A stretch of 64,000 bases of DNA from Lachnospiraceae bacterium (lineage in GTDB: Bacteria; Bacillota; Clostridia; Lachnospirales; Lachnospiraceae): assembly GCA_016281335.1 (NCBI GenBank), contig JAEEIK010000036.1, positions 1 through 64,000 of the forward strand. The letters run 5' to 3'. Shown one piece after another: positions 1-64,000 of this stretch. The notes below the pieces were generated by a model. It was not told the DNA's origin and ran no database searches. It saw nothing but the letters and a program-made list of their open reading frames with translations. The position numbers and the translations under genes are program-made. The stretch's first letter is position 1, and every line of letters starts with the position of its first letter.

Positions 1-152
1 GTAAGCGACATGAATGCCGCTTCCCACACGCTTAAACCTGCGCTTTTTGCCTGTATGCCCAAAGTAAAAGAGACGGCAAAATAGCCTATAGCGATAGGCA
101 TTCCGTCCCTTACCCCCGCCGCAAACCCTGCGGCGTTCTTCTTATCTTTCAT
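1..152 (-). CDS. azlC: AzlC-family branched-chain amino acid exporter subunit (partial, N-terminus only)
   Basis: Only the first 50 codons lie inside the window; the gene runs off the left edge. The readable N-terminus contains GVRDGMPIAIGYFAVSF and ends in WEAAFMSL, which is the typical start of AzlC proteins: a short basic leader, then the first membrane helix with an invariant Gly-Tyr-Phe-Ala. AzlC works with the small AzlD partner as a branched-chain amino acid exporter in the cytoplasmic membrane (family knowledge). The ATG at 152 overlaps the last codons of potD by 11 bases, so it is the last visible member of the pot gene string. Substrate is inferred from the family only. Confidence 0.75.
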   Translation of the reverse strand, partial: MKDKKNAAGFAAGVRDGMPIAIGYFAVSFTLGIQAKSAGLSVWEAAFMSL

Positions 153-1617
153 TTTTCTTTTTCCGGATCGCTAAAAAAACTCCGGCGATGATCACTAAAG
201 CAATTATCACCCAGCATAATACCGGAACATTCTTGATATTATAACAACGAACACCTACCCACATACGATTGATATCCGCATTGGCTTTGGCGTCAAAATA
301 AAACATCAGTGAACTGCGGTTCATTACCTCTTCGGTGGGATACTGTGCAAACAGCTGCCTGTCAACCTGTTCGGCAGGAGCCGTGATGCTTGCCGGCTCT
401 CCGTCACGTTCCCCGAAAAAGTAAGAAACATCATAATCCACCACATCTTCTTCATCTTCTTCCGCGCCGTATACATAGTCCATATACTCGAAGACCTGGT
501 CTCCGTCGGGGCCGCCCGAAATTGACGAAGTATAACCGATATAATACATGTTCCTTACCGCATTATCCGGTCTGGACATGAAATTAACGTAAGCCTCTGC
601 AGCGGCCTGCTTTCTCGGATCTTCCGAGATACCCTTTTTCAGCATGACCATGGCATCAAACCAGAGGTTTGTACACTCATCGGGTACCGCAAAGGAAAGG
701 CATACGTCATCCTCTTCCTCAGCCTGATCCATTGCATAGACCGCATCTCCCGACCACTGGTAATTGGCCAGTACCTTGCCTGTCACCATGTCAGCCTTGC
801 CGCTGTCAGTCTCAAAAGAATACACGTTATCCCTGACTCTCTGCAGGTAGTCAAGGCTCTTCTCTATGGTCTCCGGAGATACATCATTCATTTCCTCAGC
901 CAGCTTATCCCTGTAAGCCGGATCGTTTCTGAAGCCCTCACTTAAGAGCTTGTCCGACTTAATGGCTCCGAGGGCGGCGAAATAAGTATCCCTGACATTG
1001 TCTTTCACGGTTATCTGCCTGAAATAATCGGGATTATCCAGTATCTTCCAGGTAGATGCATCTTCCTTTGAAACACTGTCCGAATTATACAATATGCCTG
1101 TCACACCCCACATGTATCCGGCAGCGTATTCATTCCAGTGATGCCCATCTATCTCGTTATTTTCAAAAGTATCACGTATAAAAGGCGATACGTTTCGTAT
1201 GTAATAATTGTCCTTCTTTTCCTCGTCAAAGAAATCAGCCGAATAAGGCACCAACATATCTTCCTCGAGGAGTTTCATGAACATATACTCCGAGGGAACC
1301 ACCAGATCATATACATCCCCGAGAGTCAGCATATTATAGAGTTCCTCATTTGTGCCGAAACAGCTGTATTCTACCTTGACCTTCTGTCCGTAATTCTCGT
1401 AATACCAGGCTTCGAATTCCTCGTAAAGCGGGTCTGCGCCGTAGATATCGCCGCTCTCCAGTTCTATGGTCTCTTCCTCATCCCAGCCGCCTTCATCCAC
1501 ATATTCTTCCCAGTTGCATACCCTGAGTATCACGGTATCGTCCTCGGCCCTGACAGGAACAGTTCCTGACAGCAGTATAAACGGAAGGAGGGCAGAAAGT
1601 ATTTTAAACTTTTTCAT
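142..1617 (-). CDS. potD: Spermidine/putrescine ABC transporter substrate-binding protein, membrane-anchored
   Basis: Extracellular binding protein of the PotABCD polyamine importer. The mature N-terminus carries the family motif VCNWEEYVD, and aromatic and acidic residues line the predicted polyamine pocket. An upstream in-frame start at 1653 exists, but the ATG at 1617 is preferred: it has AAAGGAGG nine bases upstream and begins a clean signal peptide (KKFKILSALLPFILL...VRA). It gives 491 aa, longer than the usual ~350. There is no lipobox cysteine; instead a C-terminal hydrophobic helix (VIIALVIIAGVFLAI) followed by RKKKNER would anchor it by the C-terminus. The start overlaps the end of potC by 14 bases, indicating translational coupling. 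Identity is firm; the anchoring mode is read from the sequence. Confidence 0.93.
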   Translation of the reverse strand: MKKFKILSALLPFILLSGTVPVRAEDDTVILRVCNWEEYVDEGGWDEEETIELESGDIYGADPLYEEFEAWYYENYGQKVKVEYSCFGTNEELYNMLTLGDVYDLVVPSEYMFMKLLEEDMLVPYSADFFDEEKKDNYYIRNVSPFIRDTFENNEIDGHHWNEYAAGYMWGVTGILYNSDSVSKEDASTWKILDNPDYFRQITVKDNVRDTYFAALGAIKSDKLLSEGFRNDPAYRDKLAEEMNDVSPETIEKSLDYLQRVRDNVYSFETDSGKADMVTGKVLANYQWSGDAVYAMDQAEEEDDVCLSFAVPDECTNLWFDAMVMLKKGISEDPRKQAAAEAYVNFMSRPDNAVRNMYYIGYTSSISGGPDGDQVFEYMDYVYGAEEDEEDVVDYDVSYFFGERDGEPASITAPAEQVDRQLFAQYPTEEVMNRSSLMFYFDAKANADINRMWVGVRCYNIKNVPVLCWVIIALVIIAGVFLAIRKKKNER

Positions 1618-2404
1618 TGCCTCTTGCCTCCTTTCCCCTGCTGTTGGACGCAAAGGCTATGACCATAACTACCAGGAAGATCAGCGTTGAAAGTGCCCAG
1701 AGCGCAGTTTTGATCGAGGTCTGAGACCCCCTTGTAGCATTTACGACATAGGTGGAAATGGTATCGAAAGTGGCGGGCTTGGTATAGGTAGCCACAAAAT
1801 AATCATCCAGTGAAAGAGTTACCGCCATTGCAAAGCCGGAAACCACACCGGGAAATATCTGGGGCAGGACCACATGCATCAGCGCATAAGACGGGGACGC
1901 TCCCAGATCCAGCGCCGCCTCGTACAGACTCGGATCCATCTGTGTAAGTTTAGGCCTTACCGCAAGATAAACAAAGGGCGCGCTTAAGGTGGTATGCCCT
2001 ATGATAAGCGGAAGAAAACTGTCTTTGTTGAAGCCCAGCACCACTACCAGCAATATACAGAGTGAAAAGCCCGTCACAACATCGGCATTGATGACCGGTA
2101 TCTGATTCACGGCCTCCATCACAGCTGCGGTCCTCTTCTTCGAATAATGAACTCCTATAGCTCCCAGGGTGCCGAAAACAGTGGCCAGCATAGCAGATCC
2201 AAGAGCAAGGGCAAGAGTACCCACTATCATCCCGGCCAGTTCCTCTGTAGTAAAGAGCGTATAGTAATTGTTGAACGAAAACTTTCCGCTGGCGCCGATA
2301 TTGGCCGCATCGGTAAAACTGTATATTGCTATCAGCACTATCGGCAGATACATAAGGAAAAGTACAAGGAACAGGAATGCTTTTCCGATGAATCCTTTTT
2401 TCAC
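1604..2404 (-). CDS. potC: Spermidine/putrescine ABC transporter permease PotC
   Basis: Integral membrane permease of the polyamine importer, 266 aa with six predicted helices, the normal size for PotC. The cytoplasmic EAA loop that docks on the ATPase is clear (YEAALDLGASPSYALMHVVL then P-x-x-x-PGVVSG, about residues 160-190). The N-terminal helix LFLVLFLMYLPIVLIAIYSF is typical of this MalG-like half. The start overlaps the potB stop by four bases, and its stop overlaps the potD start, so potB, potC and potD are translated from one message. PotC pairs with PotB as a heterodimer above the PotA dimer (family knowledge). Confidence 0.95.
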   Translation of the reverse strand: MKKGFIGKAFLFLVLFLMYLPIVLIAIYSFTDAANIGASGKFSFNNYYTLFTTEELAGMIVGTLALALGSAMLATVFGTLGAIGVHYSKKRTAAVMEAVNQIPVINADVVTGFSLCILLVVVLGFNKDSFLPLIIGHTTLSAPFVYLAVRPKLTQMDPSLYEAALDLGASPSYALMHVVLPQIFPGVVSGFAMAVTLSLDDYFVATYTKPATFDTISTYVVNATRGSQTSIKTALWALSTLIFLVVMVIAFASNSRGKEARGNEKV

Positions 2405-3189
2405 AGAATGCTCCCTCCTCTCGTCTCTTCCTCCTTGCCCGAAGACAGCAGGGTAAATATGCAGATAAGCGCAAGCAGTATAAGCGAGATCATCGACCCG
2501 CCGTGCCAGTTATATGCAGAGAAATAGCTTCCTATCAGACTGCCCATTATGTAAGTGCTGTTATAGAGCATATCAAGAACCACATAATTGGTCATAGCCG
2601 GTAAGAATACCATGGAAATGCCGCTTATGACTCCCGGCATGGACAGAGGCAGTATCACTCTCATAAAAGTCTGCTTCCTGTCGGCTCCGAGATCCTGAGC
2701 TGCTTCCAAAAGGCTCAGATCCAGCTTTGAAAGGGTTGTATATATGGGAAGTATCATAAAGGGAAGAAAATCATAGGTCATGCCCACTACCGAATTGAGA
2801 AAAGGATAAAAGGCAAGATTTCCTTCTATAAGCGTAAGTATCTCCTTAAGCGCAGTAATGCGCAGGGTGAAATTGATCCACATGGGCATGATGAAGAGCA
2901 TCATCAGCACTGACTTAAACTTAAGTTTTCCCATAGCCAATACATAAGCCACCGGATAAGCTATGCCCAGACAGATGCAGGTGGTCACAAAAGCCAGCAC
3001 CAGACTGTATACAAGCGTACCCGTGGTATTGGGATCCCTGAAGAAGCCCGTCAGATTTTCAAACGTAAAATGTCCGCTGCCGTTCGTAAATGCATAATAT
3101 ACGATAACGATCAGCGGCGCTACCACAAAGAGAAACAGGAATATCCCGTACGGTATACCCAGGGATTTTCTTGAAATCGTCATTTTCAT
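2401..3189 (-). CDS. potB: Spermidine/putrescine ABC transporter permease PotB
   Basis: The first permease subunit of the polyamine importer, 262 aa, six helices. The EAA loop reads LLEAAQDLGADRKQTFMRVI and continues to PGVISG at about residues 160-190. The ATG at 3189 forms an ATGA overlap with the potA stop. A second ATG three codons in (3183) is possible, but the overlap start is preferred because it gives direct coupling. The order potA-B-C-D is the standard one. Length and helix pattern agree with intact PotB proteins and nothing is missing. Confidence 0.95.
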   Translation of the reverse strand: MKMTISRKSLGIPYGIFLFLFVVAPLIVIVYYAFTNGSGHFTFENLTGFFRDPNTTGTLVYSLVLAFVTTCICLGIAYPVAYVLAMGKLKFKSVLMMLFIMPMWINFTLRITALKEILTLIEGNLAFYPFLNSVVGMTYDFLPFMILPIYTTLSKLDLSLLEAAQDLGADRKQTFMRVILPLSMPGVISGISMVFLPAMTNYVVLDMLYNSTYIMGSLIGSYFSAYNWHGGSMISLILLALICIFTLLSSGKEEETRGGSIL

Positions 3190-4619
3190 TTCTTTACGGC
3201 AAACCTCATCTTATCTTCCGGCATTATCAGCCCAACCGAGTCTCCCATGTTCCACAGGTACTCATCATCAACTACCAGGTCATGTCCGTGACCGGTCCTG
3301 ACTACATAGCTGTAATGATCGCCTTTATATATAAGGTTGATGATATGCCCGCTGGTAAGTCCCGCATCCACATCATCACTCATCTCTATATCGCCGGGTT
3401 CTATTGATATCTGTATCTTCATGGCGGAAGTATCAAGCTTCGCGCCGGACTGGTCAACAAGTTCTCCGTCCTTTATGCTGCTGCCCGGTATCACGGCAGT
3501 AAGATTGCAATTAATGCTTTTCCCGTTATAATCAAGGGTGCTGCCATCAACTATCTCAGCTTCGAAACGGGTTGTATGATCCTCGGCTATCATGATATGT
3601 ATACCGTCCGGATCCAGCTTCATCCCGACTTCGTCACCGACTTTGGATGCCTTGGTAGACTGTATCACCATCTCGTTCTTGCCCGATTCAACAGTTATCT
3701 CGTAATGTATTCCCTTAAAGATCACCGAAGTGACAACTCCGCTGACAGTTCCGTCTTCGGGCAAGGTAATGATCACATCTTCGGGACGCACTACCACATC
3801 CACAAGTGTTCCTTCATCCACATCATCCACACACTCAAATTCACCGCCGCAGAAGCGCACCTTCAGCTTCCCGGTCATAATGCCCTTGAATATGTTACTC
3901 TCTCCGATGAAATCGGCCACAAAAGCATTGGCCGGCTCGTTATAGATATCTTCGGGAATGCCGGTCTGCTGTATCTTTCCTTCCGACATGACTACGATCT
4001 TGTCGGACATGGTAAGGGCTTCCTCCTGGTCATGAGTGACATAGATAAAGGTGATGCCCAGCTGGTCATGCATGGCCTTGAGTTCCAGCTGCATCTCCTT
4101 ACGCATCTTCAGATCCAGCGCTCCCAGAGGTTCATCCAGCAAGAGTATCTCCGGTTCGTTTACCAATGCCCTCGCTATGGCTATACGCTGCTGCTGGCCG
4201 CCGGAAAGAGTGGAGACACGGCGTTTCTCAAAGCCCTCCAGATCAACCATTTCCAGCACATGGGACACTTTGTGCCTCATCTCTTCTTCAGGCAGTTTCT
4301 TAAGCTTGAGCCCGAAAGCGATATTATCATAAATATTCATGTGGGGGAAAAGCGCATAACGCTGAAAGACCGTATTGATCGGTCTTAAGTTGGGCGGTAT
4401 GTCCGTGATATCCTTTCCGTCCAGAAGTATCTGCCCTGAAGTGGGCATATCAAAACCCGCTATCATACGTAAGGTTGTGGTCTTACCGCAGCCCGAAGGC
4501 CCGAGCAGCGTCACAAACTCTCCTCTTGCTATATCGAGGTTCAGGTCACTGACAGCGATAAAACCATTGTCATCAAAACGTCTGGTAACGTTTATAAGCT
4601 CGATTATGTTATCCTTCAT
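3186..4619 (-). CDS. potA: Spermidine/putrescine ABC transporter ATPase PotA, extended C-terminus
   Basis: Cytoplasmic ATPase that drives polyamine uptake. Visible motifs are Walker A GPSGCGKTT (about residues 40-48), the Q-loop QRYALFPHMNIYDN, signature LSGGQQQR, Walker B ILLLDEPLGALD and switch His VTHDQEEA. At 477 aa it is about 100 residues longer than typical PotA (about 375); the extra C-terminal part (from about 240) looks like two successive OB/TOBE-type regulatory units rather than one. The ATG at 4619 is chosen over GTG at 4622 because the AGGAG site then sits five bases upstream. The extended C-terminus may mean an added regulatory site; that is inference. Confidence 0.94.
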   Translation of the reverse strand: MKDNIIELINVTRRFDDNGFIAVSDLNLDIARGEFVTLLGPSGCGKTTTLRMIAGFDMPTSGQILLDGKDITDIPPNLRPINTVFQRYALFPHMNIYDNIAFGLKLKKLPEEEMRHKVSHVLEMVDLEGFEKRRVSTLSGGQQQRIAIARALVNEPEILLLDEPLGALDLKMRKEMQLELKAMHDQLGITFIYVTHDQEEALTMSDKIVVMSEGKIQQTGIPEDIYNEPANAFVADFIGESNIFKGIMTGKLKVRFCGGEFECVDDVDEGTLVDVVVRPEDVIITLPEDGTVSGVVTSVIFKGIHYEITVESGKNEMVIQSTKASKVGDEVGMKLDPDGIHIMIAEDHTTRFEAEIVDGSTLDYNGKSINCNLTAVIPGSSIKDGELVDQSGAKLDTSAMKIQISIEPGDIEMSDDVDAGLTSGHIINLIYKGDHYSYVVRTGHGHDLVVDDEYLWNMGDSVGLIMPEDKMRFAVKK

Positions 4620-4627
4620 CACTTCTC

Positions 4628-5158
4628 CTAGAACAGCGGCTTGGTAAGTCTTGCCGTAACTGATTTATCTGTATACGGATTGTTCAGATCACCCTTGCCA
4701 TACAGGAAGAACACGTCTGCCTCAACCTTGCTGAGCTTGGTAAATCTTATCTTCTTGAGCACCTGACCGCTAAGTGTGATCAGTTCAGGCTTCTCTATGC
4801 CTTCCCTTATCTGCTCTCTGAATACTACGTCTTTCTGGGTCTTACCTTCATCAAGGACTATCTCATATTTGAAAACGGCCCTGGATCCCTTTACCTGTTC
4901 ATTCTTATCATTATCCCAGATATAACGGGTAACCTGGTCTGATGAGAATATCCAGTATTCGGTCTTATCCTTCTCGCTTGAAGAAACCGTCCAGGTTCCT
5001 GCCAGATTGTATTCATCGACTTCCTGGGTGGCAAACTTGTCGTAAACAAAATATCCCGCGCCGAACACAAAGGCCAGAAAGAAAATACCTATTATGATTC
5101 CGCCCCAGTCCTTTTTGTCTTCATCTTTCTTTTTCTGCTTTACCTTAACCGTTTTCAT
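4628..5158 (-). CDS. Single-pass membrane protein of unknown function
   Basis: A 176-aa protein that I do not recognise. It has a very basic cytoplasmic N-terminus (KTVKVKQKKKDEDKK), one membrane helix (about residues 19-39, GIIIGIFFLAFVFGAGYFVY) and an extracellular domain of about 130 residues rich in beta-strand-like segments. NLAGTWTVSSSEKD and the following pattern resemble the start of a lipocalin-like barrel, but this is weak. Its stop lies eight bases before the potA start and its start lies 21 bases after the TPR gene, so it is probably cotranscribed with the polyamine genes. A role in that uptake system is only suggested by position. Confidence 0.8.
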   Translation of the reverse strand: MKTVKVKQKKKDEDKKDWGGIIIGIFFLAFVFGAGYFVYDKFATQEVDEYNLAGTWTVSSSEKDKTEYWIFSSDQVTRYIWDNDKNEQVKGSRAVFKYEIVLDEGKTQKDVVFREQIREGIEKPELITLSGQVLKKIRFTKLSKVEADVFFLYGKGDLNNPYTDKSVTARLTKPLF

Positions 5159-5179
5159 GACTTCTCCTCCTCTGTTTTA

Positions 5180-6592
5180 TTATTCATTGATCTCTTCAAT
5201 CCTCTGTCTTGCCTTATCTGCCAGATCGCTTTCCGGGAATACGCTCAGGAAATCGTTAAATATTTCCGATGCCTTCATAGTGTCCCCGCTTTCATAATAT
5301 GCCACTCCGAGATAATACATCGCCCCGTCGTTGCTGTCATCATATTTATAGGCTTTTTCCAGGTTTTCTATGGCTTCGTCATAATCCATATCCCTGTAAG
5401 CCTGGATACCCGCCTCATAATATGCATCCGCTACCGAATCACCTATAAGTGTGTTGAGCAGGTTATACAGCTCCCTGTAATCTGAGGTAGCCTCATTATC
5501 AAGGTAATCCTCGGGTATCAGGGCGAGATACTTTTCAACCTCCACATCACTCTGGTTCTTATTAAGATATGCCGATGCGGCCGCCAGCAGATGATCATAT
5601 ACGTCCGTCACACCGTTACCGCCGGAGTATACGTTGAGGTCGGATTTCAGCCCCTGTATATTGCCTTCCAGCTGGGAAATCCTTGTCTGGAGTTCCACGA
5701 TATCCGCATTCTTTGCGTCCAGCTGCTCTCCGTAGGAAACGATCTCTTCGTTATACTCTTCCCTGACCTTGCTTTCCCTGGCCGGCATCACTATAAAATA
5801 TGTGGCAAAGACACCTATCACGATACCTATGGCTATCTGTATGAAAGCCGCCAGACCTAAAGGTTCCCGCCCGTTCATCGGCTGGATTATCACTTCATTA
5901 CCGCTGGTCTTATATACGGCCGTTACTTCATCATTGGTCTTTTTCTTCTTTCTGCCGCCGGTACCGACTTCATCCAGCCCGAGTCTCTGCTCGCATTCCT
6001 TAAGATATCGCAGAGAATCGATGTCACCGCAGTCCGTATTCAATACTTTTCCCAGTTCTCTTCTGGCTTTTTCCCAGTCCTCTTTCTGCATGTGCAGCAG
6101 CGCCATTAAACGTCTTGCTTTCACATACTTGGGATTCATGCTGATGACCTTCTTCAACTGGATCATCGCAAGATCATAACTGCCCTGTCTGCACAGATCC
6201 AAAGCCACGTTATATTTATGTATCGTGGTGTTCATGGTCTCCAGACGTCCCTGGTTGGACTGTATGGTATTCATGTACTCTTCGGCGATATTCTTCTCGT
6301 GGCGGATATTGTTGCTGATGACCCACTCCGACAGGGCCGCCACGGATTCTCCGGTCTCATAATATACAAGCCCCAGGAGATTTCTTGCATCCACATGATT
6401 CTTATTGCATTTAAGAGCTTCCCTTAACATGCGGATTGCCCCGGTAAGATCCCTTACCGAAGCTCTTTCCAGGCCTTCGTTATAAAGCCTGTTCGCCGTG
6501 TACATTATCTTCTTATACCGCCGGACATCAGCCCCGCAGTTGGTACAGTAATCCAGCTCCGTCAGAGAACTTCCGCAGTTAAAACATTCCAC
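5180..6592 (-). CDS. Zinc-ribbon TPR membrane protein
   Basis: A 470-aa protein with domains in this order: an N-terminal four-cysteine zinc ribbon (C3, C6, C16, C19), a run of tetratricopeptide repeats on the cytoplasmic side (about 30-200), a Lys-rich linker, one membrane helix (about 245-270, AAFIQIAIGIVIGVFATYF), a short coiled coil (about 272-325) and a second TPR block outside the membrane (about 380-470). The start is GTG at 6592 with AGGAG eight bases upstream; the upstream ORF's TAG lies within that ribosome site. Such proteins act as scaffolds (family knowledge); no specific partner can be named. It lies in front of the 176-aa protein and potA. Confidence 0.85.
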   Translation of the reverse strand: MECFNCGSSLTELDYCTNCGADVRRYKKIMYTANRLYNEGLERASVRDLTGAIRMLREALKCNKNHVDARNLLGLVYYETGESVAALSEWVISNNIRHEKNIAEEYMNTIQSNQGRLETMNTTIHKYNVALDLCRQGSYDLAMIQLKKVISMNPKYVKARRLMALLHMQKEDWEKARRELGKVLNTDCGDIDSLRYLKECEQRLGLDEVGTGGRKKKKTNDEVTAVYKTSGNEVIIQPMNGREPLGLAAFIQIAIGIVIGVFATYFIVMPARESKVREEYNEEIVSYGEQLDAKNADIVELQTRISQLEGNIQGLKSDLNVYSGGNGVTDVYDHLLAAASAYLNKNQSDVEVEKYLALIPEDYLDNEATSDYRELYNLLNTLIGDSVADAYYEAGIQAYRDMDYDEAIENLEKAYKYDDSNDGAMYYLGVAYYESGDTMKASEIFNDFLSVFPESDLADKARQRIEEINE

Positions 6593-6603
6593 TTCCCATT
6601 CTC

Positions 6604-6765
6604 CTATTCGCCGTCAGTCACGGGCATGGTATCATCATAGCCTTTGGTAAGGTCGATGAAAACGTCCGCAATATCGGTCAGATCCTGACCGTATATGGTT
6701 TTCTCCACATCCTCGATCTCTACGCTTTTATGAAATTTCTTAAGTTCTTCTTCAAATGTGATCAT
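6604..6765 (-). CDS. Small acidic protein, 53 aa, unknown
   Basis: Uninterrupted frame from ATG at 6765 to TAG at 6604. The protein starts MITFEEELKKFHKSVEIEDV and ends TMPVTDGE; it is acidic, with an amphipathic N-terminal helix and no membrane segment. It ends 11 bases before the TPR gene start, and its stop codon sits in that gene's ribosome site, which suggests coupling. No Shine-Dalgarno sequence precedes the ATG; a promoter-like pair (TTGATT, 17 bases, TATAGT) ends seven bases before it, so a leaderless message is possible. Nearby valS ends 53 bases upstream. I do not recognise a family. Confidence 0.55.
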   Translation of the reverse strand: MITFEEELKKFHKSVEIEDVEKTIYGQDLTDIADVFIDLTKGYDDTMPVTDGE

Positions 6766-6802
6766 AAATTATACTATACAAAAATACCCTTTAAAAATCA
6801 AT
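6766..6802 (-). promoter_or_regulatory. Candidate promoter of the TPR-pot gene string
   Basis: On the minus strand a TTGATT -35 is followed after 17 bases by TATAGT, with an overlapping TATAAT four bases further on. The expected start point falls on or next to the ATG at 6765. It lies directly after the valS stop and is the only obvious promoter before the small ORF, the TPR gene and potABCD. Confidence 0.45.
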
Positions 6803-6817
6803 GTGAAACAAAGTGTT

Positions 6818-9481
6818 TCAGCCTGCTTTTTCTATATTCGCTATCTGTTCCTTAACCTGCGCCATCATTTTCTCATACTTCTCGAGTTTAGCGCGTTCCT
6901 CGGCCACCTTGCTCTCGGGCGCTTTGCTCATGAAACGCTCGTTGTTCAGCATGCCGTTTACCCTCTTGAGCTCGCCTTCAAGCCTCTCTTCTTCCTTCTT
7001 AAGACGTTCCAGTTCCTTAGCCGTATCCACAAGTTCTCCGAGAGGGATATAGATGTTGGCATGGGCGATCACGACAGATACCGCGTCTTCGCCTATACCG
7101 TTCCGGTCTGCCTGAGTCTTAAGCTCCGATGCATAAGCAAGTGTCTTGAAGAAATCGGCATTATTCTCAAATGCCTTTCTCATCTCTTCGCTTTCGGATA
7201 CGACAAATACGCTTGCCTTCTTTGAAGGGGGCACGTTCATGCCGCTTCTTGCGTTTCTTATGCCGCGGATAGCTTCCTTGAGGATCTCTATCTGCTTCTC
7301 GTCCTCTTCAAAAGCCTTCTCCTCGGTATAAACCGGCCAGTCTGATACCATAATGGATTCTTCCTTATCCTGCAGGTTGCAGAATATCTCCTCGGTAATA
7401 AAAGGCATGTAGGGATGCAGGAGCTTAAGCGCATCGATGAGCACGCTTCTTAAGGTATACAGGGCCGCATTTCTGGATGCCTCGTTTTCTTTATCATAGA
7501 GCCTGGGTTTCACCATCTCTATATACCAGTCACAGAATTCATCCCAGATAAAGTCATATATCTTCTGTACCGCAACACCGAGTTCATACTTCTCCATATT
7601 CTCGGTAACATCCTTGATCAGACTGTTTACCTTGGAAAGTATCCACTTATCCGCAGGCTTAAGCTCCGAAGTCTCCGGTTTCTTAAGCTCGCCTTCCGGC
7701 ATATACATGAGAATGAAGCGGGAAGCATTCCATATCTTGTTTGCAAAGTTTCTGTTGGCTTCCACTCTCTCTATATAGAAACGCATATCGTTTCCGGGCG
7801 CATTGCCGGTTACCAGGGTAAGTCTCAGCGCATCAGCGCCGTACTTATCGATGATCTCCAGCGGATCGATACCGTTGCCCAGGGATTTACTCATCTTTCT
7901 TCCCTGATCGTCGCGTACCAGTCCGTGGAAAAGCACGGTATGGAAAGGTCTTTCACCCATCTGCTCATAGCCGGAGAAGATCATCCTTATTACCCAGAAG
8001 AAGATGATATCGTAGCCTGTTACCAGCACATCGGTAGGATAGAAATACTTGAGTTCCGGAGTCTCCTCAGGCCAGCCGAGTGTTGAGAAAGGCCAGAGTG
8101 CCGAAGAAAACCAGGTATCCAGCGTATCCGGATCCTGAGTAAACTTATCACAGCCGCACTTCGGACACTTATCCGGTGCAGTCCTTGAAACAACTGTTTC
8201 ACCGCACTTATCGCAGTAATATGCAGGTATCCTGTGTCCCCACCACAGCTGCCTGGAGATACACCAGTCTTTGATATTGTCGGTCCAGTTAAAATATGTC
8301 TTAGACAGATTGTCGGGAACAAGCCTGATCTCGCCATCCCTTACTGCCTTCTGGGCGGGCTTAATGAGCTCGTCCATCTTCACGAACCACTGTGCCTTCA
8401 CCATAGGCTCTACCGTGGTCTTACATCTGTCATGGGTACCTACGTTATGTACGTGATCTTCTATCTTGACCAGAAGTCCCATCTCATCCAGTTCCTTGAC
8501 AATGGCTGCCCTGGCTTCATAACGGTCCATGCCCTCGTACTTTCCGCCGTTGGCATTGATGGTGGCATTGTCATTTAATATATTGATTATGGGCAGATCG
8601 TGACGCTTGCCCACTTCAAAATCATTAGGGTCATGGCCCGGGGTGATCTTAACCACACCGGTACCGAATTCGCGGTCAACATACTCATCTGCCACTACAG
8701 GTATCTTTCTGTTCATCAGCGGAAGCATAAGGTTTTTGCCCACCAGATGCTTATATCTCTCATCCTCGGGATGTACGGCCACTGCAGTATCACCCAGCAT
8801 GGTCTCGGGACGGGTAGTTGCAAATATCAGGTATTCACCGCTCTCCGTATCATCATCGTTTAAGATGGGGTATTTGATATGCCAGAAATGACCGGCCTGC
8901 TCCTCATAGTTAACTTCCGCGTCTGATATGGAGGTATTACATACCGGACACCAGTTGATTATCCTGGAACCCTTGTAGATCCAGCCCTTTTCATACATGC
9001 GGACAAAGACTTCGTTGACTGCCTTATTGCAGCCCTCATCCATGGTGAAACGCTCTCTCTCCCAGTCGCAGGAAGATCCCAGTTTCTTAAGCTGGTTGAC
9101 TATGCGTCCGCCGTATTCCTTCTTCCACTCCCAGGCTCTCTTAAGGAAGCCCTCTCTGCCGAGATCCTCTTTCGTGACGCCTTCTTCCTTAAGTGTATTT
9201 ATTATCCTTACCTCTGTAGCAATCGAGGCATGATCGGTCCCCGGCTGCCAGAGCGCGTTATAACCCTGCATCCTTTTGAAACGTATGAGTATGTCCTGCA
9301 TGGTCTCATCCAGGGCATGTCCCATATGCAGCTGTCCCGTAATATTGGGGGGCGGAATGACGATGGTAAAGGGCTTTTTGCTCTCATCCACCTCGGCATG
9401 GAAGTAGTTCTTTTCCACCCATTTCTGATATAATCTGTCTTCTATCCCTTTTGGATCATAAGTTTTTGCAAGTTCTCTCAT
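6818..9481 (-). CDS. valS: Valyl-tRNA synthetase
   Basis: Charges tRNA-Val in the cytoplasm. The class I signatures are present: HMGH at residues 52-55 after PPPNITGQL, and KMSKS in [10 protein letters not shown] near residue 525. Editing-domain and zinc-cluster cysteines ([10 protein letters not shown]... and CPKCGC) are visible, and the C-terminal coiled coil ([16 protein letters not shown]) that marks ValS is complete. Length 887 aa is normal. An upstream in-frame ATG at 9505 is rejected because the ATG at 9481 has GGGAGA eight bases upstream. The gap to the preceding gene is only 78 bases, too short for a T-box leader, so valS here is not under T-box control, unlike many Firmicutes. Confidence 0.97.
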
Positions 9482-9518
9482 CTTTTGTCTCCCTGAATAA
9501 TACACATGTAACTGAATT

Positions 9519-9547
9519 ATGTTACCACATCTGCACTCTCTTGTCCA
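9519..9547 (-). promoter_or_regulatory. valS promoter
   Basis: Minus-strand -35 TGGACA (9542-9547) and -10 TAACAT (9519-9524) are separated by 17 bases, in the only intergenic space before valS. Confidence 0.6.
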
Positions 9548-9559
9548 TAATAAAATGGC

Positions 9560-10999
9560 TTATAAAATGAGTCTTATCAATCCCTCCGCATCGGTCGGAA
9601 GGCCTCCGGTCTCTTCCTGCTTCGTCACAACCTCCTCGCCTCTGACCTTCTGCATGCCGTAGCGCAGGAGTATCTCGGAGAGTGTACAGCGTATGGTGGA
9701 ATCCTCGGCGCCGAATTCGACGGCAACCACCGTATGCTTTACTCCGGAGGCATCATAAACTTCAGCCGCGGATACCAGGCAGGCTCCGGCCATATAGGTA
9801 GTGCCGGTCTTTAAGCCCACGCATTCCGGCAGGTTATAGAGCACCGGATTGGTATTCTTTACTTCCCTTGAAAAGCTCTCCAGCCGCGCACTCTTCATCG
9901 AAGTGATCTCGGTGATCTGCGGATAAACCCCGAGTATGTGGCTCACCAGCAGGAACATGTCTTTGGCGCTCATGGTATTCTGCATCTTGGTTGCCGCCAG
10001 GGTATCGGTAAATACCGGCAATCCGTGGCAGTTATAGAAGCGGCAGCCCTCCGAAAGACCGAGTTCCGTCGCCTTTGCATTCATCCTTTCCACGAAAGCT
10101 TCCTCCGTCCCGGCTATATGCATTGCCAGTGTCAGCACGGATTCGTTGCTTGAAGGGAGAAGTGCGCCGGTCAGAAGGTCACGTACTGTTGCCTTCTCTC
10201 CGGCGGTCATTGCTATGACTCCGTCGCCGGTCTTTGAAAGCGCCTCGGCTTCCGGAGGTATGGTCACCTCCTCATCCATGTTAAGCTTTCCGCTGCTTAT
10301 CTCGTCCATAAAAAGCAGATAACTCATCAGTTTCGTGGTACTGGCTATGGCTACCGGCAGGTCCTCCCTGTAAGATGCAAAAACCTCGCCCGTGGTCACA
10401 TCTCCCACCAAAGCTCCGTCCACCTCGCTGAAAAAGCCCTCGGCATTAAGCCTGTCCATGTCCACTGTAAAGGGACTGCCGCTGTCAATATGCAGGGCAT
10501 CCCCCTCGAACCACATATTTGTGTCCAGAAGCATTGCCAGATCGGTAATACTGACAAACAGATCCTGTACACCGCTCCCGTTCTTCCCGGTAAAGCAGGA
10601 ATACTTCAGCATTTCGCCGTTCCTGGACAGCAGATTATTCTTCATGCCGCCTGTTTTGTACGGATCCTCGGCGCCTCCTGCTGCCGTAAAGCGTTCTCCT
10701 TCCCCGCCTCTGGAAACGTAAGCCTCAGCTGTATGTACATCAAAGGTCTGATCGGCATAGGTCACATTAAACTGTCTGCCGCTCCCGTTCATAGCATAAG
10801 CCATATCCCTGAGGGATACATATCTGTTATAAGCATAGGAATAATGGAGTGTTTTGACCACTCCGTTCTGCAGCGCGTCATCCACATATACCGGCAGATC
10901 CTCTATGATCTTATGATCATCCGCTCTTGATGCAAAAACCGGAAGCAGCGCCGCAGCGCATGCGAGAAGTGCCACTAAGCTCTTAAATATCTTTCCCAT
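9560..10999 (-). CDS. D-alanyl-D-alanine carboxypeptidase (DacF/PBP5-like) with N-terminal stalk domain
   Basis: Exported serine carboxypeptidase that trims D-Ala from peptidoglycan stem peptides. The signal peptide (GKIFKSLVALLACAAALLPVFASRA) is followed by an extracellular region (about 35-185) with copper-amine-oxidase-like beta repeats (YVSLRDMAYAM), then the S11 penicillin-binding domain: S-x-x-K in ASTTKLM (Ser about 220), S-x-N in LPSSNES (about 284) and K-T-G in LKTGTTYMAG (about 400). The first in-frame codon is a TTG at 11008; the ATG at 10999 starts the clean signal peptide with a GAGGAG site 11 bases upstream. The gene overlaps the HAD gene by 25 bases. It lacks the C-terminal amphipathic anchor of PBP5. 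Confidence 0.9.
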   Translation of the reverse strand: MGKIFKSLVALLACAAALLPVFASRADDHKIIEDLPVYVDDALQNGVVKTLHYSYAYNRYVSLRDMAYAMNGSGRQFNVTYADQTFDVHTAEAYVSRGGEGERFTAAGGAEDPYKTGGMKNNLLSRNGEMLKYSCFTGKNGSGVQDLFVSITDLAMLLDTNMWFEGDALHIDSGSPFTVDMDRLNAEGFFSEVDGALVGDVTTGEVFASYREDLPVAIASTTKLMSYLLFMDEISSGKLNMDEEVTIPPEAEALSKTGDGVIAMTAGEKATVRDLLTGALLPSSNESVLTLAMHIAGTEEAFVERMNAKATELGLSEGCRFYNCHGLPVFTDTLAATKMQNTMSAKDMFLLVSHILGVYPQITEITSMKSARLESFSREVKNTNPVLYNLPECVGLKTGTTYMAGACLVSAAEVYDASGVKHTVVAVEFGAEDSTIRCTLSEILLRYGMQKVRGEEVVTKQEETGGLPTDAEGLIRLIL

Positions 11000-11628
11000 A
11001 TATCCCAAAGCTCCTCATATACATGATCGCAGTATCTCATATCTTCCTCTTCCGGCTGTGAAAGATCCGGAATAAATATCGTTTCCATTCCCGCGGCCTT
11101 TGCCGAACGGACTCCGTTGGGCGAATCCTCAACGGCAACGGCTTCCCGGGGCTTTACCCCGGCAATTTCACAGGCCTTTAAATATACATCCGGATAGGGT
11201 TTTCCTCTTGATACGCTCTTGGTTGAGATCACCTTGCCCTCATCAAAATACAGTCCGGTATCCTCACTGTAACGTTTTATCCTGGTCAAAGGCGAGGCCG
11301 TAACTATATACCAGTCCGTTCCCTGCTCATCAAGCTTGGCAAGTATCTCTTTGGCGCCTTTTTTGGTCTTTATCGGATTCTCCAGCCTGTAGGCTTCCAT
11401 TAAGCTCTTTCTTTTTTCCCGGATACTGTCGTAATCCTTTTCCCCGTATCTCTCATATAGAAAACTTTTTGCAAGTTCCCTGTCCAGACTCCTCATCTTA
11501 AGGGAATCCGTATAGCTCATTTCATGGCCTGCCGCCTTCATAGCTTCTATCCAAAATCTTGAATAAAGCGGTTCCGTATCTATCAGCACACCGTCCAGGT
11601 CGAAAAAAACTACTTTTGCCTTATCCAT
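10975..11628 (-). CDS. HAD-superfamily hydrolase, beta-phosphoglucomutase-like
   Basis: A 217-aa HAD phosphatase or phosphomutase. Motif I is FFDLDGVLIDTEPL near residue 8, followed by an alpha-helical cap (about 16-85), motif II in VTASPLTR (about 110), then VEDSPNGVRSAKAAGM as motif IV (about 163-178). DxDGVLIDTEP is typical of the beta-phosphoglucomutase/phosphatase group. The adjacent GH13 amylase makes a sugar phosphate a reasonable substrate, but the sequence alone does not settle this. It overlaps both neighbours (dacF-like downstream, anchored protein upstream). Confidence 0.87.
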   Translation of the reverse strand: MDKAKVVFFDLDGVLIDTEPLYSRFWIEAMKAAGHEMSYTDSLKMRSLDRELAKSFLYERYGEKDYDSIREKRKSLMEAYRLENPIKTKKGAKEILAKLDEQGTDWYIVTASPLTRIKRYSEDTGLYFDEGKVISTKSVSRGKPYPDVYLKACEIAGVKPREAVAVEDSPNGVRSAKAAGMETIFIPDLSQPEEEDMRYCDHVYEELWDIWERYLRA

Positions 11629-12278
11629 ACACGCATTTCTCCCTCCGGCAGAGTTATCGCCAGCACGCTTTCGGATGCGGCATAAGCCGCTTCACTGCCA
11701 TCCAGTATAAGCTTTCCTTTATCGGTCTCAAAGCGTCCTTCCTTTTCATATGCCTGTTTCAGTTCGGATATATCCGGCACCAGAGCAGGTCCGTATTCAG
11801 CCATATAGGAATCTATGCTCATACCGATTTTTTCTTCGATCCGTTCCCTTGCCGCATCCCTGTCATACTCACCCTCTCCCGCAGCTTTAAGTCTCAGGAT
11901 TGCAAGCTCGGTAAAGGCATCGGCCAGGCTTCGTTGCGCTGTCTGCTGCGCAGCTTTAACACTCTCTTCATCAAGGCTTATGCTGTAGCTTCCTTCTTCC
12001 TTTACCGTCAATATCAGTCTGATATTGATAGCATTAAGCAGGGCTGACATATCTACCTGATCACCCATTACAGCGCCCTTTAGCCATTCCTGCCCCCTGC
12101 CGGCAGCCCCATCTGTCATATCAACTTCATAAATATAGCTTCCGGGCAGAAAGCTCTCCTGCAGCGGCCTTTTGTTTCTTAACCATAATAATGCAATAAC
12201 ACCCCCTCCCGCCAATATCAGCAGGAAGAGGGTGTTTAAGACAATCCTCTTGATCCTTCTTCTTTTTCTCTTATTCAT
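11610..12278 (-). CDS. Membrane-anchored extracellular protein, unknown
   Basis: A 222-aa protein with a strongly basic N-terminus (NKRKRRRIKR), one membrane helix (about residues 11-31) and an exported domain of about 190 residues. The domain is rich in acidic residues and in Ala/Glu helices (AAQQTAQRSLADAFTELAILRLKAAGEGEYD). I do not recognise a family. The ATG at 12278 forms an ATGA overlap with the amylase stop, and its 3' end overlaps the HAD gene by 19 bases, so it is the second gene of the amylase operon. A role in envelope biology is suggested by the export and by the D,D-carboxypeptidase two genes downstream. Confidence 0.8.
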   Translation of the reverse strand: MNKRKRRRIKRIVLNTLFLLILAGGGVIALLWLRNKRPLQESFLPGSYIYEVDMTDGAAGRGQEWLKGAVMGDQVDMSALLNAINIRLILTVKEEGSYSISLDEESVKAAQQTAQRSLADAFTELAILRLKAAGEGEYDRDAARERIEEKIGMSIDSYMAEYGPALVPDISELKQAYEKEGRFETDKGKLILDGSEAAYAASESVLAITLPEGEMRVWIRQK

Positions 12279-13588
12279 CTTTCCATTTTCCAGAACTGCG
12301 CACTGTAGGGAGGCAGCTCACTGCCGCCGCCGAAATCATGCATATTGCCGCTGATCAGATCCAGCGCCTGGCCGCAGCCTGCATCAAAATGTGCCGTAAA
12401 TGGCGCAGAATCCATATTTATGGCCACCAGCACTCTTTCATCATCGCATTTTCTCTCGAAAATACACTGCTTATTCTGAAGCAGCACATTCCTCATGCCG
12501 CCGTAATTCAGGGCCTTGCTGTTCTTCTTGGCCTCCGTGAGCTTCGCTATGTAGTCCGTCAGAGCGTTCCATTCAGGCTTGTCAAAACATGCTCTGAGCG
12601 CGGGATCTCCCTGACTCTTGTCCGCTCTGGTTCCCCACTCACTGCCGTAATAAACGCAGGGGATGCCCGGCATGCCGTATACCATTGCATATACTAAAGG
12701 CAGGCAGTTTTCATCCTGTATAATGGAAGCTATACGGCTCACATCATGATTATCAGCAAATGAAAGCAGATGCGCGCCGCGGCATACGGTCCAGTCTTCC
12801 GGTCCGAAAAGCCTCATAAGCGAATGCACTATCTCGAACATATTGCCGGAATTGAAAGCAGAATGAATGCCTTTATAGCACTGGTAATTGGTAAGGGAAT
12901 GCAGATGCATCTCATTCAGCATCCTGCCATACTCACCATGCAATACCTCTCCTAAAAGGAAGAAATCCTGCTTAGCGGAATCGGTGTGTTCCCTGAGGCG
13001 TCTTAAGAATTCATGGTCAAGGCAATAAGCCACGTCAAGTCTCAGGCCGTCTATGTCAAATTCCTTTATCCAGCCGTCCACTGCCGAGAAGATATGCTGT
13101 ATCACGTCTTCATTATGAAGATTCAGCTTGACCAGGTCATAGTTTCCTTCCCAGCCTTCATACCACAGACCGTCATTATAATTGGAATTGCCTCCGAAAT
13201 CTATGCGCGCAAACCAATTTACATAAGGAGATGCCTCCCTGTTCTTAAGCACATCCTGAAAAGCCCAGAAACCGCGTCCCACATGGTTGAACACGCCGTC
13301 CAGCACTACTTTTATACCTTCTTTATGAAGTTCCTCACAGACTTTGGCAAAATCAGCGTTGCTGCCAAGTCTGGTGTCGATCTTTGTATAATCCCTGGTA
13401 TTGTACCCATGGGTATCCGATTCGAACACCGGCGAAAAGTATATTGCATTAGCCCCCAGTTTCTTAATATGAGGTATCCAGTCAATAACCTTCAGTATCC
13501 TTGATTCTGCAACCCCGTCATTTTCAAATGGTGCCCCGCAGAATCCCAGCGGATATATCTGATAAAAAACACTTTCGTAAGCCCACAT
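12275..13588 (-). CDS. GH13 alpha-amylase-family enzyme, intracellular
   Basis: A 437-aa glycoside hydrolase of family 13 without signal peptide, so it acts in the cytoplasm on short alpha-glucans. The conserved regions are all visible: region I DGVFNHVG, region II DGLRLDVAY (nucleophile Asp), region III LLGEVLHGEYG (acid/base Glu) and region IV FADNHDVSR (transition-state Asp). It is compact, lacking the N-terminal CBM34 of neopullulanases. The ATG has an AAAGGAG site. A promoter lies just upstream (13634-13662), and the next three genes overlap or follow closely, so it heads a four-gene operon. Exact specificity (maltodextrin glucosidase or amylase) is not resolvable. Confidence 0.9.
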   Translation of the reverse strand: MWAYESVFYQIYPLGFCGAPFENDGVAESRILKVIDWIPHIKKLGANAIYFSPVFESDTHGYNTRDYTKIDTRLGSNADFAKVCEELHKEGIKVVLDGVFNHVGRGFWAFQDVLKNREASPYVNWFARIDFGGNSNYNDGLWYEGWEGNYDLVKLNLHNEDVIQHIFSAVDGWIKEFDIDGLRLDVAYCLDHEFLRRLREHTDSAKQDFFLLGEVLHGEYGRMLNEMHLHSLTNYQCYKGIHSAFNSGNMFEIVHSLMRLFGPEDWTVCRGAHLLSFADNHDVSRIASIIQDENCLPLVYAMVYGMPGIPCVYYGSEWGTRADKSQGDPALRACFDKPEWNALTDYIAKLTEAKKNSKALNYGGMRNVLLQNKQCIFERKCDDERVLVAINMDSAPFTAHFDAGCGQALDLISGNMHDFGGGSELPPYSAQFWKMER

Positions 13589-13633
13589 CCTTTTGTTCTC
13601 CTTTGTGCATGTTTAATAAATTCTTACCATGTT

Positions 13634-13662
13634 ATTCTAGCAAATTTCCATCTATCCCGCAA
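13634..13662 (-). promoter_or_regulatory. Promoter of the amylase operon
   Basis: Minus-strand TTGCGG (13657-13662), 17-base spacer, TAGAAT (13634-13639). It lies between the helicase gene end and the amylase ribosome site. Confidence 0.7.
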
Positions 13663-13673
13663 GTATTTCCTTA

Positions 13674-16226
13674 TCAAAACCAGAAGCCCTCAAGCGCAGC
13701 ATTGAGATTCCTGCTTCCGACCACCGAAAAACCGCTCCATTCTCTCGGAAACATCCTCTGATATGACCTGTCCAGGAAGCGCTCATCCATAAGAAGCACT
13801 ATACCCTTATCCTCTTCCGTTCTTATCACTCTTCCGGCAGCCTGCAATACCCTGTTCATTCCGGGTATCCTGTAGGCATAATCAAAACCTTTCTCGCCGA
13901 AGAACTCTTTAATGACCTCTTTTTCGAAACCTACCATCGGCATGCCCGTCCCTATGATGATGCTTCCTATCAGCGCATCCTCTCTCAGATCTATGCCCTC
14001 TGAAAAAATGCCACCCAAAACGCAAAATCCCACAAGAATTTTTGTCAAATCCTGATTTAACCCATCTGAAATAGCGTTTTCGGGTGACATAAATCGTGAC
14101 AAAAATGATTCACGTTCTTCTTCGCTCATCTTCTCCTTCTGCAAAAGACACTCAATTTCTTCATTTTGAATCAAAAGTTTCTCAAAAGCGGCATAGAGCT
14201 TTTCCATGTAAGCAAAGGATGGTGAAAACACGATATAATTTCCCGGATTGACCTGTATCGTCTCGTATATGTGCATGGCCATATTGAGATACATATGCTC
14301 GCTTCTTTTACTGTACTTGCTGGTCACCTCACGGTCTACAAATACGCCTAATCTGCTTTTGTCAAATGCAGATTTAGCATACGCTTCGTAGTCATTTTCA
14401 TTCCCGCCCAACAGTCTTTTAAAGTACTGTATAGGGAGCAAAGTTGCCGAAAAAAAGACCGCACTTACCCCCCTTTTCACACACTCTTCCAGGTTCTTTC
14501 CGGGGTTCACGCAGAACAAACGAATCAAAAAATGATTCTCTTCATTCAATTTGGCATATATTCTGTAGTTCTCATCCAGGCGTTCAAAGATAAGAAGAAA
14601 GTGTCCGAGCTTAAACCAGAATTCAAGAAGTTCTTCACGAAGGCCTGTATTTTCCTCTTCATCAAGAAACTGCATGCAGGAGGTGTTCAGTGCCTCAACG
14701 TAACCGACAAAGGTATCGACTTCGTCAAGGATCCTGGCATTTTCAGTCTCACGTTTTATCTTAAGCATCTCTCTGTTGCATTTATCCAGGTTTCTTATCA
14801 GTTTGGGTATCAGCGGCAGTCCCTTGACGAGCCTGTTCTTTCCGCCTTTCTTCCTTTCTTTATCCGGAGTTTCTCCTTCCCCGGCAAGAGACAGCATCGA
14901 GTGTTCCAGCAGTCTTTTCATCTCAAGGAAATCTTCCTTAATAAGTTCAGCGCTGTACATCTCCCTTCCGCGATCCACCAGATTGTGGGCCTCGTCTATC
15001 AGGAACACTGCCCCGCTGTTTCCACCGTCCCCGAAAAATCTCCTTAAATAGACGTGCGGATCAAATACATAATTATAATCACATATAATAAGATCGGAAA
15101 AAAGGCAGAGATCGAGGCTGAATTCGAAAGGGCAGATCTTATGTTCAGCCGCCACCCTGCTTATGGTCTCCCTGTCAAGTTCATCATAGAGAGTCAGTGC
15201 CTCATATATGGCATCATTAACTCTGTCAAAATGTCCCTTTGCCAGACTGCAGCTGTCCGGATTGCAATCGGTCTTATCATTTGCGCAGATCTTTTCCTTC
15301 GCCGTTATCACCGTTGCCTTCAGTTTCAGACCGTTCTTTCTTAAAATATCCAGTGTATTCTCCGCAACAGCCCTGGTTATGGTCCTGGCCGTCAGATAAA
15401 AGATCCTGTCCGTTTTACCCTCTCCCATGGTCTTCAAAGCCGGGAATATCGTGGAAATCGTTTTCCCTACTCCTGTAGGCGCTTCGAGAAACAGCTTCTT
15501 TTTCTCACTTATAGTCTGGTAAACATAGCTCACCAGCTGCTTCTGCCCTTCCCTGTATTCAAAGGGAAACTGCATCTCCTCTATAGACTTCTGCCTCAGC
15601 TGATGCCATTCAAAATTCCTGTCCGCCCATTTCTCATAATCCTTCATGAGCTTTTCAAACCAGTCTTTTATCTCTTCAAAACTGTATTCTTCGAAGAAAT
15701 ACTTAAGTTCCTCTGTCTCAACATTGCAGTAAGTCATCCTCACTCTGATAAACGGAAGCTTATTTCGAAGCGCATAGATAAAGGCATATACCTTTGCCTG
15801 AGCCAGATGAACCGGCACCGGTTCCTTGATCCTCTCAAGTTTACTATGAACAGTCTTTATCTCATCTATTGTTATCTGCGGGAATTCTTCATTTATCAAA
15901 TACTGATTTAACGAAATCTGATTAGCCGTAAGGCTCGGTTCTTCCGTTTTTGAATTACTTTCGTCAATGATCCCGTCTGCTCTTCCTTCTATATGAACAA
16001 CGTAATCATCACATATATGGTCATATTTCAGCATTACTTCAGCCGTATAACCTTCTCCCATGCTCCGCTGGATGATCCTGTGCAGCCTGCTCCCTTCCTG
16101 CATGGCCTTCTCCGGCGAAACAGTCCTTCTGTTATCTATATCTCCTGAACGAAAAATAAACTCCACCAGCTCTCTCACCGAAAGGCTGATCAGATATTTC
16201 TCCTTTTTCTCCTCATTAGCGCTCAT
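13674..16226 (-). CDS. ATP-dependent DNA helicase, DinG/XPD (Rad3) family
   Basis: Superfamily 2 Fe-S helicase, probably acting in DNA repair. After the N-terminal ISLSVRELVEFIFRSGDID and a PD-(D/E)xK-like segment (DEIKTVHSKLERI, about 125-140) come motif I EAPTGVGKT (about 250), a four-Cys cluster region (C...C...CSLAKG), DEAH box FLIDEAHNLVD and motif VI QAAGRVIRT near the C-terminus. The frame is open back to a GTG at 16307, but family proteins begin at the SVRELVEF segment, so ATG 16226 is preferred. This start lacks a Shine-Dalgarno; TTGCAG-17-TATTAT ends six bases upstream, which would give a leaderless message. The fused nuclease-like N-terminus is common in Clostridia. Confidence 0.88.
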   Translation of the reverse strand: MSANEEKKEKYLISLSVRELVEFIFRSGDIDNRRTVSPEKAMQEGSRLHRIIQRSMGEGYTAEVMLKYDHICDDYVVHIEGRADGIIDESNSKTEEPSLTANQISLNQYLINEEFPQITIDEIKTVHSKLERIKEPVPVHLAQAKVYAFIYALRNKLPFIRVRMTYCNVETEELKYFFEEYSFEEIKDWFEKLMKDYEKWADRNFEWHQLRQKSIEEMQFPFEYREGQKQLVSYVYQTISEKKKLFLEAPTGVGKTISTIFPALKTMGEGKTDRIFYLTARTITRAVAENTLDILRKNGLKLKATVITAKEKICANDKTDCNPDSCSLAKGHFDRVNDAIYEALTLYDELDRETISRVAAEHKICPFEFSLDLCLFSDLIICDYNYVFDPHVYLRRFFGDGGNSGAVFLIDEAHNLVDRGREMYSAELIKEDFLEMKRLLEHSMLSLAGEGETPDKERKKGGKNRLVKGLPLIPKLIRNLDKCNREMLKIKRETENARILDEVDTFVGYVEALNTSCMQFLDEEENTGLREELLEFWFKLGHFLLIFERLDENYRIYAKLNEENHFLIRLFCVNPGKNLEECVKRGVSAVFFSATLLPIQYFKRLLGGNENDYEAYAKSAFDKSRLGVFVDREVTSKYSKRSEHMYLNMAMHIYETIQVNPGNYIVFSPSFAYMEKLYAAFEKLLIQNEEIECLLQKEKMSEEERESFLSRFMSPENAISDGLNQDLTKILVGFCVLGGIFSEGIDLREDALIGSIIIGTGMPMVGFEKEVIKEFFGEKGFDYAYRIPGMNRVLQAAGRVIRTEEDKGIVLLMDERFLDRSYQRMFPREWSGFSVVGSRNLNAALEGFWF

Positions 16227-16232
16227 GTCAAC

Positions 16233-16261
16233 ATAATAGCACCAGAACATACATTCTGCAA
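16233..16261 (-). promoter_or_regulatory. Promoter placed for a leaderless helicase transcript
   Basis: -35 TTGCAG (16256-16261), 17-base spacer, -10 TATTAT (16233-16238), then six bases to the ATG at 16226. No ribosome site can fit between. Confidence 0.5.
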
Positions 16262-16328
16262 GCATATTTTGTAGCTGTCCGTTCCGGTCAACTACTAAAT
16301 ATTCCACACTTCTCTTACATACGCGGCG

Positions 16329-16374
16329 CCAAACACGATGACAGGGCTGACTAAGCCCTGTTTCATCGTTTTGG
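16329..16374. repeat. 46-bp hairpin upstream of the helicase gene
   Basis: CCAAA-ACGATG-CAGGGCT pairs with AGCCCTG-CATCGT-TTTGG around a four-base loop, with two or three mismatches. There is no U-tract on either strand, so it is not an ordinary terminator. It sits about 100 bases before the helicase start. Confidence 0.7.
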
Positions 16375-16846
16375 CTCCGCTTATTCTTCGAAAAAGACTA
16401 TTAGTGTATATATAAAAATATTACGTAATATGCTTATGCACTCTCGTTATGTAAACCATATTTATGCACAATATATTATGTAAACTATTATATTATGTAT
16501 ACCAAATATAAACTATTTTACATACGCTGCAAAAACCGCTAATAATTCATTTATGTAAACTATCTTTTACATTTAATATTTATTTTATGTAAACTATTAC
16601 TATTGCTATATATTCCAGATTTATACATAATTACTCTATTTTTATATATTTATTAAATTATGTATTATCATTAATTCCATAATCATTAGTCGTACCGCAA
16701 TATCTTCGTTTGATCTTGCTAATAAATTATATATTATGTTAACTTTCTACTTAATAGGCTCTATCTCTCTCCATTTATCTTATGTAAACTGTTTTGTAAA
16801 CCACTTATATTTTCCTGTGCATGACTTCTACTCTCGATATACTCGA
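16375..16846. repeat. AT-rich non-coding stretch with TTATGTAAAC repeats
   Basis: About 470 bases with far higher A+T than the neighbouring genes and no sizeable frame. The decamer TTATGTAAAC occurs exactly at 16447, 16476, 16551, 16585 and 16780, with a near copy TTTTGTAAAC at 16792; several are followed by TATT. TTATGCACA (16462-16470), an exact match to the DnaA box consensus, and TTATGCACT (16434-16442) are also present. There is no initiator gene next to it. The function is unknown. Confidence 0.75.
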
Positions 16847-16979
16847 ACAGCATATATTTCTCACTAAGTCGCCCCTGTTTCGCCGTCGGTGCTTAACGAG
16901 ACAATTTAATTGTCGAGTTTAGCACCGTTACGAGCGAAACCGGAGCGGGAGCGTGGCGACGTGTGAAAATATATGCTGT
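16847..16979. repeat. Nested palindromic element, copy A
   Basis: Outer arms 16847-16864 and 16961-16979 pair, then GTCGCC (16868) with GGCGAC (16955), then the core CGGTGCTTAACGAG (16887-16900) with CGAGTTTAGCACCG (16914-16927). The core and about 40 bases after it are shared with copy B at 20721; the outer arms are not. It lies just past the PII terminator. Confidence 0.75.
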
Positions 16980-16987
16980 GAGTTACA

Positions 16988-17020
16988 CGAAAAAAAACCA
17001 TGCATCGAAATGCATGGTTT
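16988..17020 (-). terminator. Rho-independent terminator of the PII gene
   Basis: On the minus strand AAACCATGCAT, a TTCG loop and ATGCATGGTTT are followed by eight T. It lies 37 bases after the PII stop codon. Confidence 0.9.
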
Positions 17021-17056
17021 ACAAAACAAGATTATGTCAGCTGAAATGGAGGGGGA

Positions 17057-17392
17057 TCAGAGCGCTCCTTTGCCGCGTTCTCCGGTACGGATACGGATAG
17101 CATCCTCAACATTGATCACAAAGATCTTACCGTCACCGTAATTGCCGGTCCTTATTCCTTTAGATATTTTCTCTATCAGAGTTCCCGCTATGGAAGCATC
17201 AACAACAGTTTCAACTTTTATCATGGGCAGGAGCTGCACAGCCTTTTCCGGCTCATAATCCTCATAATGTCCTTTCTGGTTTCCGTACCCTTCCATATGG
17301 AGTATATTCAGTCCCGTAACACCAAATTCCTCAAGGATAGCCCTCAGCTCATTAAGTTTCTCGGTTCTGGTGATGATCTCCAGTTTTTTCAT
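17057..17392 (-). CDS. PII nitrogen regulatory protein
   Basis: A 111-aa GlnB/GlnK-type signal protein that senses ATP/ADP and 2-oxoglutarate and binds ammonium transporters or enzymes. The T-loop region reads GYGNQKGHYEDYEPEKAVQLLP with the conserved QKGH and tyrosines; the B-loop region GKIFVINVEDAIRIRTGERG is intact. It lacks neighbouring amtB, so the partner is not given by context. It follows the DUF2812 gene by 15 bases and ends in a strong terminator. The position in a two-gene unit with a DUF2812 protein is unusual. glnA lies in the same window about 19 kb away. Confidence 0.93.
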   Translation of the reverse strand: MKKLEIITRTEKLNELRAILEEFGVTGLNILHMEGYGNQKGHYEDYEPEKAVQLLPMIKVETVVDASIAGTLIEKISKGIRTGNYGDGKIFVINVEDAIRIRTGERGKGAL

Positions 17393-17407
17393 AATAAACC
17401 TCCCTAT

Positions 17408-18058
17408 TTATTCTTCATCTATATTAATATATTCTTTGTCCTGTTCATTTTCGGCCGCCTTCTTTAAGGCTTCCTTCTTTTTTCTGAATTCCAGATCCCT
17501 GTCAAGGCTTTCTTTCTTCTTACCTGCTTCCCTGAACAGTTTATATGCCATTATGCCAAAGAAAGCGGTAAACGGAATCTGAAGGAATGCCAACAGACCG
17601 TATATAAGATCATGCTTCTCGGGCATAGCATTGGCATGTTCTTTGTAGATCAGGAAAAGATACCCTGCAAATAACAGAAGCATCAGGAGAGCAAGTATCA
17701 CAAATACCACTCCCATTTTAATGCAGTGGCTGCGAATGCACCTGATATCTGCGAAATCTGCAGGTCTGTCACCCTTATCATAGACCTTCTTCCATATATG
17801 GCAGTTTAAGACCTGTCCCATATATTCCCAATCCTGATCTATCAGAGTCTTCATGTACATATGCTTCTGAAGACCAGTCACATCCACCACATATCTGACA
17901 TATTCGCCTCTGCTTTCGGCAAACTTAAGGTACAAAAGTCCGCTTTGAGACAAAGGCTCAAGTATATATCCGTCAGATGCCATCTCTTCAAGAAAAAACT
18001 CCATGTCGGAAGGCGCAATATGCTTAAATGCCGCAAAATACTTCTTTATAAAAGCCAT
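17408..18058 (-). CDS. DUF2812-type membrane protein
   Basis: A 216-aa protein with a cytoplasmic N-terminal domain (about 1-115, typical DUF2812 pattern with FLEEMASDGYILE and GLLYLKFAE), then two membrane helices (about 120-145 and 160-182) and a basic coiled-coil tail rich in Lys and Glu. DUF2812 proteins often sit beside PadR regulators; none is present here. It heads a two-gene unit with PII, with a strong promoter (18090-18118) and AAGGAGGGGG before the ATG. The function is unknown. Confidence 0.8.
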   Translation of the reverse strand: MAFIKKYFAAFKHIAPSDMEFFLEEMASDGYILEPLSQSGLLYLKFAESRGEYVRYVVDVTGLQKHMYMKTLIDQDWEYMGQVLNCHIWKKVYDKGDRPADFADIRCIRSHCIKMGVVFVILALLMLLLFAGYLFLIYKEHANAMPEKHDLIYGLLAFLQIPFTAFFGIMAYKLFREAGKKKESLDRDLEFRKKKEALKKAAENEQDKEYINIDEE

Positions 18059-18089
18059 ATTCCCCCTCCTTCTCTGATCATTCCATGAT

Positions 18090-18118
18090 ATTATACAAGA
18101 TTCTTTTCCGTATCACAA
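18090..18118 (-). promoter_or_regulatory. Promoter of the DUF2812-PII unit
   Basis: Minus-strand TTGTGA (18113-18118), 17-base spacer, TATAAT (18090-18095). Confidence 0.75.
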
Positions 18119-18170
18119 GTATCAATAATAAATATCCTTCGTATATTTTTTTACAAAACCTGCTGCCTAA

Positions 18171-18181
18171 TGTGGTATAAT
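18171..18181 (+). promoter_or_regulatory. Extended -10 promoter of the ABC exporter genes
   Basis: TGTGGTATAAT gives a perfect TATAAT with a TG dinucleotide one base upstream; TTACAA is present 19 bases before. The leader to the ATG at 18267 is about 80 bases and contains a spaced GTTCA/TGAAC inverted pair (about 18213 and 18240). Confidence 0.65.
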
Positions 18182-18266
18182 GGTGTGAGAGGCATGCAGA
18201 TTCATACCAAATGGGTTCAACAACATATATTTAATAATCTGAACAATTCACCATAAGGAGGTTTCC

Positions 18267-19010
18267 ATGATATCCGCAAAAAATCTTACTATGATATACG
18301 GCACCGATCACAAGGCTGTCGATGATGTATCCTTTGAAATAGGAAAAGGTGAGATCGTCGGCTTTGCGGGTCCCAACGGTGCCGGTAAAACTACCGTGAT
18401 CAAAATGCTTACCGGTATATTAAAACCGGTTTCCGGCAGTGCCGTCATCAACGGCTATGATATAGTAAAGGAACCGCTTAAGGCAAAATCTTCCTTTGCT
18501 TATGTATCTGATAATCCGGATGTACTCCTGCAGCTTACCGGACTGGAATACATCAACTTCATAGCCGATGTATACAAAGTTCCTACCGAAGAAAGAGCTC
18601 CGAGGATCAAAGAATTCTCTGAACGTTTCGCAATTGCCGATGCCCTTGATACACCGATGCGGGAGTATTCCCACGGCATGCGGCAGAAGCTCATGGTCAT
18701 CGCAGCCCTCATACATGAGCCTCCCGTATGGATACTCGATGAACCGATGACCGGCCTGGATCCCAGTGCCGCTTTCGAATTAAAGCAGATGATGCGTGAA
18801 CATGCCGCAAAAGGCAACTGTGTCCTCTTTTCAACCCATGTGCTGGAAGTAGCCGAGAAGCTCTGTGATCATATCATGATAATCAATCATGGCCGTTCTA
18901 TCTATCAGGGCACAGTTGAAGAACTCGAAGCAAGTTATCCCGGCAAAGACCTTGAGTCTGTTTTCCTCGAACTTATCAGTTATAAAAAGAGTGATGAAAC
19001 GGAGGCTTGA
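18267..19010 (+). CDS. ABC transporter ATP-binding protein
   Basis: A 247-aa ABC-2 type ATPase. Walker A GPNGAGKTT (about residues 33-41), signature YSHGMRQK, Walker B VWILDEPMTGLD and switch His STHVLEVAEKLCD are present. The ribosome site is AAGGAGG. The partner permease starts seven bases after its stop. The pair resembles exporters of the CcmA/YhaQ type, but no substrate gene is adjacent, so the cargo is unknown. Confidence 0.93.
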   Translation: MISAKNLTMIYGTDHKAVDDVSFEIGKGEIVGFAGPNGAGKTTVIKMLTGILKPVSGSAVINGYDIVKEPLKAKSSFAYVSDNPDVLLQLTGLEYINFIADVYKVPTEERAPRIKEFSERFAIADALDTPMREYSHGMRQKLMVIAALIHEPPVWILDEPMTGLDPSAAFELKQMMREHAAKGNCVLFSTHVLEVAEKLCDHIMIINHGRSIYQGTVEELEASYPGKDLESVFLELISYKKSDETEA

Positions 19011-19017
19011 TTTTAAT

Positions 19018-20700
19018 ATGTCAAATGTTAAATACCTCTTTAATATATACAATAAGAACTTCGAAATGCCCCTGCCTAAGAAAGGCTTCAAGGCAACTGC
19101 CTATACGGCTCTTGCCATTATCGCCATCACCTGCATCATAGTCCCCTGCTGTCTGATAGTCGGCTTTATCACCAACATTATGTCTCAGGCAATGATGCTG
19201 GAAGGTTCCAAGACCGGAGCCCTGATGTCCGAAATACACATTATGTCGGTCTTTTCTTTGGTATTCGGTCTTTTCGTGATCTTCAACGTACTCTATTTTT
19301 CCTCGGACCGTGAGCATCTTGTCACCCTTCCGATCACTCCGACAGAACTGCTTGCCGCCAAATTCAGGCACACCTACTTTGCCGAAAGTCTTATGGAGTT
19401 CCTTGTGATCCTCTCAATGTTCATAGGATACTTCATTGCCTGCGTAAGCAACTACCAAACGATCCGTTCCTTCGGTCTCATTTCCATACTTCTTGCACTG
19501 ATCGGAACCTTTGTTACTCCCCTGCTTCCGTTGGTTTACTGCGCGATTATAAGCATGTTATTGATGGCTTTACTTAAAAATGTCAAGAACGCGAAGATCT
19601 TTTCCCACGTTTCCGATTTCTTTCTTCTGCTTTTCGTCGGACTCTTTCTTCTCTCCTTTAAGGATTCCGGCGGAATCACTGTAAACAACTATATTGAATC
19701 TCTTCTTGCAGAAAATAACCTTTTCTTCCGTATATGCAACATTTTGTTCTTCACAGTGCCTCTGCTCTGCAAGGCAATGGAAGCTGAAAGCCTGTTACTT
19801 GCTCTATTATATCTGATAGCAAATGTAATACCCGTATGCCTTATGCTTCTTATCGGAAAGTATCTGTATCAGGAAGGACTCTATACTGCAGCATCCCTGG
19901 GAAGCAGTCACAAACAGGCTGACGTCAATAAATTAAATATGAAATTAACTTCTGTTTTCAGCGCATGTTTTCATAAAGAACTTAAAGTCCTGCTCAGGAC
20001 CAAAGCCTATTCCAATAACTGTGTCTATATCAATCTGCTCTGGCCCATAGGAGTATTTCTCTTCTTTAGCTTAAGCTCCAAAAACGAAAACGTTCAGAGA
20101 TTCAGGGAACTGTATGGCAACCCCTCATATCCCAGGGCTGCCCTTATAATGATGCTGATCGTTATTGCTGTTTCCTTTATAGCCTCGGCCTTAAACACCC
20201 TGGCTTCCACCGCTTTTTCACGGGAAGGCGCCCATGTGGACCTTATCAAATACATACCGGTGCCTTACAGCACCCAGCTGAATGCCAAGATCCTTACCGC
20301 GATAGTCTTTACTTACCCTTCTTTGCTGCTGTCGATAGTAGTAGCCTCTTATTTTCTTAATTTTGACTTCCTGACCGGCCTGACATATGCCTTAACAGCC
20401 CTGCTGGCCATGACCATCTGCATCGTAACCGGTCTGGCAATGGACTCGGCAGCTCCCTATACAGTCTGGTCAGACGAATACAGCGCCCTCAGGGGCAACC
20501 TGAACAGCTTCTTCAACATGGCAGTCTCCATGCTGGTAGCTTTCCTGCTCTGCGCCCTGATATTCCTTCTGTTTGAACTAACCCCGGCCTCTTTATCTGC
20601 AGTAACCATACTGGTTCTTGTCATACTGACCATAGCATCTATTCTTGCAATCACCTTCGGCCGCAGGATCATAATAGACAATATGAAAGAACTCTATTGA
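19018..20700 (+). CDS. ABC-2 type transporter permease
   Basis: A 560-aa permease with about 12 predicted helices in two blocks (about 35-290 and 350-560). The frame is open further upstream inside the ATPase gene, but the ATG at 19018 (SNVKYLFNIYNKNFEMPL) follows a GGAGG 11 bases earlier and lies just after the ATPase stop. The second half contains an RTKAYSNNCVYINLLWP segment like that of large single-protein exporters in Clostridia. The cargo is unknown. It ends convergently with purH, with a nested palindrome and a bidirectional terminator between. Confidence 0.88.
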   Translation: MSNVKYLFNIYNKNFEMPLPKKGFKATAYTALAIIAITCIIVPCCLIVGFITNIMSQAMMLEGSKTGALMSEIHIMSVFSLVFGLFVIFNVLYFSSDREHLVTLPITPTELLAAKFRHTYFAESLMEFLVILSMFIGYFIACVSNYQTIRSFGLISILLALIGTFVTPLLPLVYCAIISMLLMALLKNVKNAKIFSHVSDFFLLLFVGLFLLSFKDSGGITVNNYIESLLAENNLFFRICNILFFTVPLLCKAMEAESLLLALLYLIANVIPVCLMLLIGKYLYQEGLYTAASLGSSHKQADVNKLNMKLTSVFSACFHKELKVLLRTKAYSNNCVYINLLWPIGVFLFFSLSSKNENVQRFRELYGNPSYPRAALIMMLIVIAVSFIASALNTLASTAFSREGAHVDLIKYIPVPYSTQLNAKILTAIVFTYPSLLLSIVVASYFLNFDFLTGLTYALTALLAMTICIVTGLAMDSAAPYTVWSDEYSALRGNLNSFFNMAVSMLVAFLLCALIFLLFELTPASLSAVTILVLVILTIASILAITFGRRIIIDNMKELY

Positions 20701-20720
20701 TCATCTCACAACCGTCTTAT

Positions 20721-20858
20721 GCAAAGATCTATCCCAACGCAAGACTGTGTGAAGCCGCCGGTGCTTAACGAGCATGAGTCCAAGGGACGAAATGCGAGTT
20801 TAGCACCGTTGCGAGCTGAACCCAAGCGAAAGCGGGTCTTGCGTGGGATGATCTTTGC
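20721..20858. repeat. Nested palindromic element, copy B
   Basis: Outer arms 20721-20745 and 20836-20858 pair with two single-base bulges. The inner core CCGGTGCTTAACGAG (20758-20772) pairs with CGAGTTTAGCACCG (20795-20808). Core and 3' flank match copy A at 16847. GCTGAACCCAAGC occurs twice, at 20815 (within the element) and 20873 (just after it). Confidence 0.8.
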
Positions 20859-20897
20859 GTATTGACGTTAGCGCTGAACCCAAGCATATGCTATAAA

Positions 20898-20932
20898 ATA
20901 AGCCCTGCAATCGAAGATTGCAGGGCTTGTAT
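20898..20932. terminator. Bidirectional terminator between ABC permease and purH
   Basis: AAGCCCTGCAATC, a GAAG loop and GATTGCAGGGCTT form a perfect 13-bp stem between two convergent genes. T-rich sequence after the stem is short on both strands. Confidence 0.75.
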
Positions 20933-20953
20933 CTCTTATGTACGTCGATAGGA

Positions 20954-22132
20954 TCAATGATGGAACAGTCTGATTCCTGTGAAGCACATGGTCATTCCGA
21001 GTTTGTTGCAGGCGTCGATGACATCCTGATCACGCTTGGAGCCGCCGGGCTGTGCAACGTATTTTACGCCGGAACGCCCTGCTCTTTCGATATTGTCGGA
21101 GAAGGGGAAGAATGCATCGGAGCCAAGGGCCACGTCTGTGGCCTGTGCAAGCCAGGCTTTCTTTTCTTCGGTGGTAAACACTTCAGGCTTTTCGGTAAAG
21201 ATATTCTGCCATTTTCCTTCAGCGAGTACATCCATGTAGTCTTCTCCGATGTAGAGATCTATGGAATTGTCACGATCTGCCCGGCTTATCCCCGGTACGA
21301 ATTTAAGATCCAGCACCTTCGGGCACTGTCTTAAGAGCCAGTTATCTGCCTTGCTGCCTGCCAGTCTGGTGCAGTGGATCCTTGACTGCTGGCCGGCGCC
21401 GATTCCTATCGCCTGTCCGCCTTTAGCGTAGCATACAGAGTTGGACTGGGTATACTTAAGGGTTATGAGCGCGATGAGCAGGTCTATCTCTGCCTGCTTG
21501 GGCAGGTTCTTACTCTCGGTCACGATGTTGGCAAGAAGCTCGCTGTTAATGGGGAGTTCGTTACGCCCCTGCTCGAAGGTAATGCCGAATACATCCTTAT
21601 GCTCTATAGGCTGCGGCCTGTATTCCGGATCTATCTTGATTACGTTGTATGCGCCCTTTTTCTTTCCTTTCAGTAACTCAAGCGCTTCGGGCTCGTATCC
21701 CGGAGCTATTATACCGTCGGAAACCTCGGGCTTGATCAGCTTTGCGGTAGCCACATCGCATACATCGGAAAGAGATATGAAATCACCGAAGGAAGACATA
21801 CGGTCAGCGCCTCTGGCTCTCGCATAAGCGCAGGCAAGAGGTGACAGTTCTGCATCTTCAGGCACAAAGTATATCTTCTTCATAACATCGTCAAGCTCTA
21901 TGCCCACAGCGGCGCCCGCCGGTGATACATGCTTGAATGACGCAGCAGCGGGAAGTCCCGTGGCAGCCTTAAGTTCGCGCACCAGCTGCCAGCCGTTGAA
22001 AGCATCCATAAAGTTGATGTATCCGGGCTTACCGTTCAGTACCTCTATAGGCAGCTCGCGTCCGTCATTAACAAAGATCTTTGACGGTTTCTGATTGGGG
22101 TTACATCCGTATTTTAATTCCAGTTCCTTCAT
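20954..22132 (-). CDS. AICAR formyltransferase, stand-alone PurH C-terminal type
   Basis: Adds a formyl group from 10-formyl-THF to AICAR, the ninth step of de novo purine synthesis. The 392-aa protein contains the formyltransferase signature FKHVSPAGAAVG (Lys-His pair, about residue 67) and GSKADNWLLRQCP near 275, but has no N-terminal MGS-like IMP cyclohydrolase domain that normal PurH (about 510 aa) carries. The missing step is supplied by the gene just upstream, 18 bases away. Both lie behind a ZTP riboswitch, whose ligand is the phosphorylated form of this enzyme's substrate, ZMP. Confidence 0.92.
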   Translation of the reverse strand: MKELELKYGCNPNQKPSKIFVNDGRELPIEVLNGKPGYINFMDAFNGWQLVRELKAATGLPAAASFKHVSPAGAAVGIELDDVMKKIYFVPEDAELSPLACAYARARGADRMSSFGDFISLSDVCDVATAKLIKPEVSDGIIAPGYEPEALELLKGKKKGAYNVIKIDPEYRPQPIEHKDVFGITFEQGRNELPINSELLANIVTESKNLPKQAEIDLLIALITLKYTQSNSVCYAKGGQAIGIGAGQQSRIHCTRLAGSKADNWLLRQCPKVLDLKFVPGISRADRDNSIDLYIGEDYMDVLAEGKWQNIFTEKPEVFTTEEKKAWLAQATDVALGSDAFFPFSDNIERAGRSGVKYVAQPGGSKRDQDVIDACNKLGMTMCFTGIRLFHH

Positions 22133-22150
22133 TGTCCGATAATCCTCCGT

Positions 22151-22867
22151 TTATTTATTCTTGTTTACGATCCTGGTCTCATACTCTCCCGTCGCTATAT
22201 CAATGTAACGAACGAAAAGTGAGACTTTATTCTCTTCATTCAGAGCATCCCAGAGCAGCTTTGTCATCTCATCGATGTCCTCGGTAGTTATGCCTATCAG
22301 CTCAGGCTCACCTTCGAAAGAAGGAAGCGGATTTCCGTCGCCCATATATGTATGAATAAATCTGCCCTCTCCGCTGACCGGGGTCTCATATGCGAATGTA
22401 TAGCGGTTGCATGAAGAAGCATCTCCCTGGTTACTCTTTAAGATAGACATCGCGTAACTGTATTTCCCGGATTCTATGTGCATGATACCGGATATCCTCG
22501 GAGTCAGGTTCGGCGCATCGGGCTCAAACTCACGGCTGCGCAGGGACTGCTCAAAGGTCAGCTGCTTATCCATTCCTTCATATATGGTATCCGTCTGGTC
22601 ACCGTTGGTCACGATGGTCTTGTTTCCGAGCACCCGTACCGGTGCATAAATGATCAGGCTCGGATCAGACAGTTTGGCGGGATCAAAAGCCTGGGTCCTG
22701 ATGCCTTCACCGTCTTCTACAAATACACGGTTGCGGCTGTTCTCGCTTCTGCCCATGATAAAATACGCGGTAACGGCATATTTTCCGCCGGGTGTTTTTC
22801 CCAGAATGATGCCTCTTCCGGGATAGGCATTGTTTCTCAGCAGCTCGGAAATGTCATTTTTCTTCAT
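22151..22867 (-). CDS. IMP cyclohydrolase, PurO-like
   Basis: Closes the FAICAR ring to give IMP, the last step of de novo purine synthesis. The 238-aa protein matches the PurO fold family known first in archaea: YPGRGIILGKTPGGKYAVTAYFIMGRSENSRNRVF at the N-terminus and GDQTDTIYEGM near 100. The start at ATG 22867 has AAAGGAG nine bases upstream; the longer frame to 22897 has none. It pairs with the stand-alone formyltransferase downstream, so the two replace bifunctional PurH. It is transcribed from the promoter at 23086 through the ZTP riboswitch. Confidence 0.88.
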   Translation of the reverse strand: MKKNDISELLRNNAYPGRGIILGKTPGGKYAVTAYFIMGRSENSRNRVFVEDGEGIRTQAFDPAKLSDPSLIIYAPVRVLGNKTIVTNGDQTDTIYEGMDKQLTFEQSLRSREFEPDAPNLTPRISGIMHIESGKYSYAMSILKSNQGDASSCNRYTFAYETPVSGEGRFIHTYMGDGNPLPSFEGEPELIGITTEDIDEMTKLLWDALNEENKVSLFVRYIDIATGEYETRIVNKNK

Positions 22868-22949
22868 ACCTTTTCTCCTTTTGTTTTGTGGCGGCACGAA
22901 CGCCGCATGATCTGTTCCACGGTTCCCGATATAGATATTATGTCACTGA

Positions 22950-22989
22950 AAAATAAAAAACCGCCGGGGAACCTGCAGTACCCAGACGG
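22950..22989 (-). terminator. Riboswitch-controlled terminator before the IMP genes
   Basis: On the minus strand CCGTCTGGG pairs with CCCCGGCGG (22961-22989), followed by TTTTTTATTTTT. The 5' arm is the same CCGTC that forms the riboswitch pseudoknot, so binding of ZTP and termination exclude each other. Confidence 0.8.
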
Positions 22990-23071
22990 TCGGTTTCTTC
23001 TTTCAAAGATATGCTTCACGTGGTAAACTCCACTAACCCGAACACCGGGTATCCCGTCAGTCACATATCTG
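22979..23071 (-). ncRNA. ZTP (pfl motif) riboswitch
   Basis: On the minus strand P1 is AGATATG (23064-23070) with CATATCT (23007-23013), enclosing the invariant GTGACTGACGG, a P2 hairpin and the AGTGGAG...CCAC segment. After a linker comes CCGACCGTCTGGG; GACGG (23054-23058) pairs with CCGTC (22985-22989) as the pseudoknot. These are the hallmarks of the pfl motif that senses ZTP/ZMP, a sign of low 10-formyl-THF. It controls the PurO-like and PurH-like genes by antitermination. Confidence 0.88.
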
Positions 23072-23085
23072 TTTTTAATAAATAC

Positions 23086-23114
23086 ATTCTAACCTAAGCC
23101 TGCCGAAAAAGCAA
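23086..23114 (-). promoter_or_regulatory. Promoter of the ZTP riboswitch and IMP genes
   Basis: TTGCTT (23109-23114), 17-base spacer, TAGAAT (23086-23091) on the minus strand, directly after the MATE gene stop and about 15 bases before the riboswitch P1. Confidence 0.7.
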
Positions 23115-23117
23115 GCA

Positions 23118-24476
23118 TTACTCCATCTTTTTCAGTTCGGATAATCCTATCGGAAGCGCCAGCGCCACCGCACATATATCCGCCACTGTCTGTGTTATCT
23201 CCACGCCGGTAAGCCCGAAGAGCTTCGGCAATATCAAGATGGCCGGGATAAAAAATATTCCGTTCCTGGCCGACGAAGTTATGGAAGCCTTCACGCCCCG
23301 CCCTATGGATTGCAGCATCATGTTAGTGATGACCGTCACCGCAAGCAGCGGCAGCGCCACGGCCTGGCATCTTAAGGCCACCCGTCCTACCGCCACCACC
23401 GCATCATCATCACGAAATACCCTGACGATCTGCGGCGCGAAAACAAAACATGCTGCTCCGGCCAGTGTCAGAAACAGGGTTCCCCATTTCACACAGAAGG
23501 CAAACCCTTCCTTTACTCTCTTTGTCAGACCGGCGCCGTAATTAAAGGAGCAGACCGGCTGATAGCCCTGCCCGAAACCAATGAGCGCCGAGCTTACCAG
23601 CATCATTACTCTTGTCACTATGCTCATACCGGCTATAGCCTCATCGGCACCGAGGCTTCCTGCGCTACGGTTTAACAGTATGGTCGCAATGGCTGCCAAT
23701 CCCTGTCTGAACAGCGAAGGCGCGCCGCCATTGATTATCTCCCTGATATAATAGCCGTTTATCTTTATCCGGCTTGCTTTTATCCTGATATTCTCGCCTT
23801 TTCCCGCGCCTATCAGCAGTATGCAGAAACTCATTATCTGTCCGGATATCGTCGCTATGGCTGCTCCGCGCACGCCCATGTCAAAGACAAAGATCAGCAG
23901 CGGATCCAGTCCCATATTGATTACCGCACCGGCCATCAGACCAACCATGGCGTAGACAGCAGCCCCCTGGAAACGCAGCTGGTTATTGATAACAAACTGT
24001 CCCATGGTAAAAGGCGCGCCCAGAAGGATTATGCCCGCATACGCAGCTGTCATGCGAAGAGTTTCGGCGCTCACGTCATCAGTCGCCAGAAAACTTACAA
24101 TGGGATTTATTGCGATATTACCGATAAGCGCAAACAATGTGCCTGATATAAGCGCCAGAGCAAAGCCCGTCGAGGCCATTTCATTTGCCTTATCCTTCTC
24201 TCCTGCTCCGAGCATACGAGAAAGGAAATTGCCCGATCCGTGACCAAAGAAAAAGCCGATAGCCTGTATCACGGCCATCAGCGGAAATACGATACCGACT
24301 GCTGCGGTAGCCTGGGTCCCGGCTCCCGGTATCTGCCCTACGAAGTAAGTATCTGCGGCATTGTATATCCCCGTTACCAGCATGCTTATTATAGTAGGTA
24401 TCGACAGTTTAACTATAAGCTCGGGGACCGGCGTCCCCGTCAGGTATTCGTATCTGTCCTTTTTATCCGCTGCCAA
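23118..24476 (-). CDS. MATE-family multidrug/cation antiporter
   Basis: A 452-aa membrane protein with 12 predicted helices, the usual MATE size. The N-terminus ELIVKLSIPTIISMLVTGIYNAADTYFVGQ and the mirrored second half (GFGQGYQPVCSFNYGA) mark the family. It exports drugs or metabolites in exchange for Na+ or H+. The gene starts five bases after the stop of an MntR/DtxR-like regulator gene, which suggests that its expression is tied to metal status, but MATE transport of a metal is not implied by the sequence. Confidence 0.93.
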   Translation of the reverse strand: MAADKKDRYEYLTGTPVPELIVKLSIPTIISMLVTGIYNAADTYFVGQIPGAGTQATAAVGIVFPLMAVIQAIGFFFGHGSGNFLSRMLGAGEKDKANEMASTGFALALISGTLFALIGNIAINPIVSFLATDDVSAETLRMTAAYAGIILLGAPFTMGQFVINNQLRFQGAAVYAMVGLMAGAVINMGLDPLLIFVFDMGVRGAAIATISGQIMSFCILLIGAGKGENIRIKASRIKINGYYIREIINGGAPSLFRQGLAAIATILLNRSAGSLGADEAIAGMSIVTRVMMLVSSALIGFGQGYQPVCSFNYGAGLTKRVKEGFAFCVKWGTLFLTLAGAACFVFAPQIVRVFRDDDAVVAVGRVALRCQAVALPLLAVTVITNMMLQSIGRGVKASITSSARNGIFFIPAILILPKLFGLTGVEITQTVADICAVALALPIGLSELKKME

Positions 24477-24481
24477 GAAAC

Positions 24482-24841
24482 TTACTCCATTATCTTTTTT
24501 ATTGCTTCAAAACTCTCAAGGCTTATAACATGCTCTATCCTGCATGCATCGGCTTCCGCCGTCTCGGGATTTACCCCCAGCGATATCAGCCACCCTGCGA
24601 TGGTCGTATGTCTGTCATAAACATCTTCCGCTATCTTTTTGCCGCTTTCGGTCAGACAGATGAAGCCCTGCTCCGAAACAGCGATCAGGCCCTTTTCCCG
24701 CAGGTTCTTCATGGCAATGGAAACACTGGATTTCCTGAATCCCATCTCCGCAGCTATATCGACTCCGCGAACTACCGGAAGCCTTTTCCCCAATATGAGT
24801 ATCGTTTCCAGATAGTCCTCAGCTGATTCGTTCGATCTCAT
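24482..24841 (-). CDS. MntR/DtxR-family metal-dependent regulator
   Basis: A 119-aa DNA-binding protein: N-terminal winged helix (SAEDYLETILILGKRLPVVRGVDIAAEMGFRKSSVSIAMKNLREKGLI) and a dimerisation domain with the metal ligands visible in His-Thr-Thr-Ile-Ala-Gly (about 78) and EADACRIEHVIS (about 96-107). It is short, lacking the SH3-like third domain of DtxR, as in MntR. ATG 24841 is preferred over GTG 24844 because AAGGAG then sits at the right distance. It is coupled to the MATE gene and probably controls it. Confidence 0.88.
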   Translation of the reverse strand: MRSNESAEDYLETILILGKRLPVVRGVDIAAEMGFRKSSVSIAMKNLREKGLIAVSEQGFICLTESGKKIAEDVYDRHTTIAGWLISLGVNPETAEADACRIEHVISLESFEAIKKIME

Positions 24842-24859
24842 CACGTACTCCTTAATTCA

Positions 24860-25696
24860 TCAGCCTCTGTGTCCGCCGCCATGGCTTCCGCCGCCACCGC
24901 CGCCACCGCCGCCACCGCCGCCGGAGGATCTGGGGCTGTAGGTCTTGGTGGTATTGGTCAGTATCATCCTGGGATCACGCACGCTCATCTCTGCCTGAAT
25001 GGATCTCAGTACTTCAGCATCCGAAACCTTTCTCGGACTGTTGGTAATCCTTACTATCACGAAATTCACCAGCACAGCAAGAATAAGCGCTAAAAGCGCA
25101 CTGGTTATATACTTCATGGGCTGGGCGATCTTGAGTCCGTCAAGGGCATTCAGACACTGGGTGAGCGCCACGTCAAGATAGCCGTAGAACTTCCATTCAT
25201 ACTCATAACCTTCGCGGCTTATGGTCTTCTTGGTATCGTTGATCGCGTTATCAGCGATGGTATTGGCAATGGAAACGCTGATAGTCTTATAAACAACGCT
25301 GCCCGGTTCATAGGATTCTATCCACAGCGTACAGCCGCCTTCAAGGTCGCTGTCCAGCACCACCGCAGCTACCAGACCTGTTTCCATCCCATACAGGGCT
25401 TCATAAAAACTCTTTGCTATAGCCCTGGAAGTGTTATCGTCAGCATATCCGCTTGCAACGGTAGTCATACCCAGCGCATTACCGTATGCGGTAAGTCCCT
25501 TAAGAGTCTCTCTCAAATCCTTTTCATTCTTACTGTCTATGACTCCCGCGCCATCATAAAATGCAGCGGTATAACCCGTCTCATCATTCCTGTATTCCCA
25601 GACTTCCTCTTCCTCTTCGGCCATAACAGGAAGATTCCGGCAGAAGATCATGAATATTACCATAAGTCCCGCAAAGCGCTTCATTATCTTACGCAT
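24860..25696 (-). CDS. TPM-domain membrane protein with poly-glycine tail
   Basis: A 278-aa exported protein: signal peptide (FAGLMVIFMIFCRNLPVMA), a TPM (YgcG-like) domain from about 45 to 185 with VIDSKNEKDLRETLKGL and TGLVAAVVLDSDLEGG, one membrane helix (about 198-217), a short cytoplasmic region and a run of 12 Gly before SHGGGHRG. The poly-Gly comes from a GGC/GGT tract. It overlaps the next gene upstream by eight bases and, as often in Firmicutes, is paired with a zinc-ribbon multi-pass protein. The ATG at 25696 has GGAGGGG six bases upstream. The function of TPM pairs is poorly known; membrane protein quality control has been suggested for relatives. Confidence 0.85.
   Translation of the reverse strand: MRKIMKRFAGLMVIFMIFCRNLPVMAEEEEEVWEYRNDETGYTAAFYDGAGVIDSKNEKDLRETLKGLTAYGNALGMTTVASGYADDNTSRAIAKSFYEALYGMETGLVAAVVLDSDLEGGCTLWIESYEPGSVVYKTISVSIANTIADNAINDTKKTISREGYEYEWKFYGYLDVALTQCLNALDGLKIAQPMKYITSALLALILAVLVNFVIVRITNSPRKVSDAEVLRSIQAEMSVRDPRMILTNTTKTYSPRSSGGGGGGGGGGGGSHGGGHRG
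24888..24924 (-). repeat. Nine-base microsatellite encoding poly-Gly
   Basis: CCGCCGCCA is repeated about four times on the plus strand, coding for the 12 consecutive glycines of the TPM protein. Length changes in units of three keep the frame. Confidence 0.85.
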
Positions 25697-27431
25697 TGAA
25701 ATCCCCTCCTCTCCTGTTAAGCTGAGGCAGGGGCCTCGTAGTCAGCATATTGTATTCCGTCAGAGCGAATATCTGCCCCAGCACTATGGCTGCCAGCAGA
25801 AGTATCACGCCTATATAATACACCAGGTCTTCGCTGGGATCTGCCAGCACGATAAAGGCTCCGGCGATGGAGACCGCCACTGTCATGATGTAGCTGATCA
25901 GCAGCTTCATCCCTCCGCTTGCCCCCTTTGACTTGCTCATGCCGTAGAAGACCGAGATCGCTATGGATAAAGCAAACACCAGCGCAACCATACGGGCATT
26001 CAGCGCACTGATCAGCAGCGGTGCAACTACGGTTCCGATGCTGAATAAGAAATATACTCCTACAGCTATGCTCTTCTTACTGCTGCTCTTGACTCCTCCG
26101 GCCTGGGGCTGTCCGCTCTTCTTTATCTTACTTAAGGCCTCTGCATAAGCCAGCTTGTTATTCTTGCTTAAAAAGCCCAGGTCTTCGCTTCTCGTATCTC
26201 TTTTCCTTACCTGATTCACCGTGCTGTTAAGCAGCAGGGTGCATACCAGCGCTATCAGCAATGATACGCACATCAGTACCTTGGGTGTCATGGCAGGCAA
26301 TAGCAGTAAGAGTGCAAAGATCGGAAGTGCCGTGATCAGAGAGAATAGTAAGAATTTCTTATTATCCACCGGCAGATCCGCAACTATATTGCCGTTCTGA
26401 CCGTTCACCACCGCATAGGCAACACGGTCATTATTCCTGTATGCCAGGAACCATACCGGGAAGAAGGAGAGCTCAACGCCCTTGCCGTTCCTGTTTGAAA
26501 GAATGGGTCCTATAGTCTTTTTGCTTGCCGGGTTAAGAGTTGCTCCGGTAAAGCATTTCCTGTTTTCGATCTCCGAATATATCTGCTCCCTTGCAAAATC
26601 CTTTGCCGGATCCACATATATGCCGTAATCCACATCCTGCATATCCGCATAGAAGCCGCTCAGATATGAGGCCTGGAATCCAACCAGTTCCCTCACATTA
26701 AAAGGTGCTATTCCCTTGCTGAAATAATCATCGAAATTAGCTGAAGCGTCATAAGATATGCCGCCGAAAAAAGAATCCACATAACAGCTGCATCTGTAAT
26801 GCTCTGTAAAAATATAATCGCCGCGCCTGTGGCTGTGTTCCGCAGTAAGATTGACCTGACCGTTGTATCCCACATCATACAGCCAGTAAGGCATGTAGAT
26901 ACCTCTGAATTGTTCCAGATGTCCCGGATCCCTCATGTCTGAAGGCAGGAAAAAGGCTTTTTTGATATGCTCCGCATATGCCTGCTTGCACTGATCCTTG
27001 CCTATCTTGAAAGGAAGCACGTATTTAGGCTGGTGCATACGGCTCATCCTGGAGTTCAGCATATGCTGCGCGCCGCAGTAATTGCAGAAACCGTTTACCG
27101 ATTCCTCGGTTGAATAGATACTGCCTCCGCACTGGGGGCAGGTATACTGTATAACATCGAAATACGGCACCTCTTCGGGCTGTGCAAAAGCTCCCGCCAG
27201 GGCTTCCCCTTGAGGTGAAGCTGTCGCCTGGGGCTGTGCATAATCCACTGCCTGATCTGCCCCGTCAAATTGAGCCGATGCGAGACTGTCAGTACTGAAA
27301 GTCTGCTCCTCGGCAGCTCCCGCGCCGTTAAAGATCGCCGGATCAAACAAGCTTCCGCAGAATCCGCACTTCAGCTTCTGAGTCGCTATGTCAAATACAA
27401 GTTCTCCCGAACAATTTGGACACTGCTGCAT
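25689..27431 (-). CDS. Zinc-ribbon polytopic membrane protein, TPM partner
   Basis: A 580-aa protein. It starts with a TFIIB-like zinc ribbon (CPNCSGELVF...KCGFCG), then a Gln/Ala/Pro-rich linker (about 35-85), a second zinc ribbon (CPQCGGSIYSTEESVNGFCNYCG), a long soluble region with YRCSCYVDSFFGGISYDASANFDDYF, and six or so membrane helices in the C-terminal half (from about 345). The linker codons for residues 66-77 coincide with a copy of a dispersed repeat (27201-27236). It is the usual partner of the TPM gene that it overlaps. The molecular function is unknown. Confidence 0.83.
   Translation of the reverse strand: MQQCPNCSGELVFDIATQKLKCGFCGSLFDPAIFNGAGAAEEQTFSTDSLASAQFDGADQAVDYAQPQATASPQGEALAGAFAQPEEVPYFDVIQYTCPQCGGSIYSTEESVNGFCNYCGAQHMLNSRMSRMHQPKYVLPFKIGKDQCKQAYAEHIKKAFFLPSDMRDPGHLEQFRGIYMPYWLYDVGYNGQVNLTAEHSHRRGDYIFTEHYRCSCYVDSFFGGISYDASANFDDYFSKGIAPFNVRELVGFQASYLSGFYADMQDVDYGIYVDPAKDFAREQIYSEIENRKCFTGATLNPASKKTIGPILSNRNGKGVELSFFPVWFLAYRNNDRVAYAVVNGQNGNIVADLPVDNKKFLLFSLITALPIFALLLLLPAMTPKVLMCVSLLIALVCTLLLNSTVNQVRKRDTRSEDLGFLSKNNKLAYAEALSKIKKSGQPQAGGVKSSSKKSIAVGVYFLFSIGTVVAPLLISALNARMVALVFALSIAISVFYGMSKSKGASGGMKLLISYIMTVAVSIAGAFIVLADPSEDLVYYIGVILLLAAIVLGQIFALTEYNMLTTRPLPQLNRRGGDFNA
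27201..27236 (+). repeat. GGCTTCCCCTTGAGG repeat inside a coding region
   Basis: GGCTTCCCCTTGAGGTGAAG and the next GCTGTC match the copy at 38301 at 24 of 25 bases. Here it lies in frame in the low-complexity linker of the zinc-ribbon protein, coding for PQATASPQGEA. Confidence 0.7.
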
Positions 27432-27459
27432 CTCTTACCCCCTATCTGCCATTTAACTG

Positions 27460-28206
27460 TTATTTGCTGCCAAACCTCATTAATGCGCAGACTGCCGTGC
27501 TTCCGTCTTCCTTTACCACCAGCACCCTGTATGCATCATCTTCCTGCTTTTTGTATATTTTCAGTTTCTCGCCGTACATGCACTGTTTCTTATAATGTAT
27601 CTCCATTTCCTTCAGCGTCTGCTTTTCGTAAAACTCCGCATCAAAAGCATTCTGCATCATCGGCATGTAATTAAGATTATTGACATGGTTGTTATTGTCC
27701 AGATCCGAATATCTCACCACATGTTCATATACAAACTCTGCGCCCTCGGTATCATCGCTTATCCTGTCAAACTCTGCGCCCTCAACCTTCCTGTCCAGAG
27801 CAAGTTCCCTGTCAAAACCGATAACGGAAGGTCTCACTATCCGCAGCTTTTCCATGTCCATAAGGCAGCTTTCCAGTCTTCCTTCCGCCAGCAAGCGCCC
27901 CTTTTCTTTTATCTCAAGATTGAAGATCACCGCCGCGGGATGCCTGTTCTTCTCTATCCAGCAGTCTATATCAAGCGGTGAATCATAGAGGGTTCTCGAA
28001 TGCATGACCATATGATACTTGAGCAGCAGCCAGCCCACTCCGTATTTTTCATGGACAGCAATATTGTCCCAGTCGTATACATGCATATAGCCGCTTGCAG
28101 CATCCTGGAAATATTCCAGATAAGCTTTCATTCCTATGTATCCGTCCGCATCCGCTTCCCTGAACTGTTGGTCCTTAACGGATCTGAATATTCTGTCTTC
28201 CATCAT
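27460..28206 (-). CDS. Acyl-ACP thioesterase (FatA/FatB-like)
   Basis: A 248-aa double hot-dog enzyme that releases fatty acids from acyl carrier protein. The N-terminal hot dog contains the long helix region (EADADGYIGMKAYLEYFQDAASGYM), and the second half has the typical VVRYSDLDNNNHVNNLNYMPMMQ, where the Asn-x-His pair and the downstream Glu (KEMEIHYKKQC) form the active site. A TTG (28209) and two ATGs (28206, 28203) are tandem start candidates; the ATG at 28206 overlaps the aldolase TGA, giving coupling. Lachnospiraceae often carry such thioesterases. The association with an HMGL-like aldolase is not explained. Confidence 0.9.
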   Translation of the reverse strand: MMEDRIFRSVKDQQFREADADGYIGMKAYLEYFQDAASGYMHVYDWDNIAVHEKYGVGWLLLKYHMVMHSRTLYDSPLDIDCWIEKNRHPAAVIFNLEIKEKGRLLAEGRLESCLMDMEKLRIVRPSVIGFDRELALDRKVEGAEFDRISDDTEGAEFVYEHVVRYSDLDNNNHVNNLNYMPMMQNAFDAEFYEKQTLKEMEIHYKKQCMYGEKLKIYKKQEDDAYRVLVVKEDGSTAVCALMRFGSK

Positions 28207-29183
28207 CAATCCTGTCCCATGGCCTCGGTGTAGAATGTCGTGTAATCCCTTCTCCCCTCTTCGGTGAAAGCTATGGCTGAACGGGGATGCTGGTTCATCA
28301 GACCCGTGAAATAATACTGCAGGTCATAGCCCCACTTTGCTCCGCTCTCCCTTACTTCATCCATATGCTTCTCGATGAACTGGATAACGGGAAAGATATT
28401 ATACTTGGGATTCCTTAAGAAACCGATAAGATTCTCCATGAAGCAATTGCCGGCGCCTCTGCCCATTCCGCTGTAGGTGGCATCCAGCCAGTTAACTCCG
28501 TCACCAACCGCCTCAATTGTATTTGCAAAAGCCAGCTGCTGGTTGTTATGCGCATGCATTCCCAGCTGCTTGCCGTACTTATCCGCATATTCCATATAGA
28601 GATGGGCTATACGGGCTATCTGCTCGGGGAAGAGGGAACCATAGCTGTCAACGATATAGATCACGTCAACCGGTGACTGTCCGAGGGTATCCAGAGCATA
28701 ACGTATATCTCCCTCCTGGGCATTTGAGATGGCCATGATATTGCAGCTGACCTCATAACCCTTCTTCTTTGCATCCTCTATCATCTCCACTGCTGCCGGT
28801 ATCTGATGTATATAGCAGGCCACACGGATCAGATCCAGCGGACTCTCGTCACAGGGCAGTATGTCTTTTCTGAAATCACATCTTCCGACATCCGCCATAA
28901 CGCCAAGTTTAAGCCCGGTATCTTTGTTGTCACCTATGACCTTGCGTATCTCTTCGTCATCGGAAAACTTCCATTTTCCGAACTTTTCCACATCAAACAT
29001 TTCTTTGGAAGCTTTATAACCTACTTCCATATAATCAACGCCGGCCTTTATATTTGCCAGATAAAGCGCCTTGACAAACTCATCCGAAAAAGCAAAATTG
29101 TTTACCAGACCGCCATCTCTCATGGTCGCGTCCAGCAGCTTGATACTCTCCCTGTATCCCAGTAACTTCGATAACTCTTTCAT
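28206..29183 (-). CDS. HMGL-like aldolase-superfamily enzyme
   Basis: A 325-aa DRE-TIM metallolyase. The metal-binding start KLLDATMRDGGLVNNF replaces the classical D-x-T-x-R-D-G, and HAHNNQQLAFANTIEA supplies the HxHN metal motif (about residue 210); GMGRGAGNCFMENLIGFL follows. Closest well-known relatives are 4-hydroxy-2-oxovalerate aldolases and 2-isopropylmalate synthases, but there is no partner dehydrogenase, and the substrate is unknown. The ATG overlaps the stop of a 59-aa gene by four bases. Confidence 0.85.
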   Translation of the reverse strand: MKELSKLLGYRESIKLLDATMRDGGLVNNFAFSDEFVKALYLANIKAGVDYMEVGYKASKEMFDVEKFGKWKFSDDEEIRKVIGDNKDTGLKLGVMADVGRCDFRKDILPCDESPLDLIRVACYIHQIPAAVEMIEDAKKKGYEVSCNIMAISNAQEGDIRYALDTLGQSPVDVIYIVDSYGSLFPEQIARIAHLYMEYADKYGKQLGMHAHNNQQLAFANTIEAVGDGVNWLDATYSGMGRGAGNCFMENLIGFLRNPKYNIFPVIQFIEKHMDEVRESGAKWGYDLQYYFTGLMNQHPRSAIAFTEEGRRDYTTFYTEAMGQD

Positions 29184-29359
29184 TTCTTTCCTCCGATAAA
29201 TACATTTTTAGCGGGTACCGTCTTTCTCTCTCCGTCGATCATTATTCCCATATAACGCACTCCGCTGATCAGCACATTGCTGTTTACTACCATACAGGCT
29301 TTTTCTTCTCCGGTCGTCTCTTCCAGGTATACAGCCTCCACCGGTTTTGCTTCCTGCAT
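29180..29359 (-). CDS. Small protein, 59 aa, coupled to the aldolase
   Basis: Open frame from ATG 29359 to TGA 29180, with GGGAGGA eight bases upstream and an ATGA overlap with the aldolase start. The protein begins MQEAKPVEAVYLEETT and ends AKNVFIGGKK; it looks like a compact beta-rich domain with no membrane helix and one Cys. A longer overlapping frame (29208-29423) in another phase is the shadow: it lacks a ribosome site and gives a low-complexity translation. The coupling suggests a subunit or regulator of the aldolase or of the acyl-ACP thioesterase further down. No family recognised. Confidence 0.8.
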   Translation of the reverse strand: MQEAKPVEAVYLEETTGEEKACMVVNSNVLISGVRYMGIMIDGERKTVPAKNVFIGGKK

Positions 29360-29394
29360 CTTTATATCCTCCCTCGCGTAAAAACGCCAAAAAG

Positions 29395-29423
29395 ATTATA
29401 CTACTTTTCCTATGTAATTCCAA
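29395..29423 (-). promoter_or_regulatory. Promoter of the 59-aa/aldolase/thioesterase unit
   Basis: Minus-strand TTGGAA (29418-29423), 17-base spacer, TATAAT (29395-29400); the ATG lies about 35 bases further. All genes down to the MATE pump follow closely in the same direction. Confidence 0.78.
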
Positions 29424-29432
29424 CCTATTTTT

Positions 29433-30257
29433 CTAAGGCTTCTCCCCGCAATACTTCATCAATACCGCATAACATTCGTTTATCTTCTTGCACATTTCCT
29501 CCGACCCCTCCGGATTATCCGGATGATACTTCTTTAAGAGCATATTCCTCTTGCTCTTTATCTCAGCCTCATCATAAGGATATTTCACCATGAAGATGGT
29601 CTCGGCTTCCTCCCTGGCGCTGTCGGCCTTTATGCTCTTCTTTTCGGAAGCGCCCTTTCCTTCATAAGTTTTCTTTGAGCCGCTGCCCTCTGTTTTACCG
29701 TTCCCCGCAGCTTTCCTCCGCGAGTACTCTCTGCGGCGTTTTCTCCATTCTTCTTCTCTTCTGTATTTTTCTCTCTCTTTCTCCTGCTTTGCTTTGCCGG
29801 CTGCTTCCTTCCACCTGCGGAAATACTCATCTTCCCCGCCGGCAGCGGCATTGCCCTGTCCGCGCTTTTCAGTATTGCTCTGCTCCTGTCCGGCCTGCTT
29901 TCCTTCAGCTTTCTTAGCCGCTTTTCCCCAGCCTGCTGCCTGTCTGTGTTTTTCAAACACGGTATGGAAAGGTTTAAACAACCGGGCCATTACATCCAGT
30001 ATCTTATCCCTTTCATCAAAAAGTTTAAAATAAATGTAGAAGAAGCCGACAGCCATTGCGCCACCGCCGAAGATCAGCACATAGAAATTCTTCCTGATAG
30101 CAAAGAGCAGCACTCCGAGAACAGGCAACAATAAAATAAGCAGGATGGCTCTTACCCTTTCGGGTTTCTGCTTAAGCCTCCCTGCTTCCAGGTACAGCTC
30201 CCTTCCGGGAGCTGTCAGTACCATCTGCAATATGTGCACCCACTGCCCTTTTTTCAA
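29433..30257 (-). CDS. Membrane protein with C-terminal J-domain
   Basis: A 274-aa protein: two membrane helices (about 35-75, ILLILLLPVLGVLLFAI and VLIFGGGAMAVGFFYIYFKL), a long highly charged Lys/Glu/Gln/Arg linker (about 105-215), then a J-domain at the C-terminus (about 222-270) with the diagnostic KKYHPDNPEGSEEMCKKINECY. It can recruit and stimulate DnaK at the membrane (family knowledge). The C-terminal J-domain arrangement resembles DjlA-like co-chaperones. It starts in an ATGA overlap with degV. Confidence 0.87.
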   Translation of the reverse strand: MKKGQWVHILQMVLTAPGRELYLEAGRLKQKPERVRAILLILLLPVLGVLLFAIRKNFYVLIFGGGAMAVGFFYIYFKLFDERDKILDVMARLFKPFHTVFEKHRQAAGWGKAAKKAEGKQAGQEQSNTEKRGQGNAAAGGEDEYFRRWKEAAGKAKQEKEREKYRREEEWRKRRREYSRRKAAGNGKTEGSGSKKTYEGKGASEKKSIKADSAREEAETIFMVKYPYDEAEIKSKRNMLLKKYHPDNPEGSEEMCKKINECYAVLMKYCGEKP

Positions 30258-31126
30258 TATCTCTTATCTCCCATGAATGAGATTACCACCAGACTTGCTC
30301 CGGTGTGGGTACCTATCATCGGTCCCACATTGCTCATGAGGAAATTTTTATATCCAAGTTCCTTCTCTACCAGCTCCTTCACATATTCCGCATCCTCCGG
30401 AACATTGCCGTGGCAGATCATCACCATATCATTGTTCTCCGGGTAAGCGGTGGCTTTGTGTTCCTGCATTGCTTCCACCAGATATGCAAGTGATTTCTTC
30501 CTGCCCCTTAATTTCTTGGGTACCACCAGCTTACCGTTATCATCAATTATCAGATAAGGTTTAACCGATGCAAGTGTTCCTATCACCGCGCTGGCCTTGG
30601 ATACTCTTCCGCCTCTCCAGAGATCAAAAAGATTATCAACCGTAAATGCCAGAAGGAAATGGAGTTTGTTATCTTCTACCCACTGCGCTGTCTCTTCCAG
30701 GCTCTTACCTTCGTTTCGCATCCTTACTGCATGCCATACCATATGTCCCTGTCCAAGTGAAGCCGACTGGGTATCAACAACGATTATCTTCTTATCGGGA
30801 TGATTCTCCAGCACCTCGGAAACACCGTTTTTCACGCTTCCTACGGTTCCGGACAGTCCCGATGCTATGCCCAGATACAGAAATTCATCAGCTTCATCTA
30901 TATGTTCTTCGAAATATTCTCTCGCCTGCTCGGGATTAACCTGTGACGTAGATGGCTTTGCTCCTTCGGAAAGCATGCCGTAGAACTCCGCCGCGCTCAT
31001 CTCCACGTCCTTGCCGTTTATCACCTTGCCATCCAGTATGGTGCTCAGATATATACAGCCAACATTATTTTCCTGCAGCCATTCCTTAGGCAGATCCGAT
31101 CCGTTATCCGTTATGATCTTATACAT
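30254..31126 (-). CDS. DegV-family fatty-acid-binding protein
   Basis: A 290-aa DegV/FakB-type protein that holds a fatty acid for phosphorylation by FakA kinase (family knowledge). The N-terminus MYKIITDNGSDLPKEW, the TSQVNPEQ loop (about 60) and the C-terminal GPMIGTHTGASLVVISFMG with His-Thr-Gly are all typical. Length is normal. A promoter with a flanking inverted repeat lies upstream; the J-domain gene follows by overlap. Acyl specificity cannot be read. The acyl-ACP thioesterase nearby fits a fatty-acid theme. Confidence 0.93.
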   Translation of the reverse strand: MYKIITDNGSDLPKEWLQENNVGCIYLSTILDGKVINGKDVEMSAAEFYGMLSEGAKPSTSQVNPEQAREYFEEHIDEADEFLYLGIASGLSGTVGSVKNGVSEVLENHPDKKIIVVDTQSASLGQGHMVWHAVRMRNEGKSLEETAQWVEDNKLHFLLAFTVDNLFDLWRGGRVSKASAVIGTLASVKPYLIIDDNGKLVVPKKLRGRKKSLAYLVEAMQEHKATAYPENNDMVMICHGNVPEDAEYVKELVEKELGYKNFLMSNVGPMIGTHTGASLVVISFMGDKRY

Positions 31127-31150
31127 TCCGTTTCTCCTTCGTGGTAATTA

Positions 31151-31174
31151 TTTCAATTTAATGTAGTATTGAAA
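31151..31174. promoter_or_regulatory. Inverted repeat, possible operator before degV
   Basis: TTTCAAT and ATTGAAA (31151-31157 and 31168-31174) are seven-base arms ten bases apart, in the degV leader just downstream of its -10 box. The regulator is unknown. Confidence 0.4.
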
Positions 31175-31183
31175 ACCACATAC

Positions 31184-31212
31184 ATCCTAACAGACCTAAC
31201 CCTGTTTGTCCA
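31184..31212 (-). promoter_or_regulatory. degV promoter
   Basis: TGGACA (31207-31212), 17-base spacer, TAGGAT (31184-31189) on the minus strand. Confidence 0.65.
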
Positions 31213-31265
31213 CTAATTTTTTTATCGGCTTGTCCGTCCCCCCGATAAAGTGATAAAATATACTT

Positions 31266-31940
31266 GTGTTTACAGATTTATTCGATAAACTTACGCTCTT
31301 TTTCATGTCCCTCTTCGGGGGCCGTCTTTCTCATACCCTGACGCACAAACAGTATGTGAATAATATGGCCTCCTGGGCAGAGCACCTGGCCCTGCATCCC
31401 TCGGATACTCTGGAAGACCAAAGTCTTATTCCCGGTATTTCCTATGGCCGCACATCCCGCTTAAACGAACGCCTCTTCCTGAATGGCCGCCCTCTTAACG
31501 CATCCGAGAATGCCTGCGAAGTCATTGCGGTATGGCACGCGCTTAAGTACCTCGGACATGAGCTTCCCTTTCCTGCGCTCTTAAGGCATTTTTCAAAGAA
31601 GGGGATCTGCGCAGGCGGACTGTTCGGGACTTCTCCCGGGCAGCTTGTCCGCTTCTTTAAGGAACGCGGCTTTGATACGGAAGTGCTGAAAGGCTCCGCC
31701 ATTACTCCTGTTCTTCTTGAGCAGAAAGAAGCCACGGTGAAGCTGTGCATACTTACAAGCTTTAACCGCGGACATGATCCCTTTCATATGATACACACCA
31801 TGTGCCTGACCAAAGAGTCCGGCTACTGGATCCGCCATAATGACAAAGGCGCCAGAAAGTGCGCTTCACTTTCCGACGCCGTCTTTTCTTATAATTCTTC
31901 TCTTTCTTCTCCTCTGCAGCTGATCTTATTTAAAGTATGA
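31266..31940 (+). CDS. C39-like papain-fold protein, unknown
   Basis: A 224-aa soluble protein. [16 protein letters not shown] (about 80-95) has the Asn-x-Cys start and helix of a papain-like C39 active site, and [22 protein letters not shown] (about 177-198) has the later His and Asn/Asp in the expected order. No signal peptide or ABC domain is present. The start is a GTG with no Shine-Dalgarno; TTGTCC-18-TAAAAT ends six bases before it. An ATG at 31305 is the alternative but also lacks a ribosome site. It ends tail-to-tail with the chemoreceptor gene with a 15-base overlap. The protease assignment is inference. Confidence 0.7.
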
Positions 31941-33599
31941 CACCGCATCCGTAAGTTCTGCCGAGAGTCCGTTCATCTCATTGGCATTGTCGGATACCAT
32001 GCTTACATTGCCTGATACGCTCTGTATCGAAGCCGCCACTTCTTCATTGGTAGCTGAAGTCTCCTCCGAAATAGCGGACAGATCGCTGACAGCGTTCATT
32101 ATCGTATCTTTTATGGCTGCCAGCTGACCGGTCACTTCCGATACGGAAGCTATCTCGTCAACGGAGCCCCTGATATCCCTGTCCAGATTGCTGAACTTCT
32201 CCTGGGTTACTTCCAGCAGTTCCTTCTCCTCGGCGATCAGTTCTTTCACCTTCTGCGCCTGATCCACGCACTTGGTTGAAGATGCGCCGATCTCCGCCAC
32301 GATATCCTTTATCTGATTTGCGGATACATCCGACTGCTCCGCCAGAGCCTTTATCTCGCTTGCCACCACAGCAAAGCCTCTTCCCGCTTCGCCCGCCCTT
32401 GCCGCTTCTATACTTGCATTAAGTGAGAGCAGGTTGGTCTGTGAGGCTATGCCGGTGATCAGTTCCACCATTTCGTTGATCTTGGATATAGCTTCATTAG
32501 TTGCATTTATGCGTCCCGAAATATCTTCCACAGCCTCTGAGGAGCGTGCGGAAGAGTTGATGACCTTTCCAATGCAATCAGCAGCATCGCTGTTGGCATC
32601 TGACATGGCCTTTGCATTTGCGTTGAGATTATTTACATTCTCAACGGCCTGCCCGATAATCTCACCCATGTTGGTCATGTTGTCGCTTATATCCTGAACG
32701 CTTCCCGCCATGCTCATGGTAGTCTGTGTCAGCGCCTGCATGGACTCGGCTATCTGAGAAGTCGAATCCGACGCATCCGTTGCCATCTCCGTGGTATTCT
32801 TTATGTTTCCGTTCAGCGTCTCGGCCGACTGCCTTATCTTTCCTGTTACTTCCTGCAGCACTTCCCCCAGCTTTTCAGCCGAGTCGATTATCTTATAGGT
32901 TTCCGTTACGTTTGTCTTCTCATTGACCTTTATATCAGTCCTGCCATCCGCAAGTTCTTCCATTACTTCCGCTACTTCTTCAAGAGGCTTTGAAACCTTT
33001 ATAGCAAGCAGCAGAGCAACGATTCCGACTATTACCACACCTGCTATACCGACTATGGCGATTATCATATAGATATAACTCTCTGCTTCCTGTATATCTT
33101 TCGCTATCTTACCCGAGAATGCCATACCGACGACATTACCCTGTCCATCCAGCAGCGGCATGTAATATACATAATAATCATGCCCGTTTATCACTACATC
33201 ATCCGAATAATAATCATTCTTTGCGGATACCGCAGCCCACACCGCATCCGAGGCCGTGGTTCCTTCTATCCTCTTTCCCGAATCATCCAATATTGTCGTC
33301 ATGAAGCGTATGTTGCCCTTAAAGACCGTAAGATCTACACCCATCTCATGCATGTTATCAATGAATTCGGTATCATACTCAAGGAAACCGTCCGTAAGGT
33401 TGGTCCCGTTTATCAGATCATATTCATAATATTCCCGCAGCGCCTTGCTGGCTACCATCAGTTCCTCTTTGGTATTTTCTTCAAGGTTTCTGACCATTAT
33501 ACCCGAGGTGACAAAGAACAGAATTATCACCACGAGAATAAGCGGGATTAAAGCAAACAGTAAAAGCATCACCTTGATGTTGATAGTTTTTTTCTTCAT
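31926..33599 (-). CDS. Methyl-accepting chemotaxis protein
   Basis: A 557-aa transmembrane chemoreceptor. Helix 1 (about 11-32), an extracellular single-Cache-type sensor (about 35-180, with [14 protein letters not shown] and [21 protein letters not shown]), helix 2 (about 182-203), HAMP, then the signalling coiled coil whose tip reads [34 protein letters not shown]. No C-terminal methyltransferase-docking pentapeptide is present. No che genes are adjacent. The ribosome site is GGAAGGAG. The upstream region carries GCCGATAT, typical of the flagellar sigma factor -10. Confidence 0.95.
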
Positions 33600-33651
33600 A
33601 ATGACACTCCTTCCGAGATTATCTTGTATATAATAACCATTATATCATTAT

Positions 33652-33659
33652 ATATCGGC
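33652..33659 (-). promoter_or_regulatory. SigD/sigma-28-type -10 element of the chemoreceptor gene
   Basis: GCCGATAT on the minus strand matches the SigD -10 consensus exactly; the expected TAAA -35 is poor. An ordinary TTGTAC-16-TATAAT promoter overlaps the site. Confidence 0.45.
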
Positions 33660-33765
33660 ATATACACTGTACAAAATCACATACTCAGCAGATTATTTTG
33701 TTAAAAATGTATTATTTTAAATACTTGCAGTACTTACTCTGCTGTGTTACTCTCTACTACGTTGC

Positions 33766-33829
33766 AAAGTTTAAGGGTGCTAGTTCCTTTCCACCCGCGT
33801 GCACGGCACGTAAACCACTGAAGGAGGTC
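33766..33829 (+). ncRNA. preQ1-II (COG4708) riboswitch
   Basis: GGGTG (33775-33779) pairs with CACCC (33792-33796) around CTAGTTCCTTTC, followed by the CGTGC/GCACG hairpin (33798-33802 and 33806-33810), then AAACCACTG before the AAGGAGG ribosome site (33821-33827). The order and the loop sequence match the class-II preQ1 aptamer, whose 3' end pairs with the ribosome site. It directly precedes queT, its usual target, and would block translation when preQ1 is abundant. Confidence 0.78.
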
Positions 33830-33833
33830 TTAT

Positions 33834-34331
33834 ATGAAATCCATGAAAAAAACACTGTATCTCGTTCACGGAGCGGTCATTGCCGCCCTTTATGTAGTGC
33901 TGACCTATCTTGCGGCAGGCTTTGATCTGGCAAGCGGCGCCATCCAGGTGCGCTTCTCCGAAGCCCTTACCATACTGCCCTTCTTTACACCGGCAGCTAT
34001 CCCCGGACTCGGCATAGGCTGTCTCCTTGCCAATACCCTTTTAGGCTCACCCCTGCCGGATATCATTTTCGGAACGCTGGCAACCGTTATCGGCGCCTTC
34101 GGAACCTATGCATTAAGGAAATACAAGTTCCTTGCCCCCCTTCCGCCCATTCTGTCAAATGCGATCATCATTCCTTTCGTACTTAAATTCGCATACACCG
34201 ACATTCCCGGCAGCATCCCTTATTTCATGCTTACCGTAGGCGCAGGCGAACTCATTGCCGCAGGCATTTTCGGCCTCATACTCCTGCATGCCCTGCTGCC
34301 CTTCCGCACCCGCCTCTTCTCCGTCAACTGA
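33834..34331 (+). CDS. queT: Queuosine precursor ECF transporter S-component QueT
   Basis: A 165-aa membrane protein with five or six helices, which imports a queuosine precursor through an energy-coupling-factor transporter. The start KKTLYLVHGAVIAALYVVLTYL and the IQVRFSEALTILPFFTPAAIPGLGIGCLLANTL segment are diagnostic of QueT. The energising ATPase and T subunits are not in the window and are normally shared. A preQ1-II riboswitch covers its ribosome site, consistent with feedback by the imported precursor. An alternative ATG lies three codons in. Confidence 0.92.
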   Translation: MKSMKKTLYLVHGAVIAALYVVLTYLAAGFDLASGAIQVRFSEALTILPFFTPAAIPGLGIGCLLANTLLGSPLPDIIFGTLATVIGAFGTYALRKYKFLAPLPPILSNAIIIPFVLKFAYTDIPGSIPYFMLTVGAGELIAAGIFGLILLHALLPFRTRLFSVN

Positions 34332-34333
34332 CC

Positions 34334-34440
34334 AATCACGGGGACGGTTCTCCGGTTGATTGTTGACAATCACGGGGACGGCTCTGTCAGTACTTTGAAT
34401 AAACGAATAACAGATAAGTATTGCCCCTTGCGGCTTAGTG
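34334..34440 (+). repeat. Left copy of inverted GGGGACGG element
   Basis: AATCACGGGGACGG occurs at 34334 and again 34 bases later at 34368. The stretch 34334-34366 is matched, inverted, at 36754-36786 with two mismatches in 33, and the stretch about 34399-34431 is matched at 36723-36754. Here the second unit adds 34 bases that the right copy lacks. Confidence 0.85.
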
Positions 34441-34598
34441 TAGCACTTAGCAAGAGTGAGCAGCAGATCACCGTCGCAGCAACTTCTCGAAGAGAACGTT
34501 GCGAGACGAGGGATCGCCTTGCTGCGAAGTTCGAGCTTTAGATAACAGTGCGGTGCGGCCAGCGCAGCGGGCTGCTTTGATCTGCCGTCCCGGTATAA
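34441..34598. repeat. Structured repeat region related to the nested palindromes
   Basis: CACTTAGCAAGAG near 34445 and TTCGAGCTTTAG near 34530 resemble the core of the nested palindromes at 16847, 20721 and 57769, and CGCAGCAA (34475) pairs with TTGCTGCG (34519). No plausible gene is present; frames that cross it are low complexity. Confidence 0.5.
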
Positions 34599-34627
34599 AA
34601 AACCACGAGGTCCGTCCCCGTGGTTTT
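34599..34627 (-). terminator. CCACGGGGACGG hairpin with T-tract
   Basis: AAACCACG and CGTGGTTT (34600-34626) enclose an 11-base loop; on the minus strand TTTTTTAT follows. Similar hairpins without a T-tract occur at 34837, 35121 and 36611. Confidence 0.55.
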
Positions 34628-34666
34628 CGGAAATCTTCGCCATAAAGAGCCCCGCCCCCGGCTGAA

Positions 34667-34848
34667 GGCAATGGAAATCTGAAAAATGCCGGAAATCATT
34701 GCCAAAAGAAAGCAAAACTCAAGTTTCAGGCAATGATTTCTGAGTTTTTTAACATTTTCATTGCCTAAAGAAAGAAAAACGCAGTTACAGGGCAATGGAA
34801 ATGAGAGAAAAGCCGAAAATCATCGCTTTAGGGAAGACCGGGGGACGG
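34667..34848. repeat. Three 62-bp tandem repeats
   Basis: Units start at 34667, 34729 and 34791, exactly 62 bases apart. Each begins GGCAATG, and the first two close with CATTGCC followed by (A/T)AAAGAAAG, so each unit is a hairpin plus spacer. The units have diverged; the third runs into a GGGGGACGG repeat. Three units without conserved spacers do not make a CRISPR array. Confidence 0.75.
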
Positions 34849-35195
34849 ACCTTGTGGTTCCCCGTACCTGAATTATGCCACTACTGTAATTCCAGTATAT
34901 ACACCTGATTTTACTGTATTTTTTGCCTGATTTTTGACTATTTCAAGCCTGATCTACTGTAATTTTGGCCTTCTACTACATTTTTACAGTATGCGATCAT
35001 TCATTTCATGCAAAATCTACTGTTATTTCCGACCTTAATGACTTTTTTAAAGTACCTATATCTTATGAGCCTCCGCCCGGCTTCCTGCCAGGAAGAGCCT
35101 GGGAACGGAAGACCAAGGGTAAGACCACAAGGTCCGTCCCCGTGGTTTCCTAAGATGCTTCCAAGTCACAAGGAGGAGCCGGGATCATGGATATG
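34849..35195. repeat. Non-coding AT-rich stretch with TACTGTA motifs
   Basis: CTACTGTAA (34881), TTACTGTA (34911), CTACTGTAA (34954), TTTACAGTA (about 34983) and CTACTGTTA (35017) lie within 150 bases. A further ACCACAAGGTCCGTCCCCGTGG hairpin (35121-35148) lies just after the DUF6273 gene end and could end its transcript. I see no gene here. Confidence 0.6.
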
Positions 35196-36485
35196 TCACT
35201 GATCTATATATAAAGCGGGACGTAGACCTACACTGCTGTCATTTATGTAGAAATGGACGTTGCCCCAGCTCACGGAGCCATAGAAGCCGACAACGCACGC
35301 AGTATAGGAATTGCCGGTGGGGGAACGAAGCCACCACTCCGCACACTCGAGTCCGATGCAGTCCCTGCTGTAGTTGTCCGATATAAGACCACGCCATCCC
35401 TTATCAGCTGACCCGTTATAATCTTCCTCACCTATCTCGACATAATTCTCTCCCTGCTGCTTTGCATAGGCCGTCGGCGAAATCATCAGCTCCTGGCTGT
35501 AACCGGCCTGCGGCTCATCATACCAGCTGTTAAAGTTGTAATGGGATATGACTTCATCCACACTGAGCAGGAAAACCCGATCTCTGGTACTGTTACCTCC
35601 GATGTATCCATTTTTAGGATTATCAAGATTCACTACCTCTGTGCTCCGGATCCTCGCCTGTTCACCGGATGTAAACGCTTTATTCAGGAACTCATCATTC
35701 AGCCAGCTCCTGAGCGTGCAGCTCTCCCATGTCACTTGCGCTTTTTCCCTATTATAAGACTGTGCATCCAGCACATAACGGCTTACGAGGAACGTGCCTT
35801 TCCCGTTCTCTTCCAAAATTTCCCACTCGATGGGCTCCGGACCATTACTCTCATCTCCGTCCTGTTCATAGGCCCCGAAGACGATATAGCCTTCTTCATT
35901 CTTATGTGGCAGGATGTCGTCACGGTTTGTCCATTCCCCGCCTTGCCAGTTCACCAGTTCCCGTGCCTTCTGATCCGCAAACTGCCGTTCCAGCTCCGCG
36001 AGGCGTTCTTCCATCGCCACGCTTTCGGTCTTCTCCAGGCCTTCCTTCAGGATATCAATGGCTGCCTGCAGTTCACCTTTTTCAGCATAGGACTCGGCCA
36101 TGCCCAGGTATGCAGCCTCCGATTTCGGATCGATCTCGATAGCTACCCTGTAGGCTGCTATAGCTTTGTCATAATCCTGTTCATAAAGATAGTGCTGCGC
36201 CAGTTTCAACTGCTCTTCATATTTCCTTGCCGGTGAGGAAGACTTTACAAAGATCACTATACCCACTGCGATCAGCAGCACTGCCACCGCTGCTATGGCT
36301 ATAACCAGGCCTGAGTTATTCTTCTTTTTGGATACCACTGTATCCGAAGCAATATCATATCTGTTATTGGTAGCCGGCTCCGTTCCCTTACTATCAGCAG
36401 GCCCGGCCTCCCTAAGCTTCTTCCCGCAGAACCTACAAAAACTGGCATCATCTTCTATTTCTTTACCGCAATTGCTGCAGAACAT
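35196..36485 (-). CDS. Zinc-ribbon, TPR and DUF6273 membrane protein
   Basis: A 429-aa protein: a zinc ribbon (CSNCGKEIEDDASFCRFCGKKL), a linker, one membrane helix (about 58-80, VIAIAAVAVLLIAVGIVIFV), two TPR units (about 90-155), then an exported DUF6273 domain (about 180-429) with EWEILEENGKGTFLVSRYVLDAQSY and the C-terminal WWLRSPTGNSYTACVVGF and GLRPALYID, a C-type-lectin-like fold. ATG 36485 is chosen: AAGGAG lies nine bases before it, and the zinc ribbon starts there; the longer frame to 36560 has none. It stands alone between inverted repeats. The DUF6273 binding partner is unknown. Confidence 0.86.
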   Translation of the reverse strand: MFCSNCGKEIEDDASFCRFCGKKLREAGPADSKGTEPATNNRYDIASDTVVSKKKNNSGLVIAIAAVAVLLIAVGIVIFVKSSSPARKYEEQLKLAQHYLYEQDYDKAIAAYRVAIEIDPKSEAAYLGMAESYAEKGELQAAIDILKEGLEKTESVAMEERLAELERQFADQKARELVNWQGGEWTNRDDILPHKNEEGYIVFGAYEQDGDESNGPEPIEWEILEENGKGTFLVSRYVLDAQSYNREKAQVTWESCTLRSWLNDEFLNKAFTSGEQARIRSTEVVNLDNPKNGYIGGNSTRDRVFLLSVDEVISHYNFNSWYDEPQAGYSQELMISPTAYAKQQGENYVEIGEEDYNGSADKGWRGLISDNYSRDCIGLECAEWWLRSPTGNSYTACVVGFYGSVSWGNVHFYINDSSVGLRPALYIDQ

Positions 36486-36614
36486 GATCTTTGTCTCCTT
36501 GTCCAGATTATTCAGATACCGTATACCTATCCTGACGACCCGCTCATTTTTATATAGCAATCATAGCACATCCGGCAACTGAATTTAATAATATATTTTC
36601 CACAGTATAAAAAA

Positions 36615-36786
36615 AAGACCACGGGGGTACCTTGTGTTTTCCCGATAGCCGCAGGTACAGGCAGATCGAAAGCAAGGCCGCAAGCCTTAGCGCAGCACTT
36701 CATAACAGTGCGGAACGACTAAGCAAGGGGAAATATTATCTGCTATTCGTTTATCAATAATCAACCGGGGAACCGTCCCCGTGATT
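36615..36786 (-). repeat. Right copy of inverted GGGGACGG element
   Basis: Inverse of the left element: 36754-36786 and 36723-36754 match 34334-34366 and about 34399-34431. A further hairpin with TTAG and CTAAG ends (about 36685-36724) and an ACCACGGGGG repeat (36618) complete it. The gene between is the DUF6273 protein. Confidence 0.82.
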
Positions 36787-36813
36787 GTAGCCCACGCTGT
36801 ATAATGTTATAAT
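36785..36813 (+). promoter_or_regulatory. glnA promoter, -35 at the repeat edge
   Basis: TTGTAG (36785-36790), 17-base spacer, TATAAT (36808-36813). The first two bases of the -35 are the last bases of the GGGGACGG element. Another TATAAT starts six bases earlier. Confidence 0.65.
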
Positions 36814-36847
36814 GAACCCACCAAATACTATTTATAAGGAGGTTCAT

Positions 36848-38278
36848 ATGGCAAAAACACTTCAGGATATCCTCTCCCTCATCAAAGATGAAGGGATAGA
36901 GATGGTCGACTTCAAACTCACCGACATCGACGGCCGCTGGCGCCACTTAAGCATTCCCGCCGAGCGCCTCAGTGAATCCACCATGGAATACGGCATCGGT
37001 TTTGACGGCAGCAACTACGGTTATGCTCCCGTTGAAAACAGCGACATGGTCTTCATCCCCGTGCTGGATTCCGCCGTCATCGACCGCTATGCAGCAATAC
37101 CCACGCTCTCAATGATCGGCGATGTCCGTGTTATCGATCTTCCGGACAACCGCCCCTTCGACCAGTATCCCAGGAATGTCGCCATAAGGGCCCTGGAATA
37201 CATGAAGGAGACCGGCGTTGCCGACCGCATGGTCATCGGTCCCGAATACGAATTTTATCTTTTTGATCAGGTAAAATATAAGAACGAATACTTCAATATG
37301 TCTGCGGAGATCTTCACTCCCCAGGCCGCCTTTGCTTCCGACAGCGACTACAGCAACAACGGCTACCAGCTGCTGCCCGGAGCCGGCTATCACAATTCCC
37401 TTCCCACAGATATCAGGAACGACATCAGAAGCCGCATGTGCCTGGCCATGAAAGAATGGGGTGTTGATGTGAAATACCATCATCCCGAAGTAGGCGGCAG
37501 CGGACAGATGGAGATAGAAGTGGAACTCGGCGATATGCTGAAACTTGCCGACGATACCATGTCCGCAAAATATGTGATCAAAAACGAAGCTGCAAGTGAA
37601 GGCATCACAGCCACCTTTATGCCTAAGCCCTTAGCCCAGGAAGCCGGCAGCGGCATGCATGTACATATGCTTCTGTTCAAAGACGGCAAGCCCGTTTTCT
37701 ACGATGCGGAAGGTTATGCACAGTTAAGTAAGGAAGCCCATTACTTTATGGGCGGACTGTTGACACACGCCCGTTCACTCTGCGCCATCACCAATCCTTC
37801 CACCAATTCCTATAAGCGTCTGGTTCCCGGCTTTGAGGCTCCGGTCACCATCGGTTATGCCATGAGTAACAGGAGCGCGGTCATCCGCATCCCCGCTTAT
37901 GCCAAGTCTCCCGAGAGCAAACGTTTCGAATTAAGAAATCCCGATGCTACCTGCAATCCTTATTATGCTTATGCAGCAATACTTATGGCAGGTCTTGACG
38001 GAATAAAGAATAAGATAGATCCTCATGAGAAAGGCTGGGGCCCTTATGATTTTAACCTCTACACCCTCTCCGATGAAGAGAAGGCCAAACTTACGGGCCT
38101 TCCTTCTACCCTGGATGAAGCCATCGCCGAGCTCGAGAAAGATCACGACTACCTGACCGCAGGCGGCGTCTTCCCCGAGAGGCTCTTAACCCAGCTTATG
38201 AAGCGAGAGAAGCTCGCTTCCTCCAAGATCTCCAAACTCCCTCATCCTATGGAGTTCGCCCTCTACTACGATCTCTAA
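36848..38278 (+). CDS. glnA: Glutamine synthetase, type I
   Basis: Makes glutamine from glutamate, ammonia and ATP. The 476-aa protein has the N-terminal VDFKLTDIDGRWRHL, the active-site loop GFDGSNYGYAPVENSDM, the metal-binding VIGPEYEFYLF, HVHMLLF and the late ESKRFELRNPDATCNPYYAYAAILMAGLDGI. A tyrosine in FNLYTLSDEE corresponds to the adenylylation position of enteric enzymes. Length fits type I. The ATG at 36848 has AAGGAGG five bases upstream. No GlnR-type regulator is adjacent; a PII gene lies elsewhere in the window. Confidence 0.95.
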   Translation: MAKTLQDILSLIKDEGIEMVDFKLTDIDGRWRHLSIPAERLSESTMEYGIGFDGSNYGYAPVENSDMVFIPVLDSAVIDRYAAIPTLSMIGDVRVIDLPDNRPFDQYPRNVAIRALEYMKETGVADRMVIGPEYEFYLFDQVKYKNEYFNMSAEIFTPQAAFASDSDYSNNGYQLLPGAGYHNSLPTDIRNDIRSRMCLAMKEWGVDVKYHHPEVGGSGQMEIEVELGDMLKLADDTMSAKYVIKNEAASEGITATFMPKPLAQEAGSGMHVHMLLFKDGKPVFYDAEGYAQLSKEAHYFMGGLLTHARSLCAITNPSTNSYKRLVPGFEAPVTIGYAMSNRSAVIRIPAYAKSPESKRFELRNPDATCNPYYAYAAILMAGLDGIKNKIDPHEKGWGPYDFNLYTLSDEEKAKLTGLPSTLDEAIAELEKDHDYLTAGGVFPERLLTQLMKREKLASSKISKLPHPMEFALYYDL

Positions 38279-38345
38279 AAAAACAAAACCCGCGGCTATA
38301 GGCTTCCCCTTGAGGGGAAGCTGTCAGCCGCAGGCTGACTGATGA
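38279..38345 (-). terminator. araD-side terminator formed by a dispersed repeat
   Basis: GCGGCT and AGCCGC flank an inner GGCTTCCCC-TTGA-GGGGAAGC stem (38294-38330). Read on the minus strand it is followed by GGGTTTTGTTTTTTT, so it can end the araD transcript; glnA ends in the A-rich other side. The GGCTTCCCCTTGAGG core also occurs at 27201. Confidence 0.65.
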
Positions 38346-38353
38346 GGTGTTAT

Positions 38354-39052
38354 TCAATTCTGTCCGTAATAAGCATTAGCCCCGTGTTTTCTGAAGTAGT
38401 GCTTATCCTGGAGTTCCTGGGGAGCAGGCGCTACGTCAGGTTTGATCAGTTCAGTCCTAAGAGCCATCTTGGCTACTTCGTCAAGAACCACTGCATTGTG
38501 GACTGCTTCATGCGCATCCTTGCCCCAGGCAAAAGGTCCGTGATTCTTGCACAGACATGCAGGCACAGCCAAGATGTCCAGACCGCGGCTCTTGAATTCA
38601 TTGACTATCAGGTGCCCGGTGTTCTCCTCGTATGCATCCTCTATCTCGTCTTTGTTAAGTGTACGCAGGCAGGGAATGGATCCGTAAAAATAATCCGCAT
38701 GAGTGGTTCCGTAGCAGGGAATATCACGTCCCGCCTGGGCCCAGCTGGTTGCATAGGAAGAGTGCGTATGTACGACTCCGCCTATCTCCGGGAAAGCGCG
38801 ATACAGCTCGATATGCGTCGGTGTATCGGAAGAAGGCTTGAGCTTTCCTTCCACTTTCTCACCGGTAGCAATATCCAGCACCACCATGTCCTCGGGTTTC
38901 ATTATCTCGTAATCAACCCCGGAAGGCTTGATCACGCAGAGATTCTTCTCCCTGTCCACTGCCGACACATTGCCCCAGGTGAAAGTCACCAGTCCGTATT
39001 TCGGAAGCAGCATGTTGGCTTCATATACTTCTTTCTTTAACTCTTCAAGCAT
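38354..39052 (-). CDS. araD: L-ribulose-5-phosphate 4-epimerase
   Basis: Converts L-ribulose-5-phosphate to D-xylulose-5-phosphate, the last step of L-arabinose entry into the pentose phosphate pathway. The 232-aa class II aldolase-fold protein has the substrate-binding KPSGVDYE, the zinc site [12 protein letters not shown] (about 95-97) and the later [10 protein letters not shown] and [11 protein letters not shown]-type segment ([12 protein letters not shown]). It begins six bases after the AraB stop, whose codons contribute the ribosome site. It is followed by a terminator. Confidence 0.95.
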
Positions 39053-39057
39053 TTACT

Positions 39058-40653
39058 TCACCCCACATTCTCTACAGCGCTTCTCTCTACCGCAAGCGCT
39101 TTCTTATAGTCATCAAGGAAGCTGTCGAAACCGTCCATGTCTGCCTGGTCGGCAGCAAGAGTTTCTCTCTTCGCAGCTGCGAATACTTTCTTATCCAGGA
39201 AGTCTTCAAGGCTCTCGCCCTCAGCCTTCTGTACACAGTAAGCCGCAAGTATGGCCATACCGTAAGGTCCGCCTTCTCCCGCGGATTCCATAACGGTCAC
39301 AGGACACTTGGTTGCAGCGGAGAGTATCCTCTGGCCCGCCTCGGGAGTCTTAAAGAAGCCGCCGTGTCCCATCAGGCTGTCAACTTCCGCCTTCTCCTCC
39401 TTGATCAGTATCTCCATGCCGATAGCGAGAGTAGCCATCGCAGACATCAGGTTCGCGCGCATGAAATTGCCGAGATTCAGTTTTGCATCCGGCTTTCTTA
39501 TGAACAGCGGTCTTCCTGCGTCAAGCTTGGTCACGCCCTCACCTGAGATATAATTGAAAGGTATCAGTCCGCCCGCATCCTTCTCACCGGAAAGCGCAGC
39601 CTTGAACAGCGTCGTATAGAGCACATCATTTGATACACTTAAGCCTGCTGCCTCCACAAAGCCTTTGAACAGGCCTGCCCAGGCGTTGATATCGGAAGTA
39701 CAGTTATTGCAGTGTACCATGGCTACAGCGCTTCCTGCGGGAGTAGTCACCATATCCAGCTCTTCATGTCTGCCTATGCTGTTCTTAAGCACTACCATGG
39801 CGAAATCCGAAGTACCCGCAGATACGTTTCCTGTTCCTTCCTTTACGGCATTGGTAGCTACCATACCGGTTCCCGCATCTCCCTCAGGGGGCGCGCAGAG
39901 AATGCCGGGCTTAAGAGCGCCGCTGTCATCAAGGAAAGCCGCGCCTTCTGCAGTCAGCGTTCCCGCTGCTTCACCGGCGCATTTTACCTTGGGAAGTATA
40001 TCTCTTAACTTAAAGCCATAGTCAGAAGCAAGGCTGTCGAACTTATCGACCATGGCCTGATCATAATCAAGCGCCTTGGAATCTATCGGGAACATACCCG
40101 AAGCTTCGCCTATGCCCATCACATTCTCGCCGGTCAGGCGGTAATGGATATAGCCGGCAAGGGTCGTTAAGTGAGCCAGATCCTTTAAGTGCGCTTCCTT
40201 ATTAAGCATTGCCTGATAAAGATGCGCTATGCTCCAGCGCTGTGGGATATTAAAATCAAAGAGATCGCTGAGTTTCTCCGCTGCTTCACCGGTCATGGTA
40301 TTTCTCCAGGTACGGAAAGCTGCCAGCTGCTTCCAGTCCTTATCAAAAGGCAGATAGCCGTGCATCATCGCAGATACACCGATGGCTCCTGTAGTGGTCA
40401 GCTCCACTCCGTATTCATCCTGAACGTTCTTCTTAAGATCCGCATAGCAGCTCTTGATACCCTTGATGATGTCATCATCCATATGATAGGTCCAGATGCC
40501 GTCTTCCAGGCGGTTCTCCCAGGTGTACTCACCTGCAGCGATGCTGTTAAATTTTTCATCGATCAGCGCCGCTTTTATCCTGGTGCTTCCCAGCTCTATG
40601 CCCAGAGCCGTCTTCCCCTCTACGATAGCTTTTTTGATCATTTCCTTGTCCAT
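39058..40653 (-). CDS. araB: Ribulokinase-type FGGY sugar kinase
   Basis: A 531-aa FGGY kinase, assigned to L-ribulose phosphorylation by the adjacent araD. The N-terminal phosphate loop GIELGSTRIKAALID, the substrate region (MMHGYLPFDKDW) and the C-terminal ATP-binding MGHGGFFKTPEAGQRIL and GEGGPYGMAILAAYC are seen. Length fits ribulokinase, a little shorter than the classical 560. The gene begins 28 bases after the DUF6171-like gene and ends just before araD. araA (isomerase) is not in the window. Confidence 0.92.
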   Translation of the reverse strand: MDKEMIKKAIVEGKTALGIELGSTRIKAALIDEKFNSIAAGEYTWENRLEDGIWTYHMDDDIIKGIKSCYADLKKNVQDEYGVELTTTGAIGVSAMMHGYLPFDKDWKQLAAFRTWRNTMTGEAAEKLSDLFDFNIPQRWSIAHLYQAMLNKEAHLKDLAHLTTLAGYIHYRLTGENVMGIGEASGMFPIDSKALDYDQAMVDKFDSLASDYGFKLRDILPKVKCAGEAAGTLTAEGAAFLDDSGALKPGILCAPPEGDAGTGMVATNAVKEGTGNVSAGTSDFAMVVLKNSIGRHEELDMVTTPAGSAVAMVHCNNCTSDINAWAGLFKGFVEAAGLSVSNDVLYTTLFKAALSGEKDAGGLIPFNYISGEGVTKLDAGRPLFIRKPDAKLNLGNFMRANLMSAMATLAIGMEILIKEEKAEVDSLMGHGGFFKTPEAGQRILSAATKCPVTVMESAGEGGPYGMAILAAYCVQKAEGESLEDFLDKKVFAAAKRETLAADQADMDGFDSFLDDYKKALAVERSAVENVG

Positions 40654-40680
40654 AAGCCTTCTCCTTATATATTAATATTA

Positions 40681-40923
40681 TTACCATTTCTTACCGGGGC
40701 AGTGTCCTTCCTTCGCCGCGGCCCTGAGTTCCACGAAACAACCGCATTTAAGGCAGGTCCCCGCCGACAGTTTCTCGCATTCCCTGCAGATATCAAGCCG
40801 CCTTGCGTACTCTTCATCGGATACCTTCATCTCAGCATCCATCCATTCCACCTCTTTTGCGATAAGCTGCCTGTACTTCTCTTCATCATACTCCTGCAGC
40901 AGACATTTCACACAAGGCTTCAC
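40681..40923 (-). CDS. Small Cys-rich protein (DUF6171-like)
   Basis: An 80-aa protein with eight cysteines in pairs: CVKC near the N-terminus, CRECEKL near 47, CLKCGC near 58 and a final HCPGKKW. The pattern suggests one or two zinc sites. It resembles the DUF6171 group, whose function is unknown. The ATG overlaps the abfA stop, and araB follows by 28 bases, so it is made together with arabinose enzymes. A regulatory or chaperone role is possible, without evidence. Confidence 0.85.
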
Positions 40924-42428
40924 CCTAATACAGCCTCAATATGCATAACGCTTGCAGCCGGCAGAGTAAACTTAAGCTTTCCGCCCTCTATCTTCAGTCC
41001 GTCAAAGGCCTTCTTCGTCACCTTCTCGGGATCGTCAAAGGTATTGTGCTCATGAATCTCGCCGCCCACGATCTCTGCCTTCGCTTCGGCTATGCCGTTC
41101 TCAGCAAGTACTGCCTCTATCTCCTGATCCTTATCTATCGAGAGGTTGCAGAGTGTGATATGAAGCTTGCCGTCTTTGTCAACGGATACGGATTCGTTAA
41201 GCGCGCATACCTTCTTATCATCTTCTATGCCGATCTCCTCGTTCTCGATAAAGCTCTCAAGCAGCTCGTTATCCTGATGATGCTTATACATGTTAAAGAC
41301 GTGGTAGGTCGGAGTCTTCACCATCTTCTCGCCCTCAGTCAGTATCACTGCCTGCAGCACGTTAACGAGCTGGGCTATATTCGCCATCTTTACCCTGTCG
41401 CAGTGCTTATTGAAAATGTTTAAGTTGATGCCTGCCACCAGCGCATCCCTTATGGTGTTCTGCTGGTAGAGGAAGCCCGGGTTTGTTCCCTCTTCCACAT
41501 CATACCATGTACCCCACTCATCCACGATCAGAGCCACCTTATTATCCTTGTCATACTTGTCCATGATGTTGGTATGTCTTCTTATCAGCTCGTCCATGAA
41601 CAGGGTCTTGTTCAGCGTGTCATACCAGGTCTTGTCATCAAAATCAACGGCGCTTCCCTTATGGTTCCAGTCATGAGGCACCGTGTAATAATGCAGTGAA
41701 AGTCCGTCCATGAAGCCGTGGGCATTATCCGGCATATTCCTGTAGCAGGTATCCAGCACCTTGTCGGTCCAGTTGTAATCAGAGGCATTGGCGCCGCAGG
41801 CTATCTTAAAGATAGGCTTCTTCGGATCATAATTCCTGATATAGGTCTGATACTGTCTGTAAAGATTTCCGTAGAACTCCGGATTCATGTTTCCGCCGCA
41901 GCCCCAGTTCTCATTGCCTACCCCGAAGTAGTCAACTTTCCAGGAACTCTCGCTTCCGTTCTTCTTACGAAGGTCAGCCATGGGAGATACGCCTTCAAAG
42001 GTCATATACTCCACCCATTCGCTCATTTCCCTTACGGTGCCGCTTCCCACGTTACCGTTGATATAGGTCTTGCAGCCAAGCTGTTTGCAAAGTTCCATGA
42101 ACTCATGAGTTCCGAAGCTGTTATCTTCCACTACTCCGCCCCAATGAGTGTTGATCATCTTCTTCCTGTTCTCTTTCGGGCCTACACCGTCCAGCCAGTG
42201 ATACTCGTCCGCAAAGCAGCCGCCGGGCCATCTGAGCACGGGTATCCCCATTTCCTTAAGAGCTGCGATCACATCATTCCTCATGCCGTTGGTATTGGGT
42301 ATGTCCTTGCTGTCCCCCACATATAGCCCCTCGTAGATACATCTTCCGAGATGCTCGGAGAAATGTCCCTGCAATTCCGGATTGATGTGTCCCATCTTAT
42401 TCAGGGGATTGATATACAGTTTCTTCAT
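40920..42428 (-). CDS. abfA: Alpha-L-arabinofuranosidase, GH51
   Basis: Removes L-arabinofuranosyl residues from arabinan and arabinoxylan oligosaccharides; no signal peptide, so it acts inside the cell. The 502-aa protein contains PEIQGH-like [20 protein letters not shown] near the start, the [13 protein letters not shown] substrate loop, acid/base Glu in [10 protein letters not shown] (about residue 173) and nucleophile Glu in [18 protein letters not shown] (about 297). The gene follows the hybrid kinase by 29 bases with AAGGAGG. A TATAAT lies at the kinase stop, so a separate promoter is possible. The product feeds araB and araD. Confidence 0.94.
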
Positions 42429-42457
42429 TTGCTACCTCCTTAAAAAACTTTTATGTA

Positions 42458-45133
42458 TTATAATAATTTTTCCAGTGTCTCAAACAGCACTTCGGGCTGT
42501 ATAGGTTTTGTAAGATGCGCGTCCAGCCCGGCCTGCAGGCTCTTCTGTACATCTTCATCAAAGGCATTGGCTGTAAGAGCGATCATCGGGATCTTTTTGG
42601 CATCCTCCCGCTCCATCTGGCGTATGGTCTCTGCCGCTTTAAGTCCGTCCATTACCGGCATGCGCATATCCATAAGTATTGCATCATAGTATCCGGCGGG
42701 ATGGGCTTCAAACATATCTACCGCTTCTTTCCCGTTTTCCGCAACCTCCGCTTCTATCCCTCTCATCTGAAGGATGTTTACCATGATCTCGGCATTGATG
42801 CTCATATCCTCTGCAAGAAGTATCCTGCGTCCCTCAAGATTTACATCTTCCCTGACTTTCTTATCCCCGGTCTTAGGGTACTCAGTCGACTTCCTGTCCG
42901 AATCAAGCAGAGTCAGCGTCACTGTTATGGTGGTTCCTTTTCCCTGCTCACTCTCAACCTTTATATCACCGTTCATCAGCTCAACCAGATTCTTCGTTAT
43001 AGCCATGCCAAGGCCCGAGCTTCCGTATTTATTGCTTACGCCCTCATTCTCCTGGCTGAAGGTATCAAAGAACTTAGGCAGGTACTCCTTGCTCATTCCT
43101 ATGCCGGTATCGGCAATCTTAAACACCAGAGTGGTCTTCTTATCAAAGGATGCCTTTTTCTCAACAGCGAAATTGATGCTTCCGTTCTCGGGCGTGAATT
43201 TCACGGCATTACCGAGGATATTGATAAGCACCTGCTTAAGCTTTATCACATCACCTATGTAATACTCCGCAGGCTCCCCGCTTATATCACATTTATACTC
43301 CAGCTTCTTTTCCTCGCACTGTCCCGAAAACATGGTATTGATCTGTTCGATCATCCTGAAGAATGAGAACTCTTCGTTCTTTATCACTATCCTTCCCGAC
43401 TCTATCCTGGACATATCAAGTATGTCATTGATAAGTCCCAGCATATGCTTGGCGGATTCCCCTATCTTTTCCAGATGTTCCCTTGTGTTATCCGATATAT
43501 CCGGATCATTGAGTGCCAGCGCATCCAGGCCGAGGATCGCATTCATAGGAGTCCTGATCTCATGGCTCATATTTGAAAGGAAGACTGTCTTTGCCTTGCT
43601 GGCTTCCTGAGCCGTTTCCAGCGCATCTGAGAGAGCCTGGTTCTTAGCAAGAGAATCCCTCATCTCCTCATCTATATCACAGAAGCCCGCGCCCACGGAA
43701 CGCACCCGCTTATCCTCAGCGTGTTCGGCATCCCTTACGCCTGCCAGCTTCAGCATTTCATAGCTTTCTCTGCCGTCTCTGTTGATCAGATATCTCAGAC
43801 TTACCACCTTATCATTCTTAAGATGTTCCCTTATCGAATCCGGTCTTATGAATTCCAGGAAAGCCTCACGGTATTCCTCTGTCACATAACGTCCGGCATA
43901 TTCCTCGAAGCTTTCGGGATAATCAAATTTATCCCCGGGCGCCACGCCCTCTCCGTTATACTCTTCCTTCCTGTAACAGATGCCTCTTAAGGTATCCAGA
44001 TCCAGATAATATACGCTCCTGTAATCAGAGGAGAGCGCGCTTATCATGTTATCCTGCTGGGAGCGCATCTTCTCCTGTTCCAGCAACTCATCCTGCAGGG
44101 CTACACGCTCCTCCAGTTCCTGCTGCATCACCTCTGCCGTAGCCTGCTCGGTGGCCAGCTTTGTAGCTTTCCTTGTCTGTATGATCAGGAAGACCGATAT
44201 CACAAGCAAAACAAGAGCGGTAACCAGCGACTGTGCCAGGCTTCTCTTTATGATGCCGTCGCTGATATTATCTATCTGTTCACTGATCACGCTCTCCCTG
44301 ATCAGATAGGTCAGCATCCAGTCCGTTCCTCTTATGGGAACATAGCTTAAAGTCTCTTTAATATCGTTGTAGGTAAAGGATACAACGCCCTCATGCCCTT
44401 CGGCGAAATGCTCCCTTACGGTTGCCGCCGAATAGCCCTTCTCATATTCCGCCTTATCCAGTGCCGCCAGCAGATTGTCCTCTGCCGAGAGCCCGCCTAA
44501 CACCAGGTTGGTCAGTGCTCTTCCGTCTGAAGTATAGATATTGCAGAAAGTGGTATTGTTATTATCTGATTTAAGTGACAGCATCTCAAGAAAGACATTC
44601 ATGTCTATCTCTTCAAAACAGGCCACCAGTATCTGCCCCTGGAACTCAAGCCTGTCCACAGGTACCGCTATAACAACCTTCTTGTTGTTGCCATCTTCGT
44701 TCTTAAGGGATATCTCCGGCTCGGAAAGTGTATTAGGATCAAAGGCATAGCAATCTATATCCGTCCTTGTGCCCCGGGATGTATAGATCAGGCCGTTCTC
44801 ATCCACAAAGGCAAACTTCTCCAGATCATGCAGCTGCTTCATCCTGAGCTGGTATTCCTGAAGCTTTTCCACCGAGCTTAAGTCATCCTTCTCAAGCATG
44901 CCGATAGCCACATCCATACCCTTTATGTAATCGGAAAGAGTGGAAGATACCACCTGCTCGCGCCTTCCGGCCAGCTCGTCCAGATACAGGAGGCTTACGT
45001 TTCGCACGGCCTTCTCAGTATCACGACTGGCTGTCTGCCCGCTCCATATGGTACCTATCACCAGTATCGCCGCTATGATCAGGCTTCCGATGACGGCCGC
45101 CGTCATTATCCCTCTGTATTTTCCCTTTTTCAT
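42458..45133 (-). CDS. Hybrid histidine kinase with Cache sensor and receiver
   Basis: An 891-aa membrane kinase. Helix 1 (about 10-30), an extracellular double-Cache-type sensor (about 35-300), helix 2 (about 305-325), coiled coil, a PAS-like domain (about 360-485, SSDYRSVYYLDLDTLRGICYR), HisKA with NMSHEIRTPMNAILGLD (about 535), HATPase with DTGIGMSKE and GSSGLGMAI, and a C-terminal receiver with DAILMDMRMPVMDG. The start overlaps the upstream kinase gene (ATGA). The PAS-HisKA-HATPase core is closely similar to that kinase. No DNA-binding output exists in either, so output is likely by phosphorelay to the HPt or the REC proteins. Confidence 0.93.
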   Translation of the reverse strand: MKKGKYRGIMTAAVIGSLIIAAILVIGTIWSGQTASRDTEKAVRNVSLLYLDELAGRREQVVSSTLSDYIKGMDVAIGMLEKDDLSSVEKLQEYQLRMKQLHDLEKFAFVDENGLIYTSRGTRTDIDCYAFDPNTLSEPEISLKNEDGNNKKVVIAVPVDRLEFQGQILVACFEEIDMNVFLEMLSLKSDNNNTTFCNIYTSDGRALTNLVLGGLSAEDNLLAALDKAEYEKGYSAATVREHFAEGHEGVVSFTYNDIKETLSYVPIRGTDWMLTYLIRESVISEQIDNISDGIIKRSLAQSLVTALVLLVISVFLIIQTRKATKLATEQATAEVMQQELEERVALQDELLEQEKMRSQQDNMISALSSDYRSVYYLDLDTLRGICYRKEEYNGEGVAPGDKFDYPESFEEYAGRYVTEEYREAFLEFIRPDSIREHLKNDKVVSLRYLINRDGRESYEMLKLAGVRDAEHAEDKRVRSVGAGFCDIDEEMRDSLAKNQALSDALETAQEASKAKTVFLSNMSHEIRTPMNAILGLDALALNDPDISDNTREHLEKIGESAKHMLGLINDILDMSRIESGRIVIKNEEFSFFRMIEQINTMFSGQCEEKKLEYKCDISGEPAEYYIGDVIKLKQVLINILGNAVKFTPENGSINFAVEKKASFDKKTTLVFKIADTGIGMSKEYLPKFFDTFSQENEGVSNKYGSSGLGMAITKNLVELMNGDIKVESEQGKGTTITVTLTLLDSDRKSTEYPKTGDKKVREDVNLEGRRILLAEDMSINAEIMVNILQMRGIEAEVAENGKEAVDMFEAHPAGYYDAILMDMRMPVMDGLKAAETIRQMEREDAKKIPMIALTANAFDEDVQKSLQAGLDAHLTKPIQPEVLFETLEKLL

Positions 45134-47625
45134 TTTCTGTCTGCCTTCCCGTCGTATTCCCAGATGAGTTCTTCCAGCGTCTGATAAAGTCTTTCTGTCT
45201 CCACGGGTTTGGAAAGATGCGCATTCATGCCCACCTGCAGTGAGCGCTGCACATCCTCGTCAAAGGCGTTGGCCGTTAAAGCAATTATGGGCACAAGTTT
45301 TGAATCTTTCCTGTCAAGCGCCCTTATCCTTGAGGCAGCTTCGAGGCCGTCCATCTCGGGCATCCTGATGTCCATGAGCACTGCATCATAATGCCCCGCC
45401 TCACTCTTCTCAAACATCTCCAGCACAAGCTTTCCGTTTTCAGCATGGTCCACCTTTGCTCCTTTAAGCCTTAAGAGTTCCTTCATGATCTCGGCATTTA
45501 TGATCACATCCTCCGCCAGCAGTATATTCCTGTCCGCAAGCTCAGCCCGCTCCTTTTTCACAAACATGGACATATTGTTTCTTCGAGCGACGCGCTCAAA
45601 TTCTCCGATGACATTGGATGCAAAGAGCGGCTTGGCAAGAAAACTGTCCACGCCTATATGCAGCGCCTCGTCCATGATCTCATCCCAGTTAAACGAAGTG
45701 AGAATGATGATAGTGGTCTCGCTGCTGTATAGCTTTCTTATCTCCTTTGCCACCTCTATGCCATCCATATCAGGCATCTTCCAGTCCAGCAGTACCAGAT
45801 TGTACGGCTCCTGTTTGGTATGCATTACTTCCAGCATATGCAGGGCATCGGTCCCGTTATGACAGGTATCTGCCTTGATGCCCGCTTCATCCAGCACCAT
45901 CCTTGCATGCTCGGCTGCTATCTCCTCGTCATCCACCACCAGTACCCGCATCTCTTTCGGATCGATCATGATGCCCTCAACACAGTGATCACAGTTCTTA
46001 AGGGTTACCACAACGGTAAACTCGGTTCCCTCTCCTTTCTTCGAAGTAACACTGATGGTACCGTTCATGATCTCCACGATATTCTTGGTAATGGCCATGC
46101 CCAGTCCGGTGCTTCCGTACTTGTTATTCCGGCTGCTGTCCTCCTGGGTAAAGGTGTCAAAAACTTTCGGAATAAAAGCCTCATCCATTCCTATACCTGT
46201 ATCGCTTATGGTGAATCTTATGGTCGACTGGTCTTCATAGACCGCAGTTCTTTCAACGCCTAAGATGATCTCCCCTGGAGGATCCGTAAACTTGATGGCA
46301 TTGCTGAGTATATTGATCAGCACCTGTTTAAGCTTCATATCATCGCCGATATAATAGTCCGATACTCCTCCGGTCATTCTGCATTCGTATTTAAGTCCCT
46401 TGTCACTGCACTGGGTCATGACCATGATATTGATCTGCTCCAGCATGGACCTGAAGGAGAATTCCTCTTTTCTGAGGATCATCCTGCCCGACTCTATCCT
46501 GCTCATATCCAGGATATCATTGATAAGCCCCAGAAGATGTCTGGCGCTTTCTCCTATCTTTTCCAGGTATTCTCTGGTAGAAATATCAAGATTTTCATTT
46601 CGAAGCGCCAGGGAATCCAGACCGATGATCGCGTTCATCGGGGTCCTGATCTCGTGGCTCATATTTGATAGAAAAGCGGTTTTTGCCTTATTTGCTTCTT
46701 CCGCAGCCTTAAGAGCTTCGCTTAAGGCCTGGTTCTTTGCCATTGATTCACGCATATCGGAATCTATATTGGTCAGTCCCAGGCCGACCGCATGGACGAT
46801 CTTGTCATCCCTGTCGGCTGCCTGCCTGACCCCGGCCATGCGGATCATTTCATAATAATCTTTTCCGTTCCTGTGCACCAGATAACGGTATGCGATCAGA
46901 AGCTCCTCCGCCAGCTGTTTTCTCACATTCTCGGGATCGATGAATTCAAGAAAACCTTCACGGTAGCTTTCATCCACCGCCTCATTTGCATAATGGGTAA
47001 AACGTTCCAGATAAGGAAAGTGTATCCCCTCCTTCGTCTGATCGTCATCAAGGGGATCTCCGCGGTAACAGACCGCATCATTTTTATCAAGATCGACATG
47101 ATATACGCTGCGGTAATCGGAGGCCAGAGCTGTGATCATCTTGTCCTGCCGATCTCTCAGGCTCTGCTCTTCCATGAGCATTGCTTCCGCTTTTTTAGCT
47201 TTCTCAAGTACCTGAGCATGTTTTTCGGTTATATCGGATATAAATACGTAATATACCCCGCCGTAATTCTCCGTCTCCGAATAATGTCCATAATCATCTA
47301 TCCATCTGACCTCGCCGTCTTTTCTGATGATACGGTATTCCACATGGTCCAGGCTTTCATCGCTTTTACGCACCTGATCCACCACCGACTCGGATACCAT
47401 GGCATAGTCATCGGGATGGAGCATACCCTTAAAAGTATATCCGGTCAGGATCTTAAAGTCTTCCAGATCATCACAGCCGAATATCCTTATGACAGCGTCA
47501 TTGGCATAGAGCAGTTCTTCCTTTCCCTCAGCCTTGTAAATGAAAAAACCGCCGGGCATATGACGCCCGATATCCTCTATGGCATTCATCGCCTGTTCAT
47601 TTAGCACGGGGTATTTTCCGAACAT
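45130..47625 (-). CDS. Soluble PAS hybrid histidine kinase with two receivers
   Basis: An 831-aa protein with no membrane helix: PAS domain (about 15-135, FIYKAEGKEELLYANDAVIRIFGCDDLEDF), a second PAS-like domain (about 170-300), HisKA with NMSHEIRTPMNAIIGLDSL, HATPase (DTGIGMDEA, GSTGLGMAI), then receiver 1 (LVLLDWKMPDMDG) and receiver 2 (DAVLMDIRMPEMDG). The ATG at 47625 has GAGG five bases upstream, seven bases after the HPt stop; the longer frame to 47673 lies inside the HPt gene. It is a paralogue of the next kinase and stands beside an HPt gene, the classic parts of a multistep relay. Confidence 0.92.
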   Translation of the reverse strand: MFGKYPVLNEQAMNAIEDIGRHMPGGFFIYKAEGKEELLYANDAVIRIFGCDDLEDFKILTGYTFKGMLHPDDYAMVSESVVDQVRKSDESLDHVEYRIIRKDGEVRWIDDYGHYSETENYGGVYYVFISDITEKHAQVLEKAKKAEAMLMEEQSLRDRQDKMITALASDYRSVYHVDLDKNDAVCYRGDPLDDDQTKEGIHFPYLERFTHYANEAVDESYREGFLEFIDPENVRKQLAEELLIAYRYLVHRNGKDYYEMIRMAGVRQAADRDDKIVHAVGLGLTNIDSDMRESMAKNQALSEALKAAEEANKAKTAFLSNMSHEIRTPMNAIIGLDSLALRNENLDISTREYLEKIGESARHLLGLINDILDMSRIESGRMILRKEEFSFRSMLEQINIMVMTQCSDKGLKYECRMTGGVSDYYIGDDMKLKQVLINILSNAIKFTDPPGEIILGVERTAVYEDQSTIRFTISDTGIGMDEAFIPKVFDTFTQEDSSRNNKYGSTGLGMAITKNIVEIMNGTISVTSKKGEGTEFTVVVTLKNCDHCVEGIMIDPKEMRVLVVDDEEIAAEHARMVLDEAGIKADTCHNGTDALHMLEVMHTKQEPYNLVLLDWKMPDMDGIEVAKEIRKLYSSETTIIILTSFNWDEIMDEALHIGVDSFLAKPLFASNVIGEFERVARRNNMSMFVKKERAELADRNILLAEDVIINAEIMKELLRLKGAKVDHAENGKLVLEMFEKSEAGHYDAVLMDIRMPEMDGLEAASRIRALDRKDSKLVPIIALTANAFDEDVQRSLQVGMNAHLSKPVETERLYQTLEELIWEYDGKADRK

Positions 47626-47632
47626 TGACACC

Positions 47633-47962
47633 TCATTCGATAAAGCGTTTTCTCTCTTCCCACATTTTCGCAAGCAGCGGGCTGTAATCCGCTTCCTGCT
47701 TAGCCCTTAACATTTCGGTCATCTCACTCACCGGCTCATATATCGGAGTCAGCGAAAGATTAGCCAGCACTCCCTTCAGAGCGTGGGCTGCCTCAAAAGC
47801 TTCCGTAAGTCTGTTTTCTTTTATCTGTTTTTCCAGCTCATCATAGCCCTTCTGCTCAAGAGCCATTCCCACGAGCCTTAAATAAAACTCCTGATTGTTT
47901 CCGCAGCGCATAAGTCCCTGCTCGGTATCAGCTCCGAGTTCTTTCAGCTTTTCTACCGTCAT
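47633..47962 (-). CDS. HPt phosphotransfer protein
   Basis: A 109-aa histidine phosphotransfer protein. The site His is in AFEAAHALKGVLANLSL (about residue 60), with the usual following Lys-Gly. It consists of a helical bundle only. It overlaps the REC-GGDEF-EAL gene (ATGA) and precedes the hybrid kinases. It likely shuttles phosphate between the receivers of the kinases and the receivers of the c-di-GMP protein; this link is inference from position and domain type. Confidence 0.9.
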   Translation of the reverse strand: MTVEKLKELGADTEQGLMRCGNNQEFYLRLVGMALEQKGYDELEKQIKENRLTEAFEAAHALKGVLANLSLTPIYEPVSEMTEMLRAKQEADYSPLLAKMWEERKRFIE

Positions 47963-49674
47963 CCCTGTACCTCCGATTCCGTTCTCTCTTTGATAAATGC
48001 CTCAAAATCCTCTGCACATACAGGCTTTGAAAAATAATATCCCTGTATCACATCGCAGCCCATTTCCTTAAGGATTTCATACTGTTCCTTATATTCCACG
48101 CCTTCGGCCACTACTTTTACCTTCAGGTACTTTGCGATGCCCATTATGAATTCCACCAGCTTAAGGGCTCTTTCATCCTTATGGATATTTCTTACAAAGA
48201 CCATATCCAGTTTCAGCACGTCAAAAGGCAGTTCGTTCAGCATGTTAAGCGAGGAATAACCCGTTCCGAAATCATCCATCTCTATGGTAAAGCCCTTGTC
48301 CTTCATGCCTTTAACGAGACTTATCATATCTGCCTGATTGTCGGTATATGCGGATTCCGTGACTTCCAGATAATAGTCTGCTGTTTCGATCCCTGCCTCT
48401 TTGACTATAGTCTCAAGCTCATCGGCAAGATCCTCACTCATGATATCCACGCGGCTCACATTGACCGAAACAGGTATCTTTATACCGTATTTCTTTTCCC
48501 ACTGCGCTATCTGAGCCGCCGCTTCCTTCCAGACATAGCGGTCCACCTTTCCTATCAGGCCGTTGTTCTCAAAAAGAGGTATGAACTTTCCGGGACTTAT
48601 CATACCAAGCTCCGGATGCACCCATCTTATCAGTGCCTCCGCGCTGGACAGTACCGGTTTTTCACCCTGCACACCGTACTTTGGCTGATAGAATACCTTA
48701 AACTGCTTTTCCGCTATCGCCTTATCCAGATCATGTATCAGCAGCTCGTCATAGTGTTCTTTTTCCCTTATCTTCTCATCATAGCAGGATATATGCCTTC
48801 CCGGATCCTGCTTGGTACTGTTGCAGGCAAGGAGCGCCAGCTCCATTCTCTTTGAAATATCAGCTTCTTTCTCCGCCTCTTTATATATGCCCATTCTCAC
48901 TCTGGTATCCGAATTGCCGAGAAGTTCATTAAGAGCATTATTGATGGCAGCATACAGCTCCTCTCCGTTACCTTCGCCGTTCAGATACAGATAAAACTGA
49001 TCGGCGCTGTAACGGCAGGCAAGTCCTTTTGTCTCTCCCGCGTATTCTTTGACCGTCTTTCCTATAGCGGCTAATACCCTGTCACCGAACTCTCTTCCGT
49101 GTACCGCATTTATCACATGGAATCTGTTGATATTAAGAGCTATCAGTTCCTTAGACCCTTCAGGATAATACTGGTCAAAGATCGTGGAATACTCGCAAAA
49201 ATACTCTCTGTTGAAAAGCCCGGTAAGCGTATCGAACTGGGTAGCGGTAATGATATTCCTGCCTTCGTACAGCTGTATGATCCTGTCTATCCTGGTATGG
49301 ATCACCTCCGGTATGTCATAGGGCTTCGGGATAAAGTCCGCCGCTCCCATCTTAAGGCTCCTAACCTCCGCTTCCTTCTCGGAAGTAAGGACTATAACCG
49401 GGACATCCTTAAGCGCTTCATCTTCCCTGACCTTTTCAAAAAATTCATATCCGTCCATTACCGGCATATGAAGGTCAAGAAGTATCAGCGAAAGTCTTTG
49501 CTTTTCATTCTTCGCCACATTAAGCGCCTCACTGCCGTCAGCTGCAAGCAGGACTTCATAGTCATCCTCCAGTATATTGCCGAGCATAAGCCTGTTTATC
49601 TCTTCGTCATCAACTATGAGTATCCGTCTCTTCATGCTCAGACGGCTTTTAACAAAATCATTCTGCGTAACCAT
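47959..49674 (-). CDS. REC-GGDEF-EAL protein, probable c-di-GMP phosphodiesterase
   Basis: A 571-aa soluble protein. Receiver with LILLDLHMPVMDG (about 60-70), a degenerate GGDEF domain (about 145-300) where RYSADQF replaces RxGGDEF, and an EAL domain (about 310-565) with AEALIRW, VNVSR, LEVTES, MDDFGTGYSS, VLKLD, VVAEGVE and QGYYFSKP, i.e. all known catalytic residues. It should degrade c-di-GMP, with the dead cyclase as a regulatory site. The ATG at 49674 has GAGGAGG. Overlap with the HPt gene suggests that receiver phosphorylation sets activity. Confidence 0.92.
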   Translation of the reverse strand: MVTQNDFVKSRLSMKRRILIVDDEEINRLMLGNILEDDYEVLLAADGSEALNVAKNEKQRLSLILLDLHMPVMDGYEFFEKVREDEALKDVPVIVLTSEKEAEVRSLKMGAADFIPKPYDIPEVIHTRIDRIIQLYEGRNIITATQFDTLTGLFNREYFCEYSTIFDQYYPEGSKELIALNINRFHVINAVHGREFGDRVLAAIGKTVKEYAGETKGLACRYSADQFYLYLNGEGNGEELYAAINNALNELLGNSDTRVRMGIYKEAEKEADISKRMELALLACNSTKQDPGRHISCYDEKIREKEHYDELLIHDLDKAIAEKQFKVFYQPKYGVQGEKPVLSSAEALIRWVHPELGMISPGKFIPLFENNGLIGKVDRYVWKEAAAQIAQWEKKYGIKIPVSVNVSRVDIMSEDLADELETIVKEAGIETADYYLEVTESAYTDNQADMISLVKGMKDKGFTIEMDDFGTGYSSLNMLNELPFDVLKLDMVFVRNIHKDERALKLVEFIMGIAKYLKVKVVAEGVEYKEQYEILKEMGCDVIQGYYFSKPVCAEDFEAFIKERTESEVQG

Positions 49675-49684
49675 AGCTTCCTCC

Positions 49685-50077
49685 TCAGTATTTTTTCAGT
49701 ATGTTCTCAAGCCTTTCCCAGATAAGAGAAGGTTCATAGGGCTTGCATATAAAATCGGCAATGTTATAGGGAAACGTCTTCATCAGATTGTCGCTGGTGC
49801 TCTCAGCCGTGACGATGATAACCGGTATCTTTACCTCATTCTGCTTCAGTATTTCCAGCACACTGAAACCGTTCATGATAGGCATATGCAGATCCAGCAT
49901 TATACAGTCGATCAGCTTACTTCCCCGGAGGATCACTTCCAGGCCCTCATATCCGTTTTCTGCAGTCTCCACCTCGTAGCCGCCGAGATTCAGTATGCCT
50001 GTAAGTATCTCCCTGTCGATCTCCGAGTCGTCTATGATCAGTATTCTTTTTTCAACATCATAATCTCCGTAATACAA
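49685..50077 (-). CDS. Single-domain response regulator
   Basis: A 130-aa stand-alone receiver: RILIIDDSEIDREILTGIL, phosphorylated Asp in CIMLDLHMPIMNG (about 60), and Thr/Ser and Lys in VIIVTAES and FICKPYEP. There is no output domain. The likely start is a TTG (50077) with GGGGG about 11 bases before it; no in-frame ATG is near. It sits 10 bases before the REC-GGDEF-EAL gene. It probably acts as phosphate sink or relay component. Confidence 0.85.
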   Translation of the reverse strand: MYYGDYDVEKRILIIDDSEIDREILTGILNLGGYEVETAENGYEGLEVILRGSKLIDCIMLDLHMPIMNGFSVLEILKQNEVKIPVIIVTAESTSDNLMKTFPYNIADFICKPYEPSLIWERLENILKKY

Positions 50078-50098
50078 CTGACCGGGCCCCCTTTAATC

Positions 50099-51997
50099 TT
50101 ACTTATGGTGTTCCTTCTTTATGTCATACATCTGTTCATCCGCCAGTCTCAGGGCTTCCTTTATGTCAAAGTTTTCATCGAATACGGTGGTATTGGAGCC
50201 AAGGCTGCTCATTACCGTGTATTCCTTCCCCGAACCGGCATTGTATTCATTGAGAAACTTAAGTATCCTCTCGGTGATCCCGGCTACGTCATATTCTCCG
50301 ATGATCACCGCAAAGAGTTCGTCGCCGCCGAAACGTACACAGAGTGAATCTTCCGGGCAGGAAGTATGCAGTGCTTTCGCAGCTGTAGCTATGGCATTGT
50401 CACCCTCGGCATGACCGAAATTATCATTGATGTATTTAAGCCCGTCCAGATCCGACATCAGCACAGTTACGGGCTTACCGTACTTCCTCTTATCGTTTAT
50501 CACATATTCGAAAGCGTTATTAAAACCGACACGGTTATAGAGACCTGTCAGCGGATCTCTCTTGTACATTGAGTCAATGCGCTCTGCCAGGTGTTTCTGG
50601 TACATCATGTTTACGTAGCCGCCGATGCCCATTCCTATGGTATTGCTGATATTGGCGGTGCGTGAATAATCCGTTATATCGTAATCCGTATAAGCAAAAC
50701 AGATATATCCCAGGGACTTATCCATGAAATCGATGGTGTTGAATATCAGGGGATAGCCCTTCCATATCTTTCCCCTGAACCTTTCATTCTCGGCCCTTAA
50801 AAGCGTCTGGTTCAGATGCCGCTCCGTAAGCCAGGGCGCAACCTTGGGATCATATACGAGGGTATACTCGGTAGGATCGATCTTTTCCTCTTTCTCGTCA
50901 AAAAAATAATTATCGGCATCAAGCAGACGTCTGTTCAGCACGAAAGATACATCCTCCACCATATCCTGATCGTTGATGATCAGTTTCTTAAGATGTGAGA
51001 CCATCTCTGCGGGATTTCTGCTCATCTGCATCTTTGTCGTCACTTCGTGCATTATATGCACTTCGTCCTGATGCCTGTAGAATTTATTATTGAAACGTCC
51101 CAGCATGGAACTGTCATAACCTGAAAAGGCAGCGGCGCCTGTGGATTCATTGGGTATCAGCGTAGGCACGACACGTATGCTCTTATCTCCGGCTTCTGCC
51201 TTCCCCTTTGTGACTCTTTTTATCATCTCTATGGTAGCATCCGCAAGCTCCGGTGTCGTGCAGCTTGCGGTGGTAATCTTGGGCTCCGTCATGAATACTT
51301 CTTCATATCCGTCAAAGCCCGATACCACACAGTCTCCCGGAACCGAAAAACCGTTCTTTTTCAATACATCGCAAACATTGATCGCCATGATGTCATTTGC
51401 GCAGATTATCGCATCGGGTATCTCCCCGGAAGCGATCAGCTTCTCGGTCGCATCGATGGCCGGCTTGGCCCAGAACTGCCCGTAGCTTAACATGCTCTCA
51501 TCAAAAACAAAGCCGTGGGTATTAACGTATTGCTTAAATATCTCTATTCTTTCATCGGAAAAAGGATTATCCGGGATACCTGCCATGATGTGAGGCCTTT
51601 TTATCTGCTTCATCCCAAAGACATGCTCCACCACCTGCTTAAAACCTGCCGCATAATCAAAGCGTATATTCGGCAGATCACCGTATTCTCCGTCTACGAT
51701 GATAACAGGCTTGTCGTATTCCCTGGCATGATCAATGATCTTCTCGGCCACACTGTGACATTTGATCTTTTCATCCATTATCACCACCGCATCTACATGC
51801 TGGTAAGGAATGATCTCAAAAATACTGGTCTCCGCGCTGATATTGTTCTCATCCCAGTACAGATCGGAATTGATAGTGAATATCAGCAGCACGTAACCAT
51901 CAGATCTCAGTGCCTCGTTCAGCTTTTCGATATAATCATGAACCTGCGGATCATATATCCTGGATGTACACAGTGCCACGATCCTTTGATCTTTCAT
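50099..51997 (-). CDS. Periplasmic-binding-like/GGDEF diguanylate cyclase
   Basis: A 632-aa soluble protein. The N-terminal half (about 1-285) is a LacI-type ligand-binding domain (VALCTSRIYDPQVHDYIEKLNEALRSD, VVIMDEK, DAIICANDIMAINVCDVLKKNGFSVP, VVSGFDGYEEVFMTEPKITTA) but has no helix-turn-helix and no signal peptide. A middle region (about 300-460) is GAF-like, and the C-terminus is a GGDEF domain (DPLTGLYNRVGFNN and VRFGGDELFAVI) with an active-type signature and no RxxD inhibitory site. So c-di-GMP synthesis would respond to a small molecule, probably a sugar. The ATG at 51997 is preferred for ribosome-site spacing. Confidence 0.9.
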   Translation of the reverse strand: MKDQRIVALCTSRIYDPQVHDYIEKLNEALRSDGYVLLIFTINSDLYWDENNISAETSIFEIIPYQHVDAVVIMDEKIKCHSVAEKIIDHAREYDKPVIIVDGEYGDLPNIRFDYAAGFKQVVEHVFGMKQIKRPHIMAGIPDNPFSDERIEIFKQYVNTHGFVFDESMLSYGQFWAKPAIDATEKLIASGEIPDAIICANDIMAINVCDVLKKNGFSVPGDCVVSGFDGYEEVFMTEPKITTASCTTPELADATIEMIKRVTKGKAEAGDKSIRVVPTLIPNESTGAAAFSGYDSSMLGRFNNKFYRHQDEVHIMHEVTTKMQMSRNPAEMVSHLKKLIINDQDMVEDVSFVLNRRLLDADNYFFDEKEEKIDPTEYTLVYDPKVAPWLTERHLNQTLLRAENERFRGKIWKGYPLIFNTIDFMDKSLGYICFAYTDYDITDYSRTANISNTIGMGIGGYVNMMYQKHLAERIDSMYKRDPLTGLYNRVGFNNAFEYVINDKRKYGKPVTVLMSDLDGLKYINDNFGHAEGDNAIATAAKALHTSCPEDSLCVRFGGDELFAVIIGEYDVAGITERILKFLNEYNAGSGKEYTVMSSLGSNTTVFDENFDIKEALRLADEQMYDIKKEHHK

Positions 51998-52036
51998 CGG
52001 CATATCTCCCTTTCCGATATTTAGCCCATCTTCCCC

Positions 52037-52065
52037 ATTATAACAAACAAGGGCGGCCCATACAA
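52037..52065 (-). promoter_or_regulatory. Promoter of the signalling operon, overlapping a terminator
   Basis: TTGTAT (52060-52065), 17-base spacer, TATAAT (52037-52042). The -35 lies in the loop of the hairpin that ends the kinase gene before it. Confidence 0.68.
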
Positions 52066-52076
52066 GCCGCCCTTTG
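52046..52076 (-). terminator. Terminator of the envelope-stress cluster
   Basis: AAGGGCGGC and GGCCGCCCTT form a GC-rich stem (52049-52074) followed by TTGTTTG on the minus strand, 24 bases after the kinase stop. Confidence 0.8.
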
Positions 52077-52099
52077 CTATCACATATTAGATTTTGCGG

Positions 52100-52996
52100 T
52101 TATAATTCCGCATGTATGACAAAACTGTCCCCGGCTATATCTGCCGCTATGGTCCCGCCGTATTTCTCCACTACGCGCTTTGCAATATACAGCCCGAGGC
52201 CGTTGCCCTGTATATCTCCCGCAGCTGCACGGTGAAAGGGCTTGAACACATCTTCGGCATTGACTCCCGTCAGAACATCACTGTCATTCTCAAACTCAAG
52301 GATGACCCTTTTCGAAACGTCATTCTTAAGGCTAATACTTATCCTGCTCTTCACGTATTTTCTTGCATTCGAATAGAGGTTTTCCAGTAAGCGCAGGATA
52401 TCCACTTCGTTAGCCCGTATCTCACAGGCATCCTCACAGATATCTGCCATAAACTCTATACCGCTGTCTTCGATCCACTTATGCTGCGAGAGGGTTACTT
52501 CCTCCAGCAGGCGCTTCAACGATATCTGCGAATACTCCTCGTTCCTGCTCTCCACCAGGGACAGGGCGAAGAACTCATCCGAGAGTTCCCTCAGATATTC
52601 TGTTTTACTGAGAGCCTTTTCTATATAGGCCCTGTTTTTATCCGACAGCTCCTTATCCGCGGCTACTATCTGCATATAGCCGCTGGCTGCGGTGAGAGGC
52701 GTGCGGAAATCATGGGATATCCCGGCCACCATGGTCTGCACTGTCTGCCTTTCCTTCGCCGCCTCCTCCAAGAGCTTACGTTCCTCTTCCACATAGGCCT
52801 GCAGCTCTTTTGCTATGGCTACGGTCTCCATATCAAAGCCTTCCACCCGTATCAGCTTATTCTGCTTTTCTTCCCTTATCTCCTTCAGCTGTCCGGTAAA
52901 GGCGCGAAGCTGCCGCTTATGCTGCGAAAGCCTTACGGAAAGCGCAGCACATACGGCAAGCAGTATTATGATGATCACGATGTATATGATATCCAT
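52100..52996 (-). CDS. Sensor histidine kinase, single membrane helix
   Basis: A 298-aa kinase with one N-terminal helix (about 3-22, IIYIVIIIILLAVCAALSV), a coiled coil, HisKA with AGISHDFRTPLTAASGYMQ and HATPase with NLYSNARKYV and GNGLGLYIAKRVVEKYGG. It has no extracellular sensor domain, like kinases that take their signal from an ABC transporter. It is encoded just after the permease (one base apart). The matching OmpR-type regulator is upstream of the transporter genes, so the pair is split by the ABC genes. Confidence 0.92.
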   Translation of the reverse strand: MDIIYIVIIIILLAVCAALSVRLSQHKRQLRAFTGQLKEIREEKQNKLIRVEGFDMETVAIAKELQAYVEEERKLLEEAAKERQTVQTMVAGISHDFRTPLTAASGYMQIVAADKELSDKNRAYIEKALSKTEYLRELSDEFFALSLVESRNEEYSQISLKRLLEEVTLSQHKWIEDSGIEFMADICEDACEIRANEVDILRLLENLYSNARKYVKSRISISLKNDVSKRVILEFENDSDVLTGVNAEDVFKPFHRAAAGDIQGNGLGLYIAKRVVEKYGGTIAADIAGDSFVIHAEL

Positions 52997-52997
52997 T

Positions 52998-53750
52998 CTA
53001 GCGGTACTTCTTCTCCTTCATCCCTAAATATATCAACGCATACCAGAACAGCACTTCAAACACAAAACCCAGCAGTATATGCAGTATCATCATAGCATTT
53101 AACGGATCCGCAGTCAGCATCAGCATCTTGTTTATCAGCGACAGATGGGCGATATGAAGGGACAGTTTTTCAAAGCCCAGCACCGAGCCGGCAAGCCACA
53201 TCAGAAAAGGAAGCACTGCCGAATCGAAGATCATGAAACGTGCATAACATAGTACCGCTCCCGTCGCCGTCTTTCTTACATACAATGCTATCAGCACGCT
53301 GCAGAAGACAGTCTGGGCAAACAGGACTATATAAAGCAGAAAGCGGATAAATACATGATCCAGCGTTCCGGTTCCGTTGTTTACGGCCATCGCTATATAG
53401 AAGATGCTTACCGATACCGTTAAAAGCACGGTGAATAAAAGCCCGTCCGTAAGAAGCTTGCTGCCTGTTATCCTGAACGCGCTGTTCCCCGCCATTACTT
53501 CATACATTCCGAGTTTTCCTTTGTTATACAGTTTTCCCGTAACATATGCGTAAAAAGGCGGAAGCAGCATCAGTATCATAAAGAAGATCATTGAACTGCT
53601 CCTGAGCATTGTTGACAGATCATCATCAAGATAATCCAGAAAAAATTTGAAGGGCAGCAATATACACAGGATTGTAGCGATCACCAGATATCTCAAAAGC
53701 TTTTTGCTGTGTATTATACGGTACATTTCTGCTTTCATCAGTTTTCTCAT
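52998..53750 (-). CDS. ABC-2 type permease
   Basis: A 250-aa membrane protein with six predicted helices, like the permease half of lantibiotic-immunity type exporters. The N-terminus LMKAEMYRIIHSKKLLRYLVIATI is typical. It overlaps the ATPase gene (ATGA) and precedes the kinase. Substrate is unknown; the linked two-component system suggests a peptide antibiotic or envelope stress. Confidence 0.88.
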   Translation of the reverse strand: MRKLMKAEMYRIIHSKKLLRYLVIATILCILLPFKFFLDYLDDDLSTMLRSSSMIFFMILMLLPPFYAYVTGKLYNKGKLGMYEVMAGNSAFRITGSKLLTDGLLFTVLLTVSVSIFYIAMAVNNGTGTLDHVFIRFLLYIVLFAQTVFCSVLIALYVRKTATGAVLCYARFMIFDSAVLPFLMWLAGSVLGFEKLSLHIAHLSLINKMLMLTADPLNAMMILHILLGFVFEVLFWYALIYLGMKEKKYR

Positions 53751-54652
53751 TTTTCTTCACCCACCTTTCCGATATAATACTCTTCAAGCGACTCTCCCTC
53801 AGGATTAAGGCGCATTATGACAAGGCCGTTTTCGGTAACGGTCCTTGAAATAAGCTCCGTCTCATCAAGCCGCTCATATATCAGCAACTCGTTATCGTGG
53901 GTGTGTTTATAATTCTTTATATCAAGCTTCTCTTCCAGCACAGTGGCGGTGCGCGCGATATCGTTTGTTTTAAGAGCAAGATATGATCTGGTCTTCGTCA
54001 GCAGTTCCTCATGGGACAGCTCTTCTATGAGCCGGCCTTCACGTACTATGGCATAATCCGTGCAGAGCTCGGACAGTTCCTTCAGGATATGACTGGATAT
54101 AAGTATCGTTGTTCCCCGCTCTGCAACCATCTTCTTAATGATGTTGCGGATATCGATTATCCCTTCGGGATCCAGCCCGTTGATCGGCTCATCAAGCACC
54201 ATTATCTCCGGAGCCGGCAGCATGGCCATGGCCAGTCCCAGACGCTGACGCATGCCGAGAGAGAACTGCCCCGCCGTCTTTTTCCCGGTATCCGCAAGAC
54301 CCACAAATTCCAATATCTCCCCGCAGCGTTTCTCATCGGGTATCCCCCGCAGGAATCTGATGTACTCCATGTTCTGCTTCGCGCTCATGTCAAAGTCCAT
54401 AAAGGGCTCCTCGATCATAAAGCTCATGCGCTCCCGCATCCTGTCAAGTTCAGAGGAAGCAAAAAAGGACATGCTGCCGGAGTCTTCTTTCGTAAGCCCC
54501 GCCATCATCCTCATGATCGTAGTCTTTCCGGCGCCGTTCGGCCCGATCAGGCCGTAGATATGACCTTTTTCCATTTTCAGGGAAAAGCTGTCCACGGCTT
54601 TCTTTTTGCCGTAGGTCTTTGTCAGCCCTTCCAGTTCCATTACATATTCCAT
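53747..54652 (-). CDS. ABC transporter ATP-binding protein
   Basis: A 301-aa ATPase: Walker A GPNGAGKTT, signature FSLGMRQRLGLAMAML, Walker B MVLDEPINGLDPEG and ISSHILKELSELC. The C-terminal part (about 210-301) is an extension with YEHTHDNELLIYERLDE-like sequence, as in bacitracin/lantibiotic exporters. ATG 54652 (EYVMELEGLTKTYG) has AAAGGAGG eight bases before it; the frame to 54682 is longer but lacks a site. The gap to the response regulator gene is 80 bases. Confidence 0.92.
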   Translation of the reverse strand: MEYVMELEGLTKTYGKKKAVDSFSLKMEKGHIYGLIGPNGAGKTTIMRMMAGLTKEDSGSMSFFASSELDRMRERMSFMIEEPFMDFDMSAKQNMEYIRFLRGIPDEKRCGEILEFVGLADTGKKTAGQFSLGMRQRLGLAMAMLPAPEIMVLDEPINGLDPEGIIDIRNIIKKMVAERGTTILISSHILKELSELCTDYAIVREGRLIEELSHEELLTKTRSYLALKTNDIARTATVLEEKLDIKNYKHTHDNELLIYERLDETELISRTVTENGLVIMRLNPEGESLEEYYIGKVGEEK

Positions 54653-54732
54653 GGTATCAACCTCCTTTTCTGAATTCATCATAAAAAGAAAAAGTTCAGA
54701 AAAGGTTAAGCAAAGTCTTAATCTTTATTAAT

Positions 54733-55410
54733 TTATTTTGCCAGGCGGTAGCCCATGCCCCAGACGGTCTCAATATATTCCTCCGTATCAAGATCCGCAA
54801 GTTTACCGCGCAGGTTGCTCATATGCACCTTTACGGCATTATCATCATAATTACCGCTCTCTTCATCCCATACCGACTCAAAGATATTTGAACGCGAAAA
54901 CAGCTTATCCGGGTTCGCAAGCAGCAGTTTCAGTATCGCAAATTCCTTGGCTGTAAGTGAGAGTTCACGTTCTTTCACATATACCCGGCACCTGTCAGTA
55001 TCAAGCCTGAGATTCTTGTGGCTAAGGATCCCCCGGGCCGCCGCTTTGCCTCCGCTCCGCCTTAGCAGCGCCTCTATCCTTACCAGCACCTCTCCCAGGT
55101 CAAAAGGCTTGGTGATATAGTCATCCGCTCCCATGCGTATCACATCTATCCGGGTCTGAACCATATCCTTGGCGGATATGACTATAACAGGAACATCCGA
55201 CTGTTTCCTCAATTCAGTAAGAAACTGATCCCCGCTCATATACGGCAGCATTATATCCAAAAGTATCAGCGCATAATCATCCTGCGCCGCCTTCTGCTTA
55301 CCCTTTATCCCGTCCTCCGCTGTATCCGTTTCATATCCGTTATCCTTAAGATAGGAGCTTAACAGCTCCCTTATCTCCGGATCGTCCTCTATCAGTAATA
55401 TCTTTCCCAT
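54733..55410 (-). CDS. OmpR/PhoB-type response regulator
   Basis: A 225-aa DNA-binding regulator: receiver with KILLIEDDPEIRELL, phosphorylated Asp in YALILLDIMLPYMSG, and Lys in YITKPFDLGE, then a winged helix with SLTAKEFAILKLLLANPDKLFSR and VKVHMSNLRGKL. ATG 55410 with AGAGGG is preferred over 55431. It probably works with the kinase at 52100 to control the ABC genes between them. Confidence 0.92.
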   Translation of the reverse strand: MGKILLIEDDPEIRELLSSYLKDNGYETDTAEDGIKGKQKAAQDDYALILLDIMLPYMSGDQFLTELRKQSDVPVIVISAKDMVQTRIDVIRMGADDYITKPFDLGEVLVRIEALLRRSGGKAAARGILSHKNLRLDTDRCRVYVKERELSLTAKEFAILKLLLANPDKLFSRSNIFESVWDEESGNYDDNAVKVHMSNLRGKLADLDTEEYIETVWGMGYRLAK

Positions 55411-55427
55411 ACAACCCTCTTTGCTGC

Positions 55428-55826
55428 TCATGAAGTTTTTCTTCCGGCGATCTGCGTGTTTATATACTCTATGTCCTTTTTTACCCTGAAGCTGTCTATA
55501 GGGTATGCAAGGATGAACACTACCCCGACATAGATAAATGCCATCCAGAAATTGCTTGCAAAGAACCAGCCTGCGATAAAGCCGTACAGCAAGACTAACG
55601 CGCTTATGGCAAAGTACTTAACCACATAGCTCATTATCATGGTTAAGGAGCAGTATTCGTCCAGAAGCGTGTTTGCAAGCGTGATCATAAACGCAAGTAT
55701 GAACAGCCTGATCACAAGCCCTATCTCTTCCGTCACTCCCGACCAGATCACCGATACGGCAAACACAACCAGTATCATCAGCGCCGCCAGTATCAGGCTG
55801 TCTTTTAAAAGTTTCTTAATACTCAT
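55428..55826 (-). CDS. DUF3021 membrane protein
   Basis: A 132-aa protein with four membrane helices, the DUF3021 fold that usually accompanies LytTR regulators. Visible landmarks are LITLANTLLDEYCSL-like sequence (MITLANTLLDEYCSLTMIMSYVVKYF) and a final amphipathic tail. It overlaps the LytTR gene by four bases. In known cases such membrane partners control the LytTR protein; here this is inference from the pair. Confidence 0.88.
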   Translation of the reverse strand: MSIKKLLKDSLILAALMILVVFAVSVIWSGVTEEIGLVIRLFILAFMITLANTLLDEYCSLTMIMSYVVKYFAISALVLLYGFIAGWFFASNFWMAFIYVGVVFILAYPIDSFRVKKDIEYINTQIAGRKTS

Positions 55827-56260
55827 CCCTTTTTAAACACCCTCTTTATATCCTTCAGATATTTTCTGGATACTATCAGCTTCTCGTCATTATCCAGCAC
55901 TGCTTCCAGGCGGCTGTTCCTAAGCTGTCTTATCTCTTTCAGATGATCCGTATTCATGATACAGGTCCTTGATATACGTACCAGCCCGCTGTCCTTAAAT
56001 CTCTCTTCCAGCTCCGCCGCGCCCGCATTCAGACGGTATACTTCCTTCGCGCCGTAGACAAAGAGCTTTCTTTCCACATTCTCTATATAATAAACCTCGG
56101 CCAGCTTAAGCTTTAGCTGCCGCCCGTTGTCATCCGCACTGAAACTTATATCAAGGCTTTCGATCTTTCTGATCAGGCCATCCACGAACTCAGTACGCTC
56201 CGGGTATTCTATTGTTACCGTCAGAGGCTTATCCTTCACCTCTTTTGTTATTATCTGCAT
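55823..56260 (-). CDS. LytTR-family DNA-binding protein
   Basis: A 145-aa protein without a receiver domain. The N-terminal half is short, and the C-terminal LytTR domain (about 45-145) has YIENVERKLFVYGAKEVYRLN, SRTCIMNTDHLKEIRQLRN and LIVSRKYLKDIKRVFKKG. It is of the LytTR-DUF3021 type. The ATG lies 32 bases inside the end of the serine hydrolase gene, with AAGGAAG as ribosome site. Confidence 0.92.
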   Translation of the reverse strand: MQIITKEVKDKPLTVTIEYPERTEFVDGLIRKIESLDISFSADDNGRQLKLKLAEVYYIENVERKLFVYGAKEVYRLNAGAAELEERFKDSGLVRISRTCIMNTDHLKEIRQLRNSRLEAVLDNDEKLIVSRKYLKDIKRVFKKG

Positions 56261-57623
56261 GCTTCCTTCCGATCAATAACTTTATACTTACAGCCGCGAT
56301 ATCCGCAGCAACAACGGCCAGTCCCGCCGTCAGACTCCAGGGCGCCCAGATAAACATTATCTCCTTCATATCCGCTGAAAAGATCAGCGGGAATGAGATC
56401 AGTATCGACACGAGCAATACCAGCATGAACAGGTCACTTACCATAAGCACCGCTCTCTTTTTTATTATGATCATTGCCGCAAATATTACTATACCACATA
56501 ATGTCACGGTACTGAAGATAAGATCAAAGACCGTCCAGATATCTCCGCTGAGTCTTAAACAGGCCTTGCCTGTATTTATATCATAGATACCGTTGCACAG
56601 ACTGTCGGTACTGGCTGCCACATTAAGATTGCTTAACACGCAGACGGCTGTCTGCCTTTGTTCCGAAAACACAAGCCTGGAAGAATAATTCGCTGTGCCT
56701 CCGGAATGTCCGGTGATCCCGAATTCAAAAAGTTCCCAGCCGGAATAATAATCCCCTTCTTCCTTAAGCTCTCCTTTGATCTTCGCAAGCGGTTCTTCAA
56801 AAGCCGCGGGAATATCCGCAGAGTTAAGCCAGATCTGTGCCCAACGCCCCATATCTTCCGTATTTGAATAAAAGTATCCCGCAGGAATACTGCCTTCCCT
56901 TACAGCCATAGGGAAATCAAATACCCGACGGAAGCCAAGCCTTGTACCTTCAACAATTCTGCCCTCTTCCGGCTTTCCGACATAAGTATTTTCAAGGCCT
57001 AAAGGCCGCAGTACCTCACTTTCCATATATTCTTTGTAACTTATGCCGCTTACCTTCTCTATGATCAGCCCCAGCAGATTGTAATTAGTATTTGAATAAG
57101 CATATTCAGTTCCCGGTCTGTATTTTAATTCCCGTCCTGAAATGCTCTCAGCCCACTGAGTTAGCGTCATATCTTCAGTGGCGCTCGGATAATCCTTCTC
57201 ACTGTTGGTATATCCGCTCTTCTGTTCCAGCAGATCTTTTACACTTATATCTGCCTCTTCCGCTTTATAATATGCCGTGAATCCCGGAACATAATCCGAT
57301 ATAAGTCCATCCTCATCAATAAATCCTTCATTTATCAGCTTCTGCACCGCAAGCCCGGTAAAAGCCTTTGTCATGGACCCTATCTGATAAAGAGCCTTAC
57401 TGTCACCGTAATACTTTGTCTCTCCCTTTCTGTATACGACTATGCTGAAATCCCGGCACTTCGTATCATTAGCATATTTTTGTATCAGTTCATCAACCAT
57501 GTACTTATGCTGCCACTCCGGTTCATCCGGATCCTTATACTGCTCTGCTCTCGCATACATAAAGCATGCCACCATCAGAGATATACATATGATCAGCGCC
57601 ATCATGGTCCTTCGCTTATTCAT
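56229..57623 (-). CDS. Class C beta-lactamase-family serine hydrolase with membrane tail
   Basis: A 464-aa exported serine hydrolase (S12). It has a signal anchor (TMMALIICISLMVACFMYARA), S-x-x-K in GSMTKAFTGL (about 85), Y-x-N in YSNTNYNLLG (about 180) and H-x-G in GHSGGTANYSS (about 305), then three membrane helices in the last 110 residues. Such proteins act as esterases or D-peptidases on cell wall or antibiotics (family knowledge). ATG 57623 with AGGAGG is chosen; ATG 57671 with GAGG is possible. It is the first gene of the stress cluster. Confidence 0.87.
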   Translation of the reverse strand: MNKRRTMMALIICISLMVACFMYARAEQYKDPDEPEWQHKYMVDELIQKYANDTKCRDFSIVVYRKGETKYYGDSKALYQIGSMTKAFTGLAVQKLINEGFIDEDGLISDYVPGFTAYYKAEEADISVKDLLEQKSGYTNSEKDYPSATEDMTLTQWAESISGRELKYRPGTEYAYSNTNYNLLGLIIEKVSGISYKEYMESEVLRPLGLENTYVGKPEEGRIVEGTRLGFRRVFDFPMAVREGSIPAGYFYSNTEDMGRWAQIWLNSADIPAAFEEPLAKIKGELKEEGDYYSGWELFEFGITGHSGGTANYSSRLVFSEQRQTAVCVLSNLNVAASTDSLCNGIYDINTGKACLRLSGDIWTVFDLIFSTVTLCGIVIFAAMIIIKKRAVLMVSDLFMLVLLVSILISFPLIFSADMKEIMFIWAPWSLTAGLAVVAADIAAVSIKLLIGRKHADNNKRGEG

Positions 57624-57768
57624 GTCACCTTCCTCCTGTTCTAACACCGTGAGTTCCTTTGCATTCATCATACCGACCTCAGAGTAAGATTACCATATCT
57701 CCTTACACTTAATGCAAATCCGGACACATATAATGCAATTTCTGCTTTTCCGTTTCATCGTCACACAG

Positions 57769-57950
57769 CTGCCTGCAGAGTGGTATTAAGGCCGGGCGAC
57801 TGAGCGAATTACTTAACGAGAACAAGCATCAGCTCCCGGGCGAACCTTGTCTGAGCGCAGCGAGTTGTGAGCCCGGAGAGCGCTTTGATGCGCAGTTCGA
57901 GTTTAGTAAGTTCGCGGCCCAGCAAGGCCTTAATACCACTCTGCAGGCAG
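57769..57950. repeat. Nested palindromic element, copy C
   Basis: Outer arms 57769-57793 and 57926-57950 are a perfect 25-base inverted pair. Inside lies GCGAATTACTTAACGAG (57804-57820) with CGAGTTTAGTAAGTTCGC (57898-57915), and a further CCGGG/CCCGG pair. TTAACGAG and CGAGTTTAG are shared with copies A and B; the rest is not. It fills the 290-base gap after the serine hydrolase operon start and follows the lipoprotein gene end. Confidence 0.85.
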
Positions 57951-57963
57951 CGTACGTACGTCG

Positions 57964-60141
57964 TTACTGAAGATTTGCGAAACACTCCTGCATGATGTAG
58001 TAGGATTCTTTGAGACGTTCGTGGAAGCTGACACCGTTCCAGTCTTCCCAGGTATATGAAGCGGAGACGCAGGACTCGCCTGCTTTGACACAGCTTACAT
58101 AGATGGCGTCGATCTTTTCGCCGACACCGAGACGTTTGTTGGTCCAGAAATCTCCTTCGACGGTTTTGGTGGAAGGATCGCGGAAATTGAGAAGCGCCCA
58201 GGGTATCCTGATCTCAAGGAATTTGCCTGAGTAATTGAAATCAGTGAGCGGATCGTAACCGTCCGCGGTAGGATTGCTGAATCCTTTTTTAAGTTTGCCG
58301 GTCTCGTAGCGTTCCGCGCCGCGCTCTTCTCCGGTAGTGGGTATTGTAAAGGGTTTGTTGAGGCAGAGATATATGGGTGTAAATATATCGTTGTCTGCTT
58401 CCCTGTATTTCTTCCATTCAAGCTTGTCGTCCATGTAACGGTATGCAAAGGCATAACGGTCATAATAGCTGTGATTGTAGATGTGGCTGTTGTTGGCGCC
58501 ATCAATGTCTATGACAAAATCAGCATCCCTGTCGAATTCCGATCCGCCGTAGGTATCACAGCCGGATAAGGGGGTTACGTCTATGGGAAAATAGAGATGC
58601 GCTGCGCCAATGCCTTCTTTTTCAAGGCGTGCCGCAAGATAGAGATAACGTTCGTCATGTTTCATATACAGCTTTATATCAGTGTTTTCCTGAAGCAGAT
58701 CCTCTTCACTCCAGTCGTTGTCTTCCCCGTCAATGTTAACTATGAAGCCCTCCGAACCGGGATCAAAGGCAAGCAGTCCGAAGCTCTGCTCACTGGTCTG
58801 TATGTCGGACCAGAAGGGGCGGCGTCCCGCATCGGAATAATCCATGGTATTCCAGGTACGCTTGAACCACTCATCCTGCCAGGCAAATACCAGCCCGCCG
58901 GCACAGCCGCATTCATAAATGTCTTCAGCCATGTGCTTTAAGGCTTCTCCCTGCTGTTTTTCATCGAGGGCCCCCTGGTTGTATCCGCTGTAGGGATTCA
59001 CGTGGGTACAGCCTCTGGATGTCGGCACACCGAATTCCGCTATCAGCACCGGCAGTGTATGTATGGACATAAGGTCTTTGAGATAAGCTTCATAGGTATC
59101 GATCTCGTCATTCTCATCACGGTAATCAACGTAATCCTGCTGCAGTATCATATACTCGGGATAGTACGGATACACATGATATGATGCAAAAGTTCCGGCC
59201 GCATAGCTTTCTCTTACATGGAAGCGTTCCACGTTCATGGTCACCGCATCTTCTATGTCGTACAGCGGCTCTCCGGGGTGCGAAAGCTCGTCCGCAGTCT
59301 GCCAGTTGGCCCAGCTTAAGGGCCGCTGCATCTTGTATTCCTGCATCTCATAGCTTACAACACGGTCACCGAACTCACAAAGGAAAGCATCAAAGGGCTG
59401 CACCTCATCATCGGTATACAGATAGTTCCCCTTATAGCAAGTCTTATCCGGATGACGCATATTGGTAGTATTGATAAAATAGGCATCCGACTCTATGCCG
59501 AGTATCCAGCCGAGAACGTATTCGGAGATATCACAGTTGTATACGCCGTAGGCCTTGCCCACACGCTTCTCCACGGCGCCTTTACCGTGGATGATATCTA
59601 CCTGCTCTTTGGCTTCCGCCACCGCATCCTCCAATACATCAAAGGCATCACCTGTGCTCTCGATGGTATCCTCGTCGTACCATACTCCCATTACCAGATA
59701 CAGCTTTTTGTCGGATACCCTGTTGTACTCATAGAAGGCATTGTAAAAAGCCGGCATCATCGTGGTGTAGATGCGGATCGTATTGCAGTTCATCTTTGAG
59801 ATATCGGAAAACCAGTCGAAATAAACGGATTCGGGAACGGCCAGTTCACCGGGGAAACTCCCGGGATAACCGGAGCCTATGTTCACTCCGTTAAGATAGG
59901 TCTTTACGAATTCTTCACCGTTGTAGATATGAAAATATCCGTCGGCAGCCTTAAATCCCAGGTCCGAGCCGGAGTAGGTATCATGATAAAGCGGCTGTTT
60001 CCAGGCATCCGGCAGGCTCTCGGTAGCGGTGCCGAAACTCATCTCGTTGCCCATGGGTATCGTGCCTGCCTTGTCCCAGGGCATGCTGCAGGAACTGAGG
60101 AAAAAGAGAGCTGTAAGTAACAGGGCCGTGAGTTTTTTCAT
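57964..60141 (-). CDS. TIM-barrel glycoside-hydrolase-like lipoprotein
   Basis: A 725-aa lipoprotein: signal peptide with lipobox LFFLSSC (Cys 18), a (beta/alpha)8 barrel of the GH2/GH5 clan (about 60-470) with TYLNGVNIGSGYPG near 85, VYPYYPEYM, and LPVLIAEFGVPTSRG as the likely nucleophile Glu strand (about 365), then WQDEWFKRTW and a C-terminal beta domain (about 470-725). It is tethered outside the cell. It overlaps the polytopic membrane gene by four bases and is probably part of polysaccharide handling. The substrate cannot be named. Confidence 0.83.
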   Translation of the reverse strand: MKKLTALLLTALFFLSSCSMPWDKAGTIPMGNEMSFGTATESLPDAWKQPLYHDTYSGSDLGFKAADGYFHIYNGEEFVKTYLNGVNIGSGYPGSFPGELAVPESVYFDWFSDISKMNCNTIRIYTTMMPAFYNAFYEYNRVSDKKLYLVMGVWYDEDTIESTGDAFDVLEDAVAEAKEQVDIIHGKGAVEKRVGKAYGVYNCDISEYVLGWILGIESDAYFINTTNMRHPDKTCYKGNYLYTDDEVQPFDAFLCEFGDRVVSYEMQEYKMQRPLSWANWQTADELSHPGEPLYDIEDAVTMNVERFHVRESYAAGTFASYHVYPYYPEYMILQQDYVDYRDENDEIDTYEAYLKDLMSIHTLPVLIAEFGVPTSRGCTHVNPYSGYNQGALDEKQQGEALKHMAEDIYECGCAGGLVFAWQDEWFKRTWNTMDYSDAGRRPFWSDIQTSEQSFGLLAFDPGSEGFIVNIDGEDNDWSEEDLLQENTDIKLYMKHDERYLYLAARLEKEGIGAAHLYFPIDVTPLSGCDTYGGSEFDRDADFVIDIDGANNSHIYNHSYYDRYAFAYRYMDDKLEWKKYREADNDIFTPIYLCLNKPFTIPTTGEERGAERYETGKLKKGFSNPTADGYDPLTDFNYSGKFLEIRIPWALLNFRDPSTKTVEGDFWTNKRLGVGEKIDAIYVSCVKAGESCVSASYTWEDWNGVSFHERLKESYYIMQECFANLQ

Positions 60142-62612
60142 GCATTACCTCCGGCGCGTCTTAACTCTTCCAGCTCCTTTCTTCTCTTCCTGTTCCTTTC
60201 GGCTATGGTCACCGCCGCTATGAGTCCGAGAATGGTCAGTATCCCGGCTATGCACCACAGTATTCCCGAAAGTCCGTAGAGCTGAGTCATGTATATAACG
60301 GTATGCCCCTTGTCCACATGAACAAGGCGGTTAACGCTTCTTATCCCCTCGCCGTCAAACATATCATGCATGGCTATGGTAGTATCCACATTATCATAAT
60401 CGGAATCTATCTCTATGCGGTCTTTGCCGTATTCAACCTTAAGCGGCACGGTCTGCCTTAAAGGCATCTGGCCTATCTCCATTTTGAAGAGTTCGGTAAG
60501 TATGGGCGTGACCGACCTGTCCTTCGTCAATGCATAATGATAGGTCAGGTTTATAGCCAGCACCATGATGTTATCGTTTTTCACCGAACCGTAGAAGTCA
60601 AGGCTGATACCGTCTTCGCGGGTTCTTGCATAGGTCTTGTCAAGCCCTGTAACATATACGGTACGCCAGGTGGTATATCCCTGGGGGAAGAGATCGGTAT
60701 TGATGATGCCCCAGGTAGCTGTCTCCAGTTCAGGATAACCGTTGGAAAAGATCACATCGTGAGCCGTTACACCAAGAAACTCTCTTTTCTTTGACACCTC
60801 GTCTTCGGGTATGCCGTCGGCAAGGATCACGACACGCACTCCGTTCTCTGCAAGAACAGTCAGCAATTCCTCCGCTGCTTGTTTATCATCATAGGTAAAG
60901 CCGTTCAGATAAATGGTCCTGTACTTTGACAGTTCCTCATAGGTATAATCATTGATATTCGTGGATTCTCTTTCCTCGACCGTAGGGAAATCAAGACTTA
61001 CCATGCCCGCTCCGCTTCCTATGCCTATGGCTGAGAATTCGCTGAGCACGCCGAAGGTGCCATCCACATCAGTATGATAAAGTCTGTAGTCTTCATTAAG
61101 GTCAACAAGGTTGTATCCGCTCCTTGCTGCAGCCGCGTCGATCTCTCCCACTGCATCCTCATCCCAGCTTACCGGCTCCATCCAGATGATCACGCTGTCG
61201 TTGCCGAGTTCCAGACATCTGTCAAAGAGATAGGAGAACTGTCCGCCGGAATATGACTTATCCAGCTGGGTAATGTTATAAGCGGTCCTTGCGCTCCTGT
61301 AATCCGAACCGTAAGAACCCATCAGGGGCACATCATAAGCGGAGACCAGGAAGGAGCCGTCCGCGCCGAGAGACTGCAGATCCATAAGAGCCAGTCTCTG
61401 TCTGGTTATCTCCTGGGCTTTCTTTATAAGGGTTTCCTCTGCCTGCTTTTCGAGTCTGACATCAGCCTTATCGCCGCTGCCCATCAGCAGTGTAAATGAA
61501 GGAAGCGCATCCAGCGCGAGCACTATCAGCACGCCCACTACCACCGGCTTCTTAAGGGTTTTCCAGGTAAGCAGTGAAAAGAGTATCAGGCAGGCCGCCA
61601 GCGGAAGATAGTTAAGCATACCGAGTTTGCCTGCTCCGGGCAAAAGCCTGATCAGCGGATAAGCCACACTGGTCGAAGCAAGGAATATTATGCCTGCGGT
61701 ACCGAAACCGGCCCCGCTTTTCTTATTCGAAGCTATCAGGCCGAAGATGATAAGCAGCAGGAAAGCCAGGCCGAAATAATAGCCATGGTTTCCTGAAATG
61801 ATCCTTAAGATGGGATTGATGCTCTTAAGTCCGCTCTGGAAATAGAACTCAAGGTTTTCTATCTCGGATGCATTATTGCCGCCCTTGAAGTAAGATACCA
61901 GCCACAGTCCCGACATCATAAAGGCTGCGATATACGCGATAAACATCAGACCCGCGCGTCTGAAACAATGATTCAATGCGGAATACAGGAAAAAGTATAC
62001 GCAGAAAGTAAGCGCCGTGATCAGCGCAAATACAGGATCGGACATGATCATCACGGCAAAGAGTATGCTGACTGCCGCCAGTTCCCGCCGTCCCAGTTTT
62101 TTGGTCCTAAGATAATCTTCGGTAAGATGTAAGAGCCATGGCAGCAATACGAAGCAGAACATCCTCTGCAGATTGCCGTCCTCATAGCTCACCTTCATGC
62201 AGGCCGGAGCAAAGAACCACAAAAGCCCCAGAAAGCCTCCGAGAAACTGTCTGTCTCTTTTCTTTCCGATCATCATAAAGGAGAATGCGCCCGCAAAGAA
62301 TATCAGGCCGTTCCAGATGATATAAGCTCCCAGCGGATTGCCGCCGCTAAGCAGCTGAAGAAATGCAAATATATATGCCGGTATCGGCGCCCAGTATCTG
62401 AAGGGCTGTATGCCGTTGTACCAGAATCTGTCATACATAGGCCAGATGATGCCCTGTTTCAGCGCATCATAGGCAGTGCCTCCTTTATAGATGTGGTTCA
62501 GCACATCTTCTCCGAGAGGGTAGGCCGGATTGGCGACTATAGCCGCCATCAGCACTACAGCAAGTATTATATAGACCACTGTCCATATGACTGTCTGTAA
62601 GTGCTTCTTCAA
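60138..62612 (-). CDS. Polytopic PTPS-related membrane protein
   Basis: An 824-aa protein with about 11 helices in the first half, plus a large extracellular region and a last helix near the C-terminus (about 785-808). The N-terminal half matches the PTPS-related membrane family (GEDVLNHIYKGGTAYDALKQG, then PMYDRFWYNGIQPFRYWAP) and resembles GT-C-like or YfhO-type polyprenyl-sugar enzymes. The next gene upstream encodes a PTPS-fold protein and they overlap by four bases. A role in polysaccharide synthesis or export is inferred. Confidence 0.82.
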   Translation of the reverse strand: MKKHLQTVIWTVVYIILAVVLMAAIVANPAYPLGEDVLNHIYKGGTAYDALKQGIIWPMYDRFWYNGIQPFRYWAPIPAYIFAFLQLLSGGNPLGAYIIWNGLIFFAGAFSFMMIGKKRDRQFLGGFLGLLWFFAPACMKVSYEDGNLQRMFCFVLLPWLLHLTEDYLRTKKLGRRELAAVSILFAVMIMSDPVFALITALTFCVYFFLYSALNHCFRRAGLMFIAYIAAFMMSGLWLVSYFKGGNNASEIENLEFYFQSGLKSINPILRIISGNHGYYFGLAFLLLIIFGLIASNKKSGAGFGTAGIIFLASTSVAYPLIRLLPGAGKLGMLNYLPLAACLILFSLLTWKTLKKPVVVGVLIVLALDALPSFTLLMGSGDKADVRLEKQAEETLIKKAQEITRQRLALMDLQSLGADGSFLVSAYDVPLMGSYGSDYRSARTAYNITQLDKSYSGGQFSYLFDRCLELGNDSVIIWMEPVSWDEDAVGEIDAAAARSGYNLVDLNEDYRLYHTDVDGTFGVLSEFSAIGIGSGAGMVSLDFPTVEERESTNINDYTYEELSKYRTIYLNGFTYDDKQAAEELLTVLAENGVRVVILADGIPEDEVSKKREFLGVTAHDVIFSNGYPELETATWGIINTDLFPQGYTTWRTVYVTGLDKTYARTREDGISLDFYGSVKNDNIMVLAINLTYHYALTKDRSVTPILTELFKMEIGQMPLRQTVPLKVEYGKDRIEIDSDYDNVDTTIAMHDMFDGEGIRSVNRLVHVDKGHTVIYMTQLYGLSGILWCIAGILTILGLIAAVTIAERNRKRRKELEELRRAGGNA

Positions 62613-63097
62613 TTTACGTTTCCTCCCATATCCTCAAGTATGTCGTCAAGCACCGCATCAATAACATTATGCATCACTTCTTCGGTATATTCTTCCAGAT
62701 GGTAACTGTCAAAAGCATCATTGAAATTGATGATATAGCTTCTGGTAGGCGTCTCGCTGCCTTCAATTGATAACAGCCTTCCGCCTATCTTCTTCACGAG
62801 TTCCTGCACGCCGTGGCCGAAAAATTCCACCATATTCTCAAGTGTGGGAGCTATGGCATCAAAGGGATCCACGTCATTTAACACCCTGTTCTGATAAGGT
62901 CTGAAAAAGGCATCTATGGCTTTCTCATACACATTGAATTCCACAAAGCTCTCCCTGCCTATCAGTATGTTTAGTGTAAACTCCCAGGTATGCGGATGAG
63001 TCTCGCCTCTCTTGTTATTGAAGATCACCCAGTGATTCCCGTTCAGATAGAATTTCAGTCTGTATTCCTGAAATAATCTGTTCTCAAAGTTTTTCAT
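62609..63097 (-). CDS. PTPS-fold protein (6-pyruvoyltetrahydropterin synthase family), likely non-catalytic
   Basis: A 162-aa protein with PTPS landmarks: GNHWVIF for the first His, HPHTWEF for the H-x-H metal pair (about 34-36), and APTLENMVEFF corresponding to PTSEN. The catalytic Cys between these and the Asp-His pair expected in LDHxxLN (here NRVLNDVDPF) are missing. So metal may bind but the synthase reaction is unlikely. It is coupled by overlap to both the polytopic protein gene and the upstream gene. Confidence 0.85.
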   Translation of the reverse strand: MKNFENRLFQEYRLKFYLNGNHWVIFNNKRGETHPHTWEFTLNILIGRESFVEFNVYEKAIDAFFRPYQNRVLNDVDPFDAIAPTLENMVEFFGHGVQELVKKIGGRLLSIEGSETPTRSYIINFNDAFDSYHLEEYTEEVMHNVIDAVLDDILEDMGGNVN

Positions 63098-64000
63098 ACG
63101 TTACGCTCCCTAAGCATTCTCACATATTCATGTATATCGCCGCATTCGGGCGTCCACGACTCCACGCTTCTCAAAGTAACATTGATGCCGATCAGCGGTC
63201 TTAATCTTTCATAAGTCTGCTGGCGGTCGCTCCTTAAGAATACCAGGAATATCTGTCCCGCTACTTTCGCATCCTCGTAGGCATGATCCCCGGAAAGCCT
63301 GAAACGGATCACGCTGCGGTCAAGCATCAGCTGTGCTTTTGCAAGGAAGTCTTCCTCATTGGCGCAGTTGAAAAGCGCAAAAGTTATAGGCACTATACCT
63401 TTCTGCTGTATCCTGTCAAGGAAATCATCAAGTATGCTCTCCTGGAAGAGGGTACGCTGCATATCATAGGTATTCTTTACAATCAGCTTCTCATTGAGCT
63501 TATTTATGCTGGCATTGAGGCCGGTGATCACCTTTTCTCTTTCAAGGTTCTCTTTCTTTTCCTGACCTATCCTGTGGGCAAAGATCATGGCTTCCACAAC
63601 CATTATCATTACGGAAAGCGCATAACAGAGTATCATGTTGATCTCCGAACCCAGGAAAGCGTTGTTATCCAGGAACACGTCCTTGTTGGTAAGCAGACAC
63701 ATCCTGTAAGTCGAATCGCCATATTCAAACATAACTCCGCTGGCTACATAGTTCTTGTCATCAATGCTGATCTGTCTGTGAGTCACATGATTGAGCATCA
63801 GCTCGTCCAGAAACTTCTGCGCGGAATCGGAGATGTAATAGGTCCTGGTCGTGAATCCCTTATATTTATTGGTCTCCGTAACGTCCTTTACAAAGAGCAT
63901 TGCTTCGTTCTTTGAGAAGGTCCAGTACTTGTTGGTGGAAGCATCCAGAGTTCCCAGTATCTCTTCGATGATCGATGCATCATCACGGTTATCCTTTATA
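63094..64000 (-). CDS. Membrane signalling protein, 5' end outside the window
   Basis: The frame is open to the window edge: before the MLFVKDVTE methionine come in-frame TLDASTNKYWTFSKNEA, so the apparent start at 63900 is internal. The visible 302 residues show an extracellular Cache-like part (GVMFEYGDSTYRMCLLTNKDVFLD), a membrane helix (NMILCYALSVMIMVVEAMIF), a coiled coil, and a C-terminal domain (about 180-302) that could be a degenerate GGDEF domain lacking the motif. It overlaps the PTPS gene. It could be a c-di-GMP effector; this needs the missing N-terminal part. Confidence 0.72.
   Translation of the reverse strand, partial: IKDNRDDASIIEEILGTLDASTNKYWTFSKNEAMLFVKDVTETNKYKGFTTRTYYISDSAQKFLDELMLNHVTHRQISIDDKNYVASGVMFEYGDSTYRMCLLTNKDVFLDNNAFLGSEINMILCYALSVMIMVVEAMIFAHRIGQEKKENLEREKVITGLNASINKLNEKLIVKNTYDMQRTLFQESILDDFLDRIQQKGIVPITFALFNCANEEDFLAKAQLMLDRSVIRFRLSGDHAYEDAKVAGQIFLVFLRSDRQQTYERLRPLIGINVTLRSVESWTPECGDIHEYVRMLRERNV

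Follow-up and report, generated by a model that had tools for sequence, protein, structure and literature searches.

Ten genes on the minus strand of a 64,000-nucleotide stretch of Lachnospiraceae DNA (the window) run from a cyclase with a LacI-type ligand core, through a phosphorelay set with a phosphodiesterase, into genes for arabinan use. The row is apparently a nested, recently built arrangement and not a conserved ten-gene system. Our leading interpretation, held at slightly less than even confidence, is a nested operon that joins a sugar-binding-type cyclase, the phosphodiesterase of a phosphorelay set and arabinan use. The genes, their order, domains and catalytic motifs, the order in a sister genome and the recurrence of the phosphorelay cassette are read directly from DNA; the single message, the order of insertion, the ligand, the phosphate path, the direction of control and the output we infer.

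An open reading frame and Pfam check agreed with a preliminary description of this DNA on the ten genes, their strand and their order (Table 1). The gaps, given there as 29 bp or fewer, are 21, 10, −4, −41, −4, 29, −4, 27 and 5 bp in transcription order, and the four-base overlaps it mentioned join PDE to HPt, HK1 to HK2 and abfA to the DUF6171 gene. The −41 value comes from a TTG at 47673 that opens the HK1 reading frame. Because two homologues align from the ATG at 47625 and not from the TTG, that ATG is the likely true start, which would make the gap to the HPt gene 7 bp. A hairpin with a T run follows araD at 38336-38287, where a terminator had been claimed. The promoter proposed at 52037-52065 also exists (TTGTAT-17-TATAAT, 9/12), yet its position coincides in part with the terminator that ends the two-component/ABC operon upstream. 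The same promoter layout precedes the cyclase orthologues of the relatives G022 (TTGAAC-17-TATAAT) and G014 (TTGATT-17-TATAAT); farther upstream of these promoters, the sequence is unlike the window's. Direction, gaps and the lack of a terminator before abfA agree with a single operon.

Table 1. Features of the ten-gene row and its borders in window coordinates, in the direction of transcription.
Feature	Position	Strand	Basis or remark
Terminator hairpin of the upstream two-component/ABC operon	52049..52074	-	overlaps cyclase promoter
Promoter-like TTGTAT-17-TATAAT (9/12), 5' of cyclase gene	52037..52065	-	
Predicted diguanylate cyclase: LacI-type core, linker, GGDEF (GGDEL); 634 aa	50099..52003	-	Pfam; second ATG at 51997
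Block from REC to HK2, 7.66 kb, absent between the same flanks in G022	42441..50101	-	blastn
Stand-alone receiver (REC), TTG start	49685..50077	-	Pfam
PDE: REC, degenerate GGDEF (SADQF), EAL; predicted phosphodiesterase	47959..49674	-	Pfam and EAL motifs
HPt phosphotransfer protein, AHALKG from residue 59	47633..47962	-	Pfam and motif
HK1: PAS hybrid histidine kinase, two receivers, soluble	45130..47625	-	Pfam, hydropathy
HK2: hybrid histidine kinase, one receiver, two membrane-like segments	42458..45133	-	Pfam, hydropathy
Candidate internal promoter TTGAGA-15-TATAAT, inside HK2 3' end, before abfA	42457..42483	-	
abfA: GH51 alpha-L-arabinofuranosidase, without membrane-like segment	40920..42428	-	Pfam (GH51-type C-terminal domain), hydropathy
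DUF6171 small Cys-rich protein	40681..40923	-	Pfam; between abfA and araB in relatives
FGGY sugar kinase, araB-like, without equivalog call	39058..40653	-	Pfam
araD: L-ribulose-5-phosphate 4-epimerase (class II aldolase/epimerase)	38354..39052	-	Pfam, NCBIfam
Strong 3' hairpin plus T run closing the unit; neighbouring glnA is convergent	38287..38336	-	

The first part of the cyclase had been called binding-protein-like. It does have a ligand-binding fold, but this is a LacI-type core, and hydropathy shows no signal peptide-like or membrane segment; the protein is therefore predicted to be cytosolic and probably faces the cytosol. A periplasmic sugar-binding receptor was rejected on the same ground, since without a hydrophobic segment there is neither signal peptide nor anchor. 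A LacI/GalR transcription factor was likewise rejected, as the protein starts at the first strand of the core and a search for the N-terminal helix-turn-helix (PF00356, E 0.001) gave no match. Its GGDEF domain (Pfam E 3.6e-30) carries GGDEL at residues 559-563, with L in place of the final F, a GGDEF-type active site that predicts a diguanylate cyclase; no RxxD inhibitory site was found in it. Foldseek with the AlphaFold model (mean pLDDT 81.7) matched the ligand core to sugar-binding LacI-type cores, and the top 13 matches include ribose-bound RbsR (E 2.8e-15) and the AraR effector domain (E 8.1e-15). Because other LacI-type cores are equally close, the fold assigns no single ligand. Within the core, R152 and N203 do not vary in alignment A3 (one truncated row included) and D231 hardly varies; presumably, these correspond to sugar-contacting residues of LacI.

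EAL phosphodiesterases are marked by the motifs EAL, DDFGTG, KxD and EGVE. The PDE of the row has all four next to its own degenerate GGDEF domain and, by these motifs, is a predicted c-di-GMP phosphodiesterase. Phospho-acceptor motifs were found in the H-boxes of HK1 and HK2, at the HPt histidine and at the receiver aspartates of REC and PDE. A strict receiver pattern matched one of the two HK1 receivers and not that of HK2, and Pfam detects all of them. The region of HK2 between its membrane-like segments is probably extracytoplasmic. By gene content, hybrid kinase, HPt and receiver-linked EAL protein stand in one cluster, a putative multistep phosphorelay of the VieSAB kind.

At the sugar end of the row, the closest solved relative of AbfA is 2vrk, and AraD passes the cut-offs of three NCBIfam models. 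The gene described earlier as araB does encode an FGGY kinase, but one that reaches no NCBIfam cut-off, and the Cys-rich protein can now be placed more exactly as DUF6171 (Pfam). Classical araA (PF02610) was found neither in the window genome (92.9% complete) nor in G022, with matches in control genomes; 2 of 35 genus genomes have it, G013 (C325) and G015 (C124). As classical araA was not found and the kinase passes no model, the row does not qualify as an operon of the araBAD type, and the label arabinose catabolism rests on GH51 AbfA and AraD. A 494-aa fucose-isomerase-like protein (PF02952) may be the isomerase that replaces araA, a function that no model names. Its gene lies near abfA in G007, G008, G013, G015, G019 and G030, at 75-94% identity and with frames split in G008. 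In the window genome, a search of the window, the rest of C43, C27 and 14 kb of C104 gave no match to it. AraR-type operators, for which we take the strict pattern to be TTGTNCGNACAA, were not found in the window, L035, L036 and 12 other abfA loci scanned.

Comparison with relatives hints at the origin of the row. The window genome, G000, pairs with its sister species, G022, in the tree (97/91; 94/90 in the 33-row tree), with G014 next. On contig C68 of G022, the cyclase gene (76% identical) is followed by abfA 43 bp past its stop, and no T-tailed hairpin was seen between the two. This contig ends within abfA, and contig C169 opens with the rest of it (90%), followed by DUF6171 (88%), araB (95%) and araD (98%). 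The block from REC to HK2 is cleanly absent; the missing stretch starts where the cyclase gene ends and runs up to the abfA ribosome-binding site. In G014, the cyclase gene (72%) is alone and abfA lies on a different contig. Searches with HK1 (E 1e-60) and PDE (E 1e-75) gave no match in G022 or G014, and because the cassette was found in neither, its gain in the window lineage is more likely than its loss. The link between cyclase and abfA, being present in G022 without the cassette, is older than the cassette or independent of it. The supposed connection of cyclase and arabinose genes is thus backed by a second genome, but the idea of ten genes that belong together in one message is weakened, the full order being seen in the window only. 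Downstream of the row, glnA directly follows araD in the window; on C169 the convergent glnA is 2.8 kb beyond araD. Between these two genes in G022 (L036 3423-4253) is a match to a PD-(D/E)XK transposase-family nuclease that is weak and misses the curated cut-off, and the window is geneless there.

The junction of HK2 and abfA bears on a somewhat less probable explanation than the nested operon, in which two or three units abut by an accident of insertion: the signalling unit would end in HK2, and abfA, DUF6171, araB and araD would have a promoter of their own. According to the preliminary description, a strong internal promoter and terminator between 42458 and 42428 would refute a single message. 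No terminator was found in this gap, but a promoter-like TTGAGA-15-TATAAT is present at 42483-42457. No other site on the sense strand of these 13,650 bases reaches 11/12, and shuffled versions of them (n=100) yield 0.16 such sites on average. The spacer range of the scan, 15-19, was our choice. At 15 bases, the spacer of this site is short, and with spacers of 16-18 the sense strand of the 13.65 kb holds no site of at least 11/12. In G011, G016, G032 and G028, abfA shares an upstream stretch, absent in the window and G022, which we read by eye as a putative promoter of its own, TTGC[AC][AT]-17-TAAATT; that the window and G022 lack it favors the nested operon. The window genome is also rich in kinase genes and in GGDEF domains (42 matches, 41 above cut-off), and with so many of the latter a chance adjacency with the cyclase is not negligible. 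This abundance favors abutting units, as do the restriction of the gene order to the window, the separate contigs of cyclase and abfA in G014 and the sole promoter-like site of at least 11/12 before abfA; all four count against a nested operon. The many cyclase loci without a glycosidase next to them and the terminators in G032, G028 and G016, both described below, weigh on the same side, as does the failure to find classical araA. However, abutting units fit poorly with ten codirectional genes spaced by 29 bp or less, with a 29-bp gap before abfA that lacks a terminator, and with G022, where cyclase and abfA adjoin without any cassette.

The nested operon supposes that the cassette existed before it reached this site. 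We compared 13 PDE loci (at least 43% identity): the window, 11 other genus rows and one of another genus, G193, which entered through its cyclase and not through the PDE search. HPt adjoins PDE at 12 of the 13, the exception being a 1510-aa fusion. In G010, a sensor kinase gene precedes PDE and HPt, and a PAS kinase gene follows them; the sensor kinase shares 51% identity with HK2 across the sensor region, and the PAS kinase 53% with HK1. In G019, PDE and HPt are followed by one kinase, 49% identical to HK2, and the kinases of both genomes are homologous to those of the window across their sensor regions. Judged by these recurring gene orders, the cassette is a real, recurring unit. About 0.4 kb 5' of the cassette in G019 is a gene for a 264-aa protein with a C-terminal barnase-type ribonuclease domain (L055 7850-8644).

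Four of the 13 PDE loci adjoin a glycosidase or pectinase-like gene, and at three of them the gap is 29 bp or less. In the window, abfA is 29 bp from the cassette, and in G193 a GH3 gene is 5 bp downstream. In G010, a beta-helix pectinase-like gene lies 15 bp upstream of the cassette, with GH43 86 bp before that gene. At the fourth, in G032, GH53 is 99 bp from the cassette with a terminator between GH53 and PDE, and an ABC transporter and a LacI regulator lie upstream. Of the nine remaining loci (G019, G031, G013, G028, G016, two of G006, G012 and G017), Pfam scans covered the cassette neighbours of the first five and returned housekeeping, signalling or unrelated genes. In G193 (L068 2427-11159), the PDE-HPt-kinase cassette and its GH3 gene are convergent to a LacI-core cyclase gene of the same family. 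By gene content, parts of these kinds have here come together a second time, in another genus.

For the cyclase family itself, we read all 24 genus rows that reach 43% identity, including two partial ones. Directly 3' of the cyclase gene is abfA in G022; in the window the cassette comes first, followed by abfA. GH5 overlaps the cyclase gene by 4 bp in G023, GH5 within 3 bp and then GH3 follow it in G030, G015, G013 and G019, and GH67 overlaps it by 4 bp in G389, of another genus. No glycosidase was seen directly downstream at 17 of the 24 genus loci, for which only part of the neighbours were scanned. Among 72 named loci with a downstream gene, a glycosidase of the reference set is directly downstream within 100 bp in two (L099 and L100) and in none of the other 70; this is a lower bound, because the labels cover only the glycosidase families in a small reference set. 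The L100 protein is identical to that of G030. In L154 a GH3 match, a weak one, lies 111 bp downstream, and L142 (Butyrivibrio) has a GH51 gene 2.4 kb away on the other strand. A rule that the cyclase always stands beside sugar genes was discarded: 37 co-directional neighbours include Cellulase twice and Alpha-amylase once among the families listed (25 of 62), and further ones are HSP33, copper ATPase, RadA, a TetM/EF-G-like protein and SNF2.

In a second arrangement, the cyclase gene comes just after the fucose-isomerase-like gene in G028, G016 and G011, with G032 cut at the contig end, and in all four it is followed by genes for a REC-cyclase, a REC-HD-GYP protein and two kinases. The exception is G011, where no HD-GYP protein was seen and where truncation leaves a cyclase of 234 aa. 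Because the same isomerase gene is also near abfA in six genomes, this arrangement may be a second, separate meeting of the cyclase family with arabinose genes. A single clade of the arabinose-linked cyclases of G000/G022 and G016/G028 was rejected (p-AU 2.2e-6; 6.4e-38 for a wider group of seven). The tree for this test held 33 of 50 rows, one of the 17 dropped being a long branch and 16 being left out for speed; both trees lack the partial genes of G011 and G032. The tested group was named from neighbourhoods, but the test followed viewing of the first tree. At L164, L028, L029 and L031, a LacI-core cyclase gene is followed by genes for REC-GGDEF, REC-HD-GYP (not L031), HK-REC-HPt and one more hybrid kinase; in this c-di-GMP cluster, cyclase and HD-GYP each stand under a receiver.

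These sets lend something to another explanation, which we think unlikely, that cassette and cyclase form one motility or adhesion signalling system, that the arabinose genes ride along for their expression level, and that the ligand is not an arabinan sugar. The cyclases of G028, G016, G011 and G032 precede such a different signalling set, and in G028 and G016 a terminator and a promoter stand between the isomerase gene and the cyclase gene. In addition, numerous ligand-core residues are conserved across the aligned cyclase family whatever the neighbours. Against it stands the tight coupling of the family to three kinds of glycosidase genes.

The nested operon would work as follows. An older unit of promoter, LacI-core cyclase, abfA, DUF6171, araB-like gene and araD, still present in G022, would have received the ready-made cassette (REC, PDE, HPt, HK1 and HK2) between cyclase gene and abfA, an order of events suggested by the comparison. 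Transcription from 52037 would read through all ten genes, possibly topped up by the internal promoter before abfA. The LacI-type pocket of the soluble cyclase would take up a small ligand, in all likelihood a pentose or a pathway intermediate released by AbfA inside the cell, and the cyclase would change c-di-GMP synthesis. HK2, responding to an outside signal, and HK1, responding to an inside one, would pass phosphate via HPt to the receiver of PDE, whose EAL domain would remove c-di-GMP. Cells using arabinan would thus also set c-di-GMP, and perhaps with it attachment or motility. It is a bolder and rather improbable generalization that some soluble LacI-core cyclases are matched to the adjacent glycosidase (GH51, GH5 with GH3, or GH67), whose freed sugar would be the ligand. 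Each polysaccharide in use would therefore write its own c-di-GMP signal, and the window, with the phosphodiesterase of a phosphorelay set spliced in, would be a two-input sugar gate.

As to where c-di-GMP might act, a search of the window with Rfam at gathering scores found no c-di-GMP riboswitch; GEMM-I gave no match in the window genome or in control genomes. Of four PilZ domains in the genome none is in the window and one is on the same contig, ~69 kb away. A ZMP/ZTP riboswitch, the only riboswitch found in the window, scores above its gathering score at 22973-23074 on the minus strand. At 60138-63900 the window has a PTPS-related membrane protein cluster, homologues of which occur in L159, in a different order, at a distance of ~8 kb to the cyclase gene.

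The preliminary description had called for a search of relatives for the same gene order. None of 34 other genus genomes showed the ten-gene order, which is confined to the window among the genomes searched; the cyclase-abfA junction is also in G022. abfA is present in 19 of 35 genus genomes, and both genes in 13, joined in two. Of 397 family genomes including that of the window, 13 have the cyclase (E 1e-90), 106 have abfA (E 1e-120) and seven have both; one, the window's, has both on one contig, hence 0 of the 396 others; draft assemblies can hide such links. A plasmid search with the cassette, in near mode, gave no match. Named homologues are mostly from rumen Lachnospiraceae and Ruminococcus, which suggests that the host lives in the rumen.

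Taken together, the locus points to a possible connection of sugar digestion with how the bacterium behaves. If true, this bears on the way in which Firmicutes of gut and rumen tie attachment or motility to the digestion of fibre. To our knowledge, few sugar-sensing cyclases have a known ligand. The locus, its cassette-free sister and the glycosidase-coupled relatives offer candidate enzyme-ligand pairs that are testable with purified proteins, with no need to grow the host. What may matter more generally is that some soluble LacI-core cyclases are paired with glycosidases.

The earlier statement that no system of this composition has been described holds for the open-access literature as searched by title and abstract head. 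For Pseudobutyrivibrio, the text available to us mentions a diguanylate cyclase only among unique genes (PMC6912079). In the VieSAB operon of Vibrio cholerae, a sensor kinase with HK, REC and Hpt passes phosphate to a receiver protein (PMC4352251); the role of VieA as an EAL phosphodiesterase is taken from a title in the reference list of the same paper. The window likewise has a phosphorelay to a receiver-EAL protein in one predicted operon, but with a separate HPt gene, two hybrid kinases and an EAL protein that lacks a helix-turn-helix, and its row also holds a cyclase and sugar enzymes. Arabinose metabolism influences biofilm and c-di-GMP in Salmonella, and would similarly act on c-di-GMP here; the mechanism is left open there and the portion of the paper at hand mentions no such operon (PMC8341724). 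Sugar status also sets a c-di-GMP enzyme in the EIIA-Glc/PdeS system of Vibrio cholerae, outlined in part of a review (PMC8846402), but through the phosphotransferase system, whereas the window has a fused sugar-binding-type core. With LacI/GalR regulators and the AraR effector domain (PDB 9ny7, 3tb6), the cyclase shares the core fold and a place beside sugar-pathway genes; unlike them, it has no DNA-binding domain and its predicted output is a cyclase. The domain pairing itself is that of c-di-GMP proteins with Periplas_BP, a putative sensory domain that may bind sugars. The part of the review that we drew on names no member with a tested ligand (PMC8846402), whereas the window locus supplies a candidate ligand class.
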